The notes under the pieces were generated by a model, which was not told where the DNA came from, searched no databases, and was given only the letters and a program-made list of their open reading frames with translations. The position numbers and the translations under genes are program-made. A stretch of DNA of 64,000 nt from Pseudisothecium myosuroides. Lineage: Eukaryota; Streptophyta; Bryopsida; Hypnales; Lembophyllaceae. Every line of letters begins with the position of its first letter. Positions within the stretch are counted from its first letter, which is position 1. Location of the stretch: assembly GCA_951799445.1 (NCBI GenBank), contig OX637290.1, positions 33,846,987-33,910,986 of the forward strand, written 5' to 3'. Shown here in pieces: positions 1 through 64,000 of this stretch.

Positions 1-317
1 TTCCGGTTATGTATGTTAGGCCCTTAAAGCTCATTTTTGGGTGACCACATTTTAGATTTGACTTGTGAAAAAAGGATTAAAAGACTTCAAATCACTTTTG
101 CAATTTTAGCATCCTTATGACTAAACATTACATTCTTTCAATTCATAAGCATTATTGTTGTGATTTTTTATCCTATGTGATCTCTAATGTGTCTAGTTTG
201 ATTATGTATGGTTACATTTACAAAAAATTGATATAACTTATCCAAATGTTGTCTTTTTGTTCAATTTGGAGCAAATTCCTAGAAGCTCAATAAAGGCCTA
301 GAGCATTTAGGGATTAA
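1..317. repeat. Right end of a TTAA-flanked dispersed repeat
   Basis: This stretch aligns by eye along its length with 39,470-39,787, sharing blocks such as AAATTCCTAGAAG and the terminal GCATTTAGGG[GA]TTAA. It ends with TTAA at 314-317, the same end as the complete element at 38,542-39,787. The left end lies outside the window. No coding potential is visible. Confidence 0.55.
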
Positions 318-1332
318 ATATTGTGGACACTATGGCACAATGAGACAATGAGACTTGGCAAACCAATAATTTTGAAGACAATTTTAAAGACAATTTTAGT
401 GTATACTAAACTTTTCACTCCCTTCTAGAATATAAATGTAGTCATTTTCAAAGCAGTAAATGATTAGTGCACTCTGATATTTACAACAAAAAGTGTGCAC
501 AATAACTTGTTCTAAGGCCATAACAAGAACTAAGCCCAAAGCAAACTAGTTTGGCACTACAGAATGTGTAGCAATCACTAAGTAATAAATAAGTAGTAGA
601 TCTGCATCGCAAATAAGGCAAATCCAGTACTCAAAGTTGGCATTATAACCAAAAATTGAAAGCAGGGCACAAACATGTAGCATGATGATTCAATGAATTT
701 TACTGTATAAGTTGTTTTTGCAAGCTCGTGATGTGGGCACTCATGCAATCAATAGAGTGAACTTGTTGCTACAAATCTAGGTGCAAATAAAGTTGGTAGC
801 TTGCTATTGTCAATCAAGGCATTTTTTTGGACCGGTGTCCCCTGCTGGTCTCACAGCACAGGCCACCTGCAAAGAGATATACTTAGTCAGTATCTCCTAC
901 ACCACATCCGTTTCACACGTCAACTACAAGTAAATGAATGAAACGAAAATTCCTGATATAGTTGCTTAGGCAGTACATCTGTGAAGTACAAATTCCTCTC
1001 CATCTATTCTGGTCTGAAAGAGATGACACCCAGTATCTACTAGCTCAGAGAAGTATAGCATGCAGACCAGGTTTAAACAAAAGCGGGAGTGCTAGTCTGC
1101 CAATCGAGCTTCCTCTGTTGCTTGATCTCCATCCAGTAAACCTTCAGCAAGTTGTTGTCTGTGCAGACTCCATTCTCGTCAAAATAATAACCCAATCCCA
1201 ATTCTCGATCAAAACAAAGCCACAAATACCTGCATGCGGCCTGTAGCATCCACCTGTACAGAATGTATGACGTTGTGGTTGGGAAGATGCAATAGACCTC
1301 TGGGATACATATTTTCAACCCAAAGAAAACGA
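318..1332. other. AT-rich region downstream of the RING-H2 gene
   Basis: No supported gene, tRNA or repeat was seen here. The part nearest 1,332 probably holds the 3' UTR of the minus-strand gene that stops at 1,333. Short open frames near 960-1,250 overlap on both strands and lack protein-like composition. Confidence 0.4.
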
Positions 1333-4300
1333 TCACTTGTTCTTATGCCTACCCCTACCGCTCTTCTTGGGTTTCTCTGCTGCCTCGGCCTCAACCTGTT
1401 TGGCAAGAGAATGGCGAGTGTGACGCATTGTAGGGGCTGGCACTTGAGCTTTACCTGCCTTTTCCAGTTCTCCACTCGATTTCCCCAAACTTGATACACT
1501 AACCTTTTTTCGAAGCCCCTGCTCTTCCAAGGCAGGAATGTGGGCTCTTTTACCGGTGATAGAATAACGCCCCTCTCCACTCCCATGCATCCCCTTCCCA
1601 CTTTCATTTTCATGTGCGTCCTGTTCAATCCCTTTCTCAGCTCCATTGTCATCGTCACTTTTGTCCTCTACCACATTATATGCAGCAAGTTTTCCATGCA
1701 CGACCCCTGCTGAACCATACAAATTGGTAATCACCTCCAAAAACAAACTGAATGCATCGGAAAGGAAGCACAAGAGGAGTGTGACTCAGAAGATCGACAC
1801 CATAAATGCAAGTGGAAACATGTGAGTTCACAATTATTAGGATTTGTGGCGAACGGGCACATGTAGACTATACCTCAGCAAAACATACGGCATTCCAACT
1901 CGTCATTGAAGCTTGCACGTTTCTTGCAAGAACCCAGTAAATGATGTACTACCACCCCAAGCCTACTTCGCTCTACACTAGAAGACTGCTAAAGTACGCG
2001 AGGGCATCCCAAAATCAAATGAACACACATGTATGCGCAGGCTCTTACCAGCTGTGGCTTCCACCACTCGCAGGGCATTACTATCCAGCGGTACTACAGC
2101 ACTTGAGAGAGCCTGCGTGACCCCGGACTGGTGCAGCCGAGCAGCATAGGGCTGTTTTACTGGCGAGTCAACCACCTGTTGTGAATCGTCATTTCCTGTT
2201 TCTGTCGCTTCATCCTGAGTTTGACATCCTCCACTTACAAAGGACCCAGGAACAAGCTTGCTGCCAGATGTGCATGGTAGCAGGGAATGCACTTGTTGGA
2301 TGGACCCGGTGGATCCCCAATCTGAGTGCTTCCCTTTCGACTGTGATACTACAAAATACAAGAAAAGAGGCTAAATCTCTAAGTATAAGAGCAGGGATGA
2401 TGGCTGGCCAGCCACCAATAGGAGAACACATTCTCAAAGATGTAAGATCTGAAACTCTAATATAAAGAGTAGAATAGAAGAGATCAGCTGATACCAATAA
2501 GAGAAGACTTTGCAATCTCATTTCAGCATTTCAACACATAATGTGGCAACAAATCAGAAATCATAGCAAGAATAAAACATTTTAGCAAGAAAGCAACCAT
2601 TGAAACAGTAAAGCATGCCTTCAAGGAACAAAGCACATAATCAGGCAAGAAAGCAAAGTTTCTAGCAAGGTAGCAAAGATTCTATCAAGGAAGCAAAGCT
2701 AGTATCACCCAAGCACATGCCCTACAAAGGACATACAATTTCGAGCAAGAACGCAAAGATAGTAGCAACTAGGCACACACTCCAGCAAGAAAGCATAAAT
2801 TTGAGTATCAAAGCCAAAATTCTAGCAACACAGCATAGCAGGTAGCACCCTAGTACATACAGTAGCAACCAAGCACATAATTTAGCACCCTAGCACATAT
2901 AGTAGCAACCAAGCACATACAGTAGCAACCAAGCACATACAGTAGCAACCAAGCACATACAGTAGCACCCTAGCACATACACTAGAACCCTAACACATAC
3001 GGTAGCACCCAAGCACATGTCCTAGGAAGGAAGTAGCATTTCTAGGAAGAAAGCAGAGATGGTAGCATCCAAGCACATATTCCAGCAACAAAGGATAAAT
3101 TCGAGCATCAAAGCAGTCATCTAGAAACATACTAGCACACAAGCACAAATTCTAGGAAGTAAGTAGAATTTCTAGCAACAAATAAAAGGTAGTAGCACCC
3201 AAGCACATATTCTAACAAGTGATTGGCTACATTTTAAGCAACACAGCCAACATAGTACCAACCACGCACATTTTCTAGCCAGAAAGCAGAATTTCAAGCA
3301 AGAACTCAGAACTTATAGCAACACAGCAAGCATAGAAGGATCCTAGCGAACTTATAAATCAACAGTGTACATATTCAAGTAGAGGAGCAGATTATGAAGG
3401 AAGCTTTCAAATTTTGATCAATGACAGAGGTTTATTTCCAAGCAACGTTGCACATTCAGAGGTGAAGAAGGTTGTTTTCAATCAAACCCTAATCCAGTAG
3501 CAGAGAACGGAATGAGGCCACTTACACATTGGGCTCCGAATTCCAAAACTGCACTTCATTGTGTCGCTCAGCTCACACACTGATTTGTCCAACCGAAGCC
3601 TTGTAGCATCCTCTCCCGGTTGCATCTTCTGGAATCCAAATGATGCCCACCAACTAGGGGCAAATACCTCATTGCAAGTTACACAACTGTTTACTCTTTC
3701 TGCCAATTTTGTAATGCAGAAAGGGTGGTAAAAGTGTCGGCAGCTCGCCATGACCACGTCATACGAGTTATACCAACGATTGCAAACAGCACAAGGCTCA
3801 AGCATAAAAGGACCTACAGCCTCTTCAACTTCGTGAGGGTGCAAACAAGGTTTTGGACAGCAATGCACACCTGCACCAGCCTTCAGCTTCTCAATTTCAT
3901 CAGCCACTGCTTCTTTGTGCCTCCTAAACTCTAAGATTTCTTCGCAAACAGCTTGCATGTCCAATTCTGAGTTCCTCAATTCCAGACATACATCTTCGTA
4001 TAGGGCTTGTGCTTTTTTGGACTTCCTCTCAGCATCGTCAGAGCCAAAAATAGCAAAGTCTAGCTTGCGTGCCAATACGTCTCTATCGCACTTCAGTTCA
4101 TCTAATTTCTTCAGTCCCAGAGTGAATCCATCATTCCCCTCGTCAAGTCTGTCCCTGTAACCCTAGACCTTCATAAGGGCAATGATAGAGGAGAAGTACT
4201 CAACATCTCCAAATCTCAAACCCTAAGATTTCAGAAGCCAATGAAAACCAGAGCATGAATAATTTGAAAATCAAAAAGCATATTTGGGCCCAACCAAGTC

Positions 4301-5483
4301 AAATTTTGACTCCTTTAATCTAATAAACGTAGAGCTTGACTAGGCAGCCCCAAAGCTTTGCCGTGAATGCTGAACCCTAAAACTTGGAGAACCATGAATC
4401 ACACAAGTGATAAGAAGCTGAGAATTCAAAACTCGTGAAGTGCACATAACTGCGAATTTGACCCTGTAAAATAAGCATCCACCATTCAAGTAGACGCCCT
4501 AAACCCTGAAACCCTTCACCTAATCACCAACAAACCTAGAGTTGAAGCTTGACAAGCCATGGCTCACAACAGTAGACGATGGAGAGAGAATCGGGAAGTA
4601 TTACCGAGGCCAAGACATTAGCAATCTGCAAATCGATCTTTGCCAAAGCCTCCTCTGCCGCTGTCACATTTTCAGCAGCTTCCTTTGCATCGGCCAGTCG
4701 GTCGTCCACTCCGAACTTGTACATAACTATCTTCTCCTCCATGGTCTTCTTTGCTGCCAAGAGAATTTGCTGCTTCCTTTCACTGCCCACCAGGAATTCC
4801 TCTTCCACTCGCAGCACCTCCTCAATAGTCGCAAGATCTGCGTCTGAAACGTGACCAATGGCAGAAAGAGACCTCTCAGGTTTCAAATCTTGCTCAGGTG
4901 TCCCTATCGCTCCTTTTTTACCTGATCCGACAGTTCTTGGTGCTACATGGGGGGCCAGAACCTGCAGCCGAGCTAGCTGCTCAGATGTAAGATCACGTCG
5001 TACCAAATCTCCCTCTACACGGCTTGCAAGTGTAAACGAAGTGGACGAAGCCGCAGAGGCCCAGTCGACCTTTAGTCCCATTTGTTCTGCAATGTTTCCC
5101 TTAACTACCCACGCCATGAACTTGTTGTTTGTGACCTCCGTTTTCCCATAAATTTTTGCGTACAACTTGACGAGTTCTCTCCTCCTCTCTGGCAGCAATG
5201 CACTGTTGGTAGTCTTGTAGGTTGTACATTTCCCCCAAACCTCCTCTATCTTCTCTTGTGTCACCACGGCCATATCGCTAGTGAGTTTAGGGTTTAATCC
5301 TTCTCCACACAAGCCTCTGTCAGTCTCAAAAAACTCAAGAGTCTGAGCCTTCAAGTTCGCTAGCTCCGTTAAAAGCTCTAGAACACTGGCGCCAGCTTTC
5401 ACTGGTCGCGGCTTCCTCTCCAACGAGGTCCTCCTCTGTTTCACAAGACGTGCGGACTCTCCACGTACAAGTGATGAATCCAT
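1333..5483 (-). CDS. RING-H2 zinc finger / coiled-coil protein, four exons
   Basis: Likely a RING-type E3 ubiquitin ligase subunit or nuclear adaptor; the substrate is unknown. My model has exons 5483-4605, 4162-3526, 2348-2049 and 1706-1333. Introns begin GTAATA, GTAAGT and GTAAGA and end in AG, and the phases (0, 1, 1) close into one 729-codon frame with no internal stop. Residues 1-293 are charged and helical, with a DLQIANVLAS end at the first splice. A coiled coil follows around 325-385. The RING-H2 signature is at about 417-456: CAVC, then C-x-H-x2-H-x2-C, then CVTC, with spacing x13 and x10. The C-terminus is acidic, then basic (KPKKSGRGRHKNK), suggesting nuclear localisation. Exon 4's acceptor (ttcagcag) is the weakest junction and was chosen by phase. 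It is the only host gene in the window that looks intact. Confidence 0.75.
2536..3400. repeat. Degenerate 20-bp minisatellite in intron 2 of the RING-H2 gene
   Basis: Imperfect tandem copies of an AGTAGCAACCAAGCACATAC unit run through the intron between 3,525 and 2,349. The copies at about 2,880-2,990 are nearly perfect and the flanks decay gradually. No coding or regulatory role is visible. Confidence 0.8.
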
Positions 5484-5853
5484 GAACCCCCCCTAAACGC
5501 AGTGAATGTAAGCCCGTAACTAATCCTGAACCCCAAGCTGCGAGCTCTGTAAACCCCTAAGTTGCGACCTCAAACCCTAAACTCCAAGCTGCGAGCTCCG
5601 TAACTCCTCCCTTTTTCCACACAAGAGAAAATGAAACCTCAAAAAAACTGGCCTGACAGCACCTCGTCAAACGTAACGTCGAGAGGAGAGAGAGAACAGG
5701 AGTCCAATTCCGTTGCGAGGAACGAAAGCGGGAGCGCCATTTCAAAATCGCGCGCCCAAGTGGAAGTCCAGCAAGGCTTGTCAGAAACGGCAGTCATCAA
5801 CACACTTGCACATAAAGGACTCCGTTAAGCACCCTCTCCATGTCGCAAGTGGC
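5484..5853. promoter_or_regulatory. Upstream region of the RING-H2 gene
   Basis: This 370-bp gap separates the ParB-like gene's stop (5,854) from the RING-H2 gene's ATG (5,483), both on the minus strand. It contains AAACCCTAA telobox-like motifs (for example near 5,572) and a roughly 50-bp imperfect duplication around CAAGCTGCGAGCTC. Teloboxes are common in plant promoters and 5' UTRs. No TATA box can be assigned. Confidence 0.4.
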
Positions 5854-7845
5854 TCATATTAGCTCATGTGTACCCTCCTGCAAGAACTCAGGCCCAAATG
5901 TCGGTATCGCCACGGAAACAATTTTGGACAGCTTCTGTCGGTTGGAGGCTTTCGCCTCTTTGATGGACTTCCTCATAGCAGCTGCAACTCCATCCGGTGT
6001 GACGTCCTCTTCAGGAGTATCCTCATGATACTTACGAACAGCAAGGTCAGCCGCCGCCGAGATCTCTTGCTGCTCGACATCAAAAATGAGTATTACTTGA
6101 GAAGACTTCCAAAAGCAATGTCATTCTGAAATCACTCGCACTGAAGACACAGAATGGTTTAAAACATACCTTGAAAATAAATGACGTAAACACGTCGAGA
6201 GGCATGGAGTACCAGGACGGTCGGCTGTACTGCTTGCATGTCTGGAATTCCTCGGGCGTCAAGAGCTCATGAAATTTCTCAACGTCCATGACCCCATACT
6301 TCTGCACATGGTACAGTGTATGCACCAGGTTTGTCTTGACGTGAGAATTCTCTGTTTGCCTACAGAGACCAAAAATGCATTGTGTCAAATACCATAAGAT
6401 AGTGTACTCCCGCACACTGAACAATAATAAAATTGAAGGAACAGAATTTGGAATAGTGGAAGGTACTTACTGGTTAATATCGTGCATAGCTTGCATGGCG
6501 GTGCTAATTCGACTCCTCGTATCTAGGACAATCGTGTCCACAGCATAGTGCCAATTAATATTCGCGGGGTGCATCCGCTGGATATGGTTCATCCATGCGA
6601 TTCGGCGGTGATTGCCGTCACAGACAAAGAACTTCTGGTCCACTAAATACTTCAAGGCAGTGTGAGAAAGAAGATGGGCATTGAACTTTTCGTTCACTTG
6701 GTTCCACAGAGGTCCCCATTCTTCCTTCTCTGAGGCCGAGAACACTCCAATCTGACCGGATTCATCAGCAATGGACACGTAGAACACTCTTGCTCCCTCC
6801 TCGTACCCATATGCGAACTAGTTCTCTAGCTGCACAAGGTCACACTGTAGTGTTGGCCGGACCATTGGCATAGGAACCATTCGGCATAACGGAATACGCA
6901 TTCTGGAGAGATCGGATGAGGTAAGCTTCAGGCTCGCAATAGTTGATAAAGTGTCCAGCTTCTGAGTCTTCCTAATATCGTCCTCCATCATGTCCCGACC
7001 AATTCCAGGGAGGCCATCATCTTCCAAGTCGTGCACCTCTGCGAACTCAACCGGAGGTATTGGCACATCATCCACCACAGTGGGAACAGGCGACTTCGTA
7101 GGAGAGCCCACTTGACTCTCACTCTGCGTTTCCTAGACATGGGATGCACAACAGTAACCATTTCACGAGAGTGAGGACCATGTCAGTTGAGAATGGTATA
7201 TGCATATAAGGAAGTGACTTCAGGCATTAGATGGATCTTGTAAAATGAAATTATAAACCATACGATACCAAATATCCAACCTTCTTCACTCTGTAACCTA
7301 TGGCAACCTCAAAGCCCGCAAGTGCATCTTTGTGTCACGGGCACGTAATTCCCGCAGCAAAATATGAGAATGTCATCATCGGAAAGAATGCGGGATGTCA
7401 CATCTACAGCTCCTTGCTCACAGGTGCAATAATCTACGCTATATCCAGGAGAGGAGTTAAGCTCCTCCAGAAGATTTTCTCCGACAGAAGTGCACGTAGA
7501 TTGTGTACAGGATATGCTTTCACATTCCTGTATCTTCACACGGGTCAAGGGAAACTCCTGTCAACATCCATGTTGCCTTACCGGAGGAATCTCCATGACA
7601 GCGGACTAGGTTAGCTGTGGGCGTTCCACATCGTCTGCAGTACATTGTTTCTTCTGAACATCCACTAGCTGCTGTAGAGAAACCAAATAACCAAAAAAAC
7701 CATCAGGAATCCACGCAGCAACATATGTTACAATTAAAATAAAACCCAGAAAAATTTAAAGTGATAGGAAGGACGGTAAAGCCTCTCCCGAGGAGAATGC
7801 GGTCAATTCCAAGATGACCCCTCTTGAGACCCGGCATGAACAACA

Positions 7846-10800
7846 AGAAATCACACCACAAGCAAAACAAATGGGGAAGTGGAATAGATCCCAACCCCGA
7901 CCGAATTGAACCTTCATCTTGCCGGCCCTCCGAGATGACCCCTCTCGGTGCCGAGAGGCCACCCCGGGGGTCCTGGGATCGGCCATCAAGCTCAACAACG
8001 AGACCCTGAGGGCGCTGGGCCGCATTTTTTTTTTCAAACATATTTTTCAATATTTGAACACCAGGCTTGACTTCTCTGGACTTGAAGAACCAGAACTCAC
8101 ACCCCAAGGAAGAAAATGAGGAGGGTGACCAAATCCCTCCCCCGATTGAATTGAAGCTTTATCATGCCGGCCCTCCGAGATGACTCCTCTCGGTGCCGAG
8201 AGGCCACCGCCGGGGTCCTGGGATCGGCTATCAAGCTCAACAGCGAGACCCTGAGGGCGCTGGGCCGCAATTTTTTTTTCAAACATATTTTTCAATATTT
8301 GAACACAAGGCTTGACCTCTCTGGACTTGAAGAACCAGAACTCACACTCCAAGGAAAAAAATGGGGAGGGTGACCAAATCCCTCCCCCGATTGAATTGAA
8401 GCTTCATCATGCCGGCCCTCCGAGATGACCCCTCTCGGTGCCGAGAGGCCACCCTAAGGGTCCTAAGATCGGCCATCAAGCTCAATAGCGAGACCCTGAG
8501 GGCGCTGGGCCGCAATTTTTTTTTCAAACATATTTTTTAATATTTGAACACCAGGCTTGACCTCTCTGGACTTGAAAAACCAGAACTCACACCACAAGGA
8601 AGAAAATGGGGAGGGTGACCAAATCCCTCCCCCGATTGAATTGAAGCTTCATCATGCCGGCCATCCGAGATGACCCCTCTCGGTGCCGAGAGACCACCCC
8701 GGGGGTCCTGGGATCGGCCATCAAGCTCAACAGCGAGACCCTGAGGGCGCTAGGCCGCACTTTTTTTTTCAAACATATTTTTCAATACTTGAACACCAGG
8801 CTTGACTTCTCTGGACTTGAAAAACCAGAACTCACACCACAAGGAAGAAAATGGGGAGGGCGACCAAATCCCTCCCCCGATTGAATTGAAGCTTTATCAT
8901 GCTGGCCCTCCGAGATGACCCCTCTCGGTGCCGAGAGGCCACCCCGAGGGTCCTGGGATCGGCCATCAAGCTCAACAGCGAGACCCTGAGGGCGCTGGGC
9001 CGCACTTTTTTTTTCAAACATATTTTCAATATTTGAACACCAGGCTTGACCTCTCTGGACTTGAAGAACCAGAACTCACACCCCAAGGAAGAAAATGAGG
9101 AGGGCGACCAAATCCCTCCCCCGATTGAATTGAAGCTTTATCATGCCGGCCCTCCGAGATGACTCCTCTCGGTGCCGAGAGGCCACCCCGGGGGTCCTGG
9201 GATCGGCCATCAAGCTCAACAGCGAGACCCTAAGGGCGCTAGGCCGCACTTTTTTTTTCAAACATATTTTTCAATATTTGAACACCAGGCTTGACTTCTC
9301 TGGACTTGAAGAAACAGAACTCACACCCCAAGGAAGAAAATGAGGAGGGCGACCAAATCCCTCCCCCGATTGAATTGAGGCTTCATCATGCCGGCCCTCC
9401 GAGATGACCCCTCTCGGTGCCGAGAGGCCACCCCGGGGGTCCTGGGATCGGCCATCAAGCTCAACAGCGAGACCCTGAGGGCGCTAGGTCGCATTTTTTT
9501 TTTCAAACATATTTTTCAATATTTGAACACCAGGCTTGACTTCTCTGGACTTGAAGAACCAGAACTCACACCACAAGGAAGAAAATGAGGAGGGCGACCA
9601 AATCCCTCCCCCGATTGAATTGAGGCTTCATCATGCCGGCCCTCCGAGATGACCCCTCTCGGTGCCGAGAGGCCACCCCGGGGGTCCTAGGATCGGCCAT
9701 CAAGCTCAACAGCGAGACCTTGAGGGCGCTGGGCCGCACTTTTTTTTTCAAACATATTTTTTAATATTTGAACACCAGGCTTGACCTCTCTGGACTTGAA
9801 GAACCAGAACTCACACCGCAAGGAAGAAAATGGGGAGGGTGACCAAATCCCTCCCCCGATTGAATTGAGGCTTCATCATGCCGGCCCTCCGAGATGACCC
9901 CTCTCGGTGCCGAGAGGCCACCCCGGGGGTCCTGGGATCGGCTATCAAGCTCAACAGCGAGACCCTCAGGGCGCTTGGCCGCACTTTTTTTTTCAAACAT
10001 ATTTTTCAATATTTGAACACCAGGCTTGACTTCTCTGGACTTGAAGAAACAGAACTCACACCCCAAGGAAGAAAATGGGGAGGGTGACCAAATCCCTCCC
10101 CCGATTGAATTGAAGCTTCATCATGCTGGCCCTCCGAGATGACCCCTCTCCGTGCCGAGAGGCCACCCCGGGGGTCCTGGGATCGGCCATCAAGCTCAAT
10201 AGCGAGACCCTGAGGGCGCTGGGCCGCACTTTTTTTTTAAAACATATTTTTCAATATTTGAACACCAGGCTTGACCTCTCTGGACTTGAAGAACCAGAAC
10301 TCACACCACAAGGAAGAAAATGGGGAGGGTGACCAAATCCCTCCTCCGATTGAATTGGAGCTTCATCATGCCGGCCCTCCGAGATGACCCCTCTTGGTGC
10401 CGAGAGGCCACCCCGGGGGTCCTGGGATCGGCCATCAAGCTCAACAGGGAGACCCTGAGGGCGCTAGGTCGCACTTTTTTTTTCAAACATATTTTTCAAT
10501 ATTTGAACACCAGGCTTGACCTCTCTGGACTTGAAGAACCAGAACTCACACCACAAGGAAGAAAATGGGGAGGGTGACCAAATCCCTCCCCCGATTGAAT
10601 TGAGGCTTCATCATGCCGGCCATCCGAGATGACCCCTCTCAGTGCCGAGAGGCCACCCCGGGGGTCCTGGGATCGGCGATCCAGCTCAACAGCGAGACCC
10701 TGAGGGCGCTTGGCCGCACTTTTTTTTTCAAACATATTTTTCAATATTTGAACACCAGGCTTGACTTCTCTGGACTTGAAGAAACAGAACTCACACCCCA

Positions 10801-13800
10801 AGGAAGAAAATGAGGAGGGTGACCAAATCCCTCCCCCGATTGAATTGATGCTTCATCATGCCGGCCCTCCGAGATGACCCCTTTCGGTGCCGAGAGGCCA
10901 CCCCGGGGGTCCTGGGATCCGCTATCAAGCTCAACAGCGAGACCCTGAGGGCGCTAGGCCGCACTTTTTTTTTCAAACATATTTTTCAATATTTGAACAC
11001 CAGGCTTGACCTCATTGGACTTGAACAACCAGAACTCACACCACAAGGAAGAAAATGGGGAGGGTGACCAAATCCCTCCCCTGATTGAATTGAGGCTTCA
11101 TCATGCCGGCCATCCGAGATGACCCCTCTCGGTGCCGAGAGGCCACCCCGGGGGTCCTGGGATCGGCCATCAAGCTCAACAGCGAGACCCTGAGGGCGCT
11201 GGGCCACACTTTTTTTTTTTCAAACATATTTTTCAATATTTGAACACCAGGCTTGACCTCTCTGGACTTGAAAAACCAGAACTCACACCCCAAGGAAGAA
11301 AATGGGGAGGGTGACCGAATCCCTCCCCTGATTGAATTGAGGCTTCATCATGCCGGCCATCCGAGATGACCCCTCTCGGTGCCGAGAGGCCACCCCGGGG
11401 GTCCTAGGATCGGCCATCAAGCTCAACAGCGAGACCCTGAGGGCGCTGGGCCGCATTTTTTTTTTCAAACATATTTTTCAATATTTGAACACCAGGCTTG
11501 ACTTCTCTGGACTTGAAGAACCAGAACTCACACCACAAGGAAGAAAATGAGGAGGGTGACCAAATCCCTCCCTCGATTGAATTGAAGCTTTATCATGCTG
11601 GCCCTCCGAGATGACCCCTCTCGGTGCCGAGAGGCCACCCCGGGGGTCCTGGGATCGGCTATCAAGCTCAACAGCGAGACCCTCAGGGCGCTTGGCCGCA
11701 CTTTTTTTTTCAAACATATTTTTCAATATTTGAACACCAGGCTTGACTTCTCTGGACTTGAAGAACCAGAACTCACACCCCAAGGAAGAAAATGAGGAGG
11801 GCGACCGAATCCCTCCCCCGATTGAATTGAAGCTTTATCATGCTGGCCCTCCGAGATGACCCCTCTCGGTGCCGAGAGGCCACCCCGGGGTCCTGGGATC
11901 GGCCATCAAGCTCAATAGCGAGACCCTGAGGGCGCTGGGCCGCACTTTTTTTTTAAAACATATTTTTCAATATTTGATCACCAGGCTTGACTTTTCTGGA
12001 CTTGAAGAAACAGAACTCACACCCCAAGGAAGAAAATGAGGAGGGCGACCAAATCCCTCCCCCGATTGAATTGAAGCTTTATCATGCTGGCCCTCCGAGA
12101 TGACCCCTCTCGGTGCCGAGAGGCCACCCCGAGGGTCCTGGGATCGGCCATCAAGCTCAACAGCGAGACCCTGAGGGCGCTTGGCCGCACTTTTTTTTTC
12201 AAACATATTTTTCAATATTTGAACACCAGGCTTGACTTCTCTGGACTTGAAGAACCAGAACTCACACCACAAGGAAGAAAATGAGGAGGGCGACCAAATC
12301 CCTCCCCCGATTGAATTGAAGCTTTATCATGCTGGCCCTCCGAGATGACCCCTCTCCGTGCCGAGAGGCCACCCCGGGGGTCCTGGGATCGGCCATCAAG
12401 CTCAACAGCGAGACCCTCAGGGCGCTTGGCCGCACTTTTTTTTTCAAACATATTTTTCAATATTTGAACACCAGGCTTGACCTCTCTGGACTTGAAGAAC
12501 CAGAACTCACACCGCAAGGAAGAAAATGGGGAGGGTGACCAAATCCCTCCCCCGATTGAATTGAGGCTTCATCATGCCGGCCGTCCGAGATGACCCCTCT
12601 TGGTGCCGAGAGGCCACGTCGGGGGTCCTGGGATCGGCTAACAAGCTCAATAGCGAGACCCCGAGGGCGCTGGGCCACACTTTTTTTTCAAACATATTTT
12701 TCAATATTTGAACACCAGGCTTGACCTCTCTGGACTTGAAGAACCAGAACTCACACCACAAGGAAGAAAATGAGGAGGGCGACCAAATCCCTCCCCCGAT
12801 TGAATTGAAGCTTTATCATGCTGGCCCTCCGAGATGACCCCTCTCGGTGCCGAGAGGCCACCCCGGGGGTCCTGGGATCGGCCATCAAGCTCAACAGCGA
12901 GACCCTGAGGGCGTTGGGCCGCACTTTTTTTTTAAAACATATTTTTCAATATTTCATCACCAGGCTTGACCTCTCTGGACTTGAAGAACCAGAACTCACA
13001 CCACAAGGAAGAAAATGGGGAGGGTGACCAAATCCCTCCCCCGATTGAATTGATGCTTCATCATGCCGGCCCTCCGAGATGACCCCTCTCGGTGCCGAGA
13101 GGCCACCCCGGGGGTCCTGGGATCGGCGATCAAGCTCAATAGCGAGACCCTGAGGGCGCTGGGCCACACTTTTTTTTCAAACATATTTTTCAATATTTGA
13201 ACACCAGGCTTGACCTCTCTGGACTTGAAAAACCAGAACTCACACCATAAGGAAGAAAATGGGGAGGGTGACCGAATCCCTCCCCTGATTGAATTGATGC
13301 TTCATCATGCCGGCCCTCCGAGATGACCCCTCTCGGTGCCGAGAGGCCACCCCGGGGGTCCTGGGATCGGCCATCAAGCTCAACAGCGAGACCCTGAGGG
13401 CGCTGGGCCACACTTTTTTTTTTTCAAACATATTTTTCAATATTTGAACACCAGGCTTGACCTCTCTGGACTTGAAAAACCAGAACTCACACCCCAAGGA
13501 AGAAAATGGGGAGGGTCACCGAATCCCTCCCCTAATTGAATTGAGGCTTCATCATGCCGGCCATCGGAGATGACCCCTCTCGGTGCCGAGAGGCCACCCC
13601 GGGGGTCCTGGGATCGGCCATCAAGCTCAACAGCGAGACCCTGAGGGCGCTGGGCCGCATTTTTTTTTTCAAACATATTTTTCAATATTTGAACACCAGG
13701 CTTGACTTCTCTGGACTTGAAGAACCAGAACTCACACCCCAAGAAAGAAAATGAGGAGGGTGACCAAATCCCTCCCCCGATTGAATTGAAGCTTTATCAT

Positions 13801-16800
13801 GCTGGCCCTCCGAGATGACCCCTCTCGGTGCCGAGAGGCCACCCCGGGGGTCCTGGGATCGGCTATCAAGTTCAACAGCGAGACCCTCAGGGCGCTTGGC
13901 CGCACTTTTTTTTTCAAACATATTTTTCAATATTTGAACACCAGGCTTGACTTCTCTGGACTTGAAGAACCAGAACTCACACCCCAAGGAAGAAAATGAG
14001 GAGGGCGATCGAATCCCTCCCCCGATTGAATTGAAGCTTTATCATGCTGGCCCTCCGAGATGACCCCTCTCCGTGCCGAGAGGCGACCCCGGGGGTCCTG
14101 GGATCGGCCATCAAGCTCAATAGCGAGACCCTGAGGGCGCTGGGCCGCACTTTTTTTTTAAAACATATTTTTCAATATTTGATCACCAGGCTTGACTTCT
14201 CTGGACTTGAAGAAACAGAACTCACACCCCAAGGAAGAAAATGAGGAGGGCGACCAAATCCCTCCCCCGATTGAATTGAAGCTTTATCATGCAGGCCCTC
14301 CGAGATGACCCCTCTCGGTGCCGAGAGGCCACCCCGGGGGTCCTGGGATCGGCCATCAAGCTCAACAGCGAGACCCTGAGGGCGCTGGGCCGCACTTTTT
14401 TTTTAAAACATATCTTTCAATATTTGAACACCAGGCTTGACCTCTCTGGACTTGAAGAAACAGAACTCACACCCCAAGGAAGAAAATGAGGAGGGTGACC
14501 AAATCCCTCCCCTGATTGAATTGAGGCTTCATCATGCCGGCCATCCGAGACGACCCCTCTCGGTGCCGAGAGGCCACCCCGGGGGTCCTGGGATCGGCCA
14601 TCAAGCTCAACAGGGAGACCCTGAGGGCGCTAGGTCGCATTTTTTTTTTCAAACATATTTTTCAATATTTGATCACCAGGCTTGACCTCTCTGGACTTGA
14701 AGAACCAGAACTCACACCACAAGGAAGAAAATGGGGAGGGTGACCAAATCCCTCCCCCGATTGAATTGATGCTTCATCATGCCGGCCATCCGAGATGACC
14801 CCTCTCGGTGCCGAGAGGCCACCCCGGGGGTCCTGGGATCGGCCATCAAGCTCAACAGCGAGACCCTGAGGGCGCTGGGCCGCACTTTTTTTTTCAAACA
14901 TATTTTTCAATATTTGATCACCAGGCTTGACCTCACTGGACTTGAAGAACCAGAACTCACACCACAAGGAAGAAAATGGGGAGGGTGACCAAATCCCTCC
15001 CCTGATTGAATTGAGGCTTCATCATGCCGACCATCCGAGATGACCCCTCTCGGTGCCGAGAGGCCACCCCGGGGGTCCTGGGATCGGCCATCAAGCTCAA
15101 CAGCGAGACCCTGAGGGCGCTGGGCCACACTTTTTTTTTTTCAAACATATTTTTCAATATTTGAACACCAGGCTTGACCTCTCTGGACTTGAAGAACCAG
15201 AACTCACACCCCAAGGAAGAAAATGGGGAGGGTGACCAAATCCCTCCCCTGATTGAATTGAGGCTTCATCATGCCGGCCATCCGAGATGACCCCTCTCGG
15301 TGCCGAGAGGCCACCCCGGGGGTCCTGGGATCGGCCATCAAGCTCAACAGCGAGACCCTGAGGGCGCTGGGCCGCATTTTTTTTTTCAAACATATTTTTC
15401 AATATTTGAACACCAGGCTTGACTTCTCTGGACTTGAAGAACCAGAACTCACACCCCAAGGAAGAAAATGAGGAGGGCGACCAAATCCCTCCCCCGATTG
15501 AATTGAAGCTTTATCATGCTGGCCCTCCGAGATGACCCCTCTCCGTGCCGAGAGGCGACCCCGGGGGTCCTGGGATCGGCCATCAAGCTCAATAGCGAGA
15601 CCCTGAGGGCGCTGGGCCGCACTTTTTTTTTAAAACATATTTTTCAATATTTGATCACCAGGCTTGACTTCTCTGGACTTGAAGAAACAGAACTCACACC
15701 CCAAGGAAGAAAATGAGGAGGGCGACCAAATCCCTCCCCCGATTGAATTGAAGCTTTATCATGCAGGCCCTCCGAGATGACCTTTCTCGGTGCCGAGAGG
15801 CCACCCCGGGGGTCCTGGGATCGGCCATCAAGCTCAACAGCGAGACCCTGAGGGCGCTGGGCCGCACTTTTTTTTTCAAACATATCTTTCAATATTTGAA
15901 CACCAGGCTTGACCTCTCTGGACTTGAAAAACCAGAACTCACACCCCAAGGAAGAAAATGAGGAGGGTGACCAAATCCCTCCCCTGATTGAATTGAGGCT
16001 TCATCATGCCGGCCATCCGAGATGACCCCTCTCGGTGCCGAGAGGCCACCCCGGGGGTCCTGGGATCGGCCATCAAGCTCAACAGGGAGACCCTGAGGGC
16101 GCTAGGTCGCATTTTTTTTTTCAAACATATTTTTCAATATTTGATCACCAGGCTTGACCTCTCTGGACTTGAAGAACCAGAACTCACACCACAAGGAAGA
16201 AAATGGGGAGGGTGACCAAATCCCTCCCCTGATTGAATTGATGCTTCATCATGCCGGCCATCCGAGATGACCCCTCTCGGTGCCCAGACGCCACCCCGGG
16301 GGTCCTGGGATCGGCCATCAAGCTCAACAGCGAGACCCTGAGGGCGCTGGGCCGCACTTTTTTTTTCAAACATATTTTTCAATATTTGATCACCAGGCTT
16401 GACTTTTCTGGACTTGAAGAAACAGAACTCACACCCCAAGGAAGAAAATGAGGAGGGCGACCAAATCCCTCCCCCGATTGAATTCAAGCTTTATCATGCT
16501 GGCCCTCCGAGATGACCCCTCTCGGTGCCGAGAGGCCACCCCGAGGGTCCTGGGATCGGCCATCAAGCTCAACAGCGAGACCCTGAGGGCGCTGGGCCGC
16601 ACTTTTTTTTTCAAACATATTTTTCAATATTTGAACACCAGGCTTGACTTCTCTGGACTTGAAGAACCAGAACTCACACCCCAAGGAAGAAAATGAGGAG
16701 GGCGACCAAATCCCTCCCCCGATTGAATTGAAGCTTTATCATGCTGGCCCTCCGAGATGACCCCTCTCGGTGCCGAGAGGCCACCCCGGGGGTCCTGGGA

Positions 16801-19800
16801 TCGGCCATCAAGCTCAACAGCGAGACCCTGAGGGCGCTGGGCCGCACTTTTTTTTTCAAACATATTTTTCAATATTTGAACACCAGGCTTGACTTCTCTG
16901 GACTTGAAGAACCAGAACTCACACCCCAAGGAAGAAAATGAGGAGGGCGACCAAATCCCTCCCCCGATTGAATTGAAGCTTTATCATGCTGGCCCTCCGA
17001 GATGACCCCTCTCGGTGCCGAGAGGCCACCCCGGGGGTCCTGGGATCAGCCATCAAGCTCAACAGCGAGACCCTGAGGGCGCTGGGCCGCAATTTTTTTT
17101 TCAAACATATTTTTCAATATTTGAACACCAGGCTTGACTTCTCTGGACTTGAAGAACCAGAACTCACACCCCAAGGAAGAAAATGAGGAGGGTGACCAAA
17201 TCCCTCCCCCGATTGAATTGAAGCTTTATCATGCTGGCCCTCCGAGATGACCCCTCTCCGTGCCGAGAGGCCACCCCGGGGGTCCTGGGATCGGCTATCA
17301 AGCTCAACAGCGAGACCCTCAGGGCGCTTGGCCGCACTTTTTTTTTCAAACATATTTTTCAATATTTGAACACCAGGCTTGACTTCTCTGGACTTGAAGA
17401 ACCAGAACTCACACCCCAAGGAAGAAAATGAGGAGGGTGACCAAATCCCTCCCCCGATTGAATTGAAGCTTTATCATGCTGGACCTCCGAGATGACCCCT
17501 CTCGGTGCCGAGAGGCCACCCCGGGGGTCTTGGGATCGGCTATCAAGCTCAACAGCGAGACCCTGAGGGCGCTTGGCCGCACTTTTTTTTTCAAACATAT
17601 TTTTCAATATTTGAACACCAGGCTTGACTTCTCTGGACTTGAAGAACCAGAACTCACACCCCAAAGAAGAAAATGAGGAGGGCGACCGAATCCCTCCCCC
17701 GATTGAATTGAAGCTTTATCATGCTGGCCCTCCGAGATGACCCCTCTTCGTGCCGAGAGGCCCCTCCGGGGGTCCTGGGATCGGCCATCAAGCTCAATAG
17801 CGAGACCTTGAGGGCGCTGGGCCGCACTTTTTTTTTAAAACATATTTTTCAATATTTGATCACCAGGCTTGACTTCTCTGGACTTGAAGAAACAGAACTC
17901 ACACCCCAAGGAAGAAAATGAGGAGGGCGACCAAATCCCTCCCCCGATTGAATTGAAGCTTTATCATGCAGGCCCTCCGAGATGACCCCTCTCGGTGCCG
18001 AGAGGCCACCCCGGGGGTCCTGGGATCGGCCATCAAGCTCAACAGCGAGACCCTGAGGGCGTTGGGCCGCACTTTTTTTTTCAAACATATTTTTCAATAT
18101 TTGATCACCAGGCTTGACCTCTCTGGACTTGAAGAATCAGAACTCACACCACAAGGAAGAAAATGGGGAGGGTGACCAAATCCCTCCCCCGATTGAATTG
18201 ATGCTTCATCATGCCGGCCCTCCGAGATGACCCCTCTCGGTGCCGAGAGGCCACCCCGGGGGTCCTGGGATCGGCGATCAAGCTCAATAGCGAGACCCTG
18301 AGGGCGCTGGGCCACACTTTTTTTTCAAACATATTTTTCAGTATTTGAACACCAGGCTTGACCTCTCTGGACTTGAAAAACCAGAACTCACACCACAAGG
18401 AAGAAAATGGGGAGGGTGACCAAATCCCTCCCCTGATTGAATTGAGGCTTCATCATGCCGGCCATCCGAGATGACCCCTCTCCGTGCCGAGAGGCCACCC
18501 CGGGGGTCCTGGGATCGGCCATCAAGCTCAACAGCGAGACCCTGAGGGCGCTGGGCCGCATTTTTTTTTTCAAACATATTTTTCAATATTTGAACACCAG
18601 GCTTGACGTCTCTGGACTTGAAGAACCAGAACTCACACCCCAAGGAAGAAAATGAGGAGGGCGACCAAATCCCTCCCCCGATTGAATTGAAGCTTTATCA
18701 TGCTGGCCCTCCGAGATGACCCCTCTCGGTGCCGAGAGGCCACCCCGGGGGTCCTGGGATCGGCCATCAAGCTCAAGAGCGAGACCCTGAGGGCGCTGGG
18801 CCGCACTTTTTTTTCCAAACATATTTTTCAATATTTGAACACCAGGCTTGACCTCTCTGGACTTGAAGAACCAGAACTCACACCACAAAGAAAAAATGGG
18901 GAGGGTGACCAAATCCCTCCCCCGATTGAATTGAGGCTTCATCAGGCCGGCCATCCGAGATGACCCCTCTCGGTGCCGAGAGGCCACCCCGGGGGTCCTG
19001 GGATCGGCTATCAAGCTCAACAGCATGACCCTGAGGGCGCTGGGCCGCATTTTTTTTTTCAAATATATTTTTCAATATTTGAACACCAGGCTTGACTTCT
19101 CTGGACTTGAAGAACCAGAACTCACACCCCAAGGAAGAAAATGAGGAGGGCGACCAAATCCCTCCCCCGATTGAATTGAAGCTTTATCATGCTGGCCCTC
19201 CGAGATGACCCCTCTCGGTGCTGAGAGGCCACCCCGGGGGTCCTGGGATCGGCCATCAAGCTCAACAGCGAGACCCTGAGGGCGCTGGGCCGCACTTTTT
19301 TTTTCAAACATATTTTTCAATATTTCATCACCAGGCTTGACCTCTCTGGACTTGAAGAACCAGAACTCACACGACAAGGAAGAAAATGGGGAGGGTGACC
19401 AAATCCCTCCCCCGATTGAATTGACGCTTCATCATGCCGGCCCTCCGAGATGACCCCTCTCGGTGCCGAGAGGCCACCCCGGGGGTCCTGGGATCGGCCA
19501 TCAGGCTCAACAGCGAGACCCTGAGGGCGCTAGGTCGCACTTTTTTTTTCAAACATATTTTTCAATATTTGAACACCATGCTTGACCTCTCTGGACTTGA
19601 AGAACCAGAACTCACACCACAAGGAAGAAAATGGGGAGGGTGACCAAATCCCTCCCCCGATTGAATTGATGCTTCATCATGCCGGCCCTCCGAGATGACC
19701 CCTCTCGGTGCCGAGAGGCCACCCCGGGGGTCCTGGGATCGGCGATCAAGCTCAATAGCGAGACCCTGAGGGCGCTGGGCCACACTTTTTTTTCAAACAT

Positions 19801-22800
19801 ATTTTTCAATATTTGAACACCAGGCTTGACCTCTCTGGACTTGAAGAACCAGAACTCACACCCCAAGGAAGAAAATGGGGAGGGTGACCAAATCCCTCCT
19901 CCGATTGAATTGATGCTTCATCATGCCGGCCATCCGAGATGACCCCTCTCGGTGCCGAGAGGCCACCCCGGGGGTCCTGGGATCGGCCATCAGGCTCAAC
20001 AGCAAGACCCTGAGGGCGCTAGGCCGCATTTTTTTTTTCAAACATATTTTTCAATATTTGAACACTAGGCTTGACCTCTCTGGACTTGAAAAACCAGAAC
20101 TCACACCACAAAGAAAAAATGGGGAGGGTGACCAAATCCCTCCCCCGATTGAATTGATGCTTCATCATGCCGGCCGTCCGAGATGACCCCTCTTGGTGCC
20201 GAGAGGCCACCCCGGGGGTCCTGGGATCGGCTATCATGCTCAATAGCGAGACCCCGAGGGCGCTGCGCCACACTTTTTTTTCAAACATATTTTTCAATAT
20301 TTGAACACCAGGCTTGACCTCTCTGGACTTGAAGAACCAGAACTCACACCACAAGGAAGAAAATGGGGAGGGTGACCAAATCCCTCCCCTGATTGAATTG
20401 AGGCTTCATCATGCCGGCCCTCTGAGATGACCCTTCTCGGTGCCGAGAGGCCACCCCGGGGGTCCTGGGATCGGCTATCAAGCTCAACAGCGAGACCCTG
20501 AGGGCGCTTGGCCGCACTTTTTTTTTCAAACATATTTTTCAATATTTGAACACCAGGCTTGACCTCTCTGGACTTGAAAAACCAGAACTCACACCACAAA
20601 GAAAAAATGGGGAGGGTGACCAAATCCCTCCCCCGATTGAATTGATGCTTCATCATGCCGGCCGTCCGAGATGACCCCTCTTGGTGCCGAGAGGCCACCC
20701 CGGGGGTCCTGGGATCGGCTATCATGCTCAATAGCGAGACCCTGAGGGCGCTGGGCCACACTTTTTTTTCAAACATATTTTTCAATATTTGAACACCAGG
20801 CTTGACCTCTCTGGACTTGAAGAACCAGAACTCACACCACAAGGAAGAAAATGGGGAGGGTGACCAAATCCCTCCCCTGATTGAATTGAGGCTTCATCAT
20901 GCCGGCCATCCGAGATGACCCCTCTCGGTGCCGAGAGGCCACCCCGGGGGTCCTGGGATCGGCTATCAAGCTCAATAGCGAGACCCTGAGGGCGCTGGGC
21001 CACACTTTTTTTTCAAACATATTTTTCAATATTTGAACACCAGGCTTGACCTCTCTGGACTTGAAGAACCAGAACTCACACCCCAAGGAAGAAAATGGGG
21101 AGGGTGACCAAATCCCTCCTCCGATTGAATTGATGCTTCATCATGCCGGCCGTCCGAGATGACCCCTCTCAGTGCCGAGAGGCCACCCCGGGGGTCCTGG
21201 GATCGGCTATCAAGCTCAATAGCGAGACCCTGAGGGCGCTGGGCCACACTTTTTTTTCAAACATATTTTTCAATATTTGAACACCAGGCTTGACTTCTCT
21301 AGACTTGAAGAACCAGAACTCACACCACAAGGAAGAAAATGGGGAGGGTGACCAAATCCCTCCCCCGATTGAATTGAGGCTTCATCATGCCGGCCCTCCG
21401 AGATGACCCCTCTCGGTGCCGAGAGGCCACCCCGGGGGTCCTGGGATCGGCTATCAAGCTCAATAGCGAGACCCTGAGGGCGCTGGGCCACACTTTTTTT
21501 TCAAACATATTTTTCAATATTTGAACACCATGCTTGACCTCTTTGGACTTGAAGAACCAGAACTCACACCCTAAGGAAAAAAATGGGGAGGGTGACCAAA
21601 TCCCTCCCCCGATTGAATTGAAGCTTCATCATGCCGGCCCTCTGAGATGACCCCTCTCGGTGCCGAGAGGCCACCCCGGGGGTCCTGGGATCGGCTATCA
21701 AGCTCAACAGCGAGACCCTGAGGGCGCTTGGCCGCACTTTTTTTTTCAAACATATTTTTCAATATTTGAACACCAGGCTTGACTTCTCTGGACTTGAAGA
21801 ACCAGAACTCACACCCCAAGGAAGAAAATGGGGAGGGCGACCAAATCCCTCCCCCGATTGAATTGATGCTTCATCATGCCGGCCCTCCGAGATGACCCCT
21901 CTCGGTGCCGAGAGGCCACCCCGGGGGTCCTGGGATCGGCTATCAAGCTCAACAGCAAGACCCTGAGGGCGCTTGGCCGCACTTTTTTTTTCAAACATAT
22001 TTTTCAATATTTGAACACCAGGCTTGACTTCTCTGGACTTGAAGAACCAGAACTCACACCCCAAGGAAGAAAATGAGGAGGGCGACCAAATCCCTCCCCC
22101 GATTGAATTGAAGCTTTATCATGCTGGCCCTCCGAGATGACCCCTCTCGGTGCCGAGAGGCCACCCCGGGGGTCCTGGGATCGGCCATCAAGCTCAACAG
22201 CGAGACCCTGAGGGCGCTGGGCCGCACTTTTTTTTTCAAACATATTTTTCAATATTTGATCACCAGGCTTGACCTCTCTGGACTTGAAGAACCAGAACTC
22301 ACACCACAAGGAAGAAAATGGGGAGGGTGACCAAATCCCTCCCCCGATTGAATTGATGCTTCATCATGCCGGCCCTCCGAGATGACCCCTCTCGGTGCCG
22401 AGAGGCCACCCCGGGGGTCCTGGGATCGGCCATCAGGCTCAACAGCGAGACCCTGAGGGCGCTAGGTCGCACTTTTTTTTTCAAACATATTTTTCAATAT
22501 TTGAACACCATGCTTGACCTCTCTGGACTTGAAGAACCAGAACTCACACCACAAGGAAGAAAATGGGGAGGGTGACCAAATCCCTCCCCCGATTGAATTG
22601 ATGCTTCATCATGCCGGCCCTCCGAGATGACCCCTCTCGGTGCCGAGAGGCCACCCCGGGGGTCCTGGGATCGGCCATCAGGCTCAACAGCGAGACCCTG
22701 AGGGCGCTAGGTCGCACTTTTTTTTTCAAACATATTTTTCAATATTTGAACACCATGCTTGACCTCTCTGGACTTGAAGAACCAGAACTCACACCACAAG

Positions 22801-24018
22801 GAAGAAAATGGGGAGGGTGACCAAATCCCTCCCCCGATTGAATTGATGCTTCATCATGCCGGCCCTCCGAGATGACCCCTCTCGGTGCCGAGAGGCCACC
22901 CCGGGGGTCCTGGGATCGGCCATCAGGCTCAATAGCGAGACCCTGAGGGCGCTAGGTCGCACTTTTTTTTTCAAACATATTTTTCAATATTTGATCACCA
23001 GGCTTGACCTCTCTGGACTTGAAGAACCAGAACTCACACCACAAGGAAGAAAATGGGGAGGGTGACCAAATCCCTCCCCCGATTGAATTGATGCTTCATC
23101 ATGCCGGCCCTCCGAGATGACCCCTCTCGGTGCCGAGAGGCCACCCCGGGGGTCCTGGGATCGGCCATCAGGCTCAACAGCGAGACCCTGAGGGCGCTAG
23201 GTCGCACTTTTTTTTTCAAACATATTTTTCAATATTTGAACACCAGGCTTAACTTCTCTGGACTTGAAGAACCAGAACTCACACCCCAAGGAAGAAAATG
23301 AGGAGGGCGACCAAATCCCTCCCCCGATTGAATTGAAGCTTTATCATGCTGGCCCTCCGAGATGACCCCTCTCGGTGCCGAGAGGCCACCCCGGGGGTCC
23401 TGGGATCGGCTATCAAGCTCAACAGGAAGACCCTGAGGGCGCTTGGCCGCACTTTTTTTTTAAAACATATTTTTCAATATTTGAACACCAGGCTTGACTT
23501 CTCTGGACTTGAAGAACCAGAACTCACACCCCAAGGAAAAAAATGGGGAGGGTGACCAAATCCCTCCCCCGATTGAATTGAAGCTTCATCATGCCGGCCC
23601 TCTGAGATGACCCCTCTCGGTGCCGAGAGGCCACCCCGGGGGTCCTAGGATCGGCCATCAAGCTCAACAGCGAGACCCTGAGGGCGCTGGGCCGCACTTT
23701 TTTTTTCAAACATATTTTTTAATATTTGAACACCAGGCTTGACCTCTCTGGACTTGAAAAACCAGAACTCACACCACAAGGAAGAAAATAGGGAGGGTGA
23801 CCAAATCCCTCCTCCGATTGAATTGATGCTTCATCATGCCGGCCCTCCGAGATGACCCCTCTCGGTGCCGAGAGGCCACCCCGGGGGTCCTGGGATCGGC
23901 CATCAAGCTCAACAGCGAGACCCTGAGGGCGCTGGGCCGCATTTTTTTTTTCAAACATATTTTTCAATATTTGAACACCAGGCTTGACCTCTCTGGACTT
24001 GAAGAACCAGAACTCACA
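7846..24018. repeat. 245-bp tandem satellite, about 66 copies
   Basis: Head-to-tail units of about 244-246 bp occupy 16.2 kb. Each contains, in order, a CAGAACTCACACC block, GATTGAATTGA, a dyad CCTCTCGGTGCCGAGAGG, a CCCCGGGGG block, a T8-T11 tract and a TTTTTCAATATTTGAACACC block. Variation includes AAGCTTTATCATGCTGG versus AGGCTTCATCATGCCGG, and T-tract length. The leftmost unit (7,846-8,090) is the most diverged, and the right end stops abruptly inside a unit at about 24,018. Both strands show 60-101-codon open frames in every unit, but the unit length is not a multiple of three, so I do not call them genes. The array lies wholly within intron 1 of the ParB-like gene. Confidence 0.95.
22340..23320. 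repeat. Homogenised block of nearly identical satellite units
   Basis: Four consecutive units (diagnostic ATGCCGGCCCTCCGAG at 22,366, 22,611, 22,856 and 23,101) share the rare CATCAGGCTC and GCTAGGTCGC variants and are almost identical. This indicates recent local amplification by unequal exchange or slippage. Confidence 0.8.
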
Positions 24019-24166
24019 TGGCATCCAAAAATCCCGGTCACTTTAGCGAAACTGAAATCTAATGGGAGCCTCATACCTCGTTATGAACGTCCTTGTCTTT
24101 GCTTGAAGGCGCGCTGGCACCTCCTACTCCTTGTTGCGCCTTCTTTGTTCTCGTAGCCGGCTTCAT

Positions 24167-24500
24167 GATTCCGCCTGCTAGGATGCAAACTCGAAGTTTT
24201 CCGATGGAACTTAATATGCTGGAGAACATGAAGTGCTTCCTCACTTGACTGAAATTACTAATGCGAAGCAACCAAAAGAATGAGGAAGAGGTGGGTGGAC
24301 GCGCCGTACCTTCTGATGGTTTTGACAAGTTTGCAAGAGGCTCCGAGAAGCGATCCCCGCACAAATACGATTTAGGGTTTGAGGATGCGGCGGGAGAGTT
24401 GTGCGAGATCTTGCGACCTTACCAGCCGGTCACTCGAGGTGGGCGCCCGGTTGCTGGAATGATTTAGGAGGTGCTTGAAGGCAGTCTGGAAGCCTAGCTT
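24167..24500 (-). promoter_or_regulatory. Promoter / 5' UTR region of the ParB-like gene
   Basis: Upstream of the ATG at 24,166 the minus strand reads AAACCCTAAA (plus strand 24,371-24,380), a telobox-type element typical of plant promoters. No TATA box is obvious. A 68-codon open frame on the plus strand here has no recognisable features. Confidence 0.4.
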
Positions 24501-26122
24501 TGGAGAAGCCCTGGAATGTGGATTCTCATATTTTATTTGATAAAATGGTTAAATCGATTTTCTGTATTGGATTCCGGACGACTTGCATTTGGATTGACGA
24601 CTTCTTCTACTCGAGGTTGTATACAATTGCCTTTCTAGATTGGATGGCTTTGATGCAAACAATATGAATCAGGTGATGAGGGGTATGGAAATCTATGTAT
24701 ATATTTCTCTTATTGTACCATCATGTTACTGAAACTGGACTAATGCATTACAAGAATTCAATGTAGTGTGATGTTATAATATAATAGACCCAATTTCTAT
24801 GGTGTCATACTTGAAGGAACTCTAATGCTTAACAAAATTTATGAATTTGCTTGTCCTGTTGTGGTTGTGGCCGTACGACTATATATTTCTAGTACAATTT
24901 CCTGCACGTCATTTTTATGTATCCCGCCCTTAAACCTAATTAGTATCTTACATTTTCTCCTAATTCTTTAGAATATACTCGTCCAAACTCCATGTCATAG
25001 ATATTACACGATGCATTTTCATTGAATGTCAGATAATATTCATATTCATTTTCTGTTCACGAAGAAACCCGTGTGAGAGTCATGTACTGAATCTCTGGAA
25101 TTGTGGGTTGATCTTCCTTATTCTGCAATATGAAGATTCCATACATAACTTATTTGTAATAGTACATTTCTGTTTCAATGTAGACGTCTTCCCCTTCAAA
25201 CCTAGAGGAGCATATGTAATCAGTAATTACCACTGACATATTCATTATTAGTGACCCCCTCAAGTGGTAGATGCTTCTATATATACGGATTCTTCTTTAT
25301 GGCGCATAATGATAATCATAATCATGAATGTACTTTGTCGAAGACCGTTGATGACCAATTTCATAAATATGGCTCTATATTGATATTTTCGATATTTCAG
25401 CAGTTCTGAGCGCTTAGTCTAAACTGTTTCTATTCTTCAAATCTATACCTGCAATAGTAGTTACAAATCTACAATTGTCCTAGATATTAAAATTCTATAC
25501 CTATCCTAGATTCTTCAGCCTGCACGGTTCGATATTTTTGTAGATCCCACATTGCTGACAGTTACTAAGTATGTAGATGTACACTTGTCCTTTACCTCAC
25601 AGGCTTATAACCCAAACCGAAAGTAAAAATGGCGGATTTCATTTGCCATTCCCTCGAAATTTAAAATGTGGTTTGATGTAATGCAATAAATTGGAGTCTC
25701 TTATTGCTTCCAAAGCCATCTTTGTCAGGTCTGCAATTCATTAGCTTGTACATTATAGAATGACGGCTATGACCAATCAAGATCTGACTTCAGGAATATT
25801 GTCTGAACTGTCATTTTAAAATTGTCGTCAACCTCATTTCTTGAATTTGGCCTTTCTTATTGGTCTTCACACTCAAACTTCATGATTTCAAATTATCTCT
25901 TCTAGGGCATACTTATTGTGATTTTCATGAAGTTCAACGTCCGCAATGTATCATGCTCCACTTCCACCCCCACTCAGGCATTCTCTTCACCAGCAGACCC
26001 ATAATCCAGTTGTTTAGGTCGACGTCCTTTATCATGCTCGTCTTCACATAGATCGGCTGTTTTCATATGCACGGTTTAGGGTCTCCAATTAGTGATCATT
26101 AGCATTAGTGGACTTCAAGGAT
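24501..26122. other. AT-rich intergenic region before the MULE-like gene
   Basis: About 1.6 kb of AT-rich DNA with no repeat, tRNA or protein-like frame that I can support. It should hold the promoter and 5' UTR of the transposase-like gene, possibly with an upstream intron (an acceptor-like CATTAG lies just before 26,108). Confidence 0.35.
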
Positions 26123-28464
26123 ATGATAGTGGTTAGTGCATTCGGGGATGAGGTTCCAATCATTTTTCCTGCAGGTCAAGATGGAGTTGCGGTCGTCCCA
26201 GCATGTAGATTGAGCTTAAGGTTTAATTTGAAAGTAGAGTCAATTCATCTCGATGAAGATATATATGACGCCAACACTGGTATCATCACTCACAGCGTAG
26301 GACAAGTTCCTGCTTTTGTCTCTGAGGATCGGTACTGGCATTTGAAACCTGGAAGATTTAGAGCGTATGGAGCACTCGAAACCATTCGTTCCACTTCGTT
26401 TGATGAGGTCACACCCCATCGATCCTCCTCGTCGTCCTTTCAAACCCCTCTCTTTGCTCGTGTAAAGAGTGAGCCCTTTCCGGAACTTGTCACCATTCTC
26501 AGTGATGACTCCGATGTTGATCCTCTTCTTGACGACAGGAACGTGGACACTCCTTTACAGTCAAAATTAGTAAGCCCTATTTCACTGACCCCTAGAGAGA
26601 CCAACAAGAAATCTAAAATTGCGGTATCCGGAGTATCTGTGATAGACTGTTTGAGGGGACTTCGTAACTTGAAGGGATGTAGAAATGTGTTGTCAAAACT
26701 AGATTACGATACAATTCCCATCGAGATTGTCCAGGCATTGCCTCCGAAGTTCAATGGGAATCTTATATTTGAGTTGCCTGCACTTGAGTCTTATTCTACT
26801 CAATCCGAAGCAAAAAACATGGTTGGTATGGATAGGCGGTGTGACGGTCACGTCTGGTCTAAGATGGTAACCACAAATATATGCAACCCCATGGGGTTGT
26901 CGTTCCGCACCGCTTTCTGTCTGGGTCATCTTCGTTGCACAAACTCCTCGTGTGAGTTCCTCATTCGCGTCCATCGAACTAATGCCTTGAATGAAATGGA
27001 ATGGGAAGGGCTATCACCTACTCCACTCGTTGTTGGTGAAGTCCATCCTCCAGGGTCATCTCTTGTTTGTAAAATCTGCAAGCATCCTCCCTCGTGTATT
27101 GCCAGGTGTAGTGTCAAGGTCTATTACGTTATTGGAAATGAGTCATGCACTCGTGCTTTTGTACATCTAGGTACTCACGATCATCCGGTAAAAGATGGGG
27201 AACTCCGCGACATGAAGGAGAGAACTCGGACCCTGATCGGAGAACAGATGGAGAGAACACCGAGTGGAACTAACTCATCAATAGTCATGGAGGCTACGAA
27301 GGAACTGTTGGGCGAGCTTATTTTACGTCCGGATGGTGGGCAGACAAAGACTCTAGACTTGGAGAACCTTATCCCGGTGCTAGACAAATGCAAATACTTC
27401 AGCTCCCCGAGTATTCAAAACGAGGTGACATCATTCAAGTATTTAAGGAGATTTGGTGTGATTGACAGCATTACCAAGTTGAGGGGGTCAAGCACATGGG
27501 CATTTGTTCAGGAGAGTAAATTTCCAGGTCAAGGAACAGATGTGGACAAAGTTTTTGTTTTTAAAATGTCAGAAGTAGGACCTAGAAGTGGAGTGGACCT
27601 CGTGAAGCGAATGCAGAGTGGAGATGACCTTCAGGATGTTTGGCTCATGTTCGATCATGTCAAACGCGTCAAGGGGTGGACAACCATGGCATGTCATGTG
27701 TATGACTCCGTGTATTGTCGTGTAATGACCATCGCCGTTTGTGACATGCAATCCGAAGACGGAGATGCTCAAATTTTGTTCTGGAAGAATCTTAATTCTG
27801 TTCTTCAACGCCACGGGGTAGGCGAGCCGCAGTTCAAGGGATTCATGGCAAATAGTGCACAAGCAAATTGGAATGCTGTGCAAAAGGTCTACGGATCTGG
27901 GGATAGTAACGTTCCGATGGAACACCGTGAAAGAACGTGCCTCTTCCATTGGACACAGTCCATGGAAAAACATACCAAGGCAGACATTCGCGCAGACTTA
28001 CAAGATCAACATCGTCTCCTCTATAAGCAGTATAAGAATGCCTCTACTTCTGAAGAATCCGAGACTCGTTACTTGGCCATAAAAGCATGGTGGATATCAT
28101 CAGGGGCAACCACGGAATTGGGACTGCACCGACTTGAGCTGTGGCTTTCTTTCTGGCATTTTTGGTATCGTCAGTGGGGCGGATTCATGCAACTTGTAAG
28201 TCTTCATTCTACCTGTTTGTCATTTTTCTCAATGCATAGTTTTGGTACCTAAACTTGTTTTCGGCGGTCCTTATTACCTTTCTACTTCTATAACTACGAT
28301 TGGTAATCCTCTCCATGCTAGCTGGTCGTAATACATTCATTTGGCTGCCATGGGGTTCTTTGCTGAACACGTCCTTCGGACTTCTTATATATCATTTGGA
28401 ATACTCCATAGAGATTTCTTGAGCAACATACGGCCTATGAATGTTGCATGTCTTTGACACGTTG

Positions 28465-28494
28465 GAGACCCCTCTCGGTACCGAGAGGGGTCTC
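28465..28494. repeat. Perfect 30-bp palindrome in the transposase-like gene's intron
   Basis: The half-site GAGACCCCTCTCGGT is followed immediately by its exact reverse complement. The 21-nt core ACCCCTCTCGGT-R-CCGAGAGG differs by one base from the dyad in each unit of the 245-bp satellite 4.4 kb away. Degenerate relatives lie at 28,596-28,622 and 28,716-28,740. Confidence 0.95.
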
Positions 28495-28595
28495 AAGAGG
28501 GATTGACTCTTGCGCATTTCTCGTGTATTTGGTGGACAACTGTGGACTGCTGTTGCTGAGAATATAGAAGTGATGCATGCTATTTGTACCTTGAA

Positions 28596-28740
28596 GGGTC
28601 CTCTATGTACCGAGAGGAGTCCTAGTCTGGTCTATCTCTTTAAATTCCCTCATTATGCATTCAACTATTTCAGTATGCAATACTGAAATAGTTGATTGAT
28701 TCATGCTGGAGGTACCTCTTGGGTCCTCTCGGTCCCAAGT
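28596..28740. repeat. Two degenerate copies of the CCTCTCGG palindrome
   Basis: At 28,596-28,622 GGGTCCTCTATGTACCGAG runs on to AGGAGTCC, a decayed dyad. At 28,716-28,740 CTTGGG and CCCAAG flank TCCTCTCGGT. With the perfect palindrome at 28,465 the three sites are spaced about 120-130 bp apart. Confidence 0.6.
28661..28695. repeat. Perfect 16-bp inverted repeat with 3-nt loop
   Basis: TCAACTATTTCAGTAT, then GCA, then the exact reverse complement. It lies in the 28,196-28,876 intron, so the pre-mRNA could form a 16-bp hairpin. It is AT-rich and unrelated in sequence to the nearby GC-rich palindrome. Confidence 0.95.
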
Positions 28741-31700
28741 GAAGGTGCTTGTATACATTCTCTTTTTAGGCATACATTTCTTTTTTGGAAGTATACTCTA
28801 AATCCTAAGAATATCTTCTGAGTAAATGTGTTTAGGCTACAAAATGATTGTGGTGTATGGATTATTTTCCTTTCAGGATCTCAGCGAGGCAGAGCTAGCA
28901 GAAATGCCATTGTGTAACCTTGCAGAGACAGTGCACAACAAGTGGCTTCAACAATCTGGAAATCAGGGGAACGACCTGTACATTGCCACGGTAGAACATT
29001 TCGTCAGAGCGTTCATGCAGATGGTAAGGTATTACCAATATCTGAAGGGAAATGACCCTAGTACGGGACCAGGAAAAGAAGAGCTAATGTTGCGCGTGGC
29101 CCAACGTTCAGCAGAACAGACGGGTAATCCGAAGCCGCTTACAGAAGCTATTTCAAATATTCCTGGTGTAGAAGAATTCTTCAATAGAGAGCCTCATCTT
29201 GAAGGTGAAGAAGTGTTTGGATCACAGAAGAGGAAAGCAGACATGCCACTTGGATGCAAATACGACTCGCATAGACCAGACAAAGTGAATTTTTCTCATC
29301 CACGAATCCAAACGCGGTCGTGGAGAGCCACAACCAGTGCATCGAATTTAAACACAATTCTGGAGGACGTTTCTCAAGGTGTGGATATTGACCTTCCAGT
29401 GCCAACGTCATATGATGACATTGGAGGGCAAAGTAGTACTCCGAATTCGACTCATGTGTCAGCTATTCAAGAGAGCAATTGCGACGAGGGGCATTGGCAC
29501 ATAGCACGTTTACCAAAAACATCTGCAAAAGCATGTTTTGCATTGCAGGCAATTACAAAGAAGAAGTGCATAGCACAAATAGTCTAGAACAACGTTGCTA
29601 CTGCTGCGCCAACGTATACTGGTATGATGGTTAATTACAGGAAAAATCGAAATGACCGTATGCAGTTTTTCTTCTGCAACGACGACATTGAAAGATGTGT
29701 TAAAGGTACACGACGGAAGTGGGTGTTATCAGTACCACCTGTTCCTGCAATTTGGCCAGTGAAGATGGAAACCAAACTATCGAAGGCCGAGATTTTGGCA
29801 TTAGAAGGGGCAGGTTTTCAACTTCCGCAACGTCAAGTCATTTCGCCCAGGAGACTTTTCGGTGGAGAAGCTGGAATACAAATTGTGCGCGCGTATCCTG
29901 TTCCGTCTTTACCAGATGAACATCCCACAACTCGAACAGGAAAGGTTGTCCGTCGCAACCCGAAGGCCCCAACTGTGAAGCACCAGAACAATTGTGCATC
30001 GGCCCTAACTCTGAATGCACGCATTGAAAGGGTGACGATGGTTCCCCACCCTGGATTTGGTTGCATAGTGTCACTCATCTCTGGTGTTGAGCCTCGCCAT
30101 GAGAAATACATGCTCACTATATCCTCGTTTCCGGACTGCACTTGTCCGTATTTCAAGGAGATGAAACTGAAGTGCTTGGGCAAGAGAGGAACATGGGCAA
30201 ACTGTAAGCATCTTTATTTTATTTTCAACGTTATCTGCAATTTACAATCTACATCGGAGGCCTTCATTCACGCGGCAAGTTTCAGTTTCAATGAAGTGAA
30301 GCAAGTGCTTCTTAGCGGAGTACTGAATCATTTGGAATCAAACTAACTTGTCCATGGGTATACTAGGACGCACTCTATGTTTGTTGAATACATGAATGGA
30401 AATGTACTGAGACTAAAAGGGCCAATATTTGCATTTTCTCGGAGCCAGTTCCAGCACCTTCGGAAATTATTTCTAGCATCATTGTATTGTGCATAATATT
30501 CCCCTGTATGAAGTCGTATCCTTCATATGTTTTTGTTTATTAGTCTCTGGCATTATGACACAACCTGAACCTAGGGGCCAACACATGGGGCAAGTAATGT
30601 GTTTTCCGAATTTGAAGTTTCGTCTAAACCTTGGACAAATACGGAGGCCTATGTCGAAGGTGCTCTATATTTCCCTGGTAATAGATGTATTTTAATTCAA
30701 ATGATCTGTGTGCGCAAAATAATGCTAAGCCCTAAACATTGGTCATAGGCCCCCCTGAATCCGCAAATATAGGTCCAATAGTCTAGAAATATGAATTTTT
30801 GGAGGGCAATGGATTCGTGTCACCCATTTTTTCCTCTTCATAGCATTGTATCCTTGTTCATTCAAGGAATGGCAGAACTCCTATTGGAGAAGATTTCATC
30901 CAATATTTCATTTACTTTTCATCCATTGTTTCATCTACTTTCATCCAGAGGTTCATCTACTTTCATCCAATAGTTAACCTACTTTCATCCAATATTTCAT
31001 GTACTTCTCATCCAAATTTTCATCTACTTTCATCCAGTATTTCATCTACTTTCATCCAGTAGTGAACTTACCTTCATCCAATATTTCATGTACTTTTCAT
31101 CCATTGTTTCATCTACTTTCATCCAACATTTCATCTACTTTCATCTAGTAGGTCACCTACTTTCATCTAATATTTCAAGTAGTTTTCATCCAGTATTTCA
31201 TCTACTTTCATCTAGTAGTTCACCTACTTTCATCCAATATTTCATATTTCATCCATTAAACTACTGTCATCTATTATTTTTCCTATTCTTCATCCAGTAT
31301 TTCATCTACTTTTCATCCAATATTTCATCTATTTTCATCTTATATTTAATGTACTTTCATTCGAATTTTTCATCTGCTTCCATCCAATTTTTCCATCAAA
31401 AGCTTCTCATCCTTATGCTTTATTTTATAATCTTGTCCGCATTCACTAAATATTTTGGGGCTTTCACCAAATTATTTCCAAAATTTCATTCATTTTTATT
31501 CTCAAAATTCCAAAATTATCTTTATTTTTCCATTTCTCATCCAAGATCTACGCTCACCGCTCACTATTTCCCGCTCACCGCTCGCCGCTCCCCGCTCCCC
31601 GCTCGCTTCCTAGCAACGTTGCGTTTGCAGAAAACCTTGAATAGAGAAATCATAATCATTCATTTTCAAAATCGGATATTTGATGCTAAAACTACACTTG

Positions 31701-32059
31701 AAAAACAACCTTTCGAAGATTTGAAATTTTCAAAATAGCAATTTCCTAAGGTTTTATTTTTATTTTTATTTTTATTTTTTGAACAAATGGAGCGATCCAT
31801 TGCAACTAAGGTTTTATTTAACTTCAAAGTGTCTTGAGCACCACATTTGGGTGCCTTGTGCATTTAGGGATACAAATCTCCAAGGTACCCAATTCTAAAT
31901 GAAAGAAAACTTTGAAGAGGTCCCGGGAAATCGCTTTCCTCAGTGTTTATTTGAAAAATGAAGATTAGTCCTTTTACTTGTATGTAAACTATTTAATTCT
32001 GCCCCTCTGAAGTTCCAAAAATTTCAGATCATGCCCTACAGGTTCTGAATTCTGGGTTC

Positions 32060-32330
32060 GACCCATCGAGACGCGGTCGCCCCCTTGAGACGCGGTCGCC
32101 CCCTTGAGACGCGGTCGCCCCCCTGAGACGCGGTCGCCCGAGGCGCGGTTGCCCCCTGAGACGCGGTCGCCCCATCCAGCCGCGGTCGCCCATCCGCAGT
32201 CGCCCGAGTCACGCGGTCGCCGCACACGCGGTCGCCCTGTACCCGCACGCGCCCCTTCCGAGAAGCCGAGGTCGCCCCAGGGCGATTGCGGCTACTTAAG
32301 CGTTCGCACTCACCTGCGGTCGCCACTCCC
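32060..32330 (+). repeat. GGTCGCC-rich array upstream of the kinase-like gene
   Basis: Fifteen or more irregularly spaced copies of ACGCGGTCGCCC, with linkers such as CCTTGAG, occupy about 270 bp just 5' of the promoter module. A diverged counterpart lies at 41,295-41,620, also directly upstream of a gene. Confidence 0.85.
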
Positions 32331-32392
32331 GGCCTTACGCATGGTCTTTCATCCGCCTTGTGGTGGGTGACTGCGTGCTCGTGGGCCAGGGG
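32331..32392 (+). promoter_or_regulatory. Promoter module shared with the coiled-coil gene
   Basis: This roughly 62-bp block contains GTGGGTGACTGCGTGCTCG followed by TGGGCCAGGGGT, and matches 41,633-41,696 with few differences. It sits 88 bp before the kinase-like ATG (32,480). It probably spans the transcription start or 5' UTR of both genes. Confidence 0.6.
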
Positions 32393-33046
32393 TGAATTTG
32401 GACTTGGGGGGGGAAGTTTTTGCAGTTTTCATCCACAAACTTACGGAAAACAACGACCACCTTCTCCGAAACCACAACCATGTCAAATCCGGTGGGAGGT
32501 AGTCGCACGTGGCGGAAGTCCAATTTGGACCCGGACGATCCAGAGCAGTTTGAAGTGCCTATATCTACAGGTCAAGTGACGGGGAGTACACGTCGGTCGA
32601 AGAAGAAGAAGAAGAGGACAGCACATGAGAGGGACCCAACGTATCCTCCTGTACCCTATACAAGGTATGCATACAAGGTGTGTCTGGAATGGTATGAGGG
32701 AAAAAGTGTAGAGTTCTTGGAGGCCACCTACTTGAGGGATCCAACCACGGGTAGCTTAAAGTTGACGGATGATTTGTCAGCACGAATCTTAAGTAAGTGC
32801 AAAGAATCGCAGGAGTTTTGCGACGTGGAGTTAAATTACAATAACTATATCTACCGCTGGCTTGATGATGTTATCGTGCCATGCATCTTCAACACGCACA
32901 GATTGATGGAGGAAATGCAACCGGAAGTCCCAGGATATCCAGGAGATGAAGGTGCTAGTGAATTCCGTGGGAAGATGGACTGGTGGCACAAAGCAGCAAT
33001 GAAACTCTCAAAGCATAGAGCGAGGGGATTCAAGTGGAAAAATGAT

Positions 33047-36000
33047 TGTGGGAGTACGGAAACTCCTAAGGGAGAGATATAGCTTAGAAATAGGGTAGGA
33101 GTTAGTCAAAAATTTCAAAACTTTGATAAGAAGTAAGAAATTAGATCCGGATACAGATAGATTCCGGATAGTTAGAATCCGAGATTGCAGATCCTTTAAA
33201 CCGGGTTCTTTCGAGAGCCGGAACGGATCCTAAATCCGAGTTAGGTCGGATCGGAACGAGCCTACAGAATAGGTATCCGACCTACGCTGCTAGGGAACCA
33301 TTGCGGGAACGGACCTCTTTCTGTTTGCCAAGGGGAACGGTCGGCAGCTCGACTAGTACTTAAACCATCGCCAGACCTAATCTTCCTCATTCTTCACTTT
33401 GCTGATTGTCTTGCGCACTTAGCTGAGAGAAAGAGTGGTGAGTTAGAGATCGCGACAGGGAGAGACGGGTGAGGTCGGTGCCGATTGCACCGGATTTAGT
33501 AGTCGGTGTCGGTATGGCGGAGTCCAGCAAACCGGTAGCGCGTCGACCTTCTGTCACAGCTCGGATAGTAAGACCGGCTATTCCCACCGACCCAACTCAC
33601 CGGAAGGAGTTAGAGACAGATCTGACCCGGATGGGGTGCGTAGGTTTGATCCACCGACCGTGGAATGTTAAGGACACGGAGATGCTGGAGCAGCTGATCT
33701 TGGGAGTCCCAAATCAGTTTGAGTTGACTGTGAGAGGCCAACCCGGAGCATGGACGGCAGATGTATGGGCTGACGTATACGGGTTCGGGAAGAACGGGTC
33801 CGGATTAGGTTCTTGGGTAGAGACGTACGGAATTGGGAAGTTCCGTAATCCGGTTACCACTAAGGACGGATACCCCGTGAGTGACTGTAAGGACGCTAGG
33901 CAGAAATGGGTGTTGGAATTTTTGATTCTGATCATGTATCCGGAAAAGCCTACTTGAGTTACGGTTACGGTGGCCAACACTATCTTTGGGGCTTTAGAAG
34001 ATAAGGTAGTCCACTGGGGGAAAGTCCTAGCCGGTATAGTGAAGAAACTGGTGTCGCATGTAGGGAAGGGGAAGCCGAGTCTTCTCAGTCCGTACCTGTT
34101 TCACCTGTACCACCATCAGGAGGTGCTGACTAGTGAAGAGGTGGTGATTTACAACACCGGATTGGAAATAGTGAAGTATGGTCTCACGCACGAAATTCCA
34201 CCGGATACTCCGATCGAGGGAGAGGAGGAGGAAGAAGAAGAAGACGACGACGAGGAAGAAGAACCGCAGCAGCAGGACCTGGTCAACAAACGGGAGAAGA
34301 GAAGGAAGTTGACCAATCCGAACTCGAGGGTGGAACAGTCGACCCCGGAAAAAGGAGAGCCGAGTCAGCCCCCGGAATCGGAAATGCAGTCGGACTTCTT
34401 CGACGCCGGAACGCAGTGGATGGAGGAGGCCAAGCACATGCATTTCGGCATGTCAAATATGATCCTGGGGATTGCTGCGGAGCTGAAGGTGGAGCCGGAA
34501 GATATCATAAATCAGATCCGGAAACTATCGAGCCCGGATCTGATTCGTGAGAAGGACGAGCGGATCAAGAGCTTGGAGAAGGAAAGGGATGACCTGTTAG
34601 GTCGGGTGAACTGGGCGGAGACGGATTCCGCAGTTGCACGGCAGAAGGAGACGGAAGCTCTCCAACTCGTCCACAATTTGATCGCGTTGGTGGAGCAGTC
34701 CGCGGAAGCTGTTGTCAAATCCCGACTCTTTAGCAATCAGCTGAGTGGCATAGGCCACTTATCCGGGTCCAAGGTGGTAACTATCTTGGTGGACTTCCAG
34801 GCCCGGATGGAAGGAATTTTGAAGGAGATGGCGCAACTGTTGGGGCACCTCGACCCAAATAAGCCCTTGGACTTCACTCACTTTTCGGAGCTGCCCAACG
34901 TCGACTTGTTGAAGACGCCCCAGAAGTCGGGGGCAGGGATCAGTCTACCACCATCCCCAAGACCTACTCCAGGTCAGACATGGATCCAGACGAAGACCAC
35001 TAAGTTCGGCCAGACGAGGAGTATCCAGTGGATTCCGGTAGAAGTAGGGAGTACCGTTCCGACATCCGGAACATCCGTTCGGAGCGATTTAATCCACCGG
35101 ATGGGGGCCTTGTCAAACCCGGCTCGGACCAATCCGGTCGACTTACTCACATGCAGAAGGCATCGCCCAAGAAGAATACAACACCGATTCAGCTGGACGA
35201 TTCACCCGAGAGAGAGACCAGAGTGGAGATGATCCAGGAGTCTGAGAAGGGGGAATTCACTTCCGGGGATGAGACGGCTTCGGATGACGACCCGCCGCCG
35301 CTCCAGCGGAAGATTCCAACCCGGGCTGCAACGAAGTCCACTCCACCGAAAAGGAGCAGGAAACCCCCTGTAGGGCCAAGTAGCAGCGCAAAGAAATCAA
35401 AGCGGGGAAAGTAGTTAGTATGCTTGCAGTTTTAGGATTTTTAATCTGGAGCGGATTTTCCGTGCGTGGGGCCCGGTTCCGGATTCTTAGGAGTAGTTGA
35501 CTTTGAACTTTCCGGATATTACGGTTGGTTACTAATTGGTCACCTGGATTTTCAGGTGTGTTTTTTTTGGCTTTTTGTTTGGGCTTTTTAAGTGGAGGAC
35601 AGCTTGTTGCCCTTTCATTCCAGCCTTGCCCATTTTGTGTGCATTAGTTTATGTTCATATTCTCTTTTCTCTAATCTGAGCCAGTAAGTGGACATTTGGA
35701 TTTCTGGCTATGTGTGCGTTTTCTTGAGTCGTTTATGAATGGTGAAAGTGTGAGAGAGGGCGGATGAGGGGGAATCCGGGTTGAGAATTAGTTGGACCTG
35801 ATTTGAGCGAGTAAGTTTGTGAGGAAACTTTACTAGACTTGTGAGTAAGGATTTGTGCGTGGTACCTTTAAATTGCCGTAACGGTGATCCGGTTCTAAGG
35901 AGTGGTGCGGATGCGAGTCCGAAATCCAGGGAGGGTTCCGAGCAGAGATAAGCGACCGCCAGCGGAAAATCCCCACTCACCGGAAGGTCTGCCAACCATA

Positions 36001-36547
36001 GGATCAATCTGGTAGATAGATGCACGAATCTCTTTCAGTTCTGGCTGCCTTGATCTGTCGTTGTAGTAAAAGTGGAAGGATGCAATTCTGAGTGACCTGT
36101 TTTCCGGGCAAGCTACCCGGGGAATTGTGAGGATTATTACTTCCTCTATTCTACAATAAAAACTCGGTTAGGATTGTTTTGTGTGAAGTTTTGTGCAGAG
36201 AAATAGATGTCTAGGAGTGGTGCGTTCCTACCCCTCTAAAGATCAAATGCGGACACCCTGAGGGTAAAACAGGGGAATAGAAAACCAGTTGAAGTTGAGA
36301 AGTGAGACCCGGAATCCGGATTAGACCGGAAACCGGAAAGAGATAGATCCGGATTGGGATCCGGAAGACTATTGTGTCAAAAATAGGAAAAGAAAGAGGT
36401 GTTGCTTGGGGTTTTTGTTGTTTGGATTACGACTCGGAAACTCCTTAGCTTGTTGAAACATACTAGAATCTCCTGGGACGATATTTCGTGTTATCTTATC
36501 ATCATTTTGGTGTTAAGGATACTTACGCCTAGACTGCGCGTACGACA
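33047..36547 (+). mobile_element. Solo LTR, subfamily A (copy A1), 3,501 bp
   Basis: It begins TGTGGGAGTACG and ends CGCGTACGACA, flanked by perfect 5-bp duplications ATGAT (33042-33046 and 36548-36552). It matches A2 (42,562-46,060, inverted) closely and the B-type LTRs more distantly. The B1 copy is followed by a primer-binding site, which identifies the whole unit as an LTR. A GTACTTAAACC box (33,356) conserved with B may be the LTR's TATA region. It contains the LTR-borne gene. Confidence 0.9.
33514..35414 (+). pseudogene. LTR-borne protein gene, copy A1 (one stop, one frameshift)
   Basis: The same gene as the open copy at 60,949-62,847. It starts MAESSKPVARR. The conserved N-terminal domain runs through PRPWNV/FLILIMYPEKPT-type blocks, then an acidic EEEEEEEDDDEEEE run, a coiled coil and a basic C-terminus ending KKSKRGK. 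A TGA at 33955-33957 replaces the CGA seen in copy A2. A 1-nt deletion near 35,130 relative to subfamily B moves the last ~90 codons into another frame, and copy A2 has the same deletion. The function is unknown. Confidence 0.7.
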
Positions 36548-37566
36548 ATGATGCTACGACGTCGGCATTAGCGCGAGATTGTGGATTGTCCCTCATATGG
36601 ATCTCTCCTTTGGCGAAGGTGGTGGCCCTCACTGGATACGATCGTCAAGGTGGATACGGAAAGGTGCGCAAGGTGTGCATTGAAGGGATGGACACAATCC
36701 CGCCACACATCGCTCTTGCTGGGAAGATGCCAAAGATCAAGAACAAGCATGATGCAAGGGTGGAACGGTCGATAGAGGCCTTGGCATGTCCCTTAAATCA
36801 TCCTGCTATAGTTTTTTTATTTGCCATTAACGAGAAAAGCATGGAATCGTACACGTTATGGTGGAACGGTGGCAACCTTGATGAGTTGAAGTCACTCGAT
36901 AAGAAGGTGGCAATAAGCGTTGAATGGAACGAAGTGAGGCGAGTGAGGGAACTTCCAGAGGAGAAACAAAAAGAAGTTAGCCTCTTTCGAAGGCACAAGG
37001 CGAAGTTGGCGTGGGCTCTCGTATTCGTGACTAATCTCATGCACAAGTCCTTGGTGCTGCACAATGACTTGTCTCCGAGGAATATAATGTTGCATTTTCC
37101 CGATTATTCGAACGAGATAATCCACATTGGGATTTGTGATTGGGGAATTGCTAGTCGTATTGACAAAAAAGCCCCATCACATTATGGATATCCAAATGAG
37201 GTACAGAAGCAGGAAGAACAATCTCGTCGTTGGTGGGTGGCTTCTGAGTTGTTTTATGAGTTTGGGCCTCCAAATTCGGATACGAGCATATCTATTATGC
37301 AATCAACGCGGAAATATACGCAGCAATCGGACTCATACTCTATTGGGAAGTTGACCGAATGGATGAGGATTGGTGAGATGAGTGAGTTCGACAGGGACCT
37401 ATTCAAGGATGCTGACAGGTCTAGGTTCTTTGCGTATAAGTTGGGTCAACTCGTGCACCCAGACCCGAAGATTAGATCGACATCTATGGAGTTGACGACA
37501 TCGCTGATGGCTCCACCATGGAACATGAAGCCCCCGGAAGCAGTTTTCTGTGACTCACCTTTGTAG

Positions 37567-40500
37567 TGGGAGTGTAGGACTTGATGTTTTGAGTTTAGAA
37601 CTTTGAAGGAATGAAGTAGTTGGCCATATTTTGCGCCTCTCATTTTGTATAGGGTACATGATTACGAGAAATAAAATTTCTAGCACGTAGAGTGTGTTAT
37701 TGAAAGCAATTGATGTGTCTGGAAATTGCCAAGTTCCATGTACATCATTTGTAATTTGAATTTCTTTGAGCAAACTATCTATAACTTTGGGATGCGATGC
37801 AAGTGGATTCGTTTGCTTTGAAACATGTGAATGGTACACCTAAGATATGAAAAATCCATGTATTGGTGAATGGATATTGTTGCATAGTCATTTTGTCATC
37901 TATTATTTCATTTGATATTTGATAATGTAATAATGGAGTTTTAATCCTTTGTAGACCATGTTAAACAACAAATAAATGGAAGAACATCTGACACTTGCGG
38001 AAATGCTATTATGTATCTATTAATTTTTTAGTAAAATTGTTGTAATCGTTCTAGAGCATTTGTATTGTGTATGATATAAAGATTTTCATTTGCAAAGATG
38101 ATGTAGTTTACAAGGTCTGGATACTTCTTACAGGAAGAAATATATCTTTGACTTTAGAAAGTGGCCCTTGAAATAAGAGGTGGATAAAAGAAGTCAAATA
38201 AGAACCTGAACCCCTAAAGTTCCATGACTTTGTCTTCATTGAAAACGCTTTGAAAATGCCATTTCTGATACAAGTACCAAATATTTGGAAAAAAACATTT
38301 TTTTTACTCATGTCACCGTTGGATCTTTCCGTACATTGTGTTAAAAATATTAGATCAACATTTCAAAAATTTCCACTGTGTGGATTGGAAGAGAAGCATT
38401 CAAATCTGTTTTGTTCATTTTTTTGGCCCTACACAAAGTAGGGCAGCTGCACTGCAGCAGCTCACTCGTCTATGATGGGAAAATGGCTAAAATGGTAGTG
38501 CTCTGTTTGAACTTTTTTCAAACAGAAGTTTGCTACATGCTTTAACCCCTAAATTCCCGAGGCACCAAATTTCGGTGTCAACAAAACGTTGAAGTACCCT
38601 AAAACCTAACAGGGAGGTCATTCTATAGCGATTTTGAGTACCACGTGCGGTGAAGTGATTTTTTGACTCCCTATTTATTTTTTAATAAACTATAATTTCA
38701 GCCTATGATTTTGAACTTTGATTAATGATGACTATAGATTTCTATTGCCAAAAATTTCCAACTCAAATAACATTAAAAATGACTATTTGAATAGGTTGAA
38801 AAGTGAACTAAAATGGCATAAGTTTCAACTCAAACATTTATAGAGTATACATTTGGATGACTATTGCATCAATACTCAAGAAAAACAAACTTCCAATATA
38901 TAGTTATTTATAGAAATTTTTAGTTCATTTTTTAGACAATATTTTATAAAGTAAATAGGAAGTCTACGTTATTTTCAGCTCTACAGTGTCAGTATCTTTT
39001 TTCTCCACAAATTTGTAACTAATTATTATCAACAAACAAAATATCAATAATTCAAAATCTAAACTTTCAAAGTAGAAAAAACTATTCCAATTTTTTTTGT
39101 TTTCTTTAATTTAAATTTTAAGAAATAAATAGAGGGTCCAAAAACTTTGCCACACGTGGGTTGTGTAAATGCATAGAGTGACCCCCCCGAGCTAAAAGCT
39201 AACAAAGTTGCTATTTTTAATAATTTATATTTTTGAAATATTCTTTTTCAAGTCTAGTGTTAGCATCAAAAGTCCGATCTTGAAATTGATGGATTATGAA
39301 TTTTCTATTGAAGATTTTGTGCAAAGGTATCCATTGCAATCTTCACTTCCTGTAGTGTTGAGGGCTCTTGGAAATGAGCCCTAAATACACTAGATCTTGA
39401 AGGAAAAATGACCTTAGAAATTCATTTTAAGAAATTGTAGAGTACATTTTGAGAACCTGTAAATTGATTGGAGTTATGCATGTTAGGTCATATTCTTGTG
39501 ATGACCAACTTCTTAGATTTGGCATGTGAAAAGAAGATTGAAAGACTTCAAGTCACTTTCACAATTTGAACACCCTCATATTTGAACATTATAGTCTTTG
39601 AATTCATAAGTGATGGTCTTGTGGGGTTTTTTTGTATGTGGCCTCTAACATGTCTAGTTTGAATTTGTACGGTTATAAACTTAAAATTCATTAAAAATTG
39701 ATAGAACTTAACAAAATGTTGGCTTCTTGTTCAATTAAAAGCAAATTCCTAGAAGTTCAAAAAAGGCCTTGGGCATTTAGGGGTTAATGCCTAAAGGACA
39801 AAACACCATTTTTTGGCAACATAGCGATTTAGAGCAATTCACTACAAATAGACTTTTTATTAAGCCACTTTGAAATTTTCAAAGAAGATGTGTCTCAGGT
39901 GTAGATTCAAGGCCCAACAATTTTCATAACTTCTTACTATATGGTTAAAAAATTATTGCATGATATGTCATTTTCCATAATCAGTGGGCAACCACAAAAA
40001 AGTCTTGAAAAATCCCTTTTTTGGATTCTCTAAATTTGAAATTGCTTGTATAAATTTATATATGTATGGAAAGCTTTGAATCATTCCATTTGGATGAATG
40101 AGTCAAAAGTGAAGAGTAGTTTTAGTTTGAGGGTAGTTAAGGAATCTATATTCTAAAATAAACTTTGAAGTCCTGTATTGAACTGAAATTTTAATATTTT
40201 AGAAAGAAAATAAAAAAATTGGGTGTAGATTGTTTATTACAACATTACAACCGATGGGATTGGCATTTTTCAATTCCATAACAAAACTCTTTACAATTTA
40301 GTATTTTGAGTCATTCCCTACCTCTTTCTACTTACTATTTTTTCCCTATATGTTGTACAACTATAAGGGCAGCTGCCTGTTTTCTTCCAGGCAGGGACAA
40401 AAAAAGGATTTTTTTTCAATTCAAACAATAATATCTTGCAATGTACATGGTGGAAAATTATGAAATTTTTTCCACATCTTTTTTAACCGATATATTAAGA

Positions 40501-41294
40501 GATCCTACGGTTATGTTTGTTCAAAATTGTTTTTCTTCTAAAATTTGGTACTTGTATTTGAAATGGCAGTTTTGGAGCTGTTTTGGTGAAAACATAGTCA
40601 AAACCTTTCCGGGTTAATCTGTGCAAATCATTTGGAGTTGTAGAACATATTCGAAAGAAATTTCATGTGGAAAGAAATAGTGAATGATTCTAATTACTAA
40701 ATTGCAGAGAATTTGATTATGGAATTGAAATATGCCAAATTCAATGGTTGCCATATTGTAATGAATAATCTACATCCTATGATTTATTTTTCTAAGGGAA
40801 TTATTGGAAATTGAGTAATGTAGAGGACTGTAAAGTTCATTTGAAATTAGAGGATCCAAAACTGTCCGCTAACTCAAAATCCTCATAACTTTTGATTCAT
40901 TCATATCAATGGAATGACTGAAAGCTTACCACGTATAAATAAGTCTAGAAATCCACACCCAAATTTTATAAAAAATGTTTACAAAAATGTTCAATTCGTA
41001 AGGCCGCCGAGTTTCAACACAAGGATAAAAAGCCACTAAAAAATGGTATGTCTATTTCAAAGAGCAAAACATTACAAAATGTATGTTGTGCATATGTAAT
41101 CGTACGATCTTCTATTGGACTGTTCTAAACATGTGAGCCTCCTGTTTCCCAAGCTTAGACCGCCAATATTATGTATCGGCACTTTTGAATTTCATAAGAA
41201 GAGGCCAAAGCTTAAGGGTTCACAACCCCTAGAGCAAATTTCCAAAAATGTGGACAGCCTTTTTCCAGGAGATGCGATACTACAGTAGTGGAGG
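37567..41294. other. AT-rich intergenic region with TTAA-element remnants
   Basis: No gene is supported across 3.7 kb. A complete TTAA-flanked element lies at 38,542-39,787. An inverted end fragment of the related family begins near 38,205 (AACCCCTAAAG). Segments at about 40,390-40,620 resemble the body of the elements at 48,900-49,160. The remainder is AT-rich with no recognised feature. Confidence 0.6.
38542..39787. mobile_element. TTAA-flanked terminal-inverted-repeat element, 1.25 kb
   Basis: It begins TTAACCCCTAAATTCCCGAG and ends with the inverse of TTAACCCCTAAATGCCCAAG, about 22-bp inverted ends with few mismatches, with TTAA at both limits. A TTAA target and CCC-starting ends resemble piggyBac-type elements. 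It carries no transposase, so it is non-autonomous. Its right 320 bp match the repeat at 1-317. Confidence 0.6.
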
Positions 41295-41620
41295 TGGACG
41301 CGCGGTCGCCCACTACCCGTGATCGCCCTAGAAGCGCGGTCGCCCTGGAAGCCAGTACCCGAGGTCGCCCTGGACCCGACGTCGTCCGGGATCCAGGACG
41401 CGAGGTCGCCTAAGACCCGCGGTCGCCTTCTTTGCCACACGATGTCGCCCAAGTTTCCACGCGCGGTCGCTGAATTCCCCTCCGGCGGTCGTGGTTCCTG
41501 GACCCGCATTCTCCTTGGACCCGAGGTTGCCCAGTACGCGAGGTCGCCTCCTTTGAAGTCGCCTAGACCCGCACTCGCCCCCACGAGACCTCGGGTATAT
41601 GAGCGTTCACCTGCACACGC
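41295..41620 (+). repeat. GGTCGCC-rich array upstream of the coiled-coil gene
   Basis: A second, more diverged array of [CA]GCG[GA]GGTCGCC-type units with irregular linkers, in the same position relative to the gene as the array at 32,060-32,330. A TATA-like GGTATATGAG follows at its right end (about 41,593). Confidence 0.8.
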
Positions 41621-41632
41621 GTTCTCCACTCT

Positions 41633-41696
41633 AGGCCCTGCGCATGGGTTTTCATCCACCTCGAAGTGGGTGACTGCGTGCTCGTGGGCTAGGGGT
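41633..41696 (+). promoter_or_regulatory. Promoter module shared with the kinase-like gene
   Basis: This block contains GTGGGTGACTGCGTGCTCG then TGGGCTAGGGGT, matching 32,331-32,392. It lies 240 bp before the ATG at 41,938. TATATGA sits about 40 bp upstream, which suggests a core promoter. Confidence 0.6.
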
Positions 41697-42561
41697 TAGA
41701 GTTGTGAGGGGGACATTTTGTCTCTCCACTTCATTTTTGTGGCTTTCGTTCCGTGCACCGGATTGTTGGCGGCTTGACATTTGGGTATTGTAAATTGAAT
41801 ATATATTTGTAAATGTATGTTTTTTGTAAATGTGATATACCACCGGTTTAGGATTTTCACGCTCGAGTAGTACAAGTTTGGTATTAGAATATTAAACTTA
41901 GTACCTAGACTCGTTGTCCACGTACAAAGTGATCGTCATGGAGGATGAGGCCCAACCAAAGCCATTGACTCGGCAACAGAAGAAGGCACGTTGTGACATG
42001 CCACGGAAGAGGACTGGAAAAACTCACAAGAAGCGTGTGCCTATCCTTTTGCATCCACACATTAAGGCTTTCTTGGGTTGGAAGGAGGAACCTGAGCCTT
42101 GGAGTTATGAAACAGTTAAAAAATATGTGGATTGGTGCCACATCAACAAGCTGTTTCCGCTCTGGCGACACAAGCTGCAAGTGGAGTCTAACAAGGCAAA
42201 TCTTGGATATTGCAAAAATGAAGACTTCAAGAAGAGATGCCTTCAGGTATGGAGGGAGTTGTATCTAAAGGAGCAGCCGTATCGAAACGACAGTTTTCCT
42301 TTGTATCTTGTCCAAATGGTGTATACCGAATGTATACTTCTGAAGCGGGTGGATTGGACAAACATAAAGGAGTTGCCTATTGGAGACCATCCAGAGGACC
42401 CAACACTCTTGGTTCAAGATGAACGAGTTGATGTTGAGAAGAAGTTGACATTGGTTAAACCGGGGAAGTTGTGCATTCCCGACGAAGAGGTAGAGTGGTC
42501 AGCTGCTTCTAGCTCAGATGAGCGCACCCATGAATACGATGAGTATGAGTTTGATGAAGAC

Positions 42562-45500
42562 TGTCGTACGCGCAATCTAGGCATAAGTATCCTTAACACC
42601 AAAATGATGATAAGATAACACGGAATATTGTCCCAGGAGATTCTAGTATGTTTCAACAAGCTAAGGAGTTTCCGAGTCGTAATCCAAACAACAAAACCCC
42701 AAGCAACACCTCTTTCTTTTCCTATTCCTTACACAATGGTCTTCTGGATCCCAATCCGGATCTATCTCTTTCCGGTTTCCGGTTTGATCCGGATTCCGGG
42801 TCTCACTTCTCAACTTCAACTGGTTTTCTATTCCCCTGTTTTACCCTCAGGGTGTCCGCATTTGATCTTTAGAGGGGTAGGAACGTACCACTCTTAGACA
42901 TCTATTTCTCTGCACAAAACTTCACACAAAACAATCCTAACCGAGTTTTTATTGTAGAATAGAGGAAGTAATAATCCTCACAATTCCCCGGGTAGCTTGC
43001 CCGGAAAACAGGTCACTCAGAATTGCATCCTTCCACTTTTACTACAACGACAGATCAAGGCAGCCGGGACTAAAAGAGATTCGTGCATCTATCTACCAGA
43101 CTGATCCTATGGTTGGCAGACCTTCCGGTGAGTGGGGATTTTCCGCTAGCGGTCGCTTATCTCCGCTCGGAACCCTCCCTGGATTCCGGACTCGCATCCG
43201 CACCACTCCTTAGAACCGGATCACCGTTACGGCAATTTAAAGGTACCACGCACAAATCCTTACTCACAAGTCTAGTAAAGTTTCCTCACAAACTTACTCG
43301 CTCAAATCAGGTCCAACTAATTCTCAACCCGGATTCCCCCTCATCCGCCCTCTCTCACACTTTCACCATTCATAAACAACTCAAGAAAACGCACACATAG
43401 CCAGAAATCCAAATGTCCACTTAGTGGCTCAGATTAGAGAAAAGAGAATATGAACATAAACTAATGCACACAAAATGGGCAAGGCTGGAATGAAAGGGCA
43501 ACAAGCTGTCCTCCACTTAAAAAGCCCAAACAAAAAGCCAAAAAAAAAACACCTGAAAATCCAGGTGACCAATCAGTAACCAACCGTAATATCTGGAAAG
43601 TTCAAAGTCAACTACTCCTAAGAATCCGGAACCGGGCCCCACGCACGGAAAATCCGCTCCAGATTAAAAATCCTAATACTGCAAACATACTAACTACTTT
43701 CCCCGCTTTGATTTCTTCGCGCTGCTACTTGGCCCTGCAGGGGGTTTCCTGCTCCTTTTCGGTGGAGTGGACTTCGTTGCAGCTCGGGTCGGAATCTTCC
43801 GCTGGATCGGCGGCGGGTCGTCATCCGAAGCCGTCTCATCCCCGGAAGTGAATTCCCCCTTCTCAGACTCCTGGATCATCTCCACTCTGGTCTCTCTCTC
43901 GGGTGAATCGTCCAGCTGAATCAGTGTTGTATTCTTCTTGGGCGATGCCTTCTGCATGTGAGTAAGTCGACTGGATTGGTCTGAGCCGGGTTTGACAAGG
44001 CCTCCATCCGGTGGATTAAATTGCTCCGAACGGATGTTCCGGATGTCGGAATGGTACTCCCTGCTACTACCGGAATCGACTGGATACTCCTCGTCTGGCC
44101 GAACTTAGTGGTCTTCGTCTGGATCCGTGTCTGACCTGGAGTAGGTCTTGGGGATGGTGGTAGACTGATCCCTGCCCCCGACTTCTGGGGCGTCTTCAAC
44201 AAGTCGACGTTGGGCAGCTCCGAAAAGTGAGTGAAGTCCAAGGGCTTATTTGGGTCGAGGTGCCCCAACAGTTGCGCCATCTCCTTCAAAATTCCTTCCA
44301 TCCGGGCCTGGAAGTCCACCAAGATAGTTACCACCTTGGACCCGGATAAGTGGCCTATGCCACTCAGCTGATTGCTAAAGAGTCGGGATTTGACAACAGC
44401 TTCCGCGGACTGCTCCACCAACGCGATCAAATTGTGGACGAGTTGGAGAGCTTCCGTCTCCTTCTGCTGTGCAACTGCGGAATCTGTCTCTGCCCAGTTC
44501 ACCCGACCTAACAGGTCATCCCTTTCCTTCTCTAAGCTCTTGATCCGCTCGTCCTTCTCACGAATCAGATCCGGGCTCGATAGTTTCCGGATCTAATTTA
44601 TGATATCTTCCGGCTCCACCTTCAGCTCTGCAGCAATCCCCAGGATCATATCTGACATGCCGAAATGCATGTGCTTGGCCTCCTCCATCCACTGCGTTCC
44701 GGCGTCGAAGAAGTCCGACTGCATTTCCGATTCCGGGGGTTGACTCGGCTCTCCTTTTTCCGGGGTCGACTGTTCCACCCTCGAGTTCGGATTGGTCAAC
44801 TTCCTTCTCTTCTCCCGCTTGTCGACCAGGTCCTGCTGCTGCGGTTCTTCTTCCTCGTCGTCGTCTTCTTCTTCTTCCTCCTCCTCTCCCTCGATCGGAG
44901 TATCCGGTGGAATTTTGTGCGTGAGACCATACTTCACTATTTCCAATCCGGTGTTGTAAATCACCACCTCTTCACTAGTCAGCACCTCTTGATGGTGGTA
45001 CAGGTGAAACAGGTACGGACTGAGAAGACTCGGCTTCCCCTTCCTTACATGCGACACCAGTTTCTTCACTATACCGGCTAGGACTTTCCCCCAGTGGACT
45101 ACCTTATCTTCTAAAGCCCCAAAGATAGTGTTGGCCACCGTAACCGTAACTCGGGTGGGCTTTTCCGGATACATGATCAGAATCAAAAATTCCAACACCC
45201 ATTTCTGCCTAGCGTCCTTACAGTCACTCACGGGGTATCCGTCCTTAGTGGTAACCGGATTACGGAACTTTCCAATCCCGTACGTCTCTACCCGAGAACC
45301 TAATCCGGACCCGTTCTTCCCGAACCCGTATACGTCAGCCCATACATCTGCCGTCCATGCTCCGGGTTGGCCTCTCACAGTCAACTCAAACTGATTTGGG
45401 ACTCCCAAGATCAGCTGCTCCAGCATCTCCGTGTCCTTAACATTCCACGGTCGGTGGATCAAACCTACGCACCCCATCCGGGTCAGATCTGTCTCTAACT

Positions 45501-46060
45501 CCTTCCGGTGAGTTGGGTCGGTGGGAATAGCCGGTCTTACTATCCGAGCTGTGACAGAAGGTCGACGCGCTACCGGTTTGCTGGACTCCGCTATACCAAC
45601 ACCGACTACTAAATCCGGTGCAATCGGCACCAACCTCACCCGTCTCTCCCTGTCGCGATCTCTAACTCACCACTCTTTCTCTCAGCTAAGTGCGCAAGAC
45701 AATCAGCAAAGTGAAGAATGAGGAAGATTAGGTCTGGCGATGGTTTAAGTACTAGTCGAGCTGCCGACCGTTCCCCCTGGCGAACGGAAAAGAGGTCCAT
45801 TCCCGTAACGGTTCCCTAGCAGCGTAGGTCGGATACCTATTCCGTAGCTCGTTCCGATCCGACCTAACTCGGATTTAAGATCCGTTCCTGCTCTCGAAAG
45901 AACCCGGTTAAAGGATCTAGAATCTCGGATTCTAACTATCCGGAATCTATCTGTATCCGGATCTAATTTCTTACTTCTTATCAAAGTTTTGAAATTTTTG
46001 ACTAACTCCTACCCTATTTCTAAGCTACATCTCTCTCTAATGAGTTTCCATGCTCCCACA
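42562..46060 (-). mobile_element. Solo LTR, subfamily A (copy A2), 3,499 bp, inverted
   Basis: On the plus strand it begins TGTCGTACGCGC and ends GTACTCC...CCCACA-type sequence (TGCTCCCACA at 46051-46060). It is flanked by perfect AAGAC duplications (42557-42561 and 46061-46065). It is the reverse complement of A1 with only scattered differences. With A1 it forms an inverted pair of 3.5-kb arms about 6 kb apart. Confidence 0.9.
43694..45605 (-). pseudogene. LTR-borne protein gene, copy A2
   Basis: The same protein as copy A1. Its presumed ATG is ATA here (about 45,594), so any start would have to be elsewhere. A TAG at 44593-44595 replaces a CAG of A1, while the CGA lost in A1 is intact here. 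The same 1-nt deletion relative to subfamily B shifts the C-terminal part (43957-43694). The differing lesions show the two copies decayed independently after insertion. Confidence 0.7.
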
Positions 46061-47419
46061 AAGACCTAGAAGCACTCGCTCTCATGGATTTTTATAAGTC
46101 AGCCTCGAAGGCAACGGCTGACTAGAAGGGGAAGAAGAAGGTTGAAGAACCCGAAACACTGTTCCACAAACATGAACAATGCAGTGAGGATGTGGAGCCC
46201 AAGCGAGTGGACCACATATTCTTAGAGCACGGTGGCGGTCTGAGCAAGGACGATTCTTCAGACGATGAAGATATGTTGAGTGCTAAGATAGCAAGTGCAC
46301 GAGAAGCTTTGCTTGAAGCCACAATGGAATGGGAAGACTTGAAGAAAAATGAAGCTTCACCAGAATGTGACGAGGGTCTTGTGTCATCTTTGCGGACGGA
46401 GTCTGAGGCGGTCAAGAAAGCCATTGCTGAAAATGACAAGTACTTGGCTGATTTGAAGAAAAGTAAAGATAATTATTTCAAGAAGAGAGAGGAGGGCCGC
46501 GCTCACATGATGGATGATGTGGCAGTATATCAAAGGCAACTCCAACTCTTGGAACGCAAGTGTGGGCAGTTGCAACATCAAAGGAAAAGCATCGGCGTCC
46601 AAGTAGCTGAGAAAGAAAAAGAATTTTTCAATATTGCAGTCCAACAGTCAAAGGAGTTATGCCCTTCCATTATGGCTCGTGATTATGGTAGTACTCCCGA
46701 AGAATTAGCAATGCTTCGAAAGTTGGTGAAGCTCCACGAGGAGATGGTACACGCGAGTGATAAGGAGTTTCAGTTGCTGGAGTGCGAACTTCATTTTCTG
46801 TGGAAATGGTTGCAGTGGAGCAAAGATACTAAGGATGCAAGCCTTGTAGAACAAGAGAGGATTGGACCAGAGCCAAAGAGAAGCGATTTTGTGATCAATA
46901 CTAGAAGCATGTAGGAGCTCAGTACGAATTTGACGTTTTGGGCACCATTTTTTGGATGTAATGGACTTTGAATAGAAAAAGAAATTCCATTTTTTTTCCT
47001 TCCAAAGTCCCTAATTGTCATTCTTTTACCACGTGTATTTGGACTATTTTTTAAATCCTTGTTGAGCTTTTCTTTGGTTGGGAACAAGAAAATGAATGAT
47101 AATTTTATAATTATAGTTCAATTTTTATTTGTATAGAATAATACACGTTTTATATGTAGTTGTTGTTGGAGGCCTGCTTATTTCCTAAAATAACATCCAT
47201 TTTCTTTTACAATTACAGTGATGTATTTTCAATACAGGAGCAACAATATCAATCCATTTTCTTACCAATATTTTGGTTCTTTTTCCAAAATAAGAACCCT
47301 CTTCATTTTGGTAAGTTATGGGACTACATTGTTCCAGTGAAAAGAATACCATATTTAAGAAATCATGATAATTAATCCATTTTCTTGGTATTTTTGAGAA
47401 ATATTTCATTTCCAATTTT

Positions 47420-50400
47420 TTTCATGGAATTGTGAGAACTTAGGTTTTAAAATGAAAAGAGTAATCACATTGATATTCTTCCATTTTTATGTTTTCCATT
47501 ATGGGAAAGCTTCCAGTCTTTGCCTCTTTGGTAAGTTACGATTGAACCTTTTTTCTCTAGGAAGAAGAGCCCTTATTGTATTTCTTCTTTATATCTTAAA
47601 TTTTTTAAAATAAGAACAAGAATTTGTACCTATTTATTTATCAAAAATCTTGCTTAGAAGAAGAAGAAGTCCGAAATATTTTGAATTCTTCACTTCTACT
47701 TGCAGAACTCTAAGCTTCGGTAATTTACGAATGAAAATAATTTGGATGAAAAAAAGAGCACTCATTTTGTTTATGAGTATATGTGTATATATTTTGAAGC
47801 AAATAATATATTATTTCCAATTTTTTCTAGAAATTATGAGAACTTAGGTTTACAAGGAGAAGAGTAATCGTATTGCTACTCTTCCATTTTTATGTTTTTC
47901 ATAATGGGAAACCCTGCTTTTTTTGGTAAATTACAAATGAACCTATTTTTTAAAGGAAGAAGAGCATTTTTTATATTTCTTCTCTACATCTTAAATTTTT
48001 TTAAATAAAAACAAGAATTTGTATCTATTTATTTCCCAAAACTCTTGCTTACAAAAAAAAGAGGTATGATTTTTTTCCTTCATTGTATTTTGAATTCTTG
48101 ATTTCTACTCATAGAACTCAATGCTTGGGTGATTTATGAATTAACCCCTAGAGGACCAGCATGTAATTTTTGGTTGTAGAGGAATTTTGGGCAAGTACGT
48201 GTCACTAGAGAATTCCATATTTTAACCCCTAAAGGACCGGCATGCATTTTTTGGCCGTATAGAAATTTTAGGCAGGTCCGTGTGACTAGAGATTTCCATA
48301 TTTTAAGCTGAAATTTTAATAGAAGGTGGACGCGAGGAATATCTTTCATTTGCACTAAATTTCAGGACATTTGGAAATAGGAATCAAAAGTTATGGCCAA
48401 ATATGTTACATTTTTTTGTAACTGGGCAGTCCGGGCAGCAAGCAAAATTTGGCAAAATTTTGATTTTTTTTTTTAATATTTTTTTTCTTGTAGATTATAT
48501 TTTTGTCTATCTGGAAAGCTTTGATTCATTTCATTTGGATTTGTTATGAAAAAGTTATGGATATTCTTGTTTTTTGGGCAATTAGAGCATCTTCTTGAAA
48601 AAAATAACTTGTAGGATTCATTTCTAAATGCTATTTTTGCAATTAAAAAAAAAAAAAAATTCTCATGGTTTACTTTACTTGCTAGAACAATCTCACCATT
48701 GGGATCAGTGAATTTTAATTCCATCTAAAATATATTAATGTTTTAGATTTTCCTTCTATCTCGTACCTACTTCTACTTAATAAAATTTTTAGGAATGATA
48801 ATTAAGTTTTTTTGAATATTTTTTTTTTCCCTAGACTCTCAACTCAATTCTCCACTATAAAGATTTGAAGCACAAAACTTTGTAGTGCAAAAATTTTAAG
48901 TGAAAAATGTTTAAAGTCAAAAAATCTAGTCCCGCAATGTGCTGAAATACTTGTTTTTTCCACTTTAAATGCAGATATCTTGCAATCTGAGCGGTCAAAA
49001 ATTCTGAAATTTTTCCCACACATTCTCATACTAATTAGGTATAAGATCTTACGGTTAGATGTGAAAAAAAAACATTTTTCATTTTTTTTTACTCCTTGCT
49101 ATAGAAATGGCAGTTTTGATGGTTTTTTGGCAGAAAAAAAGCCTTGGGCCTTTAGGGGTTAAGCTGAAATTTTAATAGAAGGTGGGCGCAATAAAAATAT
49201 CTTTCATATGCACTAAATTTAAGCACATTTGGAAATAGGAGTGAAAAGTTCTAGCAAAATATGTTACTTTTTGTCGTAACTGGGCAGTCTGGGCAGGAAA
49301 AAACATTTGGCAGGAATTGGATTTTGTTTTTTTGTATTTTTCTTTTCATAGATAATATTTTTTTCTATCTGGAAAGCTTTGGTTAATTGGTTCATTTTAT
49401 TTGGATTTGTTATGAGAAAGTTAATAGGGACATTATTGTTTTTTGGGCAGTTAGAGCATCTTCTTGAAGAAAATAACTTGTAGGATTCATTTTTGAATGC
49501 TATTTTTGCAATTTTTCACAAAAAATAAATTCTCATGGTTTAGTTTACTTGCTAGAACAATGTCACCAGTGGGATTACTGTATTTTAATTCCATCTAATA
49601 TATATAAATATTTTAGATTTTCCTTATATCTTGTGTCGACTTCTACTTAATAATTTTTTTAGGAATGATAATTAAGTTTTTTTGAATATTCTTTTTTTCC
49701 CTAGACTCTCAAGTCTCAACACAATTTGCCACTATAATGATTTAAAGCTCAGAACTTTGTAGTCCAAAAATTTTAAGTTAAAAATGTTTAAAGTCTAAAA
49801 ATCTAGTCTTGCAATGTGCTGAAATACTCGTTTTTACCAATTTAAACACAAATATCTTGCAATCTGTGCGGTCCAGAATTCTGAAATTTTTTCCTCACAT
49901 TCTCATACTAGTTAGGGGTAAGATCCTACTATTCAATTTCCAAATTTTTTTTTTTTCAAATTTTTGGAATCCTTGCTATAGAAATGACAGTTTTAAGTGT
50001 TTTTTGGCAGAAAAAAGGCCTTCGGCCTTGAGGGGTTAAACTTATTAGGATAAAGAACCGAAAACCCATTTTGTTTATTAGTATACATGGATACATTTTG
50101 AAGCAAATAATATATTATTTGAAATTTTTTCCAGAAATTGTGAGAACTTAGGTTTACAAATGAGAAGAGTAATCGCGTTGATATTCTTCCAATTTTATGT
50201 TTTCCATTATGGGAAAGCCTCCATTCTTTGGTAAGTTACGGATGAACCTTTTTTCCAAAGGATGAAAAGCACTTATTATATTTCTTCTTTACATCTTAAG
50301 CTTTTTAAAATAAGAATCCAAATTTGTATATGTTTATTTAAATAAAAACTTGCATAAAAGAAGAAGAGGTCCAATATTTTCCCTTCATTGTATTTTTAAT

Positions 50401-50540
50401 TCTTGATTTCTACTTGTAGAACTCTATGCTTCGGTGATTTATAAATGAAAATTATTTGGATAAAATAAAGGGCATCGATTTTATTTATTAGTATATCTGA
50501 ATATATTTTGAAGTGAATAATAAATATTTTTTAATCTATT
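47420..50540. repeat. ~404-bp tandem repeat, three copies, interrupted
   Basis: A GAGAACTTAGGTTT... GAAGAGTAATC landmark recurs at 47,432, 47,835 and 50,141. The first spacing is 403 bp. The second is 2,306 bp, which becomes about 407 bp once the 48,141-50,039 insertion is removed. Each copy has the TTCCATTTTTATG and GGGAAA blocks. No coding function is visible. Confidence 0.65.
48141..50039. mobile_element. TTAA-flanked element cluster with internal tandem duplication
   Basis: The left end TTAACCCCTAGAGGACCAGC is duplicated 81 bp later (48,222). A ~860-bp body (from about 48,305) is repeated from 49,161, each copy ending with GGCCTT[TG]AGGGGTTAA-like sequence (49,162 and 50,039). Only one TTAA would remain at the empty site in the ~404-bp host repeat, consistent with TTAA-targeted insertion. 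There is no transposase frame. Confidence 0.55.
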
Positions 50541-51321
50541 TAAGAAGTTTTCAAAACTTTCCCTCGTAAAAATAATTGCACCACTATTCTTTTATATTCA
50601 TATTCCAAATTCTGGGATACCTTGAAACCGAGTAAACTCCATTTTTTTTGGGTAAGTAAGGAACGAGGATGATTTTAATAAGTTCAGTGTAGCCATTTTT
50701 TTCCTATATTATATTAGTAATTTTTGTTTAGGGAACCTAACCTTTTTTTTTCATTTAAGATATTGTAGCCTTGTAGGATCTTTCCTTTATAAGAAGAAGA
50801 GCATCAATTTCTTTCCCTTGAGCGGCTGCATTTTTGGTGGGTTCAATATCTTTTTATAGCCCAATAACAACTATATTTGCGTTAGAAGTTCATCATAGTT
50901 GAGTATATTTTTTATAACAATCTGAAATGGAAAAAACCCCTTATTTTTAGTTAACATGATGTAAGACCTTTTAAAAAAAATTCAACTTCAAAGTGAGAAG
51001 AGGAGACATTTTTGGGGGATATTTCTTTCAATATAATAGTAGAGTAATAAAACCCAAAATGAGAACAAACATTTATTCCTCGCGCAGAAAATTGACTCAC
51101 AATATTGCGAGGATAGTATATATTAAAAAATCCAAGCAATATATAATTGCTATGCATGAGAAAAATATAAAGCCGTAGAACTGGAATTGACGCAACAAAT
51201 AAAAAACAACACATATTACTCAGCTAGGCGACTATGGATATACTATGAGTCCATATGTATAAGCCTTACATTACATCTAATAACGAGAAGTAATGTTCAG
51301 GTAAATGATTGCAACAAATGT

Positions 51322-51486
51322 CTAACTGATAACATTTGGGTCGTTCTGAGAACCGCTTCCTTCGCCACGTTCAGAATTGGATGACTCTCCAACCCCCAGC
51401 TTGCGCTTTGCACGAGTGCGAGAAGCTGGTCCATCCGCGTTCAAAATGGATTCTAAGACATTTGAATCCTTCAGAGCTAGGAGGGT
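51322..51486 (-). pseudogene. C-terminal coding remnant cut by LTR B1
   Basis: The minus strand reads an open frame from the LTR junction to a stop at 51,322. It has protein-like, nuclear-type composition: LESILNADGPASRTRAKRKLG then a Ser/Gly-rich tail ending NDPNVIS. The rest of the gene would lie beyond the other side of the element, which I could not find. It is too short to name and may be spurious. Confidence 0.3.
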
Positions 51487-54400
51487 TGTGGGAGTACGTA
51501 TCATCCGGAAAGTCCCAATTAACAATTTAGTGGAGGTAAAAAAAGCAGAACTTTTTCAATTTTTGCATTTAAATACAAAGTTAGGACTTAGATATTAGAA
51601 ATAGAAATTAGTTTCTACGTAGAAAAGATAAAACTCTAAATAGGTTACGCAGTCTGCCGAAAACCGTAGCCGGAAAGCCGGAAAGCCGGAAAGTTCCGGA
51701 TCGTAGGGACCTACTGCCTAGGTTCCAGCTAGGGAACTTACGGGAACTTTTTCGGCAGTGGGAACTTAGGGTTCCGACAGGTACTTAAACCCCACCGCCA
51801 GCCTCATTCAGTCTCTTTTTACCCGTGCTCTTCCACGGTGCGTTAGAAGAGAGAAAGAGTGGTGAGTTAGGACGTGTTAGGGAGAGAAAGGGAAGAAGGT
51901 GCCGATTGCACCGGATTGTCTTAGCAGTCGGTGAGATGGCGGAAGCGAGTCGATCCCGGAGGTCGGTAGTGACAGCCCGGGGCGTACGTCTGGTTATCCC
52001 ATCGGATCCGGAGCGCCTTAAGGAGTTAGAGAAAGACCTAGAAATCATGGGGTGTTTAGGATTGGTAAAACGTCCATGGAACGTCCGGAGTGAAGAGATG
52101 ATTGACGAGCTGGTTTCCGGAGTGGGTAATCAATTCGATTTGACGATTAGGGGTCGATCTAGGGCCTGGACTCCGGAATTGTGGGCGAAGGCGTACTTTA
52201 CGCCAACCAGGGGTTCCGGAATGGCGTCCCGGACGGACACTTATGCCAAGGAGGTATTCCGGAGTCATGCGGATTCCAAGGAAGGGAACGCCGTGAGTGA
52301 CTGTAAGAGTCCCCGAGATGGGCAGTTGTTAGCATTCCTCATCCCTATTTTGTATCCGGAAAAGCCCACCCGGATTACAATGACCGTGGCAAACACTATT
52401 TTCGGAGCGCTGGGAGATAGAGAGAATCCGACTCCCAGGCCGGTCAGTTGGGGAGTGATCATTCACTCCGTAGTGGAAAAGTTAGCGGTTAATATAGCGA
52501 ACAAGAAATCAAGTCCGATTAGCCCCTATCTTTTCCATCTGTATCACTCTGAGGATGCACTGGCCGGACCGGAAATGATAGTGTACCGGAAGGGCGAGAA
52601 TCTGTTGAAGTACGGACTTCCCGCGGAAGATGAACCGGATGAGCTCGAGCCGGAAGAAGAAGAACCGGAACCGGAGCATGCATCACCTAACGTTGGAGGG
52701 ACGCACCGTAAATCGACGGATCAGGGTGCACGGGGGAAACAAGAAACCGAGGAGGTAGAAAAGCCCCGAGAACCACTTCCGGAAATAGATCAGCTAGAGG
52801 CCACCATCAAATGGCTGTTAGCTACCCGGGCACAGAATGAGCGGATGTCGGCGCTGATCCGGAAGATGTGCGAGAAATTGGGTGTGAAGGAAGAAACCCA
52901 ACTTCTGGTGGCGTTGACGGAAAGGCCGGATCCGGAAGCGGTGAAGCAGCTGGAGGACCGGATTCTGACCTTGGAGCAAGAACGGGACCGGTTTCGAGAG
53001 CAAGCTGCGTGGTTGGATAAAGAGCGGATGGCCGCTGAAGCAAAGGAGGGAGAAGCCCTTGATCTGGTCCGGAATGTCCGGGGCCTGTTTGACAATCCGG
53101 CGGATATTCTGGCCAGAGCTACACTCTGGAATTCTCAGATGGTGAAGGATGGGCACGTGGTCGGATCGAAGGTGGTGAACATCCTCGTGGATTTCGAAGT
53201 CCGGATCGAAGGAATGCTCAAGGAAGTCCGGCAACTGTTGGGAAACCTGGATCCGCTTGAGGGGTTAGACCAAGGTCTTTTTGACCTGGGTCAGGATCTC
53301 CAAGAAGGAGGGGCACAAAACCAGCCTTCTCCGGCAAAGAGCAAAAACGATTGCCGGAACGTCGCAAGCCAAAACAGCATCGGCCTAGAAGAGGAGGTCG
53401 CTAGTGAAGCAGTTTGCGGTCACGACTCCGGTGAAGGACGTTGTTCTAGGCGTGCCAGCCGGAAGAACTGCGTCGGTGGCAAATCTCTTCTCCGACAGAC
53501 CGGTTGCTTCTACTTTCCGGGAACCAGCTTTACCCGGAACGGTGTTGAATCCAGCTCGGACGGATCCGGTGAGTTTTACTCACATGCTCCAGCCCCTTCT
53601 CTAGACACCGCCGCCATCCCAGCTCATCGATCTTATTGTTCCGAAACCAAGGGGACGGCGGCTACTGAGCGAGACGGACCCGGAATCGGAAGAGGAGGAG
53701 ACGACTCAATCGGAGGAAGAAGAGTTGCAGCCTCCCCGGACCAGGTCAAAGACGAAGAACACCCCTCCCAAGAAGACAGGTGGATCGCCATCTCAGGGTG
53801 GCACTTCTGTGAAGAAGGCTAAGAGGAATAGGTGACTATCTAGGGTAGCCGTAATAATAGTTAGGATTCTTACCAGGATGGTAGTTCCGGAACCGGCTTT
53901 TCCGAATGTGGGGCCAGTAGTTCCGGACTTTTAGGAGTTTCCCGGTTTCCCGGTTTTCCCGGAACGGTCTTCAGGGCCGTTGCTTTTTTTGCTTTTTATT
54001 TGGCCGTTGGCCGATTTTTCTGGTGGCCGTTTGGGCTGCCTTTTTGTGGGTTTTTAAGGGCAAGCCGGCTTGTTGGCCTGTCATTCCTTTTCCTTGTTCA
54101 TTTAATCTGAAGCATTCAGGAAAGCACTCGTTGGATTATTCTCTTGCGTATCGCGTCTATAGTCACTTGTGTGGATGTGTAAGTGAGAGTGTGCAAGGGG
54201 AGGAGTCCGGATTCTTGGACTGCCGGATTAGGCTGAGTGTGTTTTACGGATGAGTTTTTTTGACTTGCGCAGTGAAAAAGTGGCGCCTTTAAATCGCTGG
54301 TACGGCAATCCGGTGGAGACCAAGGAGTGGTCCGGAAGCTAGTCCGGAATTCGCAGGGGCGGTTCCGTGCGGAGATAGGCAACCGCCAGAGGAATATTTC

Positions 54401-54960
54401 CACCCATCCGGAAGGCTAGTCAACCTCATGAGCGGTCGAGAGCTAGGAAGTCATTCCCTTAGTTCCGGAAGTCCAATATCCGTCGTTGTAGTAAGGAGGA
54501 CCTAACGCTACCTTGTGTGACCAGCTTTCCGGATAGGCCATCCGGGATGTTGTGAGGATGCCACCCTGTTACTCAACTAGATCTATTCTTGGGTTGTGTT
54601 TTGTTTTATGTTGATAGAGTTTATGTCAGATACGGAGTGGTGCAGTTCCCTACCCCTCGGAAAGAGCAAGTGAGGAACCCTCTAAGGGTAAAACAGAGGT
54701 ATCGAAAACCAACTTGTTAGAAAGACGGAACCGGAAGATTGGATAGAGCCGGATCCGGAAGAGAATCCGGAAAGGAAGTAGTTCCGGAAAAGAGTTCGTG
54801 TGTTGAAAGGACCCCTCTCGAGGTGGTCAAAGTCCGGAAACTTAGAGGTCTAGAAACACTAATTTTGAAGCAACGTCTGGAATCTCCTGGGACGATAACT
54901 TGTGTCATTTTAGCACGTTTTGTTGTTAAAGATACTTACGCCTAGATTACGCGTACGACA
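51487..54960 (+). mobile_element. 5' LTR, subfamily B (copy B1), 3,474 bp
   Basis: It begins TGTGGGAGTACG and ends ACGCGTACGACA, directly followed by a primer-binding site (54,965), so the unit is a genuine LTR. It is nearly identical to B2 (59,823-63,298, inverted). It has a GTACTTAAACC box at 51,781 and the LTR-borne gene. No matching AGGGT duplication or same-orientation 3' LTR was found, so the element is truncated or rearranged. Confidence 0.9.
51936..53835 (+). pseudogene. LTR-borne protein gene, copy B1 (frameshifted)
   Basis: It starts MAEASRSRRSVV and follows copy B2 closely until about 53,345. There an extra A in a short A-run shifts the frame, so the frame in use ends in unrelated residues at 53,822. 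The original frame resumes at 53,404-53,604 but meets a TAG (53602-53604) where B2 has CAG. The C-terminal KKAKRN block is still recognisable up to 53,835. Confidence 0.7.
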
Positions 54961-54964
54961 CTTT

Positions 54965-54985
54965 TGGCGCCGCTGCCGGGGATTC
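54965..54985 (+). other. Retrotransposon primer-binding site (tRNA-Asp type)
   Basis: TGGCGCCGCTGCCGGGGATT begins 4 nt after the LTR end. It is complementary, with one mismatch, to the 3' end of plant tRNA-Asp as I remember it, the primer type used by Athila-like Ty3/gypsy elements. It fixes the LTR/internal boundary. Confidence 0.8.
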
Positions 54986-55126
54986 TGATAGATTGTTCTG
55001 AAATTAGAGAATTTATAAAGAGACCTTTAGTCGAAAAGAACAGGAGTTGATATACGGGTTAGCAGTGTGGATCCGTATCCCCAAATTGATGAAGTAGATC
55101 TTGAAAGAGTACCTACCTCGTACTTC

Positions 55127-57817
55127 ATGAGTAGTCCTTTGAGAGGAATTCCAGCCGGAAGACGTTCCGGAAGATTAGAAGAGGCTACTGCTAGAAGATC
55201 GGTAGTACACGGAATCCCTAGTTTTGGTAGAGGTTCCGGATCTATTTCAGCGTCAAAGTCAGAAGAAGATTTGGTACATGTTACTAGGCGAAATCTTATT
55301 GAAACCCCAAGTCCCACCAATCCGGAACCAGTTGCGAATCCGGATGATATAGAACCGGAACCAGATAGAGAACCCACGCCGGTAGATTCAAAAGAGGAGA
55401 TATCCTCTGACAAAGCAGAACCGATGGTGACATCCACACGCCTAAAATATAGTAAATTTACGGGCGATGGTACTACGGATGTGGATGACTGGATGGGAGA
55501 GTTTGAGGCCACCGCCGTAGCCAACCAAGAGGATCCAGCCTCTAGACAGTGTGTCTTCCAAGGATTACTGAAAGGGGAAGCGTTGAAGTGGTATCAGGAT
55601 GTTCCGGAAGTTATCCGGAATAACTGGGAGGACCTTACGGATGCGTTTCTTCAGACATTCCGGGAAGTCGGAGGGGAGGCTAGAGCTCTAGGAAGGTTGA
55701 GTAAAATGTTAATGCGATCCACGGAGTCAGTCAGGAAGTATGGCCAGAGAGTGAAAGCGTTGATGAAGAAACTGACAACGGATGTGTCCCCTAGCATACA
55801 AGTAGAGTGGTATGTGGCAGGATTTCCGGAAGAAATGGGATTCCAAATCCGGCAGGCTCGACCTGCCACGTTACAAGAAGCTATGGAGACAGCCCAGAAT
55901 TACGAAAACTCCGTCCAGTCACTAAGAAGATCCATCAAGAAGAGCGAAAGAAGAGAGAACCGGAGCAAGAAGCATCAGAAGAAGGAGAGAAGAAGATGGA
56001 AGTATTCCGATTTGGAATCTCCAAGTTCCGGAACCGGAACAGAAGCGTCAACCAGCAACACGGAGAGTTCCGGAGCTGAACAAGAAACGTCAAGCAGACG
56101 GTCTTCCAGAGGTCGGGATGAGAAGACGGACCGCGGTAAGAGAGTGATCAAAGTCAAGATGGAAGAAGAGGACTCCAAGAAATTCATGAAGAACCTCCAG
56201 GAGATGTTGGACGCCATCAAAGTCAACATCGCGGAAAACCGGAAGCCGAGACGGATCGTACCAACAACACGGACAAATGTCTGGTGTCCAAGGTGCGGAC
56301 GACCCGGCCATTTTGCAAGGGAATGTCCTCAAGGACCCCAGAAGCAGATCCACTATGTGGATGAGGAGGGAGTTTACTACACCCTACCGGAGGAAGAATA
56401 CGAGGAAGAAGTCAATCCGGTATTCCAAGTCCAAACGGGTTACGGAAGAGGCAGGGCACCTCAGCAACTGATCCGGACCAACGTGTTTCCACGACCCGGA
56501 ACAGGGACATCTAGTTCAGATAACTTCCCACCTTCCAGGTTTCCTCCCGAAACTTGTTTCATTTGTGGAAGTCCTGAGCATTACGCCAACACTTGTCCTC
56601 ACAAAGGGCTTGGTCAAGGAGCACCCCTTGTTCTACCTTGTCAAAATTGTGGAGAGTATGGGCACGGACTTCGTGATTGCCCTAGTCCGCAGTAGGCTAG
56701 AACCATTTACAAACAAGTAGAAGTTCCACCTCGGGATCAAACCGGACTCAATTACGGTTCTAAGACCAGAATTGAGAATCCGGATAAATGACAACCAAGG
56801 GTGGAACTTCCGGAGAAACAAGTAGAAGTAGTTCATAGAGTAGAAACCCGGAGTTCCACCAAGAACCGGGATGAAAGACGTAGGAAGAGAGAGAAGAAAC
56901 GGAAAGAAAAATCCGAATTAGATACCCTGCACGAGGTACCGGATTCGAGCGATTCTGATCGCTCAGTAGTTCAACCAGTTCTACATCCCGTAGTAGATTT
57001 AGAAAAAGGGGTGGCTCGCCGCCCCCTTTCTATCGATATTAGTGATCAAATCAGGATGAGTCTAAATGATTCCGTAGTAATCCCGGAAACTATTCCGAGA
57101 AAGGTCACATTTGATGAGATTCCGGTTGTGATCAATCCGGAATTAAAGGTGGACGAGTATGATATCCTACAAGATATCAAAGATCAGAAGGCCAATGTCA
57201 CCATTGGGCAGCTTCTGCACGACAACGCCAATTACCAGAAGATGATCCGGGAAGCCTGGACCAAGAAACGGAGAAGAAGACTGAAGTTACCCTCGGTTGC
57301 TGTCAACTTTTCCCAAATGGAGGATTACGGAGCACCTGAATTAAAAGTTGAAGTGGGAGGATGCATGATACCTGCAGTACCGGTCGACGGAGGATCCGGA
57401 GTCAACTTGATGTTAGAAGAAACGGCATTTGACCTTGGATATACGTCCTTCCAAGCCACCGACCAAGTACTCCGGATGGCGGATCAATCTCGTGTGCATC
57501 CGGTAGGAAGGCTATCACAAGTTCCTACCCGGATAGGTACAGTTACCTACCTCCTAAACTATGTGATTATCCAAGTTAGCCAGGGAAGACCCTTCCCCAT
57601 GTTGCTTGGAAGACCATGGCTGTATGCAGCCAGAGTCTTAGCGGATTGGGGAGCCAAGGAATTTGTGATTGGGAAACCAGCAATCCGGATTCCCTGGAAA
57701 CGCGTGGAGCATCTTGGAGAAACCAGCAAGTCAGATGGATACACGACGGATTGGTCGGATCCGGAAGATTCAGATTCAGTCCCCAACTGTGGGCGCAAGA
57801 TTACCCACCCTTGGTAA
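55127..57817 (+). pseudogene. Ty3/gypsy-like gag and protease region
   Basis: The gag frame (first ATG 55127, stop TAG 56693-56695) has a retrotransposon capsid domain around GLLKGEALKWYQDVP and three CCHC zinc knuckles: CPRCGRPGHFAREC (about 56,285), CFICGSPEHYANTC (about 56,555) and CQNCGEYGHGLRDC (about 56,640). The same frame continues past TAG and a TGA (56788-56790) into a retropepsin-like region with VDGGSGVNLM (about 57,383) and ends at 57,817. The codons flanking the stops would fit CAG and CGA ancestors, or gag-protease could use readthrough. No reverse transcriptase, RNase H or integrase follows, so this copy cannot be autonomous. Confidence 0.8.
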
Positions 57818-59822
57818 TAAAGCGAACACCAACCAGGTTCTATGCCTTTATCCACAATTTTTAATATATGGGGGTGATGTGAGCGCGGTCCACTGTGCCT
57901 TCCAAGCAATGGATCTTTTTTGCTAACGTTTCCTAAGTTTCGTGGATGGCAGCGAATAATTAGTAATGCATGTAGTAACTCACAAGCTAACTGCGATGTT
58001 CAGAGTGATGGTGAAATTCTAACTCCCTAACTATCTATCCTATGTCGAGGGTAGACTGGGTAGTTGGCGTCATTTCTAATGTCCCTAACTACGTAAAAAG
58101 GGGAACCCCTATGTTCCTTCCATGAACCTCTAAGACTATCGTGGATTTTTAAGACTCTACCTAGAAGCTCTACTTCTAAAGACTAATTCTAAAGTCCAAC
58201 TCTTACTCTAATTTTCAACCTCTAAATGAAACTCTAGACTTTTACTCTTTTAACTTGGCTTTAAGTATTAACTATGGACTTCTATTCTATGTTTTGACTT
58301 TTGACTCTAGGTTTTTACTCCTAATTTAACTTTGAAATTTATCCTCGGAATTTAACTCTAGGTTTAACTTTTAACTCTAAGTTTTTACTCCTCTATTCTA
58401 TCCTAAATTTACCCCTTCTAAATTTAACTCTACGTTTTTTACTTTTAACTCTAAATTTTTACTACTTCCTACTAACTCTAAAATTTTACTTCTACCTCTA
58501 AGTTCTAACTTCTACTTTTAGCTTTTGACTCTAACCTTTTACTCCCCAATTGACTCTAAAATTTAACCGTTAAATTTAATCTAAACTCTTGACTTTTGAT
58601 TTTTGACTTCTACTTCCAAATTTAATCCTAAATCCTGGATTAATTCTAAATGTAATTCTAAATGTAATTCTAAATGTACCCCCCTAAATTTAATTCCAAC
58701 TTTTAACTCTAGGGTTTTGACTTCTAATTTGAACCCTATTCCTAACTCAACAATCTACTTCCTAAGTGGATTCTACTTTTGACTTCTATTTCCTACTCTA
58801 CTTTTTACTTCCTAAAGTTAACTCCAACTTTCGACTTTTGAATTTTAACTTCCCTAATTAAAATCTTAATCTAATTCTAGGTTTTTAACTGTTAATTGAT
58901 CTTTAATTTTTATCCTAAATTCTCTTTCTAATTTAATCCCAATTTCCGTTCATTGTTCCTTGTGGATCAAATTCAATTAAAATTCCTCTGTCCTACCCCC
59001 TATCGCTTAACTTAGCCTAACGCGGTCAGTTTACGGTCAAATCTTAATTATAAGCTGTTTTTGGAAACCTCTATTCCTAATCTATCAACTTTTGAATCTA
59101 AACTTCTAATCTACACTAATCTCGGATGCTAATCACGCTCTAAGGGCTGATTAGGAAAATAAATGCTAATTAGGGAGAAACATCAAAGATTAAATCAAAA
59201 ACTCACCTCTTCACTACCAGTGTCGGAAATGACTTCGTCCACGTCCACGTGTACATCCTCACGCTCCATGGTAGTCTTTGGCTTTGTTTTGAATTTTCTC
59301 CAAGCTCACTGCTTATTGAGAAATATTACAATTTTTGATGATCTAAACTCCCTCTTTCCCTTCCTCCTTTTCTTTTCTTTCTTCCCCTCTCTTCTATACT
59401 AGCACTATTCCACCTAAGTTTTTATGAGTCTTACACTATGGTTTCAAACTACGAGAAGGGTTTAAATGTTCTTCCTACCCTCTTACACAATTTGCCTTTG
59501 TGTCATCTTAATCCTCCTCCCAACGGTCACCACAAATTCTCAAGATTTCCCTCCCTAAGTCTACCTAGGCTTAGACCTAGGTCACTATTTATCGTCTCTC
59601 TCCTTTTTGTTCTCTACTTCATCTCCTTCTTTCTAATCTCCCTCCATTGTTTAGGTGTATATTTGGTTGGTTAGAATGGAGGTTTCAAGTGTGCGTGCAG
59701 GTGTGACGTGGAGGGTACAATTATGTGTGTAGGAGTGATGTGAGGTGTTGACTCTCTTCCTTCCCTTCCCTTTGTTCTTTAGTCACAACTTGGAAGTTTT
59801 GGAATTTTTGGCCTTGGATCCC
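57818..59822. repeat. Low-complexity CTCTAA/TTTTACT-rich tract
   Basis: From about 58,090 to 58,960 short degenerate units such as AACTCTAAATTTTTACT repeat irregularly. Outside this the DNA is unremarkable, and no pol coding was seen in any frame. It may be the element's own non-coding interior or unrelated flanking DNA. Confidence 0.55.
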
Positions 59823-62800
59823 TGTCGTACGCGTAATCTAGGTGTAAGTATCTTTAACCACAAAAACGTGCTAAGATGACACAAGTTATCGTCCCAAGAG
59901 ATTCCAGACGTTGCTTCAAAATTAGTTTCTCGAGACCTCTAAGTTTCCGGACTTTGACCACCTTGAGAGGGGTCCTTTCAACACACAAACACTTTTCCGG
60001 AACTACTTCCTTTCCGGATTCTCTTCCGGATCCGGCCCTATCCAATATTCCGGTTCCGTCTTTCTAACAAGTTGGTTTTCGATACCTCTGTTTTACCCTC
60101 AGAGGGTTCCTCACTTGCTCTTTCCGAGGGGTAGGGAACTGCACCACTCCGTATCTGACATAAACTCTAATAACATAAAACAAAACACAACCCAAGAATA
60201 AATCTAGTTGAGTAAACAGGGTGGCCTCCTCACAACATTCCGGATGGCCTATCCGGAAAGCTGGTCACACAGGGTAGCGTTAGGTCCTCCTTACTACAAC
60301 GACGGATACCGGACTTCCGGAACTAAGGGAATGACTTCCTAGCTTTTGACCGCTCATGAGGTTGACTAGCCTTCCGGACGGGTGGAAATATTCCTCTGGC
60401 GGTTGCCTATCTCCGCACGGAACCGCCCCTGCGAATTCTGGACTAGCTTCCGGACCACTCCTTGGTCTCCACCGGATTACCGTACCAGCGTTTTAAAGGC
60501 GCCACTTTCTCACTGCGCAAGTCTAAAAACTCATCTGCAAGACACACTTAGCCTAATCCGGTAGTCCACGAATCCGGACTCCTCCCCCTTGCACACTCTC
60601 ACTTACACATCCACACAAGTGACTATAGACGCGATACGCAAGAGAATAATCCAACGAGTGCTTTCCTGAATGCTTTAGATTAAATGAACAAGGAAAAAGG
60701 AATGACAGGCCAACAAACCGGCCTGTCCTTAAAAACCCACAAAAAAGCAGCCCAAACGGCCACCAGAAAACCGGCCAACGGCCAACTAAAAAGCAAAAAG
60801 GCAACGGCCCTGAAGACCGTTCCGGGAAAACTGCAAAACCATTTAACTCCTAAAAGTCCGGAACTACTGGACCTACATCCGGAAAATCCGGTTCCGGAAC
60901 TACCATCCTGGTAAGAATCCTAACTACAATTACTGCTACCCTAGATAGTCATTTATTCCTCTTAGCCTTCTTTACAGACGTGCCACCCTGAGCTGGCGAT
61001 CCACCTGTCTTCTGGGGTGGGGTGTTCTTCGTCTTCGACCTGGTCCGGGGAGGCTGCAACTCTTCCTCCTCCGATTGAGTCGTCTCCCCCTCTTCCGATT
61101 CCGGGTCCGTCTCGCTCAGTAGCCGTCGTCCCCTTGGTTTCGGAATAGTAAGATCGATGAGCTGGGACGGTGGCGGTGTCTGGAGAAAGGGCTGGAGCAT
61201 GTGGGTGAAACTCACCGGATCCGTCCGGGCTGGATTCAACACCGTTCCGGGTAAAGGTGGTTCCCGGAAAGTAGAACCCACCGGTCTGTCGGGGAACAGA
61301 TTTGCTACGGACGCAGTTCTTCCGACTGGGACGCCTAAGACAACATCTTTTACTGGAGTGGAGGCCGCAAACTGCTTCACCAGCGACCTCCTCTTCTGTG
61401 CCGATGCTGTTCCGGCTTGCGACGTTCCGGCGATTGTCTTGCTCTTTGCCGGAGAAGGCTGGTTATGTGCCCTTCCTTCTTGGAGATCCTGACCTAGGTC
61501 AAAAAGGCCTTGGTCTAACCCCTCAAGCGGATCCAAGCTTCCCAACAGTTGCCGGACTTCCTTGAGCATTCCCTCAATCCGGACTTCAAAATCCACAAGG
61601 ATGCTCACCACCTTCGATCCCGCCACGTGACCATCCTTCACCATGTGATTATTCCAGAGTGTAGCTCTGGCAAGAATATCCGTCGGAGTGTCAAACAGAC
61701 TTCTGACATTCCGGACCAGATCGAGGGCTTCTCCCTCTTTTGTTTCAGCGGCCATCCTCTCTTTCTCCGACCACGCAGCTTGTTCTTGAAACCGGTCCCG
61801 TTCTTGCTCCAAGGTCAGAATCCGGTCCTCCAGCTGCTTCACCGCTTCCGGATCTGGCCTTTCCGCCAACGCCACCAGGATTTGGGTTTCTTCCTTCACA
61901 CCCAATTTCTCGCACATTTGCCGGATCAGCGCCGACATCCGCTCATTCTGTGCCCGGGTAGCTAACAGCCATTTGATGGTGGCCTCTAGCTGATCTGTTT
62001 CCGAAAGTGGTTCTCGGGGCTTCTCTTCCTCCTCGGCTTCTTGCTTACCCCGCGCATCCCGATCAGTCGATTTCCGGCGCGTCCCTCCAACGTTTGGTGA
62101 TGCCTGCTCCGGTTCTGGTTCCTCTTCTTCCGGCTCGAGCTCATCCGGTTCATCTTCGGCGGGAAGTCCATACCTCAACAAATTCTCGCCCTTCCGGTAT
62201 ATGGTCATTTCCGGTCCGGCCAGTGCATCCTCGGAGTGATACAGATGAAAAAGATAGGGGCTAATCGGACTTGACTTCTTGTTCGCGATATTGACCGCTA
62301 ACTTTTCCACTACGGAGTGTATGATCACTCCCCAGCTGACCGGCCTGGGAGCCGGATTCTCTCTATCTCCCAGCGCTCCGAAAATGGTGTTTGCCACGGT
62401 CATTGTAATCCGGGTGGGCTTTTCCGGATACAAGATAGGGATGAGGAATGCTAACAACTGCCCATCCCGTGGACTCTTACAATCACTCGCGGTGTTTCCT
62501 TCCTTGGAATCCGCATGACTCCGGAATACCTCCACGGCGTAAGTATCCGTCCGGGACGCTATTCCGGAACCCCTGCTCGGCGTAAAGTATGCCTTCGCCC
62601 ACAACTCCGGAGTCCAGGCCCTAGATCGACCCCTAATCGTCAAATCGAACTGATTACCTACTCCGGAAACCAGCTCGTCAATCATCTCTTCACTCCGGAC
62701 GTTCCATGGACGTTTTACCAATCCTAAGCACCCCATGATTTCTAGGTCCTCTTCTAACTCCTTCAGGCGCTCCGAATCCGATGGGACAACTGGACGTACG

Positions 62801-63298
62801 CCCCGGGCTGTCACTACCGACCTCCGGGATCGACTCGCTTCCGCCATCTCACCGACTGCTAGGACAATCCGGTGCAATCGGCACCTTCTTCCCTTTCTCT
62901 TCCTAACATGCCCTAACTCACCACTCTTTCTCTCTTCTAACGCACCGTGGAAGAGCACGGGTAAAAGAGACTGAATGAAGCTGGCGGTGGGGTTTAAGTA
63001 CCTGTCGGAACCCTAAGTTCCCGCCGCCAAAAACGTTCCCGTAAGTTCCCTAGCCGGAACCTAGGCGGTAGGTCCCTACGATCCGGAACTTTCTAGAACT
63101 TTTCCGGCTTTCCGGCTACGGTTTCCGGCAGGCTGCGTAACCTATTTAGAGTTTTATCCTTTCCACCTAGAAACTAATTTCTATTTCTAATATCTAAGTC
63201 CTAACTTGGTATTTAAATGCAAAAATTGAAAAAGTTCTGCTATTTTTACCTCCACTAAATTGTTAATTGAAACTTTTTGGATGATACGTACTCCCACA
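59823..63298 (-). mobile_element. Solo LTR, subfamily B (copy B2), 3,476 bp, inverted
   Basis: On the plus strand it begins TGTCGTACGCGT and ends TACTCCCACA. Perfect ATCCC duplications flank it (59818-59822 and 63299-63303), so it is an independent insertion and not B1's partner. It is opposite in orientation to B1 and nearly identical to it, with arms 4.9 kb apart around gag-protease. Confidence 0.92.
60949..62847 (-). CDS. LTR-borne protein of unknown function, open copy (632 aa)
   Basis: The only uninterrupted copy of the gene found in all four LTRs. The start at 62,847 (MAEASRSRRSVV) is chosen because subfamily A copy A1 starts at the same place; the frame is open upstream to 62,958. Residues about 25-245 form a conserved domain with KRPWNV, NQFDLTIRG, YPEKPTRITMTVANTIFGAL and SPYLFHLYHSEDAL blocks. 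It vaguely recalls the putative plant transposon protein domain linked to Athila-type elements; this is low-confidence inference. An acidic EPEEEEPEPE run, a coiled coil (about 330-400) and a basic, nuclear-type C-terminus ending KKAKRNK follow. A GTACTTAAAC box lies about 145 bp upstream, so the LTR may drive it. Confidence 0.8.
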   Translation of the reverse strand: MAEASRSRRSVVTARGVRPVVPSDSERLKELEEDLEIMGCLGLVKRPWNVRSEEMIDELVSGVGNQFDLTIRGRSRAWTPELWAKAYFTPSRGSGIASRTDTYAVEVFRSHADSKEGNTASDCKSPRDGQLLAFLIPILYPEKPTRITMTVANTIFGALGDRENPAPRPVSWGVIIHSVVEKLAVNIANKKSSPISPYLFHLYHSEDALAGPEMTIYRKGENLLRYGLPAEDEPDELEPEEEEPEPEQASPNVGGTRRKSTDRDARGKQEAEEEEKPREPLSETDQLEATIKWLLATRAQNERMSALIRQMCEKLGVKEETQILVALAERPDPEAVKQLEDRILTLEQERDRFQEQAAWSEKERMAAETKEGEALDLVRNVRSLFDTPTDILARATLWNNHMVKDGHVAGSKVVSILVDFEVRIEGMLKEVRQLLGSLDPLEGLDQGLFDLGQDLQEGRAHNQPSPAKSKTIAGTSQAGTASAQKRRSLVKQFAASTPVKDVVLGVPVGRTASVANLFPDRPVGSTFREPPLPGTVLNPARTDPVSFTHMLQPFLQTPPPSQLIDLTIPKPRGRRLLSETDPESEEGETTQSEEEELQPPRTRSKTKNTPPQKTGGSPAQGGTSVKKAKRNK

Positions 63299-64000
63299 AT
63301 CCCCACTGGGTTTAACTGGTTTTCTAAACTAGCTCTATCTCTGATTTCCTAAACTAGATCTATCACTGGTTTCCTAAACTAGAGTTATCACTAATTTCCT
63401 AGACTAGAGTTATCACTAATTTCCTAAACTAGATCTATCACTGATTTCCTAACTAGATCTATAACTAATTTTCTAAACTAGGTCCTAATTAGTGGAGAGT
63501 TTTTTCAAACAAAAACCAAAGTTAAGGCCCCGCAGAGCATCATCTCGTTTGTGGTCTGAAATCAGCCATGATGTATGTGAGTCATGGTCAGTCTATCCAA
63601 ATCGCAAAACCGGCTAAGGTGGGGCGCTGGACAGGCAGTGTAGCGGCCTCGGTTACCGGCCCTGTACCGGCCTTGTACCGCTGTGGCTGGGCTCCGTTAC
63701 TGCCGCTGGGCTCTCCCGTTACTGTCGCTGGGCTCCCGTTACTGCTGGGCTGGCTGGTTGCTGGACTGGCTGGTCTGTTGGCACCCCAAAATTTTTAATC
63801 ACCTCAACGGGTTCCCTCAGAGGAACTCACTTAACCAATAAAAATTGGAGTTTTGGAAAAATTAGTGCTAGAATCAAGGCTTTGCCGTCCGGGGGTTAGG
63901 CCCGAAGTTGTGAAGCAAGACATTCGGCTTAGCAAACCACGTATACCAGGGCTAGGTAGCTAAATTTGGCCTACCACTTCCTATTTCATGCTAAACTCTA
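63299..64000. repeat. Minisatellites at the right edge
   Basis: From 63,320 to 63,490 about six imperfect 25-28-bp units of TTTCCTAAACTAGATCTATCAC repeat. From 63,640 to 63,780 a GC-rich GCTGGGCTCCCGTTACTG-type minisatellite follows. No gene is supported in the rest. Confidence 0.7.

Follow-up and report, generated by a model that had tools for sequence, protein, structure and literature searches.

A conserved protein gene wholly inside the long terminal repeats of a recently active Ty3/gypsy lineage in a moss

Introduction

Can the long terminal repeat (LTR) of a plant retrotransposon hold a complete protein gene, and is the protein under selection? The question is raised by a 64,000-nucleotide stretch of the genome of the moss Pseudisothecium myosuroides (contig OX637290.1, positions 33,846,987 to 33,910,986), hereafter called the window. 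An earlier note on this DNA described the same gene of about 630 codons in four LTR units of two families, A and B. Here, these units are compared with further B copies from the source genome and with a third family, C.

Results

LTR units in the window

The four LTRs of the window were located through DNA repeats and not through the gene. The units, with their target site duplications (TSDs), and the element following B1 are as follows.

33047..36547, + strand: A1 solo LTR, TSD ATGAT; broken gene with ORFs 33469-33957, 33970-35232 and 35028-35414
42562..46060, - strand: A2 solo LTR, TSD AAGAC; broken gene with ORFs 44593-45639 and 43921-44502
51487..54960, + strand: B1 LTR, TGTGGGAG...CGACA, the 5' LTR of a 3'-truncated element
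54964..54981, + strand: primer binding site TTGGCGCCGCTGCCGGGG of the B1 element
55067..56695, + strand: gag of the B1 element, Retrotrans_gag with three CCHC stretches, 93% identical to the gag of a B interior from elsewhere in the genome (L007)
56801..57817, + strand: 5' part of pol of the B1 element, truncated beyond about pol residue 329
59823..63298, - strand: B2 solo LTR, TSD ATCCC

The identity of these units as LTRs is borne out by the perfect 5-bp TSDs of A1, A2 and B2, and by the primer site, gag and start of pol on the 3' side of B1. Downstream of B1 the order is CTTTTGGCGCCGCTGCCGGGG, then gag, then the pol start; the search of the window for DNA repeats revealed no 3' LTR for this element. 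Its primer site may be tRNA-Asp-like and so resemble that of Athila. No Rfam family matched the window.

State of the gene and nature of the protein

The two B copies of the gene in the window are the following.

51936..53822, + strand: LTR gene in B1, ATG at LTR position 450; 628 codons open, tail frameshifted from the original frame
60949..62847, - strand: LTR gene in B2, intact with 632 codons counted from its ATG; mechanical ORF beginning at GTG 62958

In B1 the frame departs after about residue 508, counted in the 669-residue reading that starts at a GTG. The window's A gene copies are all broken, that of A1 into two ORFs (162 and 420 codons) and a tail, that of A2 into two ORFs (348 and 193 codons). 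The description of one gene in all four units holds as homology but not as intact genes, since B2 alone is intact. When the B2 LTR was simulated 500 times with a first-order Markov model, the longest ORF was 257 codons, compared with the 632 observed, and for the family C LTR the simulated maximum was 304, compared with 589; the length of the LTR ORF is therefore far beyond chance.

In the LTR protein a conserved N-domain is followed by an acidic linker, a coiled coil and, in B, a basic tail. A query with the B2 protein identified 25 relatives and a family profile 59, none of the latter with a Pfam domain. The earlier note had looked to domain searches with the B2 protein, and these were unrewarding: 0 Pfam families matched it at E<=10, and matches in the PDB were weak. 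A Pfam scan of the LTR protein with 23 relatives gave nothing of weight; these 24 members matched 41 families, and the plant mobile domain and Transposase_28 are absent from the 25 of those 41 that were listed. A genome search with the plant mobile domain (PF10536) gave no match, and the same search detected 0 of 14 controls. In the Pfam scans neither the LTR protein nor gag or pol matched Athila ORF-1. The PDB sequence search returned weak matches to ribosomal L28 (best E 0.042), and the profile matches, also weak (best E 0.0024), lie at profile positions 218-460, outside the N-domain, and are largely to coiled coils. The stretch "LYPEKP...WG..." may resemble the plant mobile domain or Transposase_32 (PF20167), a possible likeness from which we claim no link. 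No relatives were confirmed in the collections of viral contigs (38 pattern matches rejected) or bacterial and archaeal contigs (21 rejected).

Family B across the genome

The B-type gene copies scored in the source genome number 66, the top of 2595 candidates ranked by protein, and 58 of them contain no stop. Twenty-four of the 66 form 12 same-strand pairs, 9458-9467 bp apart, which are the two LTRs of elements of about 12.9 kb. Twenty B LTRs were fetched; they were picked through the gene, so that its presence was required and intact copies were favoured. All 20 are complete TGTGGGAG...CGACA units: 10 are solo with a perfect 5-bp TSD, five are followed by the primer site and five are preceded by AATGGGGTAA. 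With B2 included, nine of the 11 solo B LTRs contain the full 632-codon ORF. A complete element can thus carry the gene in both LTRs, and a solo LTR can retain one copy. In 20 small contigs, each covered for up to 6 kb from its start, no LTR gene, gag or pol was present (0/20). Two contigs of the source genome (104,589 and 115,000 bp) contain group II introns and ORFs that, read by eye, look like cox1, rps7 and ndhB.

All three fetched interiors have an open pol of 1377 codons, and two of them an open gag of 574 codons. In the third (L006), the interior of the element with identical LTRs, gag is open for 455 codons only. In the other two (L007 and L008), gag and pol are both open and the LTR genes on either side contain no stop. 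The LTR pair L017/L018 shows 0 differences over 3481 positions, a sign of recent activity that the identical LTRs of the family C pair share.

The gag contains a capsid-type domain and zinc knuckles, and pol has the order reverse transcriptase, RNase H, integrase; in the gag-pol test the best PDB match was Ty3 Gag-Pol (E 6.7e-92). The LTRs run from TG to CA with a target duplication, as in Ty3/gypsy elements, a primer site follows the 5' LTR and a purine-rich tract precedes the 3' LTR. In the one 1377-codon pol scanned (L007, Pfam, E 0.01), neither the chromodomain of chromoviruses nor the second RNase H of the Tat/Ogre/Retand group was found, the RNase H stretch being single. The elements belong to a recently active, non-chromodomain Ty3/gypsy lineage in which some copies have every gene open and an accessory gene lies wholly inside the LTR.

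The gene in family C

The two LTRs of the family C pair are 100% identical over 3488 bp, with TSD ACACT, and each contains an intact homologous ORF of 589 codons. Their DNA is mostly not alignable to B, and pol differs from that of B by a third, yet similarity of the LTR protein persists. Outside the N-domain the B and C proteins are only 22% identical, and the C end is without the basic tail of B; the protein family evolves faster outside the N-domain. Families A, B and C thus all carry the gene within their LTRs, both solo and paired.

Selection on the LTR protein

Among 22 B copies, shared changes comprise 15 nonsynonymous (N) and 41 synonymous (S), and private changes 64 N and 116 S, where neutrality predicts 2.5-3.1 N per S. 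When B1 is excluded, the counts are 13 N/32 S shared and 22 N/57 S private, the latter differing from the neutral split with p 9e-16. In the N-domain, shared changes of the B copies are 2 N/17 S. Within B omega is about 0.12-0.22; between A and B it is about 0.14, with synonymous sites saturated. For the 209 codons of the N-domain compared between A2 and B2, pN is 0.31 and pS 0.73, and identity by codon position is 0.63/0.75/0.40. The noncoding LTR is 68% identical between A and B over 447 bp. The suggestion of selection on the protein is upheld by these values, dN/dS not being near 1, and the copies examined, which were chosen through the gene, bear the mark of strong purifying selection.

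Two observations bear on how these numbers are read. Within B, third codon positions are more variable (151/632) than the noncoding LTR (168/1580), so the synonymous excess may be partly mutational, or the noncoding DNA may also be constrained. The private changes of B2 are 7 N/2 S, as expected of drift after insertion; the inference of selection therefore does not extend to solo copies.

Leader motifs and proposed expression

The leader of the LTR contains three motifs, listed at their positions in B1.

51781..51791, + strand: GTACTTAAACC, promoter-like motif conserved between A and B, about 150 bp 5' of the ATG; putative function
51861..51869, + strand: GGTGAGTTA, splice-donor-like leader motif; putative role
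51898..51912, + strand: GGTGC-CGATT-GCACC, possible hairpin (pairing by eye), identical in the A1, A2, B2 and L018 leaders

The donor-like motif GTGAGTTAG occurs in the leaders of A, B and C. We infer the promoter and the splice donor from these motifs. Transcription would start near the TACTTAAACC box, about 150 bp 5' of the ATG, in which case U3 is short and the LTR gene lies in R-U5. The gene would then be the 5'-most ORF of the genomic RNA and could be translated from unspliced RNA. With the LTR ORF in the leader, the element must get gag translated behind an ORF of 632 codons; a splice from GGTGAGTTAG to just 5' of gag may provide an RNA that skips the LTR ORF and from which gag-(stop)-pol is translatable. 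Solo LTRs would stay one-gene transcription units.

Discussion

As a whole, the data are probably best explained by a recently active lineage whose LTR-borne gene is under selection, is expressed as a leader ORF and encodes an accessory factor. For the protein itself we favour an element-encoded regulator or RNA-handling accessory. It may be an oligomeric, probably nuclear factor that acts on the element's own LTR or RNA, with expression, export or relief of silencing as candidate tasks, and would not be a structural or enzymatic replication protein.

We tentatively consider a wider role, which has the smaller part of our confidence. The LTR could be a self-contained mobile one-gene unit, with solo LTRs continuing to express a trans-acting protein. 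The dose of the factor would then rise with the number of dead elements, and a copy-number-dependent control (self-limitation or collective anti-silencing) could outlast the replication genes.

A structural or replication factor, such as an additional Gag-like or RNA-binding particle protein whose gene lies in the LTR leader by chance, appears unlikely. With the proposed start site, this gene would come first among the ORFs of the genomic RNA, and a coiled coil, charged regions and a strongly conserved N-domain would suit such a protein. However, capsid-type and zinc-knuckle domains are already present in the element's own gag, the B2 protein is without a Pfam match, and outside the N-domain the family changes faster.

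Selection by the host on domesticated solo-LTR copies would account for the retention of 632 codons in most solo B LTRs and for the 12 N/43 S counted as private changes across the 10 fetched solo copies (one copy, L027, contributes 5/21). We regard this as very improbable: these young copies were selected on protein score, selection that acted prior to insertion would leave an identical pattern, and B2 itself shows 7 N/2 S. Slightly poorer still is the case for a host gene captured once into the LTR as a passenger without a role for the element. The location is unusual and no known retrotransposon domain was found. A ranking by noncoding DNA gave 760 candidate B LTR places, and 16 of the 40 scored match gene copies already identified. 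The passenger reading keeps some room, since the gene itself served to choose the 20 other B LTRs. Against it, the gene is present in 4/4 repeat-found window LTRs and in 2/2 C LTRs with their divergent pol, which disfavours the refutation foreseen in the earlier note, a passenger in only a few LTRs; moreover, the family is recently active, and the gene in it is open, with changes biased to synonymous. That the ORF is an untranslated by-product of DNA or RNA constraint (a structured leader, codon-like composition) is in our view the least likely reading: the noncoding LTR is conserved between A and B too, but the ORF far exceeds the simulations, divergence is greatest at third codon positions, with first and second conserved, and protein similarity reaches C.

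With a conserved gene wholly within the LTR, a solo LTR is a possible gene, beyond a stray promoter, and DNA counted as LTR, such as the candidate B places, may encode protein hidden by repeat masking. Since the family was recently active, the LTR gene is testable in living material.

Among known systems, the mouse mammary tumour virus (MMTV) sag is a protein gene inside the LTR, with two copies per provirus. It belongs to a mammalian retrovirus and encodes, in U3, a membrane protein read by T cells. The complete gene described here shares this sag-type location, and the likeness drawn earlier to the MMTV superantigen extends to nothing beyond it. The coding regions of nef in lentiviruses and tas/bel1 in foamy viruses, which are accessory regulators, also enter the LTR. 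Their overlap with the LTR is confined to U3 and their expression is from 3'-end mRNAs, whereas here the whole gene and its own promoter-like box are inside the LTR.

Our searches of an open-access library brought up no plant gene wholly inside an LTR. Extra genes of plant LTR retrotransposons are reviewed as interior, the additional ORFs (aORF/eORF) being placed, in the passages cited, in the internal region and mostly between pol and the 3' LTR (PMC7264820); here, a conserved gene is fully inside the LTR. Cases named there and in related excerpts are the env-like gene of Athila, the plant mobile domain of Ogre, and the antisense ORFs of Retand and Grande with Transposase_28 (PMC7264820, PMC6317226, PMC11963269). 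Like these, the present gene is an extra, family-wide gene beyond gag-pol. Unlike them, it is fully in the LTR and on the sense strand, and the named domains were not found in our scans. Phygy of Physcomitrella is likewise a non-chromodomain Ty3/gypsy element from a moss, described as rather short, with a polyprotein that fills nearly the whole interior and an insertion preference for NCGN (PMC6317226, as excerpted); in contrast, the present elements measure about 12.9 kb, with varying TSDs. Rice Retrosat2, RIRE3 and RIRE8 have long LTRs (about 3 kb or more) and, upstream of gag-pol, an extra ORF0 that, according to the text cited, is divergent between families and was not found outside grasses (PMC3485330). 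The moss elements share with them, as far as that description goes, the long LTRs and an extra ORF 5' of gag-pol.

LTR units of the window

The LTRs of two Ty3/gypsy-like families, A and B, carry a real, conserved gene in a plant retrotransposon lineage that has been recently active. The window contains four LTR units, which were identified without recourse to the gene:

33047-36547, + strand: A1, solo LTR, perfect 5-bp duplication ATGAT
42562-46060, - strand: A2, solo LTR, perfect 5-bp duplication AAGAC
51487-54960, + strand: B1, 5' LTR, with a primer site, gag and the start of pol behind it
55067-56695: gag of the B1 element
59823-63298, - strand: B2, solo LTR, perfect 5-bp duplication ATCCC

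The perfect duplications at A1, A2 and B2, and the primer site and gag behind B1, confirm the LTR identity that the earlier note had regarded as secure. In the B1 element, pol extends over its first ~329 residues only, and the remainder of the element is missing. A1 and A2 are 97.6% identical and B1 and B2 93.1%, whereas A and B DNA can be aligned in patches only, the longest being 64.6% over 602 positions and 68.0% over 447. The same gene had been reported in all four LTRs. It is indeed present in each, but only B2 has it intact, with 632 codons from ATG; the B1 copy has a frameshift in its last part, and the A1 and A2 copies are broken.

Other ORFs extend into the LTR ends of A1 (32420-33082) and A2 (41914-42618), so that each of these two insertions may disrupt another ORF. 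Directly after A1 lies a 326-codon ORF (36586-37566) that by eye resembles a protein kinase domain. Sense ORFs of 714, 253 and 240 codons lie in a row at 26108-30346 and appear by eye Mutator-type transposase-like, with a SWIM-like cysteine stretch. The window also holds a tandem array of a 245-bp satellite (7782-24000; 66 copies in one family, most of those listed 94-98% alike), AT-rich DNA with local direct repeats 77-84% alike (47400-50560), and long pyrimidine-rich low-complexity DNA that separates the B1 remnant from B2 (58100-59760).

The B family across the genome

The 388-Mb assembly, in which the window lies at C4:33846987-33910986, was searched with the protein, and the best 66 of 2595 candidate places were scored. 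No internal stop occurs in 58 of these 66 gene copies, and 24 of them form 12 same-strand pairs spaced 9458-9467 bp apart. All 20 LTRs fetched from the 66 are complete: 10 are solo with perfect TSDs, 5 are followed by the primer site, and 5 come after AATGGGGTAA. Together with B1 and B2, 17 of 22 B LTRs have all 632 codons open, in a sample drawn through the gene, from which the share of B LTRs lacking it cannot be read. A ranking independent of the gene used the noncoding 978 bp at the LTR 3' end; among its best 40 of 760 places, all at least 99% identical, 16 coincide by position with scored gene copies, and the other 24 lie outside those 66. The LTR gene, gag and pol were absent from 20 first stretches of small contigs. 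Two contigs point to a land plant as host: one of 104,589 bp has group II introns and an ORF that by eye resembles cox1, and one of 115,000 bp has ORFs resembling rps7 and ndhB together with an Rfam match to the plastid ndhA-ndhB intron.

Both LTRs were compared for three B elements. Their outer flanks match exactly in one case (ATGCA) and at 4/5 bases in two; the LTR pairs differ at 0 positions in 3481 bp (L017/L018), 5 (L023/L024) and 6 (L025/L026). The three fetched interiors each have a pol of 1377 open codons. Gag is open over 574 codons from GTG in interiors L007 and L008. Interior L006, which belongs to the L017/L018 element, has gag open for only 455 codons, from ATG, which indicates an interruption near the gag start. 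The gag and pol of L007 lie in the same frame and are divided by one TGA, followed by CAA (L007:1866-1892); the junction in family C, a third related family, is also TGA. Stop read-through may occur at this TGA in B-type elements. L007 pol contains RT, RNase H and integrase domains, and its best PDB match is Ty3 pol; neither a chromodomain nor a second RNase H was detected in it.

The LTR ORF is not due to chance

In 500 first-order simulations of the LTR sequence, the longest ORF was 257 codons for B2 and 304 for C, against 632 and 589 codons observed. The LTR ORF is not a chance occurrence.

The earlier note had suggested selection on the protein, and the dN/dS check bears this out. Between A2 and B2, the conserved N-terminal domain (209 codons) has pN 0.31 and pS 0.73, an omega of ~0.14 with saturation. 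Among the 22 B copies, which were picked by protein score, shared changes number 15 N/41 S (omega 0.12-0.15) and private changes 64 N/116 S (omega 0.18-0.22), against a neutral expectation of 2.5-3.1 N per S. Shared changes in the N-domain (first 235 codons) are 2 N/17 S. Without B1, the counts are 13/32 shared and 22/57 private. The private changes of B2 itself, 7 N/2 S, run counter to this pattern. Third codon positions vary more (151/632) than the noncoding LTR (168/1580), so either the noncoding LTR is conserved too or third positions mutate faster.

Family C was recognized by its relation to the LTR gene, gag and pol in 60 kb on C5 between B copies, a transposon-rich cluster and not a random sample. 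It is 68% identical to B in pol and 58% in gag. Its LTR pair (3488 bp, 100% identical, TGTCGCA...TGCGACA, TSD ACACT) is accompanied by a primer site and a purine tract, and each LTR has an intact 589-codon ORF; the gag of this copy is interrupted by stops. Alignments of the C LTR DNA at E 0.01 are confined to 51 and 78 bp with B2 and 26 bp with A2. Over 210 codons of the N-domain, C and B share 42% identity; beyond it, identity is 22%, near the alignment limit, and the B-C comparison is saturated. The most economical reading is that the gene predates the A-B-C split and has been in the LTR ever since.

The protein family

Querying with the B2 protein found at least 25 relatives (E 2e-94 to 4e-30). 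A profile search found at least 59, 36 of them new, using a protein alignment, also called A1, that contains 22 of the first 25; both searches scored the best 8000 candidates by common words. The conserved core is ...FLIPILYPEKPTRVTVTVGNTIFGAL...WG...ATPI.PYLFHLY..., followed by an acidic linker and a coiled coil. A basic C-terminal tail is present in B and several relatives and missing in C. No Pfam domain was found in any of the 59 profile-found relatives, and the family is one that Pfam does not describe.

Leader motifs and a proposed model of expression

The A and B leaders are identical in three features: a TACTTAAACC box, which lies ~150 bp upstream of the ATG, a splice-donor-like GGTGAGTTAG motif and a possible hairpin of 15 nt. 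By eye, GTGAGTTAG is found again in the leader of C, where GTACTTAGCC stands ~215 bp before the ATG in place of the full box. If transcription started at the box, the LTR gene would come first among the ORFs of the genomic RNA, ahead of gag, and splicing from the donor-like motif would be the simplest route to gag expression. In B, 32 open codons precede the first ATG of the gag frame, which would fit a spliced start. Against this, no divergent copy marks the 32-codon stretch as coding, and an ATG is present in the C upstream gag frame.

A 3' noncoding LTR stretch (B1 54280-54711, A2 42821-43249) has 68% of its positions in common in A and B, kept as well as the gene, and is possibly a leader RNA element; Rfam gave no matches in the window.

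Comparison with known elements

Searched by title and abstract, the open-access literature yielded no plant LTR-located ORF, and an MMTV review was the one case. Extra ORFs of plant LTR retrotransposons are placed in the internal region in the available excerpt of PMC7264820, and the excerpts of a plant survey (PMC6317226) and of the Retand paper (PMC11963269) mention none in an LTR. The nearest known layout to the moss LTR gene, as described in an excerpt of PMC3485330, is that of Retrosat2 ORF0.
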